From Odiellus spinosus (taxonomy: Eukaryota; Arthropoda; Arachnida; Opiliones; Phalangiidae): a stretch of 64,000 nt of DNA. The stretch lies in NCBI GenBank assembly GCA_963920705.1, contig OY987228.1:3409056-3473055 (forward strand), read 5' to 3'. Position numbers and translations under genes: made by a program. The notes beneath the pieces are model-generated. The model was given only the letters and a program-made list of their open reading frames with translations. It ran no database searches and was not told where the DNA came from. This document shows, piece by piece, positions 1-64,000 of this stretch; the first letter of the stretch is position 1, and each line of letters starts with the position of its first letter.

Positions 1-1440
1 AGAGTAGATTGCCGATAAAACATCAAATGGGAAGCAGTACCTGTTCCAAAAAATTGATTGAATGACGTGAAATTGATATTTTAATTCAAAATAAAAGGCT
101 AAAATTTCGAAAAATAAAAAAAAAAAAATTTTCACTTTAAAATAGTCTCTCATTGTTATAAATAGAGATAGATGAAGAGGAGAAAATATATTTTATAAAA
201 AGAAAGAAAAAAAAATATTTAATCTTTGTATAAAAAATTACTTTTGTTTTGATAACAGATGTGTTTTAGCGATAAGGATAAATGTTTTTGACTTTACCGA
301 GTTTATTTAAACAATCAAATTTTAAATCCCAATCAGTTGTAATTTTGACGAGCGTTAGCAACGTTTAATGTAGAAACTTAAGTAAATTTAGAAATAAACC
401 TTTGCTGTTAATGTTTTAAGACTAGAGTTTTATTTTCGAGTTAACGAGAATTTACACTCATTGATCCCGTTTATAATTCAAAGTAGATAGCCTGTTGGGC
501 CAAAAATATTAAATTTTCAGATTTTTTGAAGGTGACGTTCAAGTCTCAAATTTGGCCCCTATGAGACCCCCAAAAATTGAAAATATCTCGTTCTGTAATT
601 TTTTTCCAGTGTTTTCGTCATCAAATTCGTATTCAGCACCGTTTTTTCGTCTATAATGTGATTTTTTTATTAATTTAAGGCTATTATTTCTAAAGATATT
701 AGAGAAAACCCAATTTGATAATTTAAAATTCAAATTTATGCAAAAAACTTTAAAAAATTATAACTCGAGAAATAATTTTTTTTGGAGTCTGAAACTTGGT
801 ATATATAAGTTTCTTCCACTTATATATCCGTAGAAAAATAATGGTTGAAATTTAAAATTAGGCCTTTTTTCATCTAGTCGAATTCACATGGATTGACCCA
901 TATAGCATCCAAGAAACGTTTCGCGCTGGTCGCGACGCTTAATGGAGATTCTAACAGAATGAGCAGGAGTTCCCGCCTATAACATCATCTAGTCTTCCCA
1001 TTCACCAACTATCACCATCTCGGCCGCCTACCCGTCGCTACATTGAACTCCATCCTGAAGCCTTGTGATAAGTACAATAGTACTTTAAGAAGTGTAAATA
1101 TAGTAGCAATTTGAAGTGTAGCCTGGCATCGGTCGATTAAGTTTGCACGTAGCGTGTAAATATTATTTTGGAGGGTATTAATGTTGTAGGGTAGTAGTTT
1201 ATAGTTAAAGGCGCAATTATCGTAGTAGTAGGTGTTATAGTAGGATGATTGGACACTAGAAAGCCAATACCTACATAGTAGTAGTAATTGTTGTAGTAGT
1301 AATTGTTGTTATGTCAAATATAATTAAAACAGACTCATGGTATGACAAGTTAAGTCTCATTATGTTAAGCTAACCATTTCATAGTAGTAGGAATATCAAC
1401 GCTTGGCAAGGTTAGGCCGCTGGTATTAAAAAGCGTTATA
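1..1440. other. AT-rich stretch without a recognisable gene
   Basis: I see no coding pattern here. Short open frames, such as one of 64 codons near 539-733 on the minus strand, lack family motifs. The part near 900-1130 is less AT-rich and followed by a purine-rich stretch (1170-1180) and runs of GTAGTAG-like sequence. It could be the decayed end of a retroelement, but I cannot support a family. Confidence 0.4.
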
Positions 1441-1600
1441 ATTATTCGAATTTACGAGTATTCGATGTTTGAAAACGATTATTCGAATTCACGAGTATTC
1501 AGTGTTTGAAAACGATCATTCCAATTCACGAGTATTCAGTGTTTGAAAACGAGTATTCGGTTTATGAAATAGGATTATTCGAATTCACGAATATTCGGTA
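1441..1600. repeat. Imperfect tandem repeat, about 50 bp unit
   Basis: The phrase ATTCGAATTCACGAGTATTC followed by a variant of GTGTTTGAAAACGA recurs about three and a half times with substitutions. It is non-coding and has no visible neighbour relationship. Confidence 0.7.
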
Positions 1601-2051
1601 TTAGCCAGGTATTTTTGTTTCAAATTGTGAACATGTCGTGTTATTTTCCGTTTAAGGCAAATTGATATTCTTTCTTATTTGCACTAATACGTAGGGTAGG
1701 AATTGATATGTTTTCATTTAATACATTTTTAATGCATATAAAATATTCATTTATTTTTTCGACTTAAAAGAGTATAGTTTTTAAATAGTATTAAGTTACT
1801 TGACTAACGCACACAATGTAACGAAAAAACTTTACAAACAGTAGCTTAATTACTATTAAGGAACAGTAATTAAAATCTCATTAGAGTTTGCATTTTTTAT
1901 ATTAATTTAAATTTAAGGATGTCTTATAATTTTAATTAAATTTTTAAATTACATTTTAATGATTTTTGATAAAGATATTTGATTCGCTGCACTTTATTGA
2001 GACCTAGGGGGTGGAGGGAGGCATATTATTAACGAAATCAGGCAAACAAGC

Positions 2052-2256
2052 CGATTTTGAACTCAAATGAACTCAATTCAATGAACTCTAGCGAACTCTC
2101 TAGAATTCTTACGAACTGAGCCCTGTTTCTCATTTAAACTCGAGCGAACTCGTGTGAAATCAATTGAACTCTCTTGAATTCTTAAAAACTGAGCCCTGTT
2201 TTGAATTTGAACTCGAGCGAATTCGCGTGAACTCAATTGAACTCGTACGAACAGGA
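2052..2256 (+). repeat. GAACTC decamer-phased tandem repeat
   Basis: The hexamer GAACTC (or GAATTC) recurs roughly every 10-11 bp within a larger unit of about 85 bp that is present twice. Each larger unit contains GAACTC-rich stretches separated by ACTGAGCCCTGTTT. The spacing is near one helical turn. It is probably a simple minisatellite. Confidence 0.65.
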
Positions 2257-2599
2257 TTAAAATATTCCTGTCCTGAAAAAAAGTTCCAAAAATCTCTTTT
2301 GGTTAAAAAAATCGGACGCCTAGCGAACGAAATTAGAGTAACTTATTTAGGAAAAAATACCGTAAAATATTTTAAATTTAAACACACTTTAATTATATTA
2401 ATTACACTTTAATATGTAAATTTATTACATAACAAACATATTTAGGCGATAAACGAAGATTCAAGAAGCACGACATAAACCTAACCTAACTAACAGGCAG
2501 TTTTTAAACTCCAATTTGTTAAAATTCTGATTACTAAATATTTTTAATTACGGGTGTATCAAAATAATGAGTGATCGAACATCTTTGCGAAAATTAATT

Positions 2600-2790
2600 T
2601 AACTAATTAATTAGTATATAATCTTGACGTTTAAAGACTATAATTTGATTAGAAACATCTAAATATCATTATAATTAGACTAAATAGGCATCTAATTAGT
2701 ATATAATCTTGAATATAAAGACTATAATTTTATTAAAAACATCAAAAATATCATAATAATTTGACCAAATAATTATAATTTGTTATATAC
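2600..2790 (+). repeat. Two-copy tandem repeat of about 95 bp
   Basis: TTAGTATATAATCTTGA followed by AAAGACTATAATTT occurs twice about 95 bp apart, with matching sequence around it. It is AT-rich and non-coding. Confidence 0.6.
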
Positions 2791-3440
2791 ACACTATATT
2801 TATACCATGCTAAATCATTTGGGAATCCATCCCATTTGATGATATCTTACTTAATATCTTAATTATATAATTCAAACTTAATCGTTTTTCAAAGAAATAT
2901 GGCTATATATAAATCATTAATACTCTTATACCGAAATTAATATAATTAAAAATTTTATTGCAAACCATCCTGCGGTAGTAAAAATGTTTTCTAACTCATT
3001 TTGTTTAAATGAGTCTTTTAAAGGACAAATCAAGTTATATCTATTTTTGTAGATTCATTACCGCAAATTATTCCGTCTTAAACGATCAATTAACGATTCT
3101 AGTTATTTTTTCACTAATTACTTTTCACTAATTAGTCTTTATTTTCCTTTATTTACAATGAAATTTAATTTTAATTTGAGATAAGATTTAATTCTAAATT
3201 AAAATATGATTCCCATGATTATTTACATTGACTCCATATGAGCCTAAATCACTCGGGATCTACCCATTCGACCGAATCTCATTCGGCCGAAAAATTCTAG
3301 CTAATATATTAAAAATCTAGCCCAACGGCGGATTTCGATTGAATGGGAATATTATCCCATTCGATTGAAAAATATTTTTATATATGCAGCATTATTTTCT
3401 AAGCTGAAATAAATATGTTATATTTCGATGGGGTTTTCGT

Positions 3441-3511
3441 CTCTCCGTGGTCTAGTGATAAAGCGTCGGTCTGTCACGCAGAAAATCTTGGTTCGAGTCC
3501 TGGTGGGAGCC
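3441..3511 (+). tRNA. tRNA-Asp-like sequence (GTC), probable pseudogene or SINE head
   Basis: The stretch has a B box (GGTTCGAGTCC), an A-box-like TGGTCTAGTGATAA and an anticodon-loop CTGTCAC giving GTC, as in tRNA-Asp. The acceptor stem pairs only partly (CTCTC with GGGAG, then mismatches), and the D arm lacks the usual GG. A functional tRNA is therefore unlikely. A decayed tRNA gene or the head of a tRNA-derived SINE fits better; no SINE tail was identified. Confidence 0.45.
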
Positions 3512-3566
3512 CTGCAAACATGACCTATTTCTAAATATAATAATCGGGACTAAGGAGTTCGTTTCA

Positions 3567-3844
3567 GGCTGGGAAATAAGGCGGTTTTACTGGACAAAAG
3601 TCCAGTTTAAAAATTAGCTGGGCCAGTTTAAAAATTAAATGCTTGGGGGTCTACTGGCCACAAGGCCAGTTAATTAATTCCAAAATTTTGTTTTGTTTCT
3701 TAGCCTACGTCATAGTCCTACGTCATAATGACAGATTGTCAAGCTCGTGAAAATTGTAACTGGCCAATGTCCAGTTTTTTAATTAAACTGCTTGGGCTCT
3801 ACTGGCCACAAGTCCAGTTTAAAAATTATCCTTATTTCCCAGCC
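3567..3844. mobile_element. Short TIR element (MITE), 278 bp
   Basis: The element begins GGCTGGGAAATAAGG and ends with its inverse complement CCTTATTTCCCAGCC. Inside, the phrase ACTGGCCACAAGTCCAGT and variants recur in both orientations, giving several nested hairpins. A likely target duplication GTTCGTTT lies on both sides (left ends at 3564, right near 3848-3855). It carries no transposase, so it would be non-autonomous. Confidence 0.75.
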
Positions 3845-3998
3845 AGGTTCGTTTACAATTATATTTTCCTTCCCCTTCCTGGCTATAAGGCCCGAGTTAG
3901 GAGAGATTCTTAAACATGTATGACTTTACAGGAAATACTGTGTACCGGTAATTCAATTGAGTTAGAAGCATTTTAATTAGAGTTCCTTTTTCATTTTT

Positions 3999-5211
3999 AC
4001 CTCCCCGACTGAACTTTAGTTCAGGGGAGGTTTTACACTGGTCGCGTCTGTGTGTGTGTGTGTGTGTCACTTCCTGTGTAAGCGGATATCCTGACGTAAT
4101 CATGCCAGCTTATCGTTCAATTCCGTTTAACGGAAATTACCACATTGAGTTTCAGGTGTCGTGCAGTTATATGCAACAGGACGTCTCCAATTGCATATTA
4201 TCGCCTTTCACCATCCATTTAACGGTCAAACCTCGATGCTGGACAGTTGAAGGCGATTATACGCAATGGGACGTCTCCCACTGTTATAATCACCTCCAAC
4301 CATCCCCACACCAAGTGTCTGATCTCAGCGGACCATATTAGCGAGGCGTCCCTCACTAATATAGTCCACATCAACCTTCCACTCCACTAATCTCCTCCCT
4401 CTACGGGTCTTTGTGGTGCAGTTACCGAATGCCCAGGGTTACGATAAACGTCTAGACGTTGAGAAAGGGGGGTTTCCTCCAACTCTTCTCGGTTACTCGC
4501 TCGATGAATAAAGGTTCGCGAATGCTATATATACCCCTTTTCCATGCCCTAACTATTTTGGCCTTATGCCGCGATATATTTTAGTGAATTGAATTTAAAT
4601 TTTAATTTAAAACAATAATATTGTTTAACTGAATCTAATTAATAACGAAGCTGAAAAATCAATTTAAAATTCGAGATAGTTTAGAAGATATTTAAGAAAT
4701 TGCTCAAAAATTTAAAGAATAGTGACCGTTTAATACCAGCTTGAGTCAGCAGCACGCACTAAACTATTTTCCATATAAATCATTTAGTCAAAAAAGCAAA
4801 GGTAAAACGGGCAGTATAGCGTTAGTTTTGCTGCAAACTTGGGGTGGATTGATGAATCTAAATAAAAGTGCGTTTACACGGGTATTCAAGATCCCACCGT
4901 CCACTGAATTCGAATTAATAGAGACAAAGGTACTTTGACAAAATTTAATAAGACTTCTTTCGTGTACGAGGGTATCTTTAGTTAAACACAGATTTAAATA
5001 ATGAACTATTGATAAAGTACATGAAGTAATAGAAAGTAAGTGCCTGAATTGGTTACAAAGGGGGAAATCATAAGCTTAGCCGAGCTTTATTAATTGCTTC
5101 AAAATGGTAAACAAACATTTTATTTCTTAAACAGTAGAATGATAAGAAATATCCATTGAATTCGAGTTAATAGAGAGAAAGTATAGATTATTGAGTACGA
5201 GTGCTTCTCAT
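3999..5211 (+). mobile_element. Element A, outer copy, left part (split by the BEL element)
   Basis: The end is a hairpin: ACCTCCCC, a three-base bulge, TGAACT, loop, then AGTTCA GGGGAGGT (3999-4032). A GT microsatellite (about 4047-4068) and several hundred bases follow that match, in inverse orientation, 11140-11779 inside the BEL element. The match continues through 4730-4900, against 10830-10970. From about 4900 the sequence is a tandem repeat of about 250 bp, and the second unit is interrupted at 5211 by the BEL LTR. No transposase frame is seen. The matched region is too diverged to be a recent duplicate. Confidence 0.7.
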
Positions 5212-5895
5212 TGTAAAATAACTGATAAAAAAAATATATATGTAAATTAATTCTAACTTACTGGCGACCCCCAAAAATTACAATAATTTAAGATTACACT
5301 TTCCCTTTACTATTAACTCTTTTCGTCTCTCTTAACAAAATGTATGTATAGCAACGAACAGAAAAACCCGAGAGATAGAGCGAGTGTAGGCTAGTTAGGC
5401 CGAACTCATGGAAAACCCCGAGAGGCCCTGGGAAGTTATGGTGACCCGGTGGTCTTCTTTCCCCGGACTGTCCGGCGCCGAACATCCTCTCTCTCTCTCT
5501 TTCTTTCAAAAAAGAGTTTCTTTAATTCCTTTAAAATTGTTCCTATTTCCGTTGTAAGCCAAGCCTAGGTTTACCCCGAGAGGGGGGCGAGAAATCGTAC
5601 CCTTCGACGGATTTAACATTGTCAAAAATCGACAGATTTCTCTAGAAGCCCAAGTAAAAGGGTAATAATTTCGAGCTCTACCAAACAGAGCAAAAATAAT
5701 AAAGTTATGTTTGTAATTTAAACAAGTTTCAAACTGATTTCTCGGACTTAGCCGAATTAGTTAAATAGCGATAATAGCGAACCAACCAATAAAAACAACT
5801 GCTGATTTTTCAGTCGGTCAGTAGTTGAACCTGAAGCTCTCCCAATTAATAAAATAAACAATTAGTGAAAAACAACAAAAGGATGAAAAACTACA
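5212..5895 (+). repeat. 5' LTR of the BEL/Pao element
   Basis: This 684-bp LTR starts TGTAAAATAAC and ends AAAACTACA, with TG...CA borders. It holds a short CT run near 5484-5500 that is eight bases longer in the 3' LTR. The outer border is set by the CTCAT duplication. Confidence 0.93.
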
Positions 5896-5915
5896 TGGTG
5901 CTGCGAAAACCGGGA
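5896..5915 (+). promoter_or_regulatory. Probable primer binding site
   Basis: The sequence directly after the 5' LTR starts TGGTGCTGCGAAAACCGGGA. The leading TGG fits complementarity to a tRNA 3' CCA end, the usual minus-strand primer site. The tRNA was not identified. Confidence 0.6.
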
Positions 5916-6131
5916 ATGTGAAAGTTAGTATAAATAGATTAGAATTTAGTATAGTTGAAAGTTTTGTGGATAGTACAGAAGTTTAGTTAATAGTAAAGAA
6001 GTTTAGTTCGTAGTATAGAAGTTCAGTTAAAAGTATAGAAGTTTAGTAAATAATATAGAAATTTAGTTCGCGAAAAATAATAAACAATAGAGGTTCGGAT
6101 AACCATATATCGGAAGTGAAACAATTAAAAA

Positions 6132-7622
6132 ATGGCAGAAGGAAATTCGGATCCAACGAAAGGATTAACGGTAATGAGCAAAAAGTTAGACGATGTGGCA
6201 AAACAAAAGGCTCTAAGAATCCCCTTAAGGACAAGTTTAACCAAAGCCGTAAGAACTTTAGACGCTTTATTGAAAGACAATGAATCCGACGTAGATGATA
6301 TTGAAGATCAGTTAGCTCTCGCGTAATTAAAAGAGAAGACGCAATTAACTTGTGCGATCAATACATACTGACGCTCATCGAGGACGAGACCAGATTAGAA
6401 TTAGAAGGAACGGAAATGTTGATGTATCAGGAGAAAATCAACGTCACAACTTTAAGGAGCAAGGCAAATCGCGGACTGCGAAAGGCCGCGGAGCAATCAT
6501 CCGCAGCTTCATCGAGTGGATCAACCAGTGGATCATCAAATATCAGCGGTGGTTCATCAAACAACGGCAGTGGATCAAACGTAGTAACGATAGAAGGAAC
6601 AAGACTACCAACTTTGCTGATACCCAAGTTCAACGGTGACATCACCGAATATGAAGGTTTCTGGAGCCGTTTTAAATCAACAATTGAGGATAAACCTAAT
6701 CTAACAAAGGTAGAAAAGTTCAATTACTTAGCGTCTTATTTAGAAGGGGACGCGAAGCATGTTATAGCGGGAATGAAAGCGTCAGACGCTAATTACACCG
6801 AAGCTGTAAAATTATTAAGAGAGCGTTTCGGTCGTAAAGACTTAGTAATCCATACCCATGGAAAACGATTAATGCAGTTAGAACCAGTTAATGATTCGAG
6901 CGATATTAAAGCCTTGCGTAATCTTTACGACAAAGTCCAATTAAATATAAGATGCCTAACATCACTTGGAGTAGATGCCACCTTAAGTGGTACATTTGTA
7001 TGTCCGGTTTTAGTATCTTGTTTGCCGCCGGACATCCGTTTAGAATATAGCAAAAGCCACGCAAAAGATGCCGAGTGGAATGTGAAGGCCCTAGTAGAGT
7101 TTTTACAAAAAGAAGTAGAGGGCCGAGAAACATGCGCTTTATTAGGCGAGTCAGCGAAACGCGAAAAATCAAATTCGCATTATCACGCGCCAACGCGATC
7201 GCAAGATTATCAATCGAAACCGTCGCGTTTCGAAAACAAATCGCGTAATTATACCGCATCCGCGACTTCACTCCAAACTAATGTAGCGGCAAAAACCAGT
7301 TTTTGTATTTTTTACGACAATTCAACGCATGGATCGGGAAATTGCGGAAATTACACGGTTGTTGATAAAAGAAATAAAATTAGAGAACAAAGGAGGTGTT
7401 TTATCTGTTTAAAACTCGGTCACGATGCGAGAAGTAAGAGATTGTAAAATTTGTCACGGAAATCATAATTTGGTCGTTTGCTATAAAAACGACTCCCATA
7501 AAAAATCGCACCAAGAAAGCCGAAGCGAAGGGGGTACGGAAATACAAGCAAACACAGTAGTAGATCCCAGCCGACAAAATGTATTGTTGCAAATAGTCAA
7601 CAAGTTGGGAAACCAAAATAAT
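6132..7622 (+). pseudogene. BEL/Pao gag, interrupted by frame changes
   Basis: An ATG at 6132 opens a frame that reaches a stop at 6324-6326. The gag reading resumes in another frame from about 6330 to 7447 and shifts again near 7437. The middle part (about 6600-7120) resembles BEL gag (Peptidase_A17-associated gag region), including a FNGD motif and YLEGDAKHVI. The last part has a zinc-knuckle pattern CFICLKLGHDAR, then CKICHGNHNLVVC after the shift. A Ser/Gly-rich stretch lies near 6510-6580. The gag would form the particle that packages the RNA. The last codons before the insert read in frame with the protease region beyond it. Confidence 0.85.
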
Positions 7623-7914
7623 ACCTCCCCGACAACCACGTGATGTTAACTAACCTAACCTTACCTAAAATATTAAAATTTATGGCATTTGTGGAAGACG
7701 AAGATTGAAAGCAAAAAAAAAAAAATAATATCTCAATTAAACACTAAATATATTAAACCAATAATTCAGGTCAAAAATATACTTCTTATCAAGATAAATT
7801 TGAATGCAAAAGAATCAAACTTAATTCAAAATAAAATTTTGAGAACCAGAGTCAGAAAAATTTTTGCTGAATAATGAATTAATTTTAATATAAATGCGTA
7901 TCGAGTAAAATAAG

Positions 7915-9365
7915 CAAGGTCAAGGTTCTTCTTTTAAAACCATATAATAATTTTGAAGGCTCTAGAGTATTTGCAGACCAAGTAACGCCAATAGGCAAAA
8001 CATTATATCACATTGAACCTATATGCATTTCTTCAGTATACCAACAAAACCCTAAATAATTCTCTACTTAAAACCAAACCTAACTAGAGAAAAAAAGGAA
8101 AATAAATAAGATATAACCACATAGATTTCAAGATAAATAATCCAGTCCATAATTCAGTATTAAAACAAAAAAATCAGAATTAAGACAACTGAAATTAGCA
8201 ATCTTTGGTAATATGTAAAATAGCCCTTACACGAACAATTTAAGTAAAGCAAATTATCAAATAAACGACAAATAAGTCAATTAATTAAAATGAAAAATAT
8301 TAATCTTACCACTACCAAATAGCGGGCAGAAAACACAGACATCAAGATAACATTAGCAAAATAAATTTTCAACACCGGTAATCCTGAGACCTAGATTCTA
8401 CAAAATCTTCCTGAATAATAAATTTATTTTAATCTAAAAAATATAAAATCTTAAAAAAATATATATACAAATAACATATTGATAAACCAATTAAAATTAG
8501 ATGCGAAAAACATTTAATCTCGATATGAGATTAAATACACAAGGTCAAGGTTCTTCTTTTAAAACCATATCAGAATTTTGACGGTTGTAGAGTATTTGTA
8601 GACCAAGTAACGTGAAAAGGCAAAATGTTATATCACATTGAACCTATACATGGCTTCAGTATACAACACAACCCTAATAAACCTATCAATAAACAACTAA
8701 CGCATTGGCTTTCCGTATATCAGGTTAAACTAAAAATAATGAACTCATCAAACAAATAATTCAAATTCCAAATTACTACCTTACCAATAAAATTGCATTC
8801 AAACGATTCAAACTTCATTTAAAATCATCGAGCCAAATTTCTAGACAACTAGTTTCGTCAAAGATTTCAAAAGAATGAAGTAAATTTAAGTTCAATAAAA
8901 TATAACTACAGAGAAACGAATCAGTAAAAACCTTTAGATTTTCAAACAAATATTTCTTTCACAACTCATTAATAAAATAAAATTATAATTCGAGTCAATG
9001 AAAATATACCAAAAATGTCCAAATAACAATATTTCAAACCAACAATAAACGCATCAAACAAATAATTCAAATTCAAAATTTTTTCTTACCAATAAATCGT
9101 ATTCAAACCAATGAAACTCAGTTTAAAATTTCAACCAGCAAAATCTCGAGAGAACAAGCTTAGTCGAAGATTTCAAAAAAAATGAAACGATTTAACGTTC
9201 AATAAATTTAAATTTAGATAAGCAAGGTCAAGGTCTTCCAGTAAAAACATATCGCCGTTTAGAAAACTAGAGTATTTGTCGCCCAAGTAACGCTATTAGG
9301 CAAAATGTTTGATCAAAATCAAGTTTTACCTCGGTATCGCCTAAATAACAATAAGTAAACACATT
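7915..9365 (+). repeat. Three ~650-bp diverged tandem repeats within element A
   Basis: A conserved core beginning AAGGTCAAGGTTCTTC, then GAGTATTTG and CCAAGTAACG about 40-70 bases later, appears near 7918, 8541 and 9228. AT-rich sequence between the cores is also similar in order (CGAGTAAAAT or GATAAGCAAGG before each core). The copies are clearly diverged and non-coding. Confidence 0.75.
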
Positions 9366-11140
9366 CAATAAAAAACAATTAACGAATTAGCTTTCAGCAT
9401 AACACGCTATACTACGGACTGTGACGCACAATTTCGCTTTTTGGTGCTACACGACCTACAGATACCTTATAAGCCCACGTCTTAAAACGCATGTTTTTGA
9501 GGTATAATGCTTTGAGTGAGGAAGGCATGTCTCTTTTTTGGCCCCACCATCAATTTTTTATAATTTTTTTCTGACAGGGTGGACCTGAGTAAAAATATAC
9601 CAAGTTGTGAAACAAATGTCATTTTACGTGACTCCACACTAGCTAAAACGTTCCCGGAAATACACGACAGTAGGCCTTAAAAGCCGTGTTCTACTGAGAT
9701 TAACATTAAATTCATGTGCAGAAATGTATGAAATTTAGTTAAAACTTATTAAGAGATCCAATCACATGACTCTCTTCCCCACTCTTTCTACATTTCACTC
9801 TATGGTCAACCATATCAGATATACCAAATAAAACACGAGAAATTTCAATGTCAATCCGGTTTAAGAAAGTTCGTCAACTGTAAATTATGGCACGAATTAC
9901 CTGGTTCGATCTGCACACGCGCGAGAATTCTACAAAATAATTTGAAAGACCGTGCTAGTTCTTAAAACCAATTCTTACGCTACTGTTCGCAAGTTTGCCA
10001 AAGATTACAGTAATTCCCCATACATAAAGCTGATTCTCCCAAGAATATCAAAGCGATTTTGATATTCTTGGGAAAAGGGTTTCACGACTATAATTTTTCT
10101 TAAGTGGTTTAACATTTTGTATCAATCAGCCTCACCTTTAAATCTTATACACCATGGTGTATTGCAATTCCCCTTGAACTGGTTAAAGTTGAATCGAGTA
10201 AAATCGAAGCTCTTATTAAGTTCCAATCAATTAATTAGAATTTTAACCCTGCCTCACCATTTGCCTCGTTTTTAAGTATACTCTAAAGGTCGAAATTAAA
10301 CGTCAAAATAAAAGTCTGGCGCGAATTTATGACATATCCAATCAGATTAAGCGATTTTATTTTGCGCATACTAATGAACAGATAGAGGCAAGAAAGTCAC
10401 TTAGACATTTACTGGCGAGAAATTACAAACATTAATGAAGAATTTACTGCAAATCCAGCGTTTCTCGTGAATTATACCCTCACGTACACGCGACATTTTC
10501 GCAAATGAGCGAGAAATCGAACTCATTAACGAAGTTTTAGTGCTTTATGCAGTATCGGAAACGGGCGAGAAATTGAAAAACTTTAATTGAAAATGCGAGC
10601 TAGAAACTTCTTTTTATAGCCAAGTTCCTACATACTGTTTCCAACTTCGCTAGAAGAAAACAGTTTATCCCGGTAAATAAAGCTGATTCCCTTATAATTC
10701 AATCGAAATGAACCAAAAATATATTAATAACAATTTCCAATGTCCTTATAATCATAAATTTATCCCTGTGAACGCGCCTTTATCGCTTATCTAAATTATG
10801 TCATTTCAATCTTCCATACCCGTGTAAACGCACCTTTATTTATATTCTTCAATCCACCCTAAGTTTGCACCAGAGATAAGCCTATACTACCCGTTATACC
10901 TTTGCTTTTTCGAGTAAATGATATATATGGAAAATAGCTTAGGCGCATGCTGCCAACTCAAACTGCCATTAATCGGTCAAATTTCTTTAAATTTTTGCAC
11001 AAATTCTCAAATAACTTCTAAACTATCTCGAATTTTAAATTAATTTTTCGACTTTCTTATTAATTAGATTAAATTTAACCATCCCGATATTTTTATTTAT
11101 AATATAAATTAATATTGCGTTTCATTTCCCTATCGATATC
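9366..11140. other. Non-coding interior of the nested element A
   Basis: No gene is recognised. The part at 10040-10140 matches, inverted, 17417-17480 on the far side of the BEL element. The part at 10830-10970 matches, inverted, 4735-4905 and 17225-17395. These matches show that the flanks of the BEL element and this insert belong to one repeat family. Confidence 0.6.
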
Positions 11141-11779
11141 ACACCATGAGGCTAATTTGCATTCGTTCCAAAAAGATGCTATATAAACCGTTCGAAGGCT
11201 TATATTAATTGAAGTAACCGTGCGTGGTGGCCATGAAGTTAGGGGGAAAACCCCCCCCCTTTCAATGTCTTGCTGATTCTTGATCTCTAGGCGCTTGGCG
11301 ACGCAATTTACCCATTGGTGGGGCGATGTTTGGAGTCAGTGGAAGGTTGATGTGAACTGTACTAGTAGGGGACGCCTCGCTAGTGTGGAACGCTGAGATC
11401 GGAAACTGGAGGTTGGACCTTGTTGTGGGGATGATCGGAGGTGATTATGACAGTGGGAGACGTCCCACTGCTTGTAATCGCCTTCGCCTGTTCAGCATCG
11501 AGGTTCGACCATAAAGTGGATGGTGGAAGGCGATGATGTGCAATGGGAGACGTCCTGTTGTATGTCTTTGCACGACACCTGAAACTCTATGTGGCAGCCA
11601 CGCTTAAAGGAGGTAATTCCCCGGAATTGAACGATAAGCTGGTATGATTACGTCTCTAGACTTTTGGCTCCACGATCCAGGTCACGTGACTTCCGTTTAC
11701 ACAGGAAGTGAGAAGTGACACACACACAGACACGATCAGTGTAACACCTCCCCCTGAACTAAAGTTCAGTCGGGGAGGT

Positions 11780-12295
11780 AAAAATCCAGACTATCCAGAA
11801 AACGTAAAAATAAGCCCTGTCCGATGCGTGTTAGACAATGGAAGTCAGGGCACCTTTGTTCTCGAGAAAACTGAGTCTCCCAGTTATTGGAGAGCAAGCC
11901 GTTTTGGTCACGGAGTTTGGGAAACGAAAATCCCGTCGAAAGAAAACGAAAAATAGTTAGAATCACGCTTCAAAACGCGCGGGCTCCGGAAAAGAAAATT
12001 CAATTAGAGGCGGTAGAAGTCCCGTATATATGTCGCGCAAAAATCATGAATTGCGAAGAAATTCGAAATTTCGTCGAAAGATAAAGAACGGGAGCCGAGC
12101 TCGCGGATGATCCGAACGAAACAAACCCAAGTAGCTCCAAGATTAGCGTTTTAATTGGCGGAGACTATTATTGGGACATAGTAAAAGAAAAACACGAGCG
12201 GTTGCGAAATAAACTAGTAGCTTTAGACACGATATTTGGTTGGACCATAGAGGGTCCCATGAGCACCCCAATTAAAAACTCATTTAATCACGGTC
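11780..12295 (+). pseudogene. BEL/Pao aspartic protease region and linker, broken
   Basis: The frame entering from the insert border reads VRCVLDNGSQGTFV, close to the BEL protease active-site form (hydrophobic-L-D-x-G-S-Q). Near 11925 the reading changes frame and continues through the second half of the domain to a stop at 12082-12084. After that stop the same frame reads VLIGGDYYWDIV, a motif typical of the protease to RT linker of BEL elements, then GWTIEGP. A further frame change near 12290 leads into the RT. The protease would cut the polyprotein, but this copy cannot make it in one piece. Confidence 0.8.
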
Positions 12296-14125
12296 ATGGC
12301 AGCCGGATTAGAAGAACTTAAAGTTTCAAACGCTTTAAGAGCATTTTGGGAGTTAGAGGCGATAGGAATAGAATCGAAACAAGATAGTATCCCAGAAGAC
12401 GAAGAAGTTTTAGCCAAATTCCAAGATGACGTAAAGTTTGACCAAAAACAAGGTCGCTATTTAGTTAAATTCCCATGGAACACTAATCGAGAGGCGTTAC
12501 CAGACAATCTAACAGTAGCTACGAAGCGAATGAACGGACTAATTAGAAGGTTTAAACATGATCCAGAGCTTTACGAATCCTACAAAGGAGTAATAACCGA
12601 GCAGCTAGAATTAGGAATAGCGGAGGAAATCCCTGAAAATGAAAAAACAAGCAGGTTAGGAACATACTATCTGCCGCACCAAGCGGTGAAACGAGAGAGT
12701 AGTTCTACAACCAAAATTCGCGTGGTTTTCGACGCGTCGTCCCACGTTAGCGAGGCGCCGTCACTAAACGATTGTTTGGCTAGTGGACCCAATCTTAATC
12801 CAGACTTATTATTACTGCTCTTGAGATTTCGAAAACACCGTATAGCCATCTGTGCTGATATAGAAAAGGCATTTCTACAAGTTGGCCTAGCAGCAGAAGA
12901 TAAAGATACAGTAAGATTCCTTTGGACAAAAGAGAAAAATGGAAAAATAGAAGAAAATAATTTCAAAATCCTACGCATGGCACGCGTACCGTTTGGCGTG
13001 ATCTCGAGTCCATATTTGCTGGCTGCGACTATAAAACATCATTTAGAAAATTACGTCGATTCGGATTTTGAGACCGTCAAATCATTAAAAGAAGATTTAT
13101 ACGTAGACGATTTTTTGGGAGGTTCTAGAAGCCCCGAAGAGGCGTATAAATTATCGAAAAGGGCTTCCGAAATACTAAGTGAGGCAAAAATGCATCTCAG
13201 GAAGTGGCAAACCAACTCAGCGGAACTAAGAAAGATGTGGGGGAAGGAAGCGGAAAATCCAAATGTCAACGTCAAATTCGAAATTGAAGAAACAAAAAGT
13301 CAAAAAATCTTGGGATTATTATGGAATCCCCAATCAGATAGCTTCTCATTTGATCTTTCGAATCTGATTAGCCTTTTAAAAGATATCAAAGCCACGAAGC
13401 GCTGCGTCCTTAGCGCCGTTTCGCAAATTTTTGATCCCGTTGGAATATTGGCGCCCTTTACAATAAGGGCTAAATTCATTTTTCAAGCTCTATGGGAACG
13501 TGGATTTAAATGGGACGAAGAATTACCAGAAGAAATTGGCAATGAATTTAAAGCGTGGTGCTCAGAAATGACACAATTAAAAAATATAAAGTTAAGAAGA
13601 TGCTACTTCGAAGGAAACCAGAAAATCATTAAGAAAGAAATACATTGCTTCTGCGACGCATCCACTAAGGCGTACGCGGCAACAGTTTATTTGCGTTACG
13701 AATTGGAAGATAAAACAATAGGAGTCTCTTTAATCACGTCAAAAGCGAGGGTGGCGCCCTTAAAAAAGTTAACCTTGCCGCGCCTCGAGCTAATGGGCTG
13801 TTTACTCGGGGCAAGATTAGTTAAAAACGTAGAAACGTTATTCGAATCGGAAAAATTAGAAAAATACATGTGGTCGGATTCAACCATAGCGCTTCATTGG
13901 GTCAAGGGATCCACCAAAACATGGAAGCCCTTCGTAGAAAATAGGGCGATGGAAATTCAATCCCTTTCCGACCCGCAAAACTGGTTTCACTGTCCGGGTG
14001 TCCAAAACCCCGCGGACGTACCGACGAGAGGAGCGAAAGCCGACGACCTGGCTAAAAACGAGTTATGGTGGGAGGGGCCGCTTGGCTTAAAAAGGACAAG
14101 TCTACTTGGCCCATGGAGAACTTAA
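12296..14125 (+). pseudogene. BEL/Pao reverse transcriptase and RNase H
   Basis: The open frame of 609 codons begins inside the polyprotein; its ATG is not a natural start. LRAFWELEAIGI-like sequence near the beginning marks the BEL RT upstream region. The palm carries the F-[DE]-A-S and ADIEKAFLQ block (12740-12890) and the catalytic YVDDFLGG (13099-13122). RNase H follows, with FCDAS (about 13650), PRLELMG (13779-13799) and WSDS (13870-13881). The reading changes frame between 14065 and 14125, where the integrase frame begins. RT and RNase H would copy the RNA into DNA in the particle. Confidence 0.9.
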
Positions 14126-15741
14126 AAATAACAGAGTTCTCGGAAATAGAAGAAGAAAAAAGAAAAACTATTCTAGTAGTAATAAAAAAGGAATCAACAG
14201 GAATTAATCAAATTATGGATTTAAACAAATGGAGTAAAATGGACAAGGTATTTAGAATTACGGCCTATGTTTATAGAGTTATAGACTACGCCAGAAAAAA
14301 TAAGAAGATAGGACCAGTAACAGCGGAAGAGATGAATAGGGCGGAAAATAAATGGATTCAATGTATTCAAAAGGAAGAGTACAAGGAAGAGCTAATAGCG
14401 CTGAAAAACAAAGTAGAAATTAAACGGTCATCAAAAATAGCAGAATTTAAACCCATTTTAAATCAAGAAAATCTAATTTGCGTAGGAGGCAGATTAACCG
14501 AAGCAGATTTGCCTTTCGAAATCAAACATCCGGTTCTCCTCAACAAAGAAACTAGACTAGCGAAATTAATAATGGATCGTTGTCACGAAGAAATTAGTCA
14601 CGGTGGAGTCCAGAGCACTCTAACTCAATCCAGAGAAAAATACTGGATAACATCCGGAAGACAATTAGCGCGAAAATCAGTGAAGGGATGTTTCAAATGT
14701 CGAAGAATTGCGGCAGGAACGGGACCAGGGGACGCCGAAACGGCACCCCTGCCTAAAGATAGAATAGAAAAAGCAGAAAGCTTCGAGGTGGTCGGCATAG
14801 ATTACGCCGGTCCCCTACATGTCAAAATAGGTGATACCACAGAAAAGGCTTATATTTGTTTATTTACGTGCGCTGTGACGAGGGCCGTGCATTTGGAGCT
14901 AGTTACCTCTCTGACCAGCCACGATTTCCTATTAGCATTAAATAGGATGATTTCAAGAAGGGGTATTCCGAGAAAAATATACACCGATAATGCAAAAACC
15001 TTTCATCGAGCCAATAAGGATTTGGAGAAAATGTGGAATAGTTTAAAGAGCGATGAAGTTTTAAATTTTTACGGTAGAAGAGGCATCACGTGGCATTTTA
15101 TTGTGGAAAGGGCCGCCTGGTACGGCGGCTGGTGGGAAATTATGGTGAAAAGTGCGAAATTAATTTTGAAGAAAGTATTAGGGCGGGCTTTGCTAAATTA
15201 CGTAGAAATGGAAACCGCATTGTTGCAAGCGGAAGCCGCGATTAATTCTAGACCCTTAACCTACGTTAGCAGTGAGTCAAACGATCCAGAACCACTAACA
15301 CCCGCACATTTTCTAATAGGCAAACGCTTAACTAGTTTACCTTCACATTCCACAAAAAATATTACGGCACCCAAAACGCAGGTCGAATTGACCAAAAGGC
15401 AAAAATATCGAAACGCTCTTATGGATAGATTTTGGATAAAATGGAAAGATGAATATTTATTGGCGCTTCGGTCGGCGCATAAAGTTAAACTTGCAAAAAC
15501 TAATACAAAAATTCAAAATGGAGATGTCATGATGATTCATGAGGACAAAACTCCTAAACATTTATGGAAATTAGGAGTAGTGACGGATATATTTGAGGGG
15601 CGGGATGGAAAAATAAGGTCTTGCATGATTAGAACGGCTAATGGGAATATTCTTAGAAGACCCATTCAACTTTTGTATCCCCTAGAAATAGACGCGATTT
15701 CAATAAATGAAAATACCACTGTAAAAACAAACGACCCATAA
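14065..15741 (+). pseudogene. BEL/Pao integrase with C-terminal DUF5641-type domain
   Basis: The 558-codon frame overlaps the end of the RT frame by 61 bases in another phase, so one frame change separates them. An HHCC zinc region is visible (CHEEISHGG at 14582-14608; CFKCRR near 14690). The catalytic core has Asp in GIDYAGP (about 14799), Asp in YTDNAKTF (about 14980) and Glu in VERAAW (about 15103). A domain after 15380 with DRFWIKWKDEYL matches the C-terminal domain of BEL integrases. The stop TAA at 15739 precedes a poly-A stretch and the 3' LTR. The integrase itself looks intact and lacks only a continuous upstream frame. Confidence 0.92.
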
Positions 15742-15864
15742 AGGGTAAATGAAATGTAAAAAAAAAAAAAAAAAAAATAATAATAATTATAATCTGTGTG
15801 TAATTAATGTTTTGTATTTAAGAAAATAACCTTTAGGAAATACTTATCGTATTTCGGGGCCCAG

Positions 15865-16560
15865 TGTAAAATAACTGATAAAAAAAATATATATGTAAAT
15901 TAATTCTAACTTACTGGCGACCCCCAAAAATTACAATAATTTAAGATTACACTTTCCCTTTACTATTAACTCTTTTCGTCTCTCTTGACAAAATGTATGT
16001 ATAGCAACGAACAGAAAAACCCGAGAGATAGAGCGAGTGTAGGCTAGTTAGGCCGAACTCATGAAAAACCCCGAGAGGCCCTGGGAAGTTATGGTGACCC
16101 GGTGGTCTTCTTTCCCCGGACTGTCCGGCGCCGAACATCCTCTCTCTCTCTCTCTCTCTCTTTCTTTCAAAAAAGAGTTTCTTTCTTTAATTCCTTTAAA
16201 ATTGTTCCTATTTCCGTTGTAAGCCAAGCCTAGGTTTACCCCGAGAGGGGGGCGAGAAATCGTACCCTTCGACGGATTTAACATTGTCAAAAATCGACAG
16301 ATTTCTCTAGAAGCCCAAGTAAAAGGGTAATAATTTCGAGCTCTACCAAACAGAGCAAAAATAATAAAGTTATGTTTGTAATTTAAATAAGTTTCAAACT
16401 GATTTCTCGGACTTAGCCGAATTAGTTAAATAGCGATAATAGCGAACCAACCAATAAAAACAACTGCTGATTTTTCAGTCGGTCAGTAGTTGAACCTGAA
16501 GCTCTCCCAATTAATAAAATAAACAATTAGTGAAAAACAACAAAAGGATGAAAAACTACA
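15865..16560 (+). repeat. 3' LTR of the BEL/Pao element
   Basis: This 696-bp LTR is nearly identical to the one at 5212-5895; the 12-base length gain comes from a longer CT run and an extra CTTT. A G-rich stretch just before it (15855-15860) may be the polypurine tract. CTCAT follows at 16561. Confidence 0.93.
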
Positions 16561-17660
16561 CTCATGGTTAAACAAAGATTTCAATAATGAAAGATTGATA
16601 AGGTATATGAAGTAATAGAGAGAAAGGTGGCTGAATGGGTTACGAAAAGTTAAAACATAAACCTAGCCGAACTTTTTTAAGTGGTTCTAAATTGATGAAC
16701 AAAAATTTAATTTATTAAACAATAGATAAGCTATTTTTAATGGTATTTTTTATCGATAACTGAAAATTACATTCAATGGGTTCTTCTACTCGGGTAACCC
16801 TCTTCAGCCCTTTAATTTTATTATATCATTATATTATTTAATTATATTATATCATGAGTATCCCATTAAATTCACAGTAATTAAAAAGTAGGCACGATTT
16901 TCTTATCATTTGGTTTTTTAACTTTAATAAATCTCTTCTCGGCCTATATAAACGAGATTTAAAGATTCGGTACTTATAGATGCGCTACTCCAATGGGTGG
17001 TTTACGTTAGCGATTAGAATTGTGGTGAGCCCTCTCACTTGCGCGGTGGTGTCGTCTTCGATTGTGTGGGCAATCGTTTCTCGCCTATATGAGGCCCTTT
17101 CTCACGATCTTTTGGGTAGAGTACTCGAATAAACTGAGGCGATTGAATTTAAATCGCATTACTTAGAAATGTGGCTTATTTATCTATTATGTCTCTGTAA
17201 GAACATTACACAATGTCCAAAAGTTTATAGAAATGTGACCGTTTAATATCAGTTTGAGTTGGTATTACACGCTAAGCTGTTTTCCATATATCATTTAGTC
17301 CAAAAATCAAAGGGATAACGGGCAGTATACCTTGTTGCAAACTTGGGGTGGATTGAAGAATCTAAATAAAGGTACGTTTGCACGGGCATCCAAGATAGAA
17401 ACGACATAAGATTTAAAGCTGAGGCGGATTGATACAAAATGTTACACCTCTTAAGAAAAATTATAGTCGTGAAAACTCTCCTTGGACGGAAGTACAGTAG
17501 GTTTCCCGTGTTTAAAAACCAACAATTTTGAATAAACAAGATGGTCAAGCCCATAGGAATAGCTAGACCCATGACATTGTAAAAGAGGCTGAAAAGAAGT
17601 GTGCTTTAGCAGGGGCTTGTTATGCATGCATAAACCTCTTTGAACAATTTGAATGGCGTT
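16561..17660 (+). mobile_element. Element A, outer copy, right part
   Basis: After the BEL element the ~250-bp repeat resumes: 16565-16735 resembles 4980-5150. Sequence at 17225-17400 matches 4735-4905 directly and 10830-10970 inverted, and 17417-17480 matches 10050-10140 inverted. So this is the continuation of the element that the BEL entered, or an adjoining copy. The middle (16740-17210) has no recognised gene. No second hairpin end is found before the minisatellite. Confidence 0.6.
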
Positions 17661-17693
17661 TCGAGATTCCTTTAAACACGAAGTTGCGTAAAG

Positions 17694-18190
17694 TTTTTCA
17701 AATCATGTTTTTCAAATCATGTTTTTCAAATCATGTTTTTCAAATCATGTTTTTCAAATCATGTTTTTCAAATCATGTTTTTCAAATCATGTTTTTCAAA
17801 TCATGTTTTTCAAATCATGTTTTTCAAATCATGTTTTTCAAATCATGTTTTTCAAATCATGTTTTTCAAATCATGTTTTTCAAATCATGTTTTTCAAATC
17901 ATGTTTTTCAAATCATGTTTTTCAAATCATGTTTTTCAAATCATGTTTTTCAAATCATGTTTTTCAAATCATGTTTTTCAAATCATGTTTTTCAAATCAT
18001 GTTTTTCAAATCATGTTTTTCAAATCATGTTTTTCAAATCATGTTTTTCAAATCATGTTTTTCAAATCATGTTTTTCAAATCATGTTTTTCAAATCATGT
18101 TTTTCAAATCATGTTTTTCAAATCATGTTTTTCAAATCATGTTTTTCAAATCATGTTTTTCAAATCATGTTTTTCAAATCATGTTTTTCA
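17694..18190 (+). repeat. 14-bp minisatellite, about 35 copies
   Basis: The unit TTTTTCAAATCATG repeats about 35 times with almost no variation. Fourteen is not a multiple of three, so all + frames stay open across it, which explains three overlapping long open frames with an identical heptad-like pattern. These are not genes. Its homogeneity suggests recent slippage or unequal exchange. Confidence 0.95.
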
Positions 18191-18194
18191 ACTA

Positions 18195-18450
18195 GGTTAC
18201 CTGTGAACGCGTCTTCATATCTAATCTTTATTAATTTATCTTCGATACCCGTATGAATGCGTCTTTATATCTAATCTTTATTAATTTATCTTGGATACCC
18301 GTGTGAACGCGTTTATATCTAGTCCTTTTTAATTTATCTGGATACCCGTGTGAAAGCGGCTTTATATCTAATCTTTATTAATTTATCCGGTATTAAAATT
18401 AATTAATATTAATTTATACGGTATTAATATACCCGTGTGTACGCGGCTTT
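18195..18450 (+). repeat. Imperfect ~57-bp tandem repeat, about 5 copies
   Basis: Units carry GATACCCGTGTGAACGCG followed by TTTATATCTAATCTTTATTAATTTATC, and decay to the right. The unit resembles the element A sequence near 10760-10860, so it may derive from that family. Confidence 0.75.
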
Positions 18451-18473
18451 ATATCTAATCTTAATATAAGGCC

Positions 18474-18640
18474 GGGATGTCCGCCAGTATGAGGTTGAAT
18501 AGAAGAGGGCTGACACAGCTTCCATGGGGGACCCCGCGGGTCACCGGGAGGAGGCGCCCCATGATGGTGCCGTTGACCCGTGTCGTGACCGTGCGACCCG
18601 AGAGGAAGCTTGCAATTCAATTCAGGAGAGAGAGAGAGCC
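18474..18640 (-). pseudogene. Fragment of a Jockey/CR1-type non-LTR reverse transcriptase
   Basis: On the minus strand the frame reads TRGVPHGSCVSPLLFNLILA followed by DI. This is the GVPQGS-x-LSP-LLFN-x-ADIP block that precedes the catalytic YADD of Jockey/CR1-like enzymes. The YADD itself lies beyond the break. The fragment is GC-richer than its surroundings and short, so it is a dead remnant. Confidence 0.75.
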
Positions 18641-18887
18641 GTGGGCGCCCAGAGACTCCCAGAGAGCGCAGCTCTTGGAGGAGAACCGTTTTTTTTTTCA
18701 CTATTAGGTTTTGCGACCGAGTTTAGAGGGCGCTGAAGCTTTTGTCGTCTGCTAAGGTATTGATCTTTAGTTCTTTACTGAAGCCTAGGATTAACAAGAT
18801 GAGTAACAGAACCTGGCATTCTTAAGCGTCCTCTAACCGCAAACAGTGTGTGCAATAGTAGAAACTAACAAAAACAAAACAAAGAAG

Positions 18888-19070
18888 GAGATTACGAAAG
18901 TATTATAACAAAACTCATCACGTCATTCTTGGGCAAGATTTCTCAAGATCTTTTAGCCACAGCATCTTATCATTGTCAAGCTTACACTTGATCACTTATG
19001 CTCATGGAACTATATTTACGAGGGAATAGACCGGAATTAAAAAATCAACTTGGATTTCTACAAGTACGAA
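18888..19070 (+). pseudogene. ATR: Duplicated ATR exon (start of FAT domain) with stop codon
   Basis: The frame reads FLGKISQDLLATASYHCQAY and continues with a TGA where the second copy at 19430 has CGA (Arg). After the stop the sequence (MELYLRGNRPELKNQLGFLQ) matches the second copy. This is the block that opens the FAT domain of ATR/Mei-41. The duplication covers about 180 bases, with moderate divergence between copies. The copy cannot be translated through. Confidence 0.8.
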
Positions 19071-19315
19071 CCTCTACATGTACAAGCTCTTCTAATAATA
19101 ATTCAAATAGTTTTTAACCTAAATTATTTTGGTAAACGTAACCTTTAAAAATATCGTCTTCAATATCTGTTAGTACTGAAATCGTTTTACAAAATATGGC
19201 TAAATCAAAGAAAACTCCTAAAACCAAGATGACTAAAAGAACAGGTAAGGCAGTCATTGGTAGGCAGGGGAAAAGATCCGTTGTTTTGTCTTCGATTCCC
19301 ACAATCAAAAAAAAG

Positions 19316-19409
19316 TGCAATGAAAATAAGCTTAACGAACCTTTCAAAGTCTTTCAAATTGTAATCTATAGAGTCTTTTCTGTAGGTATTGCCCTAGTTC
19401 CGTGATTGT
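19316..19409 (+). repeat. 93-bp direct repeat, first copy
   Basis: The stretch from AATGAAAATAAGCTTAACG to GTGATTGTAAAGC is repeated exactly at 28735-28828. Here it lies just before the ATR FAT exon; there it lies just after the truncated ATR UME exon. It may mark a rearrangement breakpoint. Confidence 0.85.
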
Positions 19410-19429
19410 AAAGCCTAACATGCATCGCC

Positions 19430-22400
19430 CAATTTGTCATTCTTGGGCATGATTTCTCAAGATCTTTTAGCCACAGCATCTTATCATTGTCAAGCTTACA
19501 CTCGAGCACTTATGCACATAGAACTATATTTACGAGGGAATAGACGGGAAATACAAAATCAACTTGGATTTCTACAAGTACGAACCTCTACATGTACAAG
19601 CTTTTCTAATCGACCTTTCTATAGCGACCGTATTATTTTTTAGGGATTATACGTGGCACACGATGAACCCGATGGTGTAGTGGGTGTCTCTGCCATTCGA
19701 ACGAGAGAATCTTCTTTCAAAGAGCAAATTATGTAACATGAAATCAAAGGGCAACTAAACCAAGCTTTTGATTGTTACGAAAATGCTGTAGAGACAGAAC
19801 CCAATGATATTAGTCATCATCAAGGATTATTACGTTGCCTGATGGAGTTAGATAAAGCCAATACTTTTCTCAATTACGCTAGTGGACTTCTTCAAAATAA
19901 GCCCCCCGAATGGATATCCAAGATCAACCCCATTTGCGTCGAAGCTGCTTGGAAATTATCGCGGTGGGACAAATTATCAAGCTACCTCTCAATTGTAAGT
20001 AGAATTTGTTATATAAAATTGAAAAAACTTACTCTTTCCATTTTTACTAGGAGTCAAACTTGGACCAGTGGGGTGTTGGTGTCGGAAAATTTTTACTATG
20101 CGCTAAAGAGAAAGTATGCTATTAAAGGGATAATAGACTCTGGAAACAAGTTCAATCTAATCAGTTTAGACTTAAAATACGCGTAAAAATATCAAAACTT
20201 AAGTTTAAAATTAACTTGGCAGAGTCTAGTAGTATCTCTTTAAAGGGATAAGGAAGATGATGAAAGAGTTCTTTTTAATTTATTAATAAGTTGCTTAAAA
20301 AAACTAATTTTATTGATAAATTAATACTTTCCTCATCTTAATTATCCCTTTAAGTTTTATTTTCTTATTCTTTGATTGTTATACCAAAAAAATTGGTTTG
20401 TAGAATGGTGTAGAGTTCCTCAACAGTTTAAAAATAGTTCGAAACAGCATATCCGAACCTCTCTCCGCAGCTGCTATGGAGATAGAGGGATACCGAAGGG
20501 CTTATAACTACATGTGCAAGTAATATATACTGATACAATATAGTCATTGCGTTTAATTAAAAAAATGTTTTCTAGGCTTCATATGTTAACTGATATAGAA
20601 CGAAGTGTTAGGTTATTCGTCAATCTGAAGGATGCCAATGACTCTAGGAATTCTTCCATCTCAGTAAATGACGCTGATAAGCTTTTGGAAGAATGGAAAA
20701 TACGCCGGGAGTTGGTGCAATCGTCCATGAGGTTCCAAGAACCCATCATTAATCTTCAAAGAGTGTTATTCACCTTGATCTCAAACGAAAGACCAGAATT
20801 AGCCCCTCAAATGAAAGAAGAAATGAGTCATTGTTGGATTTTAAGCGCCAAACTAGCCAGGAAGTTAGTTTCTTTGCATATTCTAATTGAATTCCAGTAA
20901 TTCCTAAATTTTGAAGGAATGGGTATTAGCTAAGATCTTTTGGTCTGCTGGAAGCTAGTGCTCTAAAACTACCTTAAGTTTTTATTGAAAAGGCTAAGCT
21001 TCATTGGAAAATGGTAATGCTGTATTTTTTTACCTTATTAGAATTTTAGCCACACCTCCCCCACCAGTGGGTGTGGCTTCTTTTGATCATATCTTGTAAT
21101 TTAAATCCTTTAATACTTAAACAGGGTGATCAATTGCAAGCTATAAACATTCTAAGAAAAGGGATGGATGAACATTTCGCTGGTATGAGCCAAGCCCAAG
21201 CAAAGAGAGAGATCGTCAACAAAGAATCTTTTCTCTCATACGCTAAAGCAAAACTATTATTAACAAAGTACAGCGAAGAAGTCGCTGTCTTGGAAAGTAC
21301 CTCCTTGTACAAAATGTACCTTGACGTCGCTCAACTCACCCCCGATTGGGAAGAAGGTTATTTTCACTATGCCAAATATTTGGATCTATATCTTCAAACA
21401 GTAGATAGGCCCAATTCTAGAGGGTAAATTCTATGTTTGATTCTATTTTGTCTTGATTTTAAAGGGAGAATGAAGCCTGACAACGTGTAATTTCAATTGA
21501 TTTCTTATCGTTAAAGTAATGCACATTATTCATTACTAAAAAAAAACATCAAACATTAAAGGACCGTATCAGAGACTGAAAAGCAGACTGCTTAAGGTTG
21601 AAAATTGGACAGCCTCTTTTTAGGAGTTAAGTTTAAAAAAGTCACTGTGATATCACTTACCAATAAACTTTAATCTGGTTTTTAAGGTAATACAGTGAAG
21701 TTTTTCAAAAGATCCGTCGAGTCCCTTTAAGCTAGAAATAAATTCACTCGGAAAGTGTTGTAGAAATCACTGGTTCAATGGCTTCATTCTCCATTAAAAA
21801 ACAGTCCAGAATTTTTTGGGTTTCTTATTTTTCCTTTCATAAATCAGGGATTTTATAAAAGATATTATTTCTGGCTATGAAAAATCTTTAAAAAATGGTT
21901 GCAAGCATCTTTTCCATTCCATGCCTCGTATGTTGGCTCTTTGGCTCGAATTAGGAACCCAAGTAGTTGATCTTCAAAAATCAAAGTCACCTTTAAATTT
22001 AATGGAGTTTCTGTGTCTACTGCAAATCATAACTTCTGTAAGATTAATTTTAAATTTCTTTGTAAAGTAAAAATTTATATTTTGAAATTGTTTATAGCGC
22101 ATTCTGGATTTTCTTAAGACACTCCCTCCTTACGTGTTCTTGGTTGCGTTTCCTCAACTGATCTCCCGAATTTGCCATTCGCACCCTGATGTTTCCAACG
22201 CTTTACAAGTATCTATGGACTGTATTTAAAGGGAGCCTGATGGCAATATTAGAAGTTCTATTTTGTTGATAAATTAGTAATTAAAATTATACAGAAATTA
22301 AGGATTAAAGCCATCGCAAGAGGGGGCTGGGATCCCTATTTTTTTCTCTATGCACCGGGGCCCTTATCCAACTAGCTTCAGCACTGTACTTGTTGAGGTT

Positions 22401-23186
22401 CCCTTTAATTTTGTTCGGAATTACATCGTTTTTTAATCACTGGTTACAAATCCTAGATAATAATTTCCCATCTGTTATCGATATATCCTCAACGAGCCAT
22501 GTGGATGATGATTGCAGTCTCCAAGTCATCCTACGAAGTCAGAGTTGACCGTGGTCAGGAAATGTTTTCTAAGGCTAGAAATCTTAAGCCAGGGCTTGAA
22601 AAATTTATAAACGATTGTATCTACCTAGCGGACAAACTGTTAGAGCTCTCAAACAAACAAGTCAAAGAAAATAAGGTTTTCAGCATCAATTCGTACCTTA
22701 AATCCTTGCCGATGCTCATAGAAGACAGGTATAAATCAAAAACGCGTTTGATATAAACTGGAAACTGATTTAATTTCAATATCTCTGGACAATTTTAGAA
22801 AAATGAGCAAGATTATATTGCCACTGCAATCAATGATGAGTGTGACTTTACCTATTAGTCATGGAACTCAAAAAGATCACGATCCTTTCCCTCAGAATCT
22901 CATTTACATTGAACGATTTGAAGACTCGGTAAATAAAAAGCATTTCGAATGTACTTTGTTTTAAACTTACGCTGTGTTATCATCTTAGGTTGAGATTTTG
23001 GCTTCGCTTCAAAAACCAAAAAATATAACAATAAGAGGAAGAGATGGCAAAAAATACCCCATGATGTGTAAGCCAAAAAATGATTTAAGAAAAGACTTTA
23101 GACTTATGGAGTTCACTAATCTAGTCAATAGATACTTGAAGAAAGATTCTGACGCCAGAAGAAGACAATTGCGTAAAAGAACTTAC
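19430..23186 (+). pseudogene. ATR: ATR-like kinase gene, FAT domain to kinase N-lobe, with stops
   Basis: ATR is the PI3K-like kinase that senses single-stranded DNA and stalled forks. Exons with GT-AG borders read in ATR order: FAT start (19430-19580), EPDGVVGVSAIR and VEAAWKLSRWDKL (19646-19995), LSAAAMEIEGYRRAY (20404-20520), LHMLTDIERS to SAKLARK (20576-20855), DQLQAINILRKGMDE (21124-21426), SMPRMLALWLELG (21848-22034), FPQLISRICHSH (22098-22210), YPQRAMWMMIAVSKSSY (22457-22728), then the kinase N-lobe SLQKPKNITIRGRDGKKY and DLRKDFRLMEF (22796-22930, 22990-23186). TAA replaces a conserved codon at 19734-19736, and another TAA stands at 20975-20977. The catalytic loop and DFG-like motif are missing after 23186. 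A working ATR presumably lies elsewhere. Confidence 0.88.
20120..20355. mobile_element. Two adjoining small palindromic elements in an ATR intron
   Basis: TTAAAGGGATAA and its inverse border two neighbouring inverted-repeat units. In the first (20122-20243), AGACTCTGG pairs with the AGAGTCT block. In the second (20238-20355), GGGATAAGGAAGATGATGAAAG pairs with CTTTCCTCATCTTAATTATCCC. They look like MITEs of one family, sitting in the intron between 20090 and 20404. Confidence 0.6.
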
Positions 23187-23506
23187 GTAAGATTTAAACA
23201 GTTACTAGACTCTGAAAGAAAGTTATTTTTAAATTTTAATCCATTTAGAATATACTTTAAAATCGTATCAAAACTCTTCAAAGGTTTCACGTATCATTTC
23301 AAAGATAAACTTCTCTTTGGCATCGTTACTTGAGTTCTGAAATTTCTTCTAGGCTAATTTGGCCACTTTGATGATTAAACGCAAATTTTCCTGAAACCTT
23401 TGTTGCCAGTTTCGTTGATGTTTTTACTCGTATTATAACAGCTTAAAAAATTGCCTATTTTTTTCCAGAGTCTAGTAACCCTTTAGTAACTTAGTAGTAA
23501 ATTTTT

Positions 23507-23935
23507 AGAGGTGTGGTCTGGGGATATCGTCGCTACGTACGAAAACGACTCTGTCATTCTCGAAGCCAGTTTAGGCTTCCGAAATTTGACTGGCATAAAC
23601 AACTGGAGCGCCCATTTTATGGGGGTTGGACCTATGGGAACTCTAAAGTCGGTTTGTGTCAATTATTAATATATCTGAACCCTTTAACCAATAAATATAT
23701 TTCAGCTTGTCTTTGGCGCATACTTCCATCTTTATGAGACTGAAACAAGATCTTGAAACGGGTAGTAAGCCTAAACTTCTCGATTTGGAATTGGACAAGT
23801 TTGGATCGATGTTCAAGGCTTGGGAAGTTTAGATTTTCTTTTGGAAATAATCGTTAACTTGATAACGAATGCCTTAAAACACTCCATCGAAGCCAGTAGA
23901 ATTTCTTTGAAGTTAAACCGAGTCCTTAATTTAAA
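23507..23935 (+). pseudogene. Secreted lipid-binding-like gene (Grp7/JHBP/BPI type), copy 1, broken
   Basis: An exon (23507-23646) with an AG acceptor reads VWSGDIVATYENDSVILEAS, then FMGVGPMGTL, and is followed by a short GT-AG intron. The second exon (from 23704) starts LSLAHTSIF. Relative to the copy at 30430, this exon lacks ten bases near 23795, which shifts the frame, and about 54 bases near 23900. The alternating hydrophobic pattern and the C-terminal block in copy 2 resemble the Grp7-allergen/takeout (BPI-like) fold, which binds lipids in secreted proteins. That family call is an inference from pattern, not a firm match. Confidence 0.4.
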
Positions 23936-24840
23936 TTTTATACAAAATGTACTCTCCTCCCCCGTCATGATCCAGTAGAAATTGTAAATTTTCCAATTAA
24001 AAGTGTATTTCTATAAACATCGCGACTGGGAAATGGGCCCCTAATTACTTGTATATAATACTAATTTAAAGTCATTTTCATACTTAATATTTGCTCGACA
24101 GAATCGTCATCCAGTAGTTTCTATAGAAAGTAAATAAAACAAGCAGGGATGCATTTTGTCTTAAATAATTAGTAACCTAATTTCGCTTTTAATAAATGTA
24201 TATTTGTATTTTTTAAGCTGAAAAAGAATCAGATTTTGATTAAAATTACATTTTGAAAATTGTTTGTATAATTATTCTTAACATTGATCCGTTTTTTTCT
24301 AATGCTGAAAAGTGTCATCAAAATAAACGATTCGAATTTCGCGCGTTGGTCCAATAAAATAATAGGATCCATGCCGTAAACCAAGAAGGATCAGATAAGG
24401 AGAGGAAAAGTGGGAACGGCGCGGTCCTACTGCGTCGGCCTCAACTCCCCTCTGGGAGAACGGGGGACAGACGGGGGTAGAGATGCTTCGTGGTAAATTG
24501 TTGTCACTTGGGTAAAACGAATCCTTTATGAGACGCGCTAGCTAGCGACCACGTGACAACAGTTTACCTCGAGAATTTCCTATCCCCCCTTTCCACCCGA
24601 GTGGGAGGTTGGCTCTTCTCTCTCTAACTCAACGCAGCCCCACTTTTCCTCTCCTTATCTGATCCTTCTTGCCGTAACCATAGCAAATGCATCTTCCAAT
24701 CTCTCTCCTCCCGCTAGACTGCGCTCTCGTCAAGGTAACCCCTGTAGGCCTGTAAGGTTTCTTTAACCTCAAAGCAGAAGACGAAAACAAGCGTTTTGAA
24801 AAATTAAAATGGACGAAGCGGTAGTTTGTTCTGCCGATGA
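23607..24840 (+). repeat. Duplicated segment, copy 1 (matches 30448-31429)
   Basis: From the end of the lipid-binding-like exon through its 3' flank and the SART3 promoter to SART3 codon 11, this sequence matches 30448-31429 at high identity. The copies differ by small indels and by the MITE at 24383-24670, which only this copy has. Confidence 0.9.
24383..24670. mobile_element. 288-bp MITE with 32-bp TIRs and an empty-site paralogue
   Basis: The ends AAGAAGGATCAGATAAGG and CCTTATCTGATCCTTCTT belong to inverted repeats of about 32 bp. GCCGTAA(A)CC precedes and GCCGTAACC follows, a 9-10 bp target duplication. The paralogous segment near 31270 has a single GCCGTAACC and no insert, so it shows the empty site. 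A duplication near 9 bp fits Mutator-like elements, though 8-bp hAT is not excluded. It lies upstream of SART3. Confidence 0.85.
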
Positions 24841-26135
24841 TGAAATTTCAGCTATAGAAATGGATGAAATGGAACAGAATTTAAAAGATGTGGACACTGA
24901 CAGTAGTTCGAGTTTTGATCCGGATTCCGTCGGAAGCGAAAGTGATTCGGAAGAAATAAAAGAAAGCAAAATAAAAGATCTTTTCGATAAAGTAAGCCTT
25001 ATTGTTACAGCGTATAATCATTACGAAATATCAACTTACTTTATATGAAAAATTGCCTATACTAATTAAAATTATTAATACACACAGATACAGAGTAATC
25101 CATATCATTACGACAGTCACGTTGAACTTATTATGCTCCTGAGAAAAGCCGGAGAATTAGAGCAACTTCGCATGGCTCGCGAACAGATGAGCAGGCTCTT
25201 TCCATTAACTGCCGGTAATAAACTAAAAATTCTATCCTTACCTCAAAGACGCCTTTAAGTTTTGAACCTCGTTTCATCTTAGAGTTATGGATTGATTGGA
25301 TAACTGACGAAGCCGTAAAATCCTCCCAAAAAGATGAAAAGGACGATCTAATGAAGCTCTTTGAAAGAGCGGTCAAAGATTACATGTGTATGTTATTTTC
25401 TAAAAACCAATCTATTATTTAGAGGAGAGTAATAATAATAATTTTTTCATCAAGCTGTAAATCTCTGGCTAGAATACGCCCAAAGTTCCATCAAAAACTT
25501 GCAAACGGCTGAAGGAAGATCAGTCGTAAGAGAAATCTTTGAAAGAGCTCTAACGGCTGTGGGTTTACACGTATCGGATAGTGGAGTTATTTGGGATAGT
25601 TACCGAGAGTTTGAAGTTGCCATATTGGCTACGCTTCAATCCCAAAATATTGAAACATCGGAGCAAACTGAAGATTCAAAATATTAAAGAACAGAAACAG
25701 ATAATCCTTAAATTATTCAAACAACAGTTATCAGTTCCTTTATTTGGTAGGGCTTTTTTTCTTTTCACTTAATTCTTAGTATTTCCCAAGTTAATTCCTG
25801 TAAAATTGTGCGTTATACGTTAAAGACATGGAAAAAACATTTGAAGAGTTTAAAGAATGGACGCAAAACAACTTGGATAATGACGTTGTCAGAGAATATC
25901 AAAGAGCATTGAAGAAACTTGAAAAAATGCAACCTTTCAAAGAATCTCTGGTAATTTAATAAAAGCCATATACTGCACTAAATATTAACTCATTTTAACA
26001 ATATGGTTTTTGATTCAGATGTCTTCCGATGCTCCTCACCGAGCGGAATATTTGTCTTATTTAGATTACGAAGAGAAACAAGGTGAACCATCGAGAGTTC
26101 AGTGTCTGTACGAAAGAGCTATTGTGGATAACTGT
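24809..26135 (+). pseudogene. SART3: SART3-like gene, 5' half only
   Basis: SART3 (Prp24 relative) recycles U4/U6 snRNPs through N-terminal HAT repeats and C-terminal RRMs. Exon 1 (24809-24991) is an acidic N-terminus beginning MDEAVVCSADDEIS. HAT-repeat exons follow: NPYHYDSHVELIMLLRKAGE (25088-25213), ELWIDWITDEAV (25279-25384), NLWLEYAQSS to LTAVGLHVSDSG (25460-25740), MEKTFEEFKEWTQNN (25828-25949) and APHRAEYLSYLDYEEKQGEP to ERAIVDNC (26019-26135). Near 25680 the frame breaks: TEDSKY ends at a stop, whereas the next frame continues with LFKQQLSVPLF. No further HAT exons or RRMs follow, so the copy is truncated. The preceding 250 bases may be the native promoter. Confidence 0.85.
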
Positions 26136-27042
26136 CTTGTTTCGAGTTTCAAAAGGAGGCAACTAAAGCGACCAATTATATCTCCAACTACCACGGCAAA
26201 GGTTCAAAGCCAGCCGAAGAAAAAGATTATCATTCCGACTCCGAATTCTGGGAACAAAAGAATTGGAAGCCTATCGAGGAAACCAGAAGTTTCCGCTAAC
26301 AAAAGAATTCGAAATCAGCCGAAGCAACCAGAGATCACTACCATTCCCCTACTTCCGGTAACAAAACAATTCGTAGCCAGCCTAGGTGCAAGGGATGCCT
26401 TACGCTAGTTAGGGGAGCTTATCTACTTTCCCTTATTTACTTCTGCCTATACTGATACTCTTAAGATACATGGTGCTAGGAACGTCAATTTACTGGTGCA
26501 AAAATATTATTTTTGATAAAATATTAAAATTTTGGCGCTTGAGTTAAATTACAATATCATCCGTTATTCTCTTCAGGCGATCCAAATTTTTTTATTTATT
26601 ACCTATTAATCGACGTTTACTTAGCCTTCTCAGTCCTGAAACAATTTAATTTTCTAAACTTGGTTTAAAGTCTGTTTAAAACGTGTTTCGTGTGAAATGG
26701 TTATTCTTATGGGGAAAGTTCCAAACTCTTTTCTTTTAACGTTAAAAACATTAAACATCGAAGTCTCGTTGTTGACTAAAGAATTCACTAAGGAGCCTGT
26801 GGACCAGCATTAACCCAAAAAAAAGTTTTTTGAGGTTTTAAATCATGAAGTAACGGTCTCGTAAATAAAAGTTAATTAATTTCTATTTCGCAATGCTTAA
26901 TAAATTTAATATCAATGATCATACTTCTAGTCTTTGATAAAAAATAAAGGTTTCTTAAATGGCGAAACTTTGATGTTTCATTGAAACTTGCGAGTTAAGA
27001 CCTTCACTCTATAAACTTCCTTTTAACTGACTTAAACTTGCA
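26136..27042. other. Spacer with no recognised gene
   Basis: An open frame continues from the last SART3 exon to 26408, but it is Pro/Lys-rich and unlike SART3. Another frame there reads PAEEKDYHSDSEFWEQKNW before a stop, which looks coding but was not identified. The rest (26409-27042) is AT-rich and shows no motif. Confidence 0.35.
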
Positions 27043-27043
27043 G

Positions 27044-27529
27044 GGAAATTCCCAAACAGGTCTACGTAACCTAGGAAATACCTGCTACATGAATTCAGTT
27101 ATTCAATGCCTAGCAAATACTAATGACCTTGTTGATTATCTAGTACACCGAGACAACTCGAGCGATGTTAGGTATAATTTTAAGTTTGGGATTTTCTAGC
27201 TGATTTTAAGATTGAATTTTTAATTCTTCGTCAATTGTAGGAATAGTGGGAGTAAAGGAGAGGTTGTCGAGGAGCTTTCGATACTGTTGCAACATCTTCG
27301 CGGAGGAAGTCATTCCATCACCCCTTCAGATTTCAAAGTAGGCTTGAAAATATTATTCTTAGTAAAAATAAGATTTCTGAATTTCACGTAATTTTATTTT
27401 TTAAATTGAAATTAAATTTCCAGAATATAGTCAGCCGTTACCTCAACATCTGTATTGGCAATGAGCAGCAAGATGCTCATGAGTTTTTGACTAAATTGAT
27501 GGAGAAACTTCACATGGAAGTCAATAGGG
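27044..27529 (+). pseudogene. USP-type deubiquitinase fragment (catalytic Cys box)
   Basis: Three exons with GT-AG borders read [20 protein letters not shown] (27044-27170), then EVVEELSILLQHLRGG (27240-27336) and NEQQDAHEFLTKLMEKLH (27424-27529). The first holds the catalytic Cys box of ubiquitin-specific proteases, the last the QQDAHEF box. The pattern is close to the USP2/USP8 group. The His box and the rest of the domain are absent; degenerate repeats follow at 27580. No stop is seen in the exons. Without the catalytic His it cannot cut ubiquitin. Confidence 0.82.
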
Positions 27530-27579
27530 TAGGTGCGCTTTATTAAGCCAAATTATCGAATGTTTCGCTGGGGAAAGTT

Positions 27580-27945
27580 ATGTAAGGGGCCTTAAGGTTA
27601 TGAAATTAGGCCAAAATGTTAGGAAACTTCCAGTCAAAGAAGTTGTTGGATAGTTACGTAACTCAATTAGTAGTTCCAAAGGTTGTGAACTTGGAAATTA
27701 GACCACCTTTAAGTTGGGGTAATGTATGAAACTTCAAAGATAGACCAAAAATGACAGGAAAGACTATGGAACCTGAAATTTAGACCAAAAAGGTCTGGGG
27801 GTTAAAGTAGGAAACTTAAATTATACCAAAAGGTCGGGCATAAAGAATATCTTCAAAATTAAGCCAAAAGATGGGGATGGGGGGGGGGGAGTAGGAAACT
27901 TGAAAATTATACCAAAAGGTAGAGTCAAAGTGGAGAATTTTAAAC
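27580..27945 (+). repeat. Degenerate ~55-bp repeats
   Basis: Phrases such as GAAACTTGAAAATTA(G/T)ACCAAAA followed by GGT recur about six times with varied spacing. A run of ten G's lies near 27880. It is non-coding. Confidence 0.6.
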
Positions 27946-28011
27946 AATAATTGACTTGAGTGTTCCCATCGAAACCAGTAACGTAACAAATGCCAATGTT
28001 TTAAATCTTAG

Positions 28012-28720
28012 GGAAGTTCTTCTAGTAAATTACTTCCACCCGAAACTGACAAGTTGCCAGTATCTGAAGGGATATCTACTTATTGGAAACGGCATACCTC
28101 TAGGAATGATTCGGCCATTCACGCTCTCTCAAAATTGACAAGGATTCTACGTTATCATCAAAATTCCTTAAACCCTCATTTTCTCAAACAGGAATCAATT
28201 GATCCTCTCGTTTCTGATATAATCTCATCTGTGGGTGTTATACTATTGCATTATTTCATTTGGTAGCGTTAATGTTACTTTTATCCCTCAATTATGTATA
28301 CTTATGTTTTTTTTAAGTTGTTGGATGCCTGTAAAGAAACGGATCCTCAAATACGGATTCAAATTGTCGAATGTTTGGGTGAAGTTGGTGCTGTTGATCC
28401 AGGAAGGTAAATTATGAAATAAGCGATTTGTTTGTTAGTTAACTTAATTATTTTAATTTGTGTATTTTAGACTCGAACTACAACTAAGAACGAAGAAAGG
28501 AAAAAGCAAATTTTTTTTATCATTGGATGAAGATGACTTTGCCTACAATGTCATTCAAGAACTTCTCCATCCCGTATTAGCTGTGGACAATGTTCTAGTC
28601 CAGGACTGTTCGTTTTACGCTTTACAAGAAATGTTAGCGATATACAAATGCCAAAGAAAAGACAATAATTTGATTCCCCGTTGGCAATCAAGAAATTTTG
28701 AGCCCGTTACTCCAGTCTAG
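28012..28720 (+). pseudogene. ATR: ATR-like HEAT/UME exons, misplaced
   Basis: Three exons read in ATR order. 28012-28230 gives PVSEGISTYWKRHTSRND to LKQESIDPLVSDIISS. 28318-28406 gives LLDACKETDPQIRIQIVECL, then GEVGAVDPGR. 28471-28720 gives DEDDFAYNVIQELLHPVL and CSFYALQEMLAIYKC. The LGE-GAVDPGR and FAY blocks mark the UME domain, which in ATR precedes FAT. Here it lies about 9 kb downstream of the FAT exons. A stop follows RNFEPVTPV at 28718, exactly where the sequence switches to the 93-bp repeat, so the piece is truncated. No internal stop is seen. Confidence 0.85.
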
Positions 28721-28734
28721 GTTATTAAATGAAA

Positions 28735-28828
28735 ATAAGCTTAACGAACCTTTCAAAGTCTTTCAAATTGTAATCTATAGAGTCTTTTCTGTAGGTATTG
28801 CCCTAGTTCCGTGATTGTAAAGCGACTC
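28735..28828 (+). repeat. 93-bp direct repeat, second copy
   Basis: This matches 19316-19409 without a difference that I can see. It begins a few bases after the truncated UME exon. Confidence 0.85.
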
Positions 28829-29416
28829 AGGGAAACACGTACAATATCTTATTAAAGGAAAAATCCATTTTAATATTTTTAATTCTATAATAACTTGTAA
28901 TTGTAAAAAAATAACAACTAAAATTGGCTTTAATTTTGTTAAATGAAGAAGATCGTTTAATTAATTTCATAGTGGGACATATATTTCAATCCCAAAACAC
29001 CCTCCTAAACGCGAGTTAGTTGGTCTCACGTCTCTCATTACTCGAGACAAATGAATTTTATACCGCCATCATGCCTATGGGGATGGAAAAAGAAACCCAT
29101 ATAGAGGTACTTAAATATATTTTATCTTTAAAGCCCAAAAAACAACATTTAAAATCGATTTTAAGTACCAATTTCAAAGATAAAATTTTAAGATGGATTT
29201 TTCCTTTAATTTTTTTCTCTTGTAGGTGTTGATCCTATTTTTAGACGCTAAAGACTTTTAGACAATTTGTTTTCTAATCATAATTTAAGTAAGGGGGTAA
29301 TTTAATTCACTCTCAGAGGTTTGTGAAATCGATTCCTATAATCACCCGTGATTGTCATAATGTGACATTCTGTTTCTCCAAATACATTTATCACTCTCTG
29401 ATATTATTTATACTAG
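28829..29416 (+). other. Spacer, possible further ATR HEAT exon
   Basis: Around 29018-29105 one frame reads VSRLSLLETNEFYTAIMPMG before a GT donor-like site. It has the look of a HEAT-repeat helix pair and could be another displaced ATR exon, but I cannot align it with confidence. The rest is AT-rich. Confidence 0.3.
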
Positions 29417-29610
29417 GCACTGATTCACGTTCGGGATATCGAATTACGTTTAAAGGGTATTGTAAAAAGCAAAAATAAACCCTCTGGGGTCTTCCCCTGT
29501 CCATTGAAGGTCAAGTAGTAGATTATCTCATTCAAGAGGTGACTGACGAAAAATGTACGTTGGATGGTCAGCATTTATGTAACGAAAACAATATCGTAGA
29601 AAAAATGTGA
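29417..29610 (+). pseudogene. ATR: ATR-like FATC exon, misplaced and altered
   Basis: After an AG acceptor, the exon reads ALIHVRDIELRLKGIVKSKN. A one-base frame change near 29492 follows, then LPLSIEGQV and DYLIQEVTDEKC, and a TGA at about 29608. This is the linker and start of the FATC domain that ends ATR. The family's final block (hydrophobic-x-M-Y-x-G-W) is not present; instead the frame runs on to an unrelated tail and stops. The kinase C-lobe that should precede it is missing, so the exon is a stranded piece. Confidence 0.8.
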
Positions 29611-29619
29611 TATCAATAA

Positions 29620-30430
29620 ATATTTTTCCACTAAGATAAAAAGGCTATCCAATTTTTAACCAAAATACATTAAAAATAATTTATATAGCCTATTTTCCGT
29701 CTGCAAAATATATTTCCGACTTTCTGTAAATTTAAATTTCATTTTCGGCAGCCCCTTACTTCCCCAATATTAACCCAAAATACACCAAATTCTTATACGC
29801 AGCCTACACCAAAATTCTTATACGCAGCCTACACCAAAATTCTTATACGCAGCCTACACCTAATTACCCTCAATATGAATAGCCCATTTCAATTGAATTC
29901 GATTAAGTTTAGATTTAATTTCCATTTTCTGTAAAATTCAGTTTTTTTTCAGCAGCCTTAAACTAAGCCAATTTTTAACCATAATCCTTTAAAATTAATT
30001 TATATAGGCTTCTACCAATTTCCCTCAAATTATAAACCCCATTTAGATTTAATTTAATTAAGTTTAAATTTAATTTCCATTTTCTGTAAAATTCAATTTC
30101 ATTTTCAGCAGCCCTAAACTAAGCCAATTTTTAAACAAAATTCATTAAAAATAATTTATATAGCCTTCTACCAATTTCCTTCAAATTATAAACCACACTT
30201 AGAATTAATTAAATTCAGTTTAAATTTTATTTATATTTTCCGTCTGCTAAATGTATTTCGACTTTCTGTAAATTTCAATTTCATTTTCGACAGCGCTTTA
30301 CTTAGCCAATATTAACCCAAAGTACACCAAAATTCTTATACGCAGCCTACACTTAATTACCCTCAATATGAATAGCCCATTTCAATTGAATTCGATTAAG
30401 TTTAGATTTAATTTCCATTTTCTGTAAAAT
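29620..30430 (+). repeat. Diverged tandem repeats, 32 bp and about 160-bp units
   Basis: ACACCAAAATTCTTATACGCAGCCT is repeated three times in tandem near 29785-29870 and again near 30325. Around it a larger unit recurs at least four times, marked by TTTCCATTTTCTGTAAAATTC and GCCAATTTTTAACC with ATAATTTATATAGCC. The DNA is AT-rich and non-coding. Confidence 0.75.
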
Positions 30431-30447
30431 TCCATTCGGTTTATCCA

Positions 30448-30811
30448 CTTTGCATTATGGGGGTTGGACCTATGGGAACTCTAAGGTCGGTTTTTGTCAA
30501 TTATTAATATATTTGAACCCTTTAACCAATAAATATATTTCAGCTTGTCTTTGGCGCATACTTCGATCTTTATAAGACTGAAACAAAATCTTAAAACGGG
30601 TAGTAAGCCTAAACTTCTCGATTTGGAATTGGATCGAATTGGACAAGTTTGGATCGATGTTCAAGGCTTGGCAAGTTTAGATTTTCTTTTGGAAATAATC
30701 GTTTACTTGATGACGAATGCCTTAAAACACTCCATCGAAGCATCTATAATTCCTGTTGTGAGTCAGGCTCTTCAAACTCAACTTAATACTCTGCCAGTAG
30801 AATTTCTTTGA
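30448..30811 (+). pseudogene. Secreted lipid-binding-like gene (Grp7/JHBP/BPI type), copy 2, 5' truncated
   Basis: The match to copy 1 begins inside its first exon (MGVGPMGTLR). The exon after the short intron runs 30545-30811 and stays open to a TGA. It reads LDLELDRIGQVWIDVQGLAS, LDFLLEIIVYLMTNALKHSI and SQALQTQLNTLPVEFL. An alternative phase at the exon start (LVFGAYFDLYKTE) looks equally protein-like but hits a stop, so the splice phase is uncertain. The amphipathic C-terminal helix pattern resembles insect BPI-like/Grp7 proteins, inferred only from pattern. It lacks its upstream exons. Confidence 0.4.
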
Positions 30812-31429
30812 AGTTAAACCGAGTCCTTAATTTAAATTTTATACAAAATGTACTCTCCTCCCCCGTCATGATCCAGTAGAAATTGTAAATTTTCCAATTA
30901 AAAGTGTATTTCTATAAACATCGCGACTGGGAAATGGGCCCCTAATTACTTTTATATAATGCTAATTAAAAGTCATTTTTATACTTAATATTTGCTCGAC
31001 AGAATCGTCATTAAGTAGTTTCTATAGAAAGTAAATAAAACAAGCAGGGATGCATTTTGTCTTACATAATTAGTAACCTAATTTCGCTTTTAATAAATGT
31101 ATATTTGTATTTTTTAAGCTGAAAAAGAATCAGATTTTGATTAAAATTACATTTTGAAAATTGTTTGTATAATTATTCGTAACAGTGATCCGTTTTTTTC
31201 TAATGCTGAAAAGTGTCATCAAAATAAACGATTCGAATTTCGCGCGTTGGTCCAATAAAATAGGATCCATGCCGTAACCATAGCAAATGCATCTTCCAAT
31301 CTCTCTCCTCCCGCTAGACTGCGCTCTCGTCAAGGTAACCCCTGTAAGGTTTCTCTAACCTCAAAGCAAAATGTGAAGACGAAAACAAGCGTTTTGAAAA
31401 ATTAAAAAGGACGAAGCGGTAGTTTGTTC
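30812..31429 (+). repeat. SART3: Duplicated segment, copy 2: 3' flank and SART3 promoter
   Basis: This continues the match to 23607-24840. It contains the region upstream of SART3 and the start codon position, but ATG has become AAG (near 31406). The match ends after seven codons where element B begins (31430). So this is a promoter copy cut by a transposon. Confidence 0.85.
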
Positions 31430-31625
31430 GGGTGGGCCTAATTGTCGCATATTTTATTGGCAAACCATTTTGGCAAACTTGTCGCAAGTTTGCCCAGGAC
31501 CCTATTTGACGCAAAATTTTATTTCCCTGCAAACTTGTCGCAAGTTTGCCATAACCCTAATTGACGCAATTTTTTTTTCCCTGCAAAACTGGCGCAAATT
31601 TTAATCATGCCAAAACCAATATAAA
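31430..31625 (+). mobile_element. Element B terminus with 58-bp subterminal repeats
   Basis: The end GGGTGGGCCTAATTGTCGCA and about 195 bases after it match, inverted, 55705-55917. Three subterminal repeats each combine TTGGCAAACTTGTCGCAAG-like sequence with AATTGACGCAA and CCCTGCAAA. No opposite end is found to the right, where the 146-bp satellite follows. The two parts may be one tandem-repeat-bearing element that lost its far end. Confidence 0.75.
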
Positions 31626-31779
31626 TACTAAAGAAATGGCGTTTATTGATAAGTCTAAACAAGTTTCTTCTACAATGATTTATTTAATTATGTATTTATT
31701 TCAAGAATATTATTAATAGTTATGGTGCAGGTTACAACAGGAAACATTTTAGGCCATTTTTTATGGTACCAAAATTTGT

Positions 31780-34700
31780 TTTTACCACGAAATTCGTTGG
31801 CGCAAGTTTTTTGAATAAGGGCAAACCATTTTCAAAAACCGGTTTTTCTGCCAGAAATTGGTAAGTTAACACCTGGATAATTTTTCTTAGGTACATACTA
31901 ATATATCCTTACCCATTCCAGCCGTTTTTAACACTAAATTCGTTGGCGCAAGTTTTTTGAATAAGGGCAAACCACTTTCAAAAACCTGTTTTTCTGCCAG
32001 AAATTGGTAAGTTACCACCTGGATAATTTTTCTTAGATACATACTAATATATCCTTACCCATTCCAGCCGTTTTTAGCACGAAATTCGTTGGCGCATGTT
32101 TTTTGAATAAGGGCAAACCACTTTCAAAAACCGGTTTTTCTGCAAGAAATTGGTAAGTTACCACCTGGATAATTTTTCTTAGGTACATACTAATATATTC
32201 TTACCCATTCCATCAGTCTTTAGCACGAAATTCGTTGGCGCATGTTTTTTGAATAAGGGCAAACCACTTTCAAAAACCGGTTTTTTTGCAAGAAATTGGT
32301 AAGTTACCACCTGGATAATTTTTCTTAGGTACATACTAATATATTCTTACCCATTCCAGCAGTTTTTAGCACGAAATTCGTTGGCGCAAGTTTTTTGAAT
32401 AAGGGCAAACGACTTTCAAAAACCGGTTTTTCTGCAAGAAATTGGTAAGTTACCACCTGCATAATTTTTCTTAGATACATACTAATATATCCTTACCCAT
32501 TCCAGCCGTTTTTAGCACGAAATTCGTTGGCGCATGTTTTTTGAATAAGGGCAAACCACTTTCAAAAACCGGTTTTTCTGCAAGAAATTGGTAAGTTACC
32601 ACCTGGATAATTTTTCTTAGGTACATACTAATATATTCTTACCCATTCCAGCAGTTTTTAGCACGAAATTCGTTGGCGCATGTTTTTTGAATAAGGGCAA
32701 ACCACTTTCAAAAACCGGTTTTTTTGCAAGAAATTGGTAAGTTACCACCTGGATAATTTTTCTTAGGTACATACTAATATATTCTTACCCATTCCAGCAG
32801 TTTTTAGCACGAAATTCGTTGGCGCATGTTTTTTGAATAAGGGCAAACCACTTTCAAAAACCGGTTTTTCTGCAAGAAATTGGTAAGTTACCACCTGGAT
32901 AATTTTTCTTAGATACATACTAATATATTCTTACCCATTCCAGCAGTTTTTAGCACGAAATTCGTTGGCGCAAGTTTTTTGAATAAGGGCAAACCACTTT
33001 CAAAAACCGGTTTTTCTGCAAGAAATTGGTAAGTTACCACCTGGATAATTTTTCTTAGGTACATACTAATATATTCTTACCCATTCCAGCAGTTTTTAGC
33101 ACGAAATTCGTTGGCGCATGTTTTTTGAATAAGGGCAAACCACTTTCAAAAACCGGTTTTTCTGCAAGAAATTGGTAAGTTACCACCTGGATAATTTTTC
33201 TTAGGTACATACTAATATATCCTTACCCATTCCATCAGTCTTTAGCACGAAATTCGTTGGCGCATGTTTTTTGAATAAGGGCAAACCACTTTCAAAAACC
33301 GGTTTTTTTGCAAGAAATTGGTAAGTTACCACCTGGATAATTTTTCTTAGGTACATACTAATATATTCTTACCCATTCCAGCAGTTTTTAGCACGAAATT
33401 CGTTGGCGCAAGTTTTTTGAATAAGGGCAAACGACTTTCAAAAACCGGTTTTTCTGCAAGAAATTGGTAAGTTACCACCTGGATAATTTTTCTTAGGTAC
33501 ATACTAATATATCCTTACCCATTCCAGCAGTTTTTAGCACGAAATTCGTTGGCGCATGTTTTTTGAATAAGGGCAAACCACTTTCAAAAACCGGTTTTTT
33601 TGCAAGAAATTGGTAAGTTACCACCTGGATAATTTTTCTTAGGTACATACTAATATATTCTTACCCATTCCAGCAGTTTTTAGCACGAAATTCGTTGGCG
33701 CATGTTTTTTGAATAAGGGCAAACCACTTTCAAAAACCGGTTTTTCTGCAAGAAATTGGTAAGTTACCACCTGGATAATTTTTCTTAGGTACATACTAAT
33801 ATATCCTTACCCATTCCAGCCGTTTTTAACACTAAATTCGTTGGCGCAAGTTTTTTGAATAAGGGCAAACCACTTTCAAAAACCGGTTTTTCTGCAAGAA
33901 ATTGGTAAGTTACCACCTGGATAATTTTTCTTAGGTACATACTAATATATCCTTACCCATTCCAGCCGTTTTTAACACTAAATTCGTTGGCGCAAGTTTT
34001 TTGAATAAGGGCAAACCATTTTCAAAAACCGGTTTTTCTGCCAGAAATTGGTAAGTTAACACCTGGATAATTTTTCTTAGGTACATACTAATATATCCTT
34101 ACCCATTCCAGCCGTTTTTAGCACGAAATTCGTTGGCGCATGTTTTTTGAATAAGGGCAAACCATTTTCAAAAATCGGTTTTTCTGCCAGAAATTGGTAA
34201 GTTAACACCTGGATAATTTTTCTTAGGTACATACTAATATATCCTTACCCATTCCAGCCGTTTTTAGCACGAAATTCGTTGGCGCAAGTTTTTTGAATAA
34301 GGGCAAACCACTTTCAAAAACCGGTTTTTCTGCAAGAAATTGGTAAGTTACCACCTGGATAATGTTTCTTAGGTACATACTAATATATTCTTACCCATTC
34401 CAGCAGTTTTTAGCACGAAATTCGTTGGCGCATGTTTTTTGAATAAGGGCAAACCACTTTCAAAAACCGGTTTTTTTGCAAGAAATTGGTAAGTTACCAC
34501 CTGGATAATTTTTCTTAGGTACATACTAATATATTCTTACCCATTCCAGCCGTTTTTAGCACGAAATTCGTTGGCGCATGTTTTTTGAATAAGGGCAAAC
34601 CATTTTCAAAAACCGGTTTTTCTGCCAGAAATTGGTAAGTTACCACCTGCATAATTTTTCTTAGATACATACTAATATATCCTTACCCATTCCAGCCGTT

Positions 34701-35170
34701 TTCAGCACGAAATTCGTTGGCGCAAGTTTTTTGAATAAGGGCAAACCACTTTCAAAAACCTGTTTTTCTGCCAGAAATTGGTAAGTTACCACCCTGATAA
34801 TTTTTATTAGTTACGTACTAATTTATTCTTACCCATTCCAGCAGTTTTTAGGCCGAAATTATTTTGCGCAAATTTTTGGAATGAGGGCAAACCATTTTTA
34901 CGCGAGTTTTTTAAATGAGGGCAAACCATTTCGAAAAACCGGTTTTTGTGCAAGAAAACGGTAAGTTACAACACTGATAATTTTTACTAGTTGTCTACTA
35001 ATTTATTCTTACCATTTCCAGCACTTTTTAAAGCAAAATTATTTTGCGTAAAGTTTTTGAATCAGGGCAAACCTTTTCCAAAAACCGGTTTTTCTGCAAG
35101 AAAACGGTAAGTTACAACACTGATAATTTTTATTAGTCACCTACTAATTTATTCTTACCATTTCCAGCAG
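31780..35170 (+). repeat. 146-bp satellite array, about 23 copies
   Basis: The unit holds ACGAAATTCGTTGGCGCA, TTTTTTGAATAAGGGCAAAC, CAAAAACCGGTTTTTCTGC and GGTAAGTTACCACCTGG, with a constant period of 146 bp (for example starts at 31891, 32037, 32183, 32329). Most units are 90-99% alike; the last three or four (from about 34790) are clearly diverged. GGCAAACCA and GCGCAAG phrases resemble the element B terminus. Array edges therefore show decay on the right only. The unit matches nucleosome length. Confidence 0.95.
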
Positions 35171-35920
35171 AGCAAGCTAAAGTCAGAATTTCATTTTCTT
35201 TGTGGAATGTAATTATTGCAAACTTCTTAAAAATTCGGATTTAATTTACCATTAATGATAGATTTTTGGTCAAATTTCAAAATTGCACATAAAAAAAATC
35301 CCCTCTTTTGCTTTTTCATCTCGAAATTAAATACTTTAATAATTTATTCTATTATTTCATTTGATTTCTAATTGATATTCACCAATTTCCATAAATTTCT
35401 GACCGGATTCCTTTTTCGCAAATTGACTTTTTGTCCTCTTCAAAGGTACGTTTAAGATATCAACTGCGTACACATAATTTTCATTTATTTCGCAAACTCG
35501 TCCCAAATTCAGAGTTTCTGCTTGGAGATGAATGTTACGGTATGTAATAGTATGAAGGTTACGGTATCAAATAGTATTTAAAACAATGGATGGTTATATA
35601 AAATGGGAAAATGGGAATATCTGTCCCAACCATGAAAAAGGGTACACTTATGTGGAAAAGTTAATTTTTAACTTTTTTTTTGGTTGCACTTGGTTCCAAG
35701 GTTGAGAAAAAGTATAGGATTTTCCATTTTATAATATGATCTATTCTATATTTATTCTAAAATAACATTTTACACAATTTCATTATTCAATCAGTTTCAA
35801 TTAATTTCGAAAAGTATTTATTTACCGATAGCCTCTTCAACATTGACCAGAATCTGTAGCAGACTATGCAACTGTTTTCCACGGGGGGTCGGGCATTCAA
35901 GGAAATCCCTTACGCTACCC
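35171..35920. other. Spacer between satellite arrays
   Basis: No gene is seen. A small inverted pair, TATAAAATGGGAAAAT near 35598 and ATTTTCCATTTTATA near 35722, may bound a decayed MITE. The rest is AT-rich, apart from a G run and GC-richer stretch near 35880-35920. Confidence 0.4.
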
Positions 35921-36157
35921 GCTGGATTATTCCACCAGATCCGCGACGGACGATATAGCTATAACCAATTTCAGACTAAGGTATAAACGAACGGATTTAT
36001 TCATTTTAAGCTGAATAACTACACGGTATATGAAAAAAAAACTAATTAAAACGAAAAAACATATTAATAATTGCTATACGTGTGTAAATGCGTTTCGTTT
36101 TAAATATAACTTTTCATCAAAACGGAATTTTTACAGGGAAATTAATCAATTTAGAAA

Positions 36158-39100
36158 GTGAACAATATGGGGTTATGGATTATGTCTCCGCTCACACACA
36201 TAGGAACTTTCTGAAATTAAAACATATTGTACAGTATTTAATTATCTATCCAATGGTACTAGAGTCATATCTGGGCCCTAAGCCGTTTTGGAGTTATTAA
36301 TAATAATTCACATAGAAAAAAATCTCAACTCAAAAATATACATATAGTAAATTGTTAGGGGGGGGGGGGTTGGAATTACTGCTAATATCTCCGCTCACAC
36401 ACATAGAAACCTTTTAAAATTAAAACATATTGTAGAGTATTTAATTATCTATCCAATGGTACTAGCGTCATATCTGGGCCCTAAGCCGTTTTGGAGTAAT
36501 TAATATTAATTCACATAGAGAAAAATCTCTTCTCAAAAATACCTACAGAAAATTGTTAGGGGGTTGGCATTTTGGTTAATATCTCCGCTCACACTCATAG
36601 GAACCTTTTGAAATTCAAACATATTGTAGAGTATTTAATTATCTATCCAATGGTACTAGCGTCATATCAGGGCCCTAAGCCGTTTTGGAGTTATTAATAA
36701 TAATTGACATAGAAAAAAACTCTACTCAAAAATATGCATATAGAAATTTGTTAGGGGGGTTGGAATTACAGCTAATATCTCCGCTCACACACATAGAAAC
36801 CTTTTAAAATTAAAACATATTGTAGAGAATTTAATTATCTATCCAATGGTACTAGCGTCATATCTGGGCCCTAAGCCGTTTTGGAGTTATTAATAATAAT
36901 TCACAAAGAAAAAAATCTCTACTTAAAAATATGCATATAGAAATTTTTAGGGGGGTTGGAATTACTGCTAATATCTCCGCTCACACACATAGGAACCTTT
37001 TGAAATTAAATCTTATTGTAGAGAATTTAATTATCTATCCAATGGTACTAGCGTCATATCTGGGCCCTAAGCCGTTTTGGAGTTATTAATAATAATTCAC
37101 AAAGAAAAAAATCTCTACTTAAAAATATGCATATAGAAATTTTTAGGGGGGTTGGAATTACTGCTAATATCTCCGCTCACACACATAGGAACCTTTTGAA
37201 ATTAAATCTTATTGTAGAGAATTTAATTATCTATCCAATGGTACTAGCGTCATATCTGGGCCCTAAGCCGTTTTGGAGTTATTAATAATAATTGACATAG
37301 AAAAAAACTCTACTCAAAAATATGCATATAGAAATTTGTTAGGGGGGTTGGAATTACTGCTAATATCTCCGCTCACACACATAGAAACCTTTTGAAATTA
37401 TAACATATTGTAGAGAATTTAATTATCTATCCAATGGTACTAGCGTCATATCTGGGCCCTAAGCCGTTTTGGAGTTATTAATAATAATTGACATAGAAAA
37501 ACACTCTACTCAAAAATATGCATATAGAAATTTGTTAGGGGGGTTGGAATTACTGCTAATATCTCCGCTCACACACATAGGAACCTTTTGAAATTAAAAC
37601 ATATTGAAGAGCATTTAATGATCTATCTAATGGTACTAGTGTCATATCTGGGCCCTAAGCCGTTTTGGAGTTATTAATAATAATTCACAAAGAAAAAAAT
37701 CTCTACTTAAAAATATACATATAGAAAATTGTTAGGGGGTCGGAATTACTGCTAATATCTCCGCTCACACACATAGGAACCTTTTGAAATTAAATCTTAT
37801 TGTAGAGAATTTAATTATCTATCCAATGGTACTAGCGTCATATCTGGGCCCCAAGCCGTTTTGGAGTTATTAATAATAATTCACAAAGAAAAAAATCTCT
37901 ACTTAAAAATATGCATATAGAAAATTGTTAGGGGGGTTGGAATTACTGCTAATATCTCCGCTCACACACATAGGAACCTTTTGAAATTAAATCTTATTGT
38001 AGAGAATTTAATTATCTATCCAACGGTACTAGCGTCATATCTGGGCCCTAAGCCGTTTTGGAGTTATTAATAATAATTGACATAGAAAAAAACTCTACTC
38101 AAAAATATGCATATAGAAATTTGTTAGGGGGGTTGGAATTACTGCTAATATCTCCGCTCACACACATAGAAACCTTTTGAAATTATAACATATTGTAGAG
38201 AATTTAATTATCTATCCAATGGTACTAGCGTCATATCTGGGCCCTAAGCCGTTTTGGAGTTATTAATAATAATTCACAAAGAAAAAAATCTCTACTTAAA
38301 AATATGCATATAGAAATTTTTAAGGGGGTTGGAATTACTGCTAATATCTCCGCTCACACACATAGGAACCTTTTGAAATTAAATCTTATTGTAGAGAATT
38401 TAATTATCTATCCAATGGTACTAGCGTCATATCTGGGCCCTAAGCCGTTTTGGAGTTATTAATAATAATTGACATAGAAAAACACTCTACTCAAAAATAT
38501 GCATATAGAAATTTGTTAGGGGGGTTGGAATTACTGCTAATATCTCCGCTCACACACATAGGAACCTTTTGAAATTAAAACATATTGAAGAGCATTTAAT
38601 GATCTATCCAATGGTACTAGTGTCATATCTGGGCCCTAAGCCGTTTTGGAGTTATTAATAATAATTGACATAGAAAAAAACTCTACTCAAAAATATGCAT
38701 ATAGAAATTTGTTAGGGGGGTTGGAATTACTGCTAATATCTCCTTTCACACACATAGAAACCTTTTGAAATTATAACATATTGTAGAGAATTTAATTATC
38801 TATCCAATGGTACTAGCGTCATATCTGGGCCCTAAGCCGTTTTGGAGTTATTAATAATAATTGACATAGAAAAACACTCTACTCAAAAATATGCATATAG
38901 AAATTTGTTAGGGGGGTTGGAATTACTGCTAATATCTCCGCTCACACACATAGGAACCTTTTGAAATTAAAACATATTGAAGAGCATTTAATGATCTATC
39001 TAATGGTACTAGTGTCATATCTGGGCCCTAAGCCGTTTTGGAGTTATTAATAATAATTCACAAAGAAAAAAATCTCTACTTAAAAATATACATATAGAAA

Positions 39101-42100
39101 ATTGTTAGGGGGTCGGAATTACTGCTAATATCTCCGCTCACACACATAGGAACCTTTTGAAATTAAATCTTATTGTAGAGAATTTAATTATCTATCCAAT
39201 GGTACTAGCGTCATATCTGGGCCCCAAGCCGTTTTGGAGTTATTAATAATAATTCACAAAGAAAAAAATCTCTACTTAAAAATATGCATATAGAAAATTG
39301 TTAGGGGGGTTGGAATTACTGCTAATATCTCCGCTCACACACATAGGAACCTTTTGAAATTAAATCTTATTGTAGAGAATTTAATTATCTATCCAACGGT
39401 ACTAGCGTCATATCTGGGCCCTAAGCCGTTTTGGAGTTATTAATAATAATTGACATAGAAAAAAACTCTACTCAAAAATATGCATATAGAAATTTGTTAG
39501 GGGGGTTGGAATTACTGCTAATATCTCCGCTCACACACATAGAAACCTTTTGAAATTATAACATATTGTAGAGAATTTAATTATCTATCCAATGGTACTA
39601 GCGTCATATCTGGGCCCTAAGCCGTTTTGGAGTTATTAATAATAATTCACAAAGAAAAAAATCTCTACTTAAAAATATGCATATAGAAATTTTTAAGGGG
39701 GTTGGAATTACTGCTAATATCTCCGCTCACACACATAGGAACCTTTTGAAATTAAATCTTATTGTAGAGAATTTAATTATCTATCCAATGGTACTAGCGT
39801 CATATCTGGGCCCTAAGCCGTTTTGGAGTTATTAATAATAATTGACATAGAAAAACACTCTACTCAAAAATATGCATATAGAAATTTGTTAGGGGGGTTG
39901 GAATTACTGCTAATATCTCCGCTCACACACATAGGAACCTTTTGAAATTAAAACATATTGAAGAGCATTTAATGATCTATCCAATGGTACTAGTGTCATA
40001 TCTGGGCCCTAAGCCGTTTTGGAGTTATTAATAATAATTCACAAAGAAAAAAATCTCTACTTAAAAATATACATATAGAAAATTGTTAGGGGGTTGGAAT
40101 TACTGCTAATATCTCCGCTCACACACATAGGAACCTTTTGAAATTAAATCTTATTGTAGAGAATTTAATTATCTATCCAATGGTACTAGCGTCATATCTG
40201 GGCCCTAAGCCGTTTTGGAGTTATTAATAATAATTCACAAAGAAAAAATCTCTACTTAAAAATATACATATAGAAAATTGTTAGGGGGTTGGAATTACTG
40301 CTAATATCTCCGCTCACACACATAGGAACCTTTTGAAATTAAATCTTATTGTAGAGAATTTAATTATCTATCCAATGGTACTAGCGTCATATCTGGGCCC
40401 TAAGCCGTTTTGGAGTTATTAATAATAATTCACAAAGAAAAAAATCTCTACTTAAAAATATGCATATAGAAATTTTTAGGGGGGTTGGAATTACTGCTAA
40501 TATCTCCGCTCACACACATAGGAACCTTTTGAAATTAAATCTTATTGTAGAGAATTTAATTATCTATCCAATGGTACTAGCGTCATATCTGGGCCCTAAG
40601 CCGTTTTGGAGTTATTAATAATAATTGACATAGAAAAAAACTCTACTCAAAAATATGCATATAGAAATTTGTTAGGGGGGTTGGAATTACTGCTAATATC
40701 TCCGCTCACACACATAGAAACCTTTTGAAATTATAACATATTGTAGAGAATTTAATTATCTATCCAATGGTACTAGCGTCATATCTGGGCCCTAAGCCGT
40801 TTTGGAGTTATTAATAATAATTGACATAGAAAAACACTCTACTCAAAAATATGCATATAGAAATTTGTTAGGGGGGTTGGAATTACTGCTAATATCTCCG
40901 CTCACACACATAGGAACCTTTTGAAATTAAAACATATTGAAGAGCATTTAATGATCTATCCAATGGTACTAGTGTCATATCTGGGCCCTAAGCCGTTTTG
41001 GAGTTATTAATAATAATTCACAAAGAAAAAAATCTCTACTTAAAAATATACATATAGAAAATTGTTAGGGGGTTGGAATTACTGCTAATATCTCCGCTCA
41101 CACACATAGGAACCTTTTGAAATTAAATCTTATTGTAGAGAATTTAATTATCTATCCAATGGTACTAGCGTCATATCTGGGCCCTAAGCCGTTTTGGAGT
41201 TATTAATAATAATTCACAAAGAAAAAAATCTCAACTTAAAAATATGCATATAGAAAATTGTTAGGGGGGTTGGAATTACTGCTAATATCTCCGCTCACAC
41301 ACATAGGAACCTTTTGAAATTAAATCTTTTTGTAGAGAATTTAATTATCTATCCAATGGTACTAGCGTCATATCTGGGCCCTAAGCCGTTTTGGAGTTAT
41401 TAATAATAATTGACATAGAAAAAAACTCTACTCAAAAATATGCATATAGAAATTTGTTAGGGGGGTTGGAATTACTGCTAATATCTCCGCTCACACACAT
41501 AGAAACCTTTTGAAATTATAACATATTGTAGAGAATTTAATTATCTATCCAATGGTACTAGCGTCATATCTGGGCCCTAAGCCGTTTTGGAGTTATTAAT
41601 AATAATTGACATAGAAAAAAACTCTACTCAAAAATATGCATATAGAAATTTGTTAGGGGGGTTGGAATTACTGCTAATATCTCCGCTCACACACATAGGA
41701 ACCTTTTGAAATTAAATCTTATTGTAGAGAATTTAATTATCTATCCAATGGTACTAGCGTCATATCTGGGCCCTAAGCCGTTTTGGAGTTATTAATAATA
41801 ATTCACAAAGAAAAAAATCTCTACTTAAAATATACATATAGAAAATTGTTAGGGGGTTGGAATTACTGCTAATATCTCCGCTCACACACATAGGAACCTT
41901 TTGAAATTAAATCTTATTGTAGAGAATTTAATTATCTATCCAATGGTACTAGCGTCATATCTGGGCCCTAAGCCGTTTTGGAGTTATTAATAATAATTGA
42001 CATAGAAAAAAACTCTACTCAAAATTATGCATATAGAAATTTGTTAGGGGGGTTGGAATTACTGCTAATATCTCCGCTCACACACATAGGAACCTTTTGA

Positions 42101-42390
42101 AATTAAAACATATTGAAGAGCATTTAATGATCTATCCAATGGTACTAGTGTCATATCTGGGCCCTAAGCCGTTTTGGAGTTATTAATAATAATTCACAAA
42201 GAAAAAAATCTCTACTTAAAAATATACATATAGAAAATTGTTAGGGGGTTGGAATTACTGGTAATATCTCCGCTCACACACATAGGAACCTTTTGAAATT
42301 AAATCTTATTGTAGAGAATTTAATTATCTATCCAATGGTACCAGCGTCATATCTGGGCCCTAAGCCGTTTTGGAGTTATTAATAATAATT
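36158..42390 (+). repeat. 196-bp satellite, left arm, about 32 units
   Basis: Each unit carries ATCTCCGCTCACACACATAG, TTATCTATCCAATGGTACTA, GCGTCATATCTGGGCCCTAA and GCCGTTTTGGAGTTATTAAT. Spacing is about 196 bp (GGGCCC at 36866, 37062, 37258, 37454). Variants recur at 1373 bp: GGGGGTCGGAATT near 37741 and 39114, GGGCCCCAAGCC at 37847 and 39220, CCAACGGTACTAG near 38021 and 39394. This means a block of seven units was duplicated. The first units at 36158-36600 differ most. Confidence 0.97.
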
Positions 42391-42948
42391 AATAATAAGA
42401 AATGATATTTTAATTATATCTAACTTTTAAACTAGGCGAGGCCCAGATATCAGACTAGTTTCATTCGATAGATAATTAAATTCTCTATAACATATTTAAA
42501 TTCGATATCGATCCTATGTGTGTGAGGGGAGTTATAAGGCAAAATATCCCCCCTTGCAGAACTTGGAAAAAAAATGGAAATGATATTTTCTTAAATTTAA
42601 CTATCTCTAACTTTTAAACTAGGCGAGGCCCAGATATCACACTAGTTTCATTCGATAGATAAATAAATTCTCTATAACATATTTAAATTTGATATCGATC
42701 CTATGTGTGTGAGGGGAGTTATAAGACAAAATATCCCCCTTTGCAGAACTTGGAAAAAAAATGGAAATGATATTTTCTTAAATTTAACTATCTCTAACTT
42801 TTAAACTAGGAGAGGCCCAGATATCAGACTAAATTCATTCGATAGATAATTAAATTCTCTATAACATAGTTAAATTTGATATGGATCCTATGTGTTTGAC
42901 AGGAGTTGTAAGTCAAAGTACCCTACGTACAAGCTATGTTATAGATAG
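42391..42948 (-). repeat. Diverged inner satellite, left part, three ~188-bp units
   Basis: The units carry AGGCGAGGCCCAGATATCAG and ATTCGATAGATAATTAAATT, with GGCCCAG near 42436, 42624 and 42812. Read on the minus strand they align with the 196-bp satellite (TTATCTATCGAATG, ATATCTGGGCC). They are its distant relative, placed in the opposite orientation to the left arm. Confidence 0.9.
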
Positions 42949-42949
42949 A

Positions 42950-43125
42950 GATCGGGGTTTGGACAAGAAAATTTCTGATTATTTTATCTTTATTCATAAC
43001 TTAAAATTTTTCGAAAAACGTCTATAATAAATCCAATGTAATCGCGAATAATTTTCCGATTATTTTTTTATGATTAACCGATTAACTAATAGTTGTGGAT
43101 TATTTTGTCCAAACCCCGATCTCTA
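42950..43125. mobile_element. Small TIR element at the centre of the inner palindrome
   Basis: GAGATCGGGGTTTGGACAA near 42950 pairs with TTGTCCAAACCCCGATCTC ending near 43124, and TA stands on both sides. A TA duplication fits the Tc1/mariner type. The ~175-bp element is AT-rich and non-coding and separates the two inner satellite arms. Confidence 0.75.
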
Positions 43126-43840
43126 GTTATAGAGAATTTATTTATCTATCGAATGAAACTAGTCTGATATCTGGGCCTCGCCTAGTTTAAAAGTTAGATT
43201 AGTTAAATTTAAGAAAATATCATTTCCATTTTTTTTTCAAGTTCTGCAAGGGGGGAGGGGTATTTTGCCTTATAACTCCCCTCACACACATAGGACCGAT
43301 ATCAAATTTAAATATGTTATAGAGAATTTAATCATCTATCGAATGAAACTAGTGTGATATCTGGGCCTCGTTTAGTTTAAAAGTTAGAGATAGTTAAATT
43401 TAAGAAAATATCATTTCCATTTTTTTTTTCCAAGTTCTGCAAGGGGGGATATTTTGTCTTATAACTCCCCTCACACACATAGGATCGATATCAAATTTAA
43501 CTATGTAATAGAGAATTTAATTATCTATCGAATGAAACTAGTGTGATATATGGGCCTCGCCTAGTTTAAAAGTTAGATATAGTTAAAATTAAGAAAATAT
43601 CATTTCCTTTTTTTTTTTCCAAGTTCTGCAAGGGGGGATATTTTGTCTTATAACTCCCCTCACACACATAGGATCGATATCAAATTTAAATATGTTATAG
43701 AGAATTTAATTATCTATCGAATGAATTTAGTCTGATATCTGGGCCTCGCCTAGTTTAAAAGTTAGAGATAGTTAAATTTAAGAAAATATCATTTCCATTT
43801 TTTCCCAAGTTCTGCGGGGGAGGGAGTATAATTTGTTTCT
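43126..43840 (+). repeat. Diverged inner satellite, right part, four ~190-bp units
   Basis: The units repeat TTATCTATCGAATGAAACTA, GATATCTGGGCCTCG and AGTTCTGCAAGGGGGG, in the inverse orientation to 42391-42948, forming the inner palindrome. The array ends at the next TIR element. Confidence 0.9.
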
Positions 43841-43850
43841 ATGTGTGTGA

Positions 43851-44375
43851 GCAGAAGCCGGTGAAACCCTCCTTTGAAGTCTATTACTCCCGGGTCATGT
43901 CTACCCCTCTCTGTATGGGTTAGTTTCAAAAAGCGCGATTCGTACGCCTCCTAACGGTAGAAAATATCGGAGCGGGAGCTCGTTGAGTGACTATCTCTAG
44001 CAGCCTTGGAGTTCGTCAAAACTCGCGTATTACTTAAAAATTAAATATCATTACACGAGGAATGTGCTGATCAATGTTGCCCCTGTTTTTAACTCTAATT
44101 TGACATAGGTTACGTGATCTGAGTTTTATTGACCAGTATCTTGGTTCGTTTAATTGTGCAAAAAGATAATTCCGGTTTCGTGTCGAGAAAAGTCGGCGCA
44201 CGAATAAAAACGTCGTCGTTTGTGGAGAGAGAGAATTTCCAATTTTCCGTAGACAGGGGGTATGAAGTAGGACCCCTCCGATCTCGTAAAATTGTGAATT
44301 TTACCTATACAGAGAGGAGCGCTATATGGAACATTAGAGTTGTAGACTTCAAAGGAGGGTTTCATCGGCTTCTGG
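43851..44375. mobile_element. TIR element C, 525 bp, TSD TGTGA
   Basis: The ends CAGAAGCCGGTGAAACCCTC and its inverse GAGGGTTTCATCGGCTTCTG lie in inverted repeats of about 40 bp. TGTGA flanks both sides (43846-43850 and 44376-44380). A shorter copy lies at 53348-53686 and lacks about 190 bases of the middle found here (about 44028-44209). Open frames inside (MKPSFEVYN, MTSILVR) are products of the repeat and show no transposase motif. It sits exactly at the join between inner and outer satellites. Confidence 0.9.
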
Positions 44376-44380
44376 TGTGA

Positions 44381-46935
44381 GCTTAGATATTAACCAAAAT
44401 TCCAACCCCCTCCCTATCAATTTGCCGTAGGTATTTTTGAGTAGAGATTTTTATGTAAATTAATATTAATTACTTCAAAACGGCTTAGGGCCCAGATATG
44501 ACGCTAGTACCATTGGATAGATCATTAAATACTCTTCAATATGTTTTATTTTCAAAAGGTTCCTATGTGTGTGAGCGGAGATATTAGCAGTAATTCCAAC
44601 CCCCCTAACAAATTTAGTAGTTTTCAGTAAAGGGGCAAAAGATAATTCCTCCCCTCTTACCCAGCTTTGCTTTCATTCCCAGGTTGCCAGGAGCTTGTGA
44701 GTGCAGTTCAGAACAGATCAGTTTCAAAACTGAACTCTAGCCTTTCCCTCTGCACTCACAAGTGGTTGGCAACATGGGGGGAACGGCACTTACCCCCTTT
44801 AGTGAAAACTATGTATGCATATTTTTGAGTAGAGTTTTTTTCTATGTCAATTATTATTAATAACTCCAAAACGGCTTAGGGCCCAGATATGACGCTAGTA
44901 CCATTGGATAGATAATTAAATTCTCTACAATAAGATTTAATTTCAAAAGGTTCCTATGTGTGTGAGCGGAGATATTAGCAGTAATTCCAACCCCCTAACA
45001 ATTTTCTTTATGTATATTTTTAAGTAGAGATTTTTTTCTTTGTGAATTATTATTAATAACTTTAAAACGGCTTAGGGCCCAGATATGACGCTAGTACCAT
45101 TGGATAGATAATTAAATTCTCTACAATAAGATTTAATTTCAAAAGGTTCTTATGTGTGTGAGCGGAGATATTAGCAGTAATTCCAACCCCCCTAACCATT
45201 TTCTATATGCATATTTTTAAGTAGAGATTTTTTTCTTTGTGAATTATTATTAATAACTCCAAAACGGCTTAGGGCCCTGATATGACGCTAGTACCATTGG
45301 ATAGATAATTAAATACTCTACAATATGTTTTAATTTCAAAAGGTTCCTATGTGTGTGAGCGGAGATATTAACCAAAATGCCAACCCCCTAACAATTTTCT
45401 GTAGGTATTTTTGAGAAGAGATTTTTCTCTATGTGAATTAATATTAATTACTCCAAAACGGCTTAGGGCCCAGATATGACGCTAGTACCATTGGATAGAT
45501 AATTAAATACTCTACAATATGTTTTAATTTTAAAAGGTTTCTATGTGTGTGAGCGGAGATATTAGCAGTAATTCCAACCCCCCTAACAAATTTCTATATG
45601 CATATTTTTGAGTAGAGTTTTTTTCTATGTCAATTATTATTAATAACTCCAAAACGGCTTAGGGCCCAGATATGACGCTAGTACCATTGGATAGATAATT
45701 AAATTCTCTACAATATGTTTTAATTTCAAAAGGTTTCTATGTGTGTGAGCGGAGATATTAGCAGTAATTCCAACCCACCCTAACAATTTACTATATGTAT
45801 ATTTTTGAGTTGAGATTTTTCTCTATGTGAATTAATATTAATTACTCCAAAACGGCTTAGGGCCCAGATATGACGCTAGTACCATTGGATAGATAATTAA
45901 ATACTCTACAATATGTTTTAATTTTAAAAGGTTTCTATGTGTGTGAGCGGAGATATTAGCAGTAATTCCAACCCCCCTAACAAATTTCTATATGCATATT
46001 TTTGAGTAGAGTTTTTTTCTATGTGAATTATTATTAATAACTCCAAAACGGCTTAGGGCACTGATATGACGCTAGTACCATTGGATAGATAATTAAATAC
46101 TCTACAATATGTTTTAATTTCAAAAGGTTCCTATGTGTGTGAGCGGAGATATTAACCAAAATGCCAACCCCCTAACAATTTTCTGTAGGTATTTTTGAGA
46201 AGAGATTTTTCTCTAAGTGAATTAATATTAATTACTCCAAAACGGCTTAGGGCCCAGATATGACGCTAGTACCATTGGATAGATAATTAAATTCTCTACA
46301 ATATGTTTTAATTTCAAAAGGTTCCTATGTGTGTGAGCGGAGATATTAGCAGTAATTCCAACCCCCCTAACAAATTTCTATATGCATATTTTTGAGTAGA
46401 GTTTTTTTCTATGTCAATTATTATTAATAACTCCAAAACGGCTTAGGGCCCAGATATGACGCTAGTACCATTGGATAGATAATTAAATTCTCTACAATAT
46501 GTTTTAATTTCAAAAGGTTTCTATGTGTGTGAGCGGAGATATTAGCAGTAATTCCAACCCACCCTAACAATTTACTATATGTATATTTTTGAGTTGAGAT
46601 TTTTTTCTATGTGAATTATTATTAATAACTCCAAAACGGCTTAGTGCCCAGATATGACGCTAGTACCATTGGATAGATAATGAAATTCTCTACAATATGT
46701 TTTAATTTCAAAAGGTTCCTATGTGTGTGAGCGGAGATATTAGCAGTAATTCCAACCCACCCTAACAATTTACTATATGTATATTTTTGAGTTGAGATTT
46801 TTTTCTATGTGAATTATTATTAATAACTCCAAAACGGCTTAGGGCCCAGATATGACGCTAGTACCATTGGATAGATAAGTAAATACTCTACAATATGTTT
46901 TAATTTCAGAAATTTCCTATGTGTGTGAGCGGAGA
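44381..46935 (-). repeat. 196-bp satellite, right arm, about 13 units inverted
   Basis: These are the same units as the left arm on the other strand (CTCCAAAACGGCTTAGGGCC, TAGTACCATTGGATAGATAA). Unit variants differ from the left arm, with two-unit patterns such as CCAAAATGCCAACCCCC alternating with GCAGTAATTCCAACCC. One unit is split by the element at 44615-44812. The arm is about 40% of the left arm's length, so the palindrome is lopsided. Confidence 0.95.
44615..44812. mobile_element. ~195-bp TIR element within a satellite unit
   Basis: AGTTTTCAGTAAAGGGGCAA on the left pairs with CCCCCTTTAGTGAAAACT on the right. Inside, CTTGTGAGTGCAG and CTGCACTCACAAG form a second inverted pair. The host unit resumes at TATGCATATTTTTGAG, so the insertion split one satellite monomer. 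Confidence 0.8.
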
Positions 46936-47233
46936 CATAATCCATAACCCCATATTGTTCACTTTCTAAATTGATTAATTTCCCTGTAAAAATTCCGTTT
47001 TGATGAACGTGGGCGGCACAATTGATTATCTGTTAAAAAGTTATATTTAAAACGAAACGCATTTACACACGTATAGCAATTATTAATATGTTTTTTCGTT
47101 TTAATTAGTTTTTTTTTCATATACCGTGTAGTTATTCAGCTTAAAATGAATAAATCCGTTCGTTTATACCTTAGTCTGAAATTGGTTATAGCTATATCGT
47201 CCGTCGCGGATCTGGTGGAATAATCCATCCAGC

Positions 47234-47485
47234 GACGATACGCTTTATTAGGGCGTATTCTGGCAGATTGACGGTGGTTGTAGATACATCCTTAACAGCT
47301 CCGATGCAACACGTCTGTTTAGGTAGGATACTCAATTAATATAGTTTAACATTTGTTTATATTGATTTTTAGGGTGTATTGAAGGCTAGTACGTTATCTA
47401 TATTAAAATATAAGAATGCATTTCCTCTTTTTTCAGTGCGAACTTAAATCTAAGCCTTCACACTTAAACCTAAGCAGGGCCCGCC
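47234..47485. other. Spacer, no gene seen
   Basis: AT-rich sequence between the outer palindrome border and the duplicated ZNFX1 segment. No motif is recognised. Confidence 0.4.
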
Positions 47486-49029
47486 GCCCGGGGTATAGTT
47501 AGACTCTATTACCTGAGTTTGCTTTTGGGGTAATTCAATCGGGAATTTGTGAATCACAATCGCTTAAAAGGATATGACCATAGATATTGAAATGGGGGCC
47601 TTGCAGTAAAATGGTATTTTGGCTGGATCAAAGGTGGGGAATGATTACTTCGCATGGTGGAATTATTGCAAGACTAGTGCTTCACAAAGAGCTTTGATTA
47701 AGGCCCACCTATGCGCTAGATATATTGAGACACTTAAAGAACTTTTCCAGGAATGCTCCCCTTGTAAAACTCGACCCTCTTTCTGGTATTAAAAGAGAAT
47801 GTCTTTTGAAAAAGGACACAGAATAGAATAGAAGTGTAAAAATTAGAAAGATTACAATAAGGAATAATGGCGATTTTTCACCTCAGCATGCAAGAAAAAT
47901 CATATTTTTCATACGCTAAATGAAAAACGTTGATTGAAAACAGAGTATGACTTGTCCTCTACCAATCATCCTTGAAAATACTCCTAGGAATGTCAAGCTT
48001 TACAATGCACCATCGAGCGTTTCATATTGCCAGTCTGCTTGGATATCCACCCCTTGAAAACCATCTTCAGTACTAATAAGCCGCGTTTTCAATCAACATT
48101 TTTCAAGCTTTTCTTACACTTTTCCAAGGCAAGCTTATAACACGTTCATTCAGATATGCTCTTTGTCATGACTTAAAGGATAGCTGAAATGAAGTATTTT
48201 TTTTTCTGATTCCTTATGTAAAAATATGCTCCCCTGAATTTTACCATAATTTTTGTAGTACAAATACTATTAGGAAAGATTTTTTTAAAGTTTTATGTCC
48301 TAAACATGCATTTGAATTTCTCTACTATTTCCAAGAAGCCAAGGAAACGAAGAGCCCATCCCACGACCTACTAAAATAAAATCGTAGAACCCCTAGCGAC
48401 ATCTAGGTGATAACATAGAGAACTTCGTTTAAATTTCGGGTTTGATTTTTATAAAAATTTGGTTTATAAAAGATTTGTAGGCATCATTATCTTCAAAAGT
48501 TCGTAACTAGCAAAGCTTATAGTTTTTAAAATGTAGCTGCTTCTTCAATTGGAGAGAATTACTAAACTATTCTATTTCAAATCTTCAATTTAAAGCAGTA
48601 TCTTTATACTGATATCACTAGATGTCGCTAGTAGTTCTACGATCTCACTTTGATAGAGCCTCCGGTAATTGGCTCTTAGCTCTGATTGGTCCTTTGGCAA
48701 CAGTGAAAAATTAAAACACATAGCTAAGCCTAATTAAGTTTTAAATAATTTTTTAAAAAATGTGAAAAAATTCAGCAGGATGTATTTAATAGCAAGGAAT
48801 CAGATAAAAATTAAAATGGGTACGAAATTTTCACCTAGTAATCTTCCTTTAAACAAAAAGCTTGATATAAAGATTCTAATTTTTTTGAAGAAAAAGTTTG
48901 ATTCTTGACCAAAATAATATTTATTGAAAACCCATCAAGAATGCAACTTTAAATAGGCTCTTCAAATTGCAGTTAATCACTTTAAATGGTTATTTATATA
49001 TTTTCAGGTAAAAAAACAGAAAACCAAAA

Positions 49030-49804
49030 ATGAATCAGAAAAAGCTACTTAAAAATTGTCCTACAAATCTCACCAAAATAAAATGCAACCAATCTTCAAC
49101 GGGAAAGCTGATAAAATATAATGAAAATCCAATAAGCCTTGAAGATTTACAAAACCAAACACCCAAAGAGATTGTGTTGTTCATAAACTCGAACCTTGAT
49201 TGGTTTAACGAAATTTTAAACATGTCTTGCATGGAAAATGACAACTTTTGTTTGTGTTTAAGCATCATTTCGAAGACTTGTGATTTAGAAACAATTGAAA
49301 CACTGTACACGTTTCTAGAACATTTACTAAATGTAAATGAAAAGTTCTTGAATGATCACATCGTGACGTATTTGTTAGAAACCCAAAGAAGTGGCATCAA
49401 TGAAACGTGTTTGAAAAACATTGTAAAATTAATCGAAACACTGCTGAAATTACACCCACACAGTTCCATCAAAACTTCGCAAACACTTTTACCATTGGTT
49501 AGGGATAGTGCCACACGATTGGACAATACCAGTGATATCTTGCTTAAATTGGACGAATTAGATTTGGTGAAAAATAGCCTATTGGACGATTATAATTTCA
49601 TATACAATGGAGGAAATGCCACTGTAGAAGTTCCAAATGATTTCAGGAATATCCCAATTTTTCCGGACAAACAAGATTTGATTGTCAATACTAGACCATT
49701 TTTGAGGCCGAATATAGTAGAGGGACGATATGCTAACCCTAATCACTACTTGGATGTCCAATTTAGGCTTTTACGGGAAGATTTTGTCCGACCACTACGA
49801 CAAG
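49030..49804 (+). pseudogene. ZNFX1: ZNFX1 first coding exon, duplicate copy, cut from the gene
   Basis: The exon begins at MNQKKLLKNCPTNL after an AG (CAG at about 49006-49008) and ends with a GT donor after the codons for DFVRPLRQ. It is 258 codons and has no stop. NIVEGRYANPNHYLDVQFRL and LREDFVRPLR are the ZNFX1 motif before the helicase part, and the helical leucine-rich first half is the armadillo-like N-terminal domain. It differs from copy B by one residue (Pro for Ser in NIPIF/NISIF). The next exon does not follow; Copia sequence starts at 50595. If it were transcribed, it could only yield a truncated N-terminal product. Confidence 0.88.
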
Positions 49805-50023
49805 GTAATCAAATTAGTTTAGGTTGAAGTTTGATTAGGGTAGGGAGTTCATAAAGTTTAGCTTCCTGATCTCATTGTTTTATACATATAGTCTTTAATC
49901 CTTACAGTGGATTTACAGTTGATGGTGTTTTTAGGGATTATTGGGATAGTACCACGATTTGTTTGAATAGAGACTAACCCCCCACCCCCACTAACGATTT
50001 TGGTGCACATGTGATCTCTATAC

Positions 50024-50057
50024 CATGGAACTAATCAACTAGTTGATTAGTTCCATG
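50024..50057. repeat. Perfect 34-bp palindrome
   Basis: CATGGAACTAATCAACT followed directly by its exact reverse complement, with no spacer. It lies in the first intron of the duplicated ZNFX1 segment and recurs at 58460-58493. Confidence 0.95.
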
Positions 50058-50594
50058 TCTATACCAATGTAAGAACACATGCGAAGCTTTATACTATTTT
50101 AACATTTCGTTTAGAAAGAGATAAATTATAGTACTTTCCGCATCCTTGTATTTTTAATGAAATATTGGCTTATCTAGGGATTCGTCGTGTCTAATGAATT
50201 TGATAAAACTATGCAAACTTCTTATAACATGGATAACATGTGCAAGAAGGATCATCTCTGGATTGCTAGATGAGTTGTGGTGCCAATATCCCATTGAAAA
50301 TACGTGGTAGATGCGTGAAGTACTTGAATTTTTCTCCCAAACAAACATTAAAATTGCCTAAAACTTTGCACGGGCTCCTCCCATATCGAAAAAAATTTGT
50401 CTGATCTGAAGAGGTCCTCAAGAACACTACAAAAGTCTTGGTTGATGTCTTTAAGACTTCCCCAAGACTTCTTGACACGATGAAAGACTTCCCCAGAACC
50501 TCTTAAGACTACATAGACACCCGAAAGACTTCATATTTTTTACCTTTATCCGCTTCTAAAAGAATAATGCTCCTCTGAATTAAACAAAATTTCT

Positions 50595-52330
50595 TCGGAC
50601 ATAGCGACATACTCGGCTTCCATTGTCGATAATGTCACTGACTTCTGTCTGACTGATCTCCAGATTACGGGTGATTCAGCGAGATATATTACGAAACCAC
50701 AATGAGACCTTTAAGGTCAACTTATGTCCCCGAGTAAATTTAATACCATAACTTGACGTAGATATCACATACTGAGCTAACATACATAGTTTTTTCCAAT
50801 GGATTAAACCAGGATTACAGTTGAATTGCGATAAAGCGGTAACTGAGAATAAAATGTCCGGTCTAGTTCTTAAGGCAACGTATAACAGGCTTCCGACCAA
50901 CGACCTATAAGGATATTGTCTCATTTCTTCTTGATCGTTAATATTTTGTGGACAATCATCTCTTGTTAATATTGTCCCGGTGACAATCGGTAAACTTACT
51001 GCACTCATCGTATTAAAGCCAAAACGTTTTGCTATTTGTCTAATATAATTTTCTTGATGTAATTTTAAACTACCATCATTTTTAACGCTAAATTCTATCC
51101 CCAACTTTACTAAATCTTTCAGTTCGTAAAGTCCAGATAAACGTCCAAAAATGTCTTTTACTAATTCGTCAGTCACTGCTAAAACAACTAAATCGTCCAC
51201 ATAAACAAGAATTATCACTCTATAAGGTAGATAATACACTCAGTTCGTTCCGATGAATTTTCTAAATCCAAGATTTTTGAATGACTCGTCTAATTCTTCA
51301 AACCAACTACGTCCGCTTTGTTGTAAGCCGTAAAGTGCCTTCCTTAATCGTAAGCAATGAGTTTTCGTATCTTCTTTCGAAGCCCGGTATCTGACTCATG
51401 AATACTTCTTGGTCCAACTTTCCATAAAGGTATGCATTTTTTACATCGAAATGTCGATGTACCCATCCTAACGTCATTACGAATAACACCAAAAAGAAAC
51501 GTATTAATGAAAAGCTGACGACCGGTGAAAAAGTCTCTTCATAATCTATTCCCTCTTCTTGGAGATAACCTTTTGCAACTATTCTCGCTTTATATCTCAA
51601 TATTTTACCCGTTGGGTCCTTCTTTACTGTGCATACCCATCGGCAACCGATTATCTTCTGTCCTGTTGGTTTCTGAATCACCTCAGTTACGTCTCTTTCT
51701 TTTAATGTCGCGACTTCGTAGCTCATAGCTTCCTTCCACTTTTCTTTATTCGGTGATTTTATAGCTTCAAGATAACTGTTAGGAATTTTTACCTCTGCGC
51801 ATTGTACTTCAAATATTCTATCGATGTCTGCTGGGGTAACATTTATCAACGGTGATGATTCTTTATTATTCGTCGAAAAATCGAATTTATTTTTATCACA
51901 TTCTAAGCCCTTTCCCTTGTGATAAGCTATTACTTTAGGTTCCGAGTTTAATTTAGTACCGTCTGGTGCGTAATAATAAATATCTGCTCTCCCAGCTTGC
52001 TGTCCTTTTTGACGTACTACCGCTTCTATTCTCCATCTCGTATTGTCTATTTCGTCCTCTTGTTGTACTATATTTTCTTTTTCCTGTACTATGTCTTTTA
52101 TCTCTTTCTCTTCTCGTACAATTTCGGATGGTTTTGCGACCTCTTTGGCTTTTGAAGTTTGTTCCCTAGTTCCAATTTTCTCAACTATAATACGACTACG
52201 CGGCTGAGTCATTTCCTCATCTTCTGTATCAGTTTCATCAATAGGCCAAAGTGGTGGTTCTATAATCTCAACCATATCTCCACTGGCAAAATAATCCATT
52301 CCGAGATTTGATTCGATAAATGAAACATGT
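50595..52330 (-). pseudogene. Copia (Ty1) pol fragment, RT and part of RNase H
   Basis: Read leftward from 52317, the frame passes an acidic linker and then the Copia RT start (EAMSYEVATLKERDV, IGCRWVCTVKKDPTGK, YKARIVAKGYLQEEGIDYEE, TFSPV). After a frame break near 51310-51240 it resumes with the catalytic YVDDLVVLA (about 51200), then LVGSLLYVALRTRPDI. RNase H follows with WRSVRQKSVTLSTMEAEYVA up to the break at 50595. Integrase and gag on the right and the RNase H end on the left are missing, and no LTRs are seen. It is a dead fragment joined directly to duplicate copy A. Confidence 0.9.
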
Positions 52331-52387
52331 TTTGTTTCAGAAATTATTCTTCAAATGTCTGGCGCTGGGTTTTCTTTGTAGTGTAGC

Positions 52388-53255
52388 GGAACAGAAATTT
52401 ATATAAACGACATGCCTTCCTCCGTGTTAAGTTGGATTGCTCTATACGCTGATGATGCCAAGTTGTACCGAGTGATTAAATCTTACGCAGACGTCCAAAT
52501 TCTTCAAAAGGATCTTGACACTTTACACGCTTGGGCTACTCACAACGGTATGTCCTTCAACTGTAATAAATCTTACCATCTAAAAGTAACTTCTAAGTCT
52601 CTAGACGCCAATTCAGTCTCCCCTTATTTTCTAAATGGGTTCCGTCTCACCCGCATCGCAGACCATCGCCATCTAGGCGTTATAATGTCATCCAACTTAT
52701 CCTCTTCCAAACACTGTGCTACTATCGCGACTCGTCTAAGTCGGGTTGTCGGTGCCCTAAATAGAAACTTTACCTATCTAAATCCATCATCCCTAACCAC
52801 TTTGTATAACGCGTACGTACGGCCCATCCTAGAATACTGTTCACCGGTCTGGCGCCCCCACCTTGTAAAGGATATCTCTACGTTGGAATCGATCCAACAC
52901 CGTGCCACCAAGATTCCTCCGTCTTTGAGAGGTAGGCCCCGTCAAGATAGGTTGCAGTCCCTTCAATGGCCCTCCCTTTCTACGCGTTGGGACATGGTGG
53001 ATCTGATTCACCTTTACAATATCCTTGCCGACCCTTCCCAAGAATATTTTACCCTGAATTCAGGAGTCACGCGTGGCCACTCTCGTAAACTATTTATCAA
53101 ACGACCCAAGTTAAACGCTGTTAAACAATCCTTCTTTTTCCGTGTTTCACCCCTCTGGAATTCTCTACCCTCTTGACATAGTTGAATCTAAATCTATTAA
53201 GCTTTTCAAAGTCAAACTCAATGAACATTTTTATTCCCAAAATTCAAAAGTTTAA
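52388..53255 (+). pseudogene. Jockey/CR1-type non-LTR retrotransposon, 3' part
   Basis: The frame enters at EIYINDMPSS, then catalytic YADDAKLYR (about 52445-52471), LGVIMSSNLSS, NAYVRPILEYCSPVW and RGHSRKLFIKRP, the usual C-terminal RT layout of this group. Near 53175 a frame change follows LPS; the next frame reads DIVESKSIKLFKVKLNEHF and ends at 53253-53255. The 5' end is missing (start near 52388), as is normal for non-LTR elements. AT-rich 3' sequence with TTTAATAGCATTTAACTTC repeats follows and is split by element C. Confidence 0.88.
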
Positions 53256-53347
53256 TTATAAAAATTCTAGTTTAATTTAATAGTATTTAATAGCATTTAA
53301 CTTCTAATTTGATTCTCAATTTAATAGCATTTAACTTCAAAGTTAAA
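53256..53347 (+). other. 3' flank of the non-LTR element, first part
   Basis: AT-rich repeats of TTTAATAGCATTTAACTTC. A second run of similar sequence after element C (53692-53830) begins with a copy of the coding end (KLNEHF), so the tail seems duplicated, or two element copies lie here. Confidence 0.6.
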
Positions 53348-53686
53348 CCAGAAGCCGATGAAACCCTCCTTTGAAGTCTATTACTCCCGGGTCTTGTCTA
53401 CCCCTCTCTGTATGGGTTATTTTCAAAAAGCGCGATTCGTACGCCTCCTAACGGTAGATATTTTTGGAGCGGGAGCTCGTCGAGCGAATATCTCTAGCAG
53501 CCTTGGAGTTCGTCAAAAAAACGTCGTCGTTTGTGGAGAGAAAGAATTTCCAATTTTGCGTAGACAGGGGGTATGAAGTAGGACCCCTCCGATCTCGTAA
53601 AATTGGAAATTTTACCCATACAGAGAGGAGGGCTATATCGAACATTAGAGTAGTAGACTTCAAAGGAGGGTTTCATCGGCTTCTGG
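53348..53686. mobile_element. TIR element C, short copy, 339 bp, TSD TTAAA
   Basis: The ends CCAGAAGCCGATGAAACCCT and the inverse AGGGTTTCATCGGCTTCTGG lie in ~40-bp inverted repeats. TTAAA flanks both sides (53343-53347, 53687-53691). Compared with 43851-44375 it lacks about 190 bases of the middle. Its 5-bp duplication agrees with the longer copy. Confidence 0.9.
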
Positions 53687-53691
53687 TTAAA

Positions 53692-54210
53692 CTCAATGAA
53701 CATTTTTCTACCCAAAATTCAAAAGTTTAATTACAAAACTCTAGTTTAATTTAATAGCATTTAATATCATTTAACTTCTAATTTGATCCTCAATTTAATT
53801 TAATTTTAACTTACTTCTAAATTTTTATTTCAATTCCCCTCTCTTATAATATTTTGCTAAAACCCCTATTCGTCACATGTCTCCAGAGCTGTTATGGCCT
53901 TATGGCCCTAGCTCTAACTGAAAAAGAAAAAGAAAGAAAGAACTTACCTTAAAATTTAGGCCTACTAAATACATTTTCATTATAACCTCTTGTTATTTTA
54001 GGCCTACACTATTCTAAATTCATAGCACGTTCCAAGACACATCCCGATCTGTTAAATTAATTATCTTTCAATATAATTTAAATAATACTTTTTGTTAACT
54101 AATCTAAAAGAAAAAAAATAATCTTAATGATAACAATCATGTGACCTTAGTTTTTTTCGAGCCTTCCTAACATTGGCGCATGCGCAGTATTATTCGCGCC
54201 CTATAAAAGT
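53692..54210. other. Second tail of the non-LTR element and spacer
   Basis: The first ~170 bases repeat the end of the non-LTR frame and its AT-rich tail, then a C-rich/GA-rich stretch ending AAAGAAAAAGAAAGAAAGAA near 53920-53940. This may be the true 3' tail. The rest up to 54210 shows no gene. Confidence 0.5.
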
Positions 54211-54860
54211 TAAGGCTCGTTCACACGATCCAACTTTTTGACTCAACTTGATGAGTCAACACGAGTTGAGTCAATTACTTGGATCGTGTGAATACAAGTT
54301 GGATGAGTTTGGTCAGCAAAAAAGTTGGCGAGAAAAAAATGGATCCTTGATCCATTTCTCCGAGGTTTTGCTGACTCAATTTTTTGATATGAATATTTTC
54401 GGCCAATCAAAATGAAGATCGTGGAGCGAACTTCATCTGATTATTTTCTTCGTTAGGCCTAATTTGAATTTTTCGCGTTTTTGTTATTTTCGAATTTGTA
54501 ATTATTTAGGCGGTTGGTAGATGGCACTTTAAAGGTAATTTGTAAGTCGGGTTACGGGGTCAGCCTTACGAGTAGTCTGCTTGAAAAATTCAGTTGCACA
54601 GAACTACAAGCGTTGTTTCGCTCCGGAAACGACGAGACTTTTAAATCAGTCGCTAATTTCACTGCTTTGGATCACGTGATCGTTGCAGTATTTTTATTGG
54701 CTCTCGAAAAGATGGATATAAAAAGTTGGCGGCAAAAGTTTAGTCGTGTGAAAAGGATGATATTCCTCAACTTTTTGACTCATCTAGTTGAACGAGTTTA
54801 ATAAACTTTTTGACTCATCTAGTAGAGTCAAAAAGTTGGATCGTGTGAACAGCCCTTTAG
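54211..54860. mobile_element. ~650-bp TIR element
   Basis: TAAGGCTCGTTCACACGATC near the left end and GATCGTGTGAACAGCCCTTT near the right end are inverted. Subterminal AACTTTTTGACTCATC and its inverse repeat several times. A 95-codon open frame (54514-54801) begins in the interior with MVDGTLKVICKSGYGVSLTS and has no recognised domain. The terminal sequence type is common in hAT-like MITEs, but no clear target duplication was found. Confidence 0.7.
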
Positions 54861-54873
54861 AGACGCCGGTATC

Positions 54874-55917
54874 GGGTGGGCCTAATTGTCGCATATTTTA
54901 TTGGCAAACCATTTTGGCAAACTTGTCGCAAGTTTGCCCTGTGCCCGTATTCTGCAAATTTTTTCCCCCCGAAGCGAAGCCCAACCTCCTCTCCTAAGCT
55001 CTCTGATTCGTTAGCCAGCAATTGCGTCACATTATTCTAGGGTTTTTAATTGGTTATGACGTAATTAACCTAAGTCATTTCATTCGATGAACACAACATT
55101 GACAAACTTTGCAGAATGAATTCGGTTCAGTTCTATGCTAGATTGTCACTGCCATAGAAAGAGAGGCAGAGCGGAGAGTCATCCCAGTAGCCAGTAACAA
55201 CCCGTGTGACCAGAATCAGATGAGCAAATTAAATTCAACGAGCACAAAGAGGAAATCACTTAGTCCGTCACGAGATCAGTCAGTATCCAGTTTACCACGA
55301 GATCAGTCAGTATCTAGTTTATCACGAGATCAGTCAGTACCTAGTACGTCACGAGGCCAGTCATTTCAGCTGGACGTAAGAATACGACCTCAGATAGAAA
55401 TGGAGCAGCAACTTCCAAAATTAAGACCAAATTCTCATAGACTAAAGCCAGTATGGCAAAGAGACTATAAAATGTGATTTGTAAAAGAGACTAAAGGGGG
55501 GAGATGTTTAGGGACGCTAGAGGGCGCCTTTAGAGTACCCTAGGTGTAGAGTACTGAGTAGTGACCTTAGGGTCACCACTGACATAGCAGACGAGTAACG
55601 GGAAACATACACTGCAGCAGTTGTACCTAAGTTATGAAGAACTATTAAACAAATGTATTATATTAGATCCTCGACTGGTTATTTATTAACGCACGTTAAC
55701 AGCCAGGTTTGCAGGGAAAAAAATTTGCGTCAATTAGGGTTATGGCAAACTTGCGACAAGTTTGCAGGGAAAAACAATTTGCGTCAATTAGGGTTATGGC
55801 AAACTTGCGACAAGTTTGCAGGGAAAAAAAATTTGCGTCAAATAGGGTCCAGGGCAAACTTGCGACAAGTTTGCCAAAATGGTTTGCCAATAAAATATGC
55901 GACAATTAGGCCCACCC
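54874..55917. mobile_element. Element B copy with ~66-bp TIRs
   Basis: The ends GGGTGGGCCTAATTGTCGCA and TGCGACAATTAGGCCCACCC lie in inverted repeats of about 66 bp. The right end carries three 58-bp subrepeats (55705-55870), as at 31430-31625. A Gypsy remnant fills the middle. The right border touches the start of duplicate copy B (55922). Confidence 0.8.
55220..55701 (+). mobile_element. Gypsy-type remnant: pol end, polypurine tract and 3' LTR
   Basis: A frame 55220-55477 ends in NSHRLKPVWQRDYKM, like the C-terminus of Gypsy polyproteins. It contains a repeated eight-residue block (SRDQSVSSL). A purine-rich tract (AAAGGGGGGAGA, near 55493-55504) is followed by a TG...CA sequence of 197 bp, 55505-55701, which fits a short LTR. 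No matching 5' LTR is in the window, so the family call is an inference. Confidence 0.6.
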
Positions 55918-55921
55918 CTCT

Positions 55922-58900
55922 GCCCGGGGTATAGTTAGACTCTATTACCTGAGTTTGCTTTTGGGGTAATTCAATCGGGAATTTGTGAATCACAATCGCT
56001 TAAAAGGATATGACCATAGATATTGAAATGGGGGCCTTGCAGTAAAATGGTATTTTGGCTGGATCAAAGGTGGGGAATGATTACTTCGCATGGTGGAATT
56101 ATTGCAAGACTAGTGCTTCACAAAGAGCTTTGATTAAGGCCCACCTATGCGCTAGATATATTGAGACACTTAAAGAACTTTTCCAGGAATGCTCCCCTTG
56201 TAAAACTCGACCCTCTTTCTGGTATTAAAAGAGAATGTCTTTTGAAAAAGGACACAGAATAGAATAGAAGTGTAAAAATTAGAAAGATTACAATAAGGAA
56301 TAATGGCGATTTTTCACCTCAGCATGCAAGAAAAATCATATTTTTCATACGCTAAATGAAAAACGTTGATTGAAAACAGAGTATGACTTGTCCTCTACCA
56401 ATCATCCTTGAAAATACTCCTAGGAATGTCAAGCTTTACAATGCACCATCGAGCGTTTCATATTGCCAGTCTGCTTGGATATCCACCCCTTGAAAACCAT
56501 CTTCAGTACTAATAAGCCGCGTTTTCAATCAACATTTTTCAAGCTTTTCTTACACTTTTCCAAGGCAAGCTTATAACACGTTCATTCAGATATGCTCTTT
56601 GTCATGACTTAAAGGATAGCTGAAATGAAGTATTTTTTTTTCTGATTCCTTATGTAAAAATATGCTCCCCTGAATTTTACCATAATTTTTGTAGTACAAA
56701 TACTATTAGGAAAGATTTTTTTAAAGTTTTATGTCCTAAACATGCATTTGAATTTCTCTACTATTTCCAAGAAGCCAAGGAAACGAAGAGCCCATCCCAC
56801 GACCTACTAAAATAAAATCGTAGAACCCCTAGCGACATCTAGGTGATAACATAGAGAACTTCGTTTAAATTTCGGGTTTGATTTTTATAAAAATTTGGTT
56901 TATAAAAGATTTGTAGGCATCATTATCTTCAAAAGTTCGTAACTAGCAAAGCTTATAGTTTTTAAAATGTAGCTGCTTCTTCAATTGGAGAGAATTACTA
57001 AACTATTCTATTTCAAATCTTCAATTTAAAGCAGTATCTTTATACTGATATCACTAGATGTCGCTAGTAGTTCTACGATCTCACTTTGATAGAGCCTCCG
57101 GTAATTGGCTCTTAGCTCTGATTGGTCCTTTGGCAACAGTGAAAAATTAAAACACATAGCTAAGCCTAATTAAGTTTTAAATAATTTTTTAAAAAATGTG
57201 AAAAAATTCAGCAGGATGTATTTAATAGCAAGGAATCAGATAAAAATTAAAATGGGTACGAAATTTTCACCTAGTAATCTTCCTTTAAACAAAAAGCTTG
57301 ATATAAAGATTCTAATTTTTTTGAAGAAAAAGTTTGATTCTTGACCAAAATAATATTTATTGAAAACCCATCAAGAATGCAACTTTAAATAGGCTCTTCA
57401 AATTGCAGTTAATCACTTTAAATGGTTATTTATATATTTTCAGGTAAAAAAACAGAAAACCAAAAATGAATCAGAAAAAGCTACTTAAAAATTGTCCTAC
57501 AAATCTCACCAAAATAAAATGCAACCAATCTTCAACGGGAAAGCTGATAAAATATAATGAAAATCCAATAAGCCTTGAAGATTTACAAAACCAAACACCC
57601 AAAGAGATTGTGTTGTTCATAAACTCGAACCTTGATTGGTTTAACGAAATTTTAAACATGTCTTGCATGGAAAATGACAACTTTTGTTTGTGTTTAAGCA
57701 TCATTTCGAAGACTTGTGATTTAGAAACAATTGAAACACTGTACACGTTTCTAGAACATTTACTAAATGTAAATGAAAAGTTCTTGAATGATCACATCGT
57801 GACGTATTTGTTAGAAACCCAAAGAAGTGGCATCAATGAAACGTGTTTGAAAAACATTGTAAAATTAATCGAAACACTGCTGAAATTACACCCACACAGT
57901 TCCATCAAAACTTCGCAAACACTTTTACCATTGGTTAGGGATAGTGCCACACGATTGGACAATACCAGTGATATCTTGCTTAAATTGGACGAATTAGATT
58001 TGGTGAAAAATAGCCTATTGGACGATTATAATTTCATATACAATGGAGGAAATGCCACTGTAGAAGTTCCAAATGATTTCAGGAATATCTCAATTTTTCC
58101 GGACAAACAAGATTTGATTGTCAATACTAGACCATTTTTGAGGCCGAATATAGTAGAGGGACGATATGCTAACCCTAATCACTACTTGGATGTCCAATTT
58201 AGGCTTTTACGGGAAGATTTTGTCCGACCACTACGACAAGGTAATCAAATTAGTTTAGGTTGAAGTTTGATTAGGGTAGGGAGTTCATAGAGTTTAGCTT
58301 CCTGATCTCATTGTTTTATACATATAGTCTTTAATCCTTACAGTGGATTTACAGTTGATGGTGTTTTTAGGGATTATTGGGATAGTACCACGATTTGTTT
58401 GAATAGAGACTAACCCCCCACCCCCACTAACGATTTTGGTGCACATGTGATCTCTATACCATGGAACTAATCAACTAGTTGATTAGTTCCATGTCTATAC
58501 CAATGTAAGAACACATGCGAAGCTTTATACTATTTTAACATTTCGTTTAGAAAGAGATAAATTATAGTACTTTCCGCATCCTTGTATTTTTAATGAAATA
58601 TTGGCTTATCTAGGGATTCGTCGTGTCTAATGAATTTGATAAAACTATGCAAACTTCTTATAACATGGATAACATGTGCAAGAAGGATCATCTCTGGATT
58701 GCTAGATGAGTTGTGGTGCCAATATCCCATTGAAAATACGTGGTAGATGCGTGAAGTACTTGAATTTTTCTCCCAAACAAACATTAAAATTGCCTAAAAC
58801 TTTGCACGGGCTCCTCCCATATCGAAAAAAATTTGTCTGATCTGAAGAGGTCCTCAAGAACACTACAAAAGTCTTGGTTGATGTCTTTAAGACTTCCCCA

Positions 58901-59030
58901 AGACTTCTTGACACGATGAAAGACTTCCCCAGAACCTCTTAAGACTACATAGACACCCGAAAGACTTCATATTTTTTACCTTTATCCGCTTCTAAAAGAA
59001 TAATGCTCCTCTGAATTAAACAAAATTTCT
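55922..59030 (+). repeat. 3109-bp duplicated segment, copy B
   Basis: This copy continues into the rest of ZNFX1, so it is the one still joined to a gene. It begins just after element B. Confidence 0.95.
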
Positions 59031-62000
59031 GCTATCTTCACCAAGTATATAATATATCTCTTACATGTTTAAATAATAATAACACTTATAAAATCGTATG
59101 TTTATATCCCTTAAGCTGGTTACAATATGTTAGTTTCGTTACAGGTGTAGCAGCCTATTTGGATCAAATTAAGAGTCGACCAAACCAAAAGCTGCGTTTA
59201 GAAGACATAAGACTGTACAGAGATGTAACTCTGGTTCAAATGATACTAAGTGACGAAGGTGTGATACACGAAATAAAATTTGACACTTATCCTTTCCGAA
59301 ACGTCCAATGGGAAACATCTAAAAGACTAATCTATGGTTCCCTCGTCTGTTTGACGTGTGATGATTTCAAAAGCTTCTTCTTTGGAACAGTCGCTAATCG
59401 GGTCATAGAAAAACTTAAAGGTATTGTTTTAAAAACTTTTAGTCATAATAGAGTGTAAGTCTTGTTGCAATTGGATCAGGGTCTTGTTATAATCGAATCA
59501 GAATGTGATTGGGCCTGCATTGGGTCTGGGTTAGTCCGAATCAGGTTAGAATCCTATCAGAGTGTGTACGGGGGCCAGATTATAATCAGGTCTGGTATCA
59601 CGTCCAGGTCTGTCAGATTGGCCTAAACTCGCTTTAATGGAAATAGGACCCCGAAATGAACCGACATCCATCAAAAAAGTTCCAGATTCAAAACTTTATT
59701 TTTGGTCATTTTTGATGAAACGAAAAAAGGGAAAATGAAATTTTGAAGATTTCGTTTAGAATCTGAAACTTTTTTTGGTGAATTTCAATTGCTTTTGGGG
59801 TCCTATTTCCATTAAAGTTAGTTGAGACCAATCCGTTAACCAGTTTTGTCAACCAAATACCAGGAGTCAACCAAATACTCCAAATAATACCTTATTGGCG
59901 CCCTATGGACTTTTAAATTTGATTTTAAATATTTTATTTTGACAAAACTAATGAACTGATCGGTCTGAACTCGCTTTAATGGAAATAGGACCCCAAAAGG
60001 AACCGAAATCCACCAAAAAAAGTTCCAGATTCGAAACTTTATTTTTGCTCATTTTCGAAAAAACCAAAAAAGGGAAAATGAAGTTTTGAAGTTTTCGCGG
60101 ATTTCCAAAATGTCAAAAATAAAGTTTCGAATCTGGAACTTTTTTTGGTGAATTCCGATCGCTTTTGGGGTCCTATTTCCATTAAAGCGAGATGAGACCA
60201 ATCAGTTCATCAGTTTTATCAAAATAAAATGTTTAAAATCCAGATTCGCCACGTAAATCCCCATAGGGCGCGGATAATGTATTGTTTTGAGAATTTGACT
60301 GCTTCTGACCTGGTTTTTTCCTCGTAATTAGTTATGTAAGTTATAATTATATGGTTTAAATATCTTTTAACGAGAAAAAAACCCGGTTAAAATCAACCAA
60401 ATACTCCAAATTATAAGTTATTGGCCCCCTATGGAGATTAACGTGGCGAAATATGATTTTAAAATATTTAATTTTGACAAAACTAATGAACTGATCGGTC
60501 TGAACTCGCTTTAATGGAAATAGGACCCCGAAAGGAACCAAAATCCACCAAAAAAAGTTCCAGATTCGAAACTTTATTTTCGCTCATTTTCGAAAAAATC
60601 AAAATGAAGTTTTGAAGTTTTCGCGGATTTCCAAAATGTCAAAAATAAAGTTTCGAATCTGGAACTTTTTTTGGTGAATTTCAATTGCTTTTGGGATCCT
60701 ATTTCCATTAAAGCCAGTTGAGGACCCATTGGTTAATTGGTTTTGTCAAAATAAAATATCTTAAATCCAGATCCGCCATGTTATTTTCTCATAAGGCTTA
60801 TATAATGTATTATTTTGAGAATTTGATTGATTTTGTCCTGGATTTTTCCTCATAATTAGTTACGTAACTTATAATTATATTGTTTAGATGTCTTTTAAGG
60901 ATAAAAAAACCCTGTTACAATCGACCACATACTCAAAATAATACCTTATTGGTGCCCTATGGAGATTAACATGGTGATTTAAAATATTTTATTTTGACAA
61001 AACTAATTGACGTCCACTAAGCAAGAAAAGAAGTCGACTTTAAAGGGGCTTTAAAAAAATCGCACACATTTCCCTATAGATGTAACCAATCAAAACGCTG
61101 GTCTCAAGAGGAAGTCTTTTTGAGTTAGTTATAAACTTACTCTTCTATGGAGGGATAAAATTATCCATCCACAGAAGCTATTGCGTTTTTGATCGGCATT
61201 ATTCTGAATACCCAAATTCGATCATCTGGTTGGGTCAAAATGTGGTCATTGTCAGTTATAATTGGTCGGTGTTGCTGTCGAAATCAGTTCAAGGTAGGGA
61301 TCAAATCGGATTGTAATTTGTTTGGTGTTGGGTCGAGATCCGGTCAAATCAAATTCTAGTCTGGTCAGTGTTATGATCAAAATCGGCTGTCTGTAACTGG
61401 TTTGAATAGGCAAATCTTAAACAGGTTGGTGTAGATCATACTCAATAGCTTCTATGAGGGTAAAAATACATAGCGAATTCACTTTCTTCTAGAAATACAA
61501 ATTGCAAATTCGAAAAACTGCGAGTTCATGCTCAATAAATAGAGCCTGCAAAATCATACAGAAATATTTAAAATTATTTATCTAACATTAAAATGCCAGG
61601 AACCTGAATTTGCGAGCTTGGCGCGAGATAAATTTGACAATGCCCTAATCGAGTCAGGTTACATGTCTACTTCAAAAAAAAAAAAAAAAAAAAAATCCAT
61701 CTCGTGAGTCGTGGGTAAACACGCGAGCACTTAGGGTGACGAAATACAGAAATTGACAACTTGCACGCACTTCCCTCTCCTAATTTTTTGGTGTTTCCTT
61801 ACAAAACCCAACTATCAAAGCCACAGTCTTCATCATTGTCTGACCATATTTTTATAGATGGCGAAGTATCAATTAAATTTGAGAATCCTAGCACCATCAT
61901 GGATGTCCAGCATCAAAGGTTCATCATGGTAGAATCGGAGGCGTATTTCGAAGCCAGTCGACATGTCCTATTCTCCTTGCAAAACATAGATGAGTCAAAG

Positions 62001-64000
62001 TTTCCTTTAAAAGAGTACATTGTCGAGTTACGCAAAAAAGTTGAAAAACCTGGTTACTTAAACGAGAACTCAGTCTTTTGCTTCACCAATCTTGTCGATA
62101 AAGTTACTCGGAAGATTACCGAACAAAAATCCACACCCGATCAAGAATGGCTACAAAATATCAAACCGAAAAACTCTAATTTCGAAATGGTGACGCGAAA
62201 TAAGAAAGGTTCGAACAACTCTAAACCAAAACCCAGTTTGGTAGTACACGAAGAAGTTAGTACCGACCAACTTTGTAATTGTATGAAAAACAAAGAAATT
62301 ATGGTAGAAATATTCAATGACAACATGTGGCCATCCTCTGAGGATTTCCAATTGGACCAATCTCAATATGAAGCTTTAAAATCGTCACTTAGACAAAAAT
62401 TATGCGTAATTCAAGGACCACCCGGGACAGGAAAAACTTTTATCGGGATCAAAATATTACAAGCGCTTCTGCATAATAAAAAAGCGTGGAATGAAACCTC
62501 TGACGATGACAAGAGGAATCCAATATTAGTTGTCTGTTACACGAATCACGCTCTGGATCAATTCATGGAAGGAGTTCTAAAAATAACTGATAAGGTTGTA
62601 CGAGTGGGAAGCAGAAGTTCCAGCGAAGCCTTGATACCCTATTCTATGAACGTTTTGAGAAAGGTTTACGCTCGTAACCTCGGATTTGAACTAGAATATG
62701 TTTTGAAGCAAATTAAAGCTCTTGAAAGAAAATTAAGTTGCGCGGAGAGCGAGGTTCTAAGCGATCTTGAACTCAAAGCTTGCATGAGTGAACTGCAGCA
62801 TCATAGTCTTCAATACCACGGGCATGTAAAGTTGAGCACACGTGACAGAATTAAGACATGGTTGGGAGTAGAACCAGTAATAGATTCAGGTTAGTAAATA
62901 TTATTTTTTAGCCACCTAAGGCGCCATCCGGGTTTCAGCAGAAACGAATAAACGGTCGCCTGTTGTTCTACAGAAATGACATTTGGCCATCATAACAACA
63001 AATCAGTCCCAATGAGCAGAAATTAAAATTCCCATTCGACAGATAAGCTCGTGAAAGCTTAGCTGGCACTACGCAACGCTTCAAAATGAGCCTTTAGAGA
63101 TAATAAGAATAAGATAATAAATACTCAGAGCCAGCTAGGCTGCTCCGAAAATTTACTATTTTTCTATAAGGTGGCTTAAATATGCTCGCAAGAGCTCTGA
63201 AAGCTAGTAGGAAAAATAAAAATGAGGTAAACAATGATGTTTACGCATCTGGTTTAAGGAATAAGGGTATTAATTGAGATGTATGGAGAATGCAGATGGA
63301 CAGCAAGTGATTTTTTCATCAATTCAACTACTAAAGATTAATCGAAGTAAAATATTCTGAGGAAATATTCAGATTCTAAGCAACTTCTCCAACCAATATA
63401 TATCAAAATATATCGCTACTGTGGTGTTTAACTTTAGAAAATTCAACATAATTATTTTTAGTAGTTGAATCGATAAAAACACCTGTTCAGATAATTCTAC
63501 ATTTAACCAAAGAAAACCACAGGAAAGCTATCAAGTTTGTCCCAATGGATTCCTGCCTTTAAAGCCCTCCCATTTTTTTAACTAATATTTCTAGAAGCAG
63601 CCAATCATGACGGGAATCCAAAACCCAAAGAGCATAATCATACACGAGCTAAAGAGGAAATTTGCCAAATGGACTTAGAACTCTTAGAAAATGGATTGGA
63701 TATTGAAGAACTCCAAGACCGTTACGTTCCTATTAAACAAAGAGATCGCCGTCGTGTCATACCGATCGAAAATAAACAAAATAAGACAAATAAAATAAAA
63801 CATGCAGAAATCACGCCTAATCCCAACCTCAATTTGACCGACAAACAACTTTTGAACTGTACCAACATATGGAGAAGCTTAGACTTACCAAATCGCGCTA
63901 GGCTTTACAAATTATGGGTCGAAATTTATAAAACTACTATCAAGAAAGAGATATCCAACCTGCAACGAGTTTATGACCACAAACTAAATATGATCGAGAC
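57466..64000 (+). CDS. ZNFX1: ZNFX1-like RNA helicase, 5' part (runs off the edge)
   Basis: ZNFX1 is an SF1 (UPF1-like) helicase with NFX1-type zinc fingers, linked in animals to small-RNA silencing and antiviral defence. Exon 1 is 57466-58240 (armadillo-like N-terminus, then NPNHYLDVQFRLLREDFV). Exon 2 is 59145-59420 (WETSKRLIYGSLVCLTCDDF). Exon 3 is 61858-62889: VESEAYFEASRHVL, Q motif region FQLDQSQYEAL, Walker A QGPPGTGKT (62412-62438), then VVCYTNHALDQFMEG. Exon 4 runs 63595 to beyond 64000. All joins keep phase (each carries one base over: RQ-G, K-D, S-E). A 5' UTR exon is likely, since CAG stands just before the ATG. No stop is seen. Zinc fingers would lie beyond the edge. Confidence 0.93.
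58460..58493. repeat. Perfect 34-bp palindrome, second copy
   Basis: Identical to 50024-50057, within ZNFX1 intron 1. Confidence 0.95.
59500..59650 (+). repeat. Degenerate GGTCTGG/AATCAGG repeats in intron 2
   Basis: Short phrases such as AATCAGGTTAGAATC and GGTCTGGTATCACGTCCAGGTC recur with variations. A related stretch lies at 61200-61440 (GGTCAAAT, GGTCGGTG). They are low-complexity and non-coding. Confidence 0.5.
59620..60765. repeat. Three inverted-repeat elements in ZNFX1 intron 2
   Basis: Each starts near CTCGCTTTAATGGAAATAGG and ends with the inverse CCTATTTCCATTAAAG; the inner parts AAGTTCCAGATTCGAAACTT and its inverse also pair. Copies run at about 59630-59825, 59967-60195 and 60500-60715. 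The second and third, with flanks, form a tandem repeat of about 533 bp. They look like palindromic MITEs that were then duplicated. Intron 2 spans 59421-61857. Confidence 0.8.
60770..61857 (+). other. Rest of ZNFX1 intron 2
   Basis: It repeats parts of the same unit (ACCAAATACTCCAAATTATA, TTTTGACAAAACTAAT) and has an A run near 61671-61695. The branch/acceptor region ends in TTTTTATAG before exon 3. An open frame before the exon (61761) is intronic chance. Confidence 0.5.
62890..63594 (+). other. ZNFX1 intron 3, no further features
   Basis: It has a GTTAGT donor and a TTTCTAG acceptor and is AT-rich. No repeat or gene is recognised. Confidence 0.6.

Follow-up and report, generated by a model that had tools for sequence, protein, structure and literature searches.

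The palindrome at positions 35923-47278 (~11 kb) of the window, i.e., the 64,000-nucleotide stretch of Odiellus spinosus DNA analysed here, is very probably a non-autonomous, rearranged copy belonging to a Rehavkus-like family of satellite-armed fold-back DNA transposons, as judged from its sequence. The first-pass annotation had proposed either one mobile element or repeated inverted duplication of satellite DNA at a fragile site. Dispersed paired ends, 9-bp target duplications and the open frame of a 24-kb copy speak for mobility at the level of the family, while the window copy itself appears to be a composite, assembled once from hybrid parts.

Architecture of the palindrome

From left to right, the palindrome consists of an end designated O, a 196-bp satellite (A) in the + orientation, a diverged relative (B) in the - and then the + orientation, the 196-bp satellite in the - orientation, and an inverted O, with ~32, ~3, ~4 and 13 satellite units in that order (Table 1). 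The BLAST map was O+, A+ (32 units), B+ (3), B- (4), A- (2, then 11), O-, in which B(+) denotes the strand homologous to A(-); expressed in homologous orientation, this is the series +, -, +, - that had been described from the letters alone, and it was borne out by the TRF and BLAST maps. The best inverted match covered 2,448 columns at 92.9% identity and scored 3,620 bits, compared with 47 bits for the best match among 100 mononucleotide shuffles. The description of the inner satellite as a diverged relative of the 196-bp unit was likewise correct: A and B are 70.6% identical over 293 columns, rising to 79-81% within a ~95-base core. The limits initially given, 35921..47233, approximate the extent of the structure; its left start lies at 35923 and its right end at 47278, where the 51-bp terminus is found.

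Table 1. Features of the palindrome and its left neighbour (window coordinates)
Feature	Position	Strand	Details
One half of a fold-back from another family, F	31778..35922	+	146-bp satellite and inner arm; outer limit provisional
Left O end	35923..36184	+	without the outer 51-bp terminus and ~30 inner bases
Left arm, satellite A, ~32 monomers	36185..42390	+	TRF: 196-bp array, 31.6 copies
B satellite, ~3 monomers, right-arm orientation	42409..42937	-	TRF: 187-bp array, 42409-42917; innermost o-end remnant to 42937
Small TIR element, repeated family (40 scored of 1,733 first-look genome candidates)	42946-43125	.	8-bp duplication GTTATAGA at 42938-42945 and 43126-43133
B satellite, ~4 monomers, left-arm orientation	43126..43803	+	TRF: 189-bp array; joined to the broken o end
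TIR element, repeated family (40 scored of 607 first-look genome candidates)	43853-44374	.	8-bp duplication GTGTGAGC at 43845-43852 and 44375-44382
Right arm, the two inner units of satellite A	44398..44615	-	
Small TIR element	44620-44809	.	GTTTTC...GAAAAC; TA duplication
Right arm, satellite A, ~11 units	44814..46935	-	TRF: second 196-bp array
Right O end	46936..47227	-	
Right 51-bp terminus	47228..47278	-	ACCACCGTC... reading inward

The two outer ends are indeed inverted copies of each other, as first proposed: they are identical at every aligned site and have private changes in common when compared with 18 other ends. The inner layer is not a simply nested element, as it lies the wrong way round and retains the innermost portion of an o end. 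Apart from a single base, this remnant agrees with the b/o junction of three other loci (L021, L024 and L028) as far as ...CAAGCTAT. Part of the centre is made up of three small TIR insertions; the one at 43853-44374 contains an extra ~184-bp stretch that is absent from its listed relatives.

A dispersed family with two sister subfamilies

A genome search with a 300-bp end query returned 22 near-full-length rows, the two of the window among them. The outer ends are consequently a dispersed repeat, not the unique sequence they had been taken for, and the search that the first-pass annotation had recommended was informative: the same ends recur, many O-end matches stand in facing pairs, and exact duplications were found at some. 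The copies have the 51-bp terminus in common and lie in unrelated flanks; shared flanks were seen for C73 with C9 and for C10 with C1. An exact 9-bp target duplication was detected in 5 of the 13 terminus pairs tested (C1 at 8.1k, C12 at 4.65M, C14 at 5.65M, C2 at 20.98M and C1 at 8.41M). No exact 9-bp duplication was found in the other eight, including all four O/O pairs (C18, 24 kb; C9, 35 kb; C12, 2.3 kb; C2, 57 kb), and the transposase-bearing copies are therefore not established as single insertions. The pairs or single ends outside this comparison were C14 at 18.9M (truncated end), C9:859k/917k, C8, C5, C18 at 4.8M and C13. At the family level, the dispersed copies, long inverted arms of tandem repeats and target duplications place it in the fold-back structural class. 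Two complete termini with a duplication were not found for the window copy: no target duplication was detected there and its left 51-bp terminus is absent.

The family comprises two sister subfamilies, one pairing O ends with satellite A and the other pairing o ends with B; the outer 112 bp are common to O and o ends (89%). Copies of type B with two o ends occur at C14 5.65M, C12 5.16M and C6 9.63M. In addition, O/o hybrids, having one end of each type, show exact duplications at four sites; the o ends of the four hybrids are identical, and a single ancestral hybrid probably gave rise to them all. Two satellite layers per arm are also present in C12 5.16M, C1 8.41M and other O/o hybrids. The terminus and O end extend for ~340 bp before the satellite starts, whereas the inverted arms reach kilobases, with A arms ranging from ~2 to ~47 monomers among the fetched copies. 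Searching the A and B monomers for the terminus or the O end gave at most weak matches, the best of them at E 0.27. Mean monomer likeness was 96.9% within the same arm, 95.8% with the partner arm and 95.7% with other elements (238 of 250 units kept); these values show that monomers are alike locally within an arm, and that the two arms of one element are barely closer than separate elements.

The copies on C18, C9 and C73 have a common interior, with main blocks at 94-97% and in-frame repeats at 88%. The 24.3-kb copy on C18 contains an uninterrupted frame of 2,471 codons, and those on C9 and C73 are free of stops over 756 residues; over the last ~20 residues the C18 frame diverges from the C9/C73 protein. 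Ubiquitin-hydrolase (UCH) and Ulp1-protease matches within the frame exceed the Pfam cut-offs, and a PHD match (PF00628) is weak (E 6.3e-4; 20.2 bits against a 24-bit cut-off). A DDE-like core, recognised by eye, consists of D (WDATG/WDGTG), D (SSDRS), CG-CH and E (QGHVEG/QGHIEG), and is conserved in a ~40% paralogue. Repeats of 27 and 54 bp lie in frame, N-terminal to the PHD match, and a 27-bp minisatellite occupies L010 3905-4595, past the stop codon and before the arm. Membership of Pfam MULE was not supported: none of the 111 genome matches to PF10551 up to E 1 fell on a transposase locus of the element, and hmmscan gave no MULE match up to E 10.

Proposed history of the window copy

Based on the sequence relationships described above, we infer that the satellite arms may serve as homology modules, whose recombination between A and B would yield mobile hybrids. 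The transposase from a large copy would act on the outer ~112 bp common to O and o ends; two facing ends could thus be mobile together, whatever their interior. Recombination between A and B arrays through the ~95-bp core would alter arm length and exchange end types. Parts of two O...o hybrids may have been joined tail to tail, giving O A+ b- / b+ A- O with most of both o ends missing from the middle, after which the three small TIR elements would have inserted. A separate break would have joined the left end onto an F half and taken away the left target duplication, and as a result the window copy has probably lost its mobility as a unit. The notion of a single two-layered element of ~11 kb is not supported for the window copy, although layered arms occur in other copies: both of its A/B junctions lack a second occurrence in the genome with up to 3 mismatches allowed, the B layer is misoriented and keeps a broken o-end remnant, and the left terminus and any target duplication are gone.

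The strongest competitor is a one-step inverted duplication of a half-element, in which copying of one hybrid (O A+ b- o) turned back on itself near the o end and gave O A+ b- / b+ A- O, possibly through fold-back replication or hairpin repair. It competes with the tail-to-tail step and not with the family assignment, and we regard it as possible but doubtful. The mirror-symmetric order of parts, a joint lying just inside an o end, and the identity and common private changes of the two O ends all speak for it; however, an ordinary copy, the 2.3-kb one on C12, also has identical ends. Furthermore, the left and right A/B junctions fall at different points of the monomer, and the B monomers of each half resemble those of other copies more closely than those of the opposite half. 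These last two observations also make the tail-to-tail joining one of several histories.

An assembly artefact, in which separate fold-back copies were joined in the window, is very unlikely: long near-identical repeats do assemble poorly, and the shared flanks of C73/C9 and C10/C1 count in its favour, but inserted elements with their own duplications lie across the centre and the junctions are single in the genome. We give barely any credence to simple nesting of a B-type fold-back in the centre of an A-type one. Although some B-type copies do have an o end on either side, nesting should leave o b+ ... b- o, whereas the window has b- followed by b+ and a central o remnant; this orientation rejects it unless the insert was circular and permuted. 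Repeated inverted duplication of satellite DNA at a fragile site, without transposition, is given equally little credence and is largely refuted for the family by dispersed copies, a precise terminus, 9-bp duplications and the coding interior of related copies. The locus is nevertheless rearranged, flanked by half of F to its left and by a large array of tandem genes to its right; the family can be explained without a fragile site, although the window copy was shaped by rearrangement.

The F half stops at the loop boundary of F, where the O end begins, and the joint shares CGCT. A repeat at 31428-31601 and 54872-55917 was considered as the end of F, but this was not borne out: two fetched F stretches, which possibly fall short of its true ends, gave weak matches at best (30 bases, E 0.005). 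The hybrid-prone fold-back and the F half might mark a breakage site at which a ZNFX1-like gene, with a relative on another contig, landed 20 bp away and later expanded into the array, now of more than 40 copies; we consider such a causal role improbable, and recombination between arm modules the likelier of the two readings. A literature search for ZNFX1 expansion in insects found none, the sole match concerning mammalian interferon responses.

Comparison with known fold-back transposons

Satellite-armed fold-backs are suspected of generating both satellite DNA and chromosomal rearrangements. The FB/NOF elements of D. melanogaster, which are known to cause rearrangements, have inverted arms of tandem repeats as here, with much shorter repeat units. 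In the present case a large copy whose transposase-like frame is open occurs in the same genome as small deletion forms, two sister satellite lineages, mobile hybrids whose ends do not match, and a rearranged composite, and such variety makes arm growth, the role of the repeat units for the transposase, and chromosome breakage by fold-backs testable. No transposon combining Ulp1, a PHD finger and MULE was found in a literature search.

Tetris of Drosophila virilis, a close analogue and a fold-back with ~220-bp tandem repeats in its TIRs, resembles the present family in these repeats and in its rearranged forms; its target duplications are 8-10 bp and its repeats feed satellite arrays (PMC4079207). 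The Tetris account describes a single TIR repeat (TIR-220), in contrast to the two satellite lineages here, and the 2014 paper found no transposase-coding copy, whereas an open-frame copy is present in our family (PMC4079207).

In anatomy the family resembles Rehavkus, a MULE-related group described as an outgroup of MULEs (PMC6446971). We call the family Rehavkus-like rather than a member, in view of the position of its in-frame repeats, its TIR length, its weak PHD match and a core assigned by eye. For Rehavkus, a 9-bp duplication and a PHD finger are reported, and the tabulated traits include a TIR length of 26-400 bp and a C-terminal minisatellite (PMC6446971). The 9-bp value recurs here in the duplication-bearing pairs, satellite or minisatellite DNA lies in or just before the TIRs in both, and the minisatellite before the Rehavkus 3' TIR (PMC6446971) corresponds to our 27-bp repeat between stop codon and arm; the PHD match here falls below the cut-off. 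Set beside the Rehavkus TIR lengths, terminus plus O end measure ~340 bp and the complete inverted arms kilobases; the in-frame repeats lie N-terminal to the PHD match instead of in the C-terminus, and the UCH and Ulp1 domains are not named in the passages on Rehavkus, 'Ulp1' being absent from the main text (PMC6446971). Rehavkus-1_TC of Tribolium castaneum, a 9.5-kb DNA transposon, carries the 164-bp TCsat23 within its inverted termini, mostly as 5 and 8 monomers (PMC10218199). As described there, it is likewise a DNA transposon with a satellite array within inverted termini; the present family differs in the size of its C18 copy, its 196/189-bp units, the far wider range of its A arms, and its two satellite lineages with hybrid ends. 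Given its relatives in the genome, among them the 24-kb copy whose transposase-like gene is open, the palindrome would thus be an unusual variant of something known.

Architecture of the fold-back and kinds of copy

Repeat finding, alignment maps and a shuffle comparison confirmed that the satellite-armed nested fold-back described by the first-pass annotation is real. With O for the outer end that accompanies the 196-bp satellite A, o for the sister end that accompanies satellite B, b for satellite B written in the orientation of A, and signs for orientation, its modules run O A+(32) b-(3) b+(4) A-(13) O. The two satellites are 70.6% identical across 293 columns and have a common core of ~95 bases (79-81% identity); O and o ends have their outer 112 bp in common, at 89% identity. 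Across 10 elements (238 of 250 monomers compared), identity was 96.9% within the same arm, 95.8% between partner arms and 95.7% between different elements. Three TIR elements interrupt the fold-back, the first two belonging to repeated families (40 scored of 1,733 and 40 of 607 first-look genome candidates, respectively). The window occupies 3,409,056-3,473,055 of contig C4, in a genome of 443 Mb and 286 contigs. The genome contains TTAGG runs, one long run lying near the end of C1; this telomere motif fits an arthropod.

Inserted elements, fold-back copies and array-related stretches (C, contigs; M, position in Mb)
Feature	Location	Extent	Order or remark
Inserted TIR element 1	window 42946-43125		duplication GTTATAGA
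Inserted TIR element 2	window 43853-44374		duplication GTGTGAGC
Inserted TIR element 3	window 44620-44809		duplication TA
Small O/O copy	C12 14.37M	about 2.3 kb	O A+ A- O
Large O/O copy	C18	24,315 bp between termini	
Large O/O copy	C9	35 kb between ends	extra internal A array
Large O/O copy	C14	23 kb between ends	right terminus truncated
B-type copy	C14 5.65M	12.9 kb between termini	exact duplication; ends only fetched
B-type copy	C6 9.63M		
B-type copy	C12 5.16M		o b+ A+ A- b- o
O/o hybrids (n=6)	C1 8.1k, C12 4.65M, C16, C10, C2 20.98M, C1 8.41M		
Array-related stretches	window 47299-50594, 55916-64000; C4 3.46-4.29 Mb; L050 (fetched locus)		

A 300-bp left-end query gave at least 22 near-full-span matches, including the window's two, when 40 of 231 genome candidates were scored. 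Most aligned ends start 51 bp farther out, at ACCACCGTCAATC..., and the flanks beyond are unrelated. An o-end pair is also present on C13. In the hybrids on C12, C1 8.1k, C16 and C10, the right arm switches from A to B inside a common motif, CCTATGTGTGTGAG (four junctions read), as expected from recombination between arrays. Across 241 bases their o ends show no difference, so these four are probably descendants of one hybrid; the o ends of C2 20.98M and C1 8.41M are 90% identical to the o-end query.

Termini, target duplications and formation of the window copy

Exact 9-bp duplications (AAGAACTTT, CAAAAACAC, TTCCAGTGG, ACTGTCGAT, GAAATTTTC) flank five of 13 terminus pairs, and four of the six hybrids have them. 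The 13 pairs exclude C14 18.9M, whose right terminus is truncated, C9:859k/917k, and ends on C8, C5, C13 and C18 4.8M. The eight pairs lacking an exact duplication comprise all four O/O pairs tested (C12 14.37M, C18, C9 35 kb and C2 57 kb), the B-type pairs C12 5.16M and C6, and the hybrids C16 and C10; the left end of the C2 57-kb pair is the same end as in a duplication-matching pair. Flanks are common to C10 (o side) and C1 8.1k, and to C73 and C9:917k, so these copies are not independent. Recombination, or duplication during assembly, may account for the C10 hybrid (L025/L026), since it has one flank in common with the C1 hybrid (L028) and the other different, and C1 retains its duplication. 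Around the 24-kb C18 copy, a ~0.88-kb stretch occurs on both sides in the same direction at 97.5% identity (L010 70-941 and L012 5266-6141).

The mobile element that the first-pass annotation had considered is upheld by the recurring ends and by the exact duplications. Two satellite layers per arm also occur outside the window, in C12 5.16M. A single mobile element is not upheld for the window's own arrangement: neither A/B junction was found elsewhere in the genome with up to 3 mismatches, and the composite accordingly shows no sign of having transposed.

A simply nested B element as the inner layer is ruled out by the order b- then b+, with the start of an o end between them. There, the b-arm end and the first o-end bases (to 42937) are severed and joined to b+. 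This order and the broken o end suggest that two halves, O A+ b- (o) and (o) b+ A- O, would have met tail to tail. A recent mirror copy could also be proposed as the origin of the structure; the differing left and right A/B junctions count against it, as do the nearest neighbours of the window B monomers, which lie in other copies. The window's O ends are identical at every aligned site, the left one lacking 30 bases, and have private changes in common relative to 18 other ends, which favours one source or homogenisation. In the window copy, the right terminus (ACCACCGTCAATC..., to 47278) is present and the left one absent.

Sequences on either side of the fold-back

On the left, 31778-35922 is half of a second fold-back family, F, with arms of a 146-bp satellite. 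On C2, C5, C6 and C11, F arms come in pairs that enclose a loop of about 460-490 bp (C2 and C5 read). The half ends at the F loop boundary and passes into O just inside its terminus, with CGCT common to both, so that the left terminus and target duplication are missing from the window copy. A repeat with 54-bp units, which may be part of F or an element of its own, lies in both orientations around the locus (31428-31601, 54872-54964, 55747-55917). Farther left are a perfect 14-bp repeat, GTTTTTCAAATCAT (35.6 copies, 17693-18191), and the remains of a Pao-type retrotransposon (6305-15741) with DUF1759, reverse transcriptase, A17 peptidase and integrase zinc-binding domains, its integrase core domain scoring below cut-off.

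On the right, the stretch 47299-50594, whose start lies 20 bp beyond the fold-back, aligns collinearly but with gaps to a C17 locus. That locus contains the only close relative outside C4 (96%; others 36-67%) of the window exon identified as ZNFX1-like through PDB entry 9q9z (E 1.4e-44). Window positions 47299-50594 and 55916-64000 form the left edge of an array of ~0.8 Mb with a commonest spacing of about 17.5 kb. A 47270-47640 query gave at least 40 matches, 39 of them on C4, including two within the window (best 40 of 48 candidates); beyond the window, among the matches listed, 19 of 30 plus-strand and 2 of 5 minus-strand spacings were 17.3-17.65 kb. The helicase exon has 42 matches at 99-100% on C4 (41 full-length, 3 with an in-frame stop), two further at 97% and some fragments. 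Window copies are on the plus strand, those from 3.48 to 3.66 Mb on the minus strand and those from 3.67 Mb on the plus strand, giving two orientation switches. The array may have been founded at this edge, as the 177-bp stretch adjoining the fold-back matches only here and C17 among the matches listed. A direct duplication (47480-50594 / 55916-59030; 3,115 bp, 99.87% identity) has both starts matching gene-array units, and the block between contains a Copia-type reverse transcriptase (RVT_2).

Coding capacity and comparison with known systems

The C18 copy contains an unbroken frame of 2,471 codons (stop to stop). C9:911k and C73, likely a duplicate of it, have 756 residues without a stop; the last ~20 residues of the C18 frame differ from theirs, the match being found in another frame. 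Pfam searches of the frame gave UCH (35.5 bits against a cut-off of 23.9, covering only positions 184-239 of the 254 in the profile), Ulp1/C48 (28.2 bits against 20.7) and, short of its cut-off of 24, a PHD finger (20.2). Solved structures up to E 0.1 were sentrin-specific and Ulp1 proteases only (best E 6e-4). By eye, the Ulp1 catalytic residues are H in EGHFF, D in VYDS, and Q and C in KQDNGYDCG; the paralogue L039 has E in place of Q. Retention of the D, D, CG-CH and E motifs in L039, at about 40% identity, suggests a DDE core, assigned by eye. The Pfam MULE model did not match the transposase loci, and the C14 23-kb copy had no match in the transposase-frame comparison. In-frame 27- and 54-bp repeats lie N-terminal of the PHD match, and a 27-bp minisatellite lies between the C18 frame's stop and the arm. 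A second open frame on the opposite strand (578 codons, mostly 30- and 18-bp repeats) had no Pfam match.

In the accessible text of the sources cited here, Rehavkus has a 9-bp duplication, a PHD finger and a minisatellite near its 3' TIR (PMC6446971); Rehavkus-1_TC is 9.5 kb with a 164-bp satellite within inverted termini (PMC10218199); a survey gives arthropod MULE sizes of 1.4-10.0 kb, with Rehavkus as outgroup only (PMC13359780); and a giant-transposon review has a single mention of foldback, in connection with composite elements of Drosophila (PMC6431247). The family has two structural Rehavkus features, the 9-bp duplication and tandem-repeat arrays in or next to the inverted termini, and lacks the C-terminal minisatellite. 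Its PHD match is weak; terminus and O end together measure about 340 bp ahead of the satellite, compared with a tabulated Rehavkus TIR length of 26-400 bp, and the inverted arms extend over kilobases. We liken it to Rehavkus by described features, as Rehavkus-like rather than as a member. For its arm structure, the closest described analogue is Tetris (PMC4079207).
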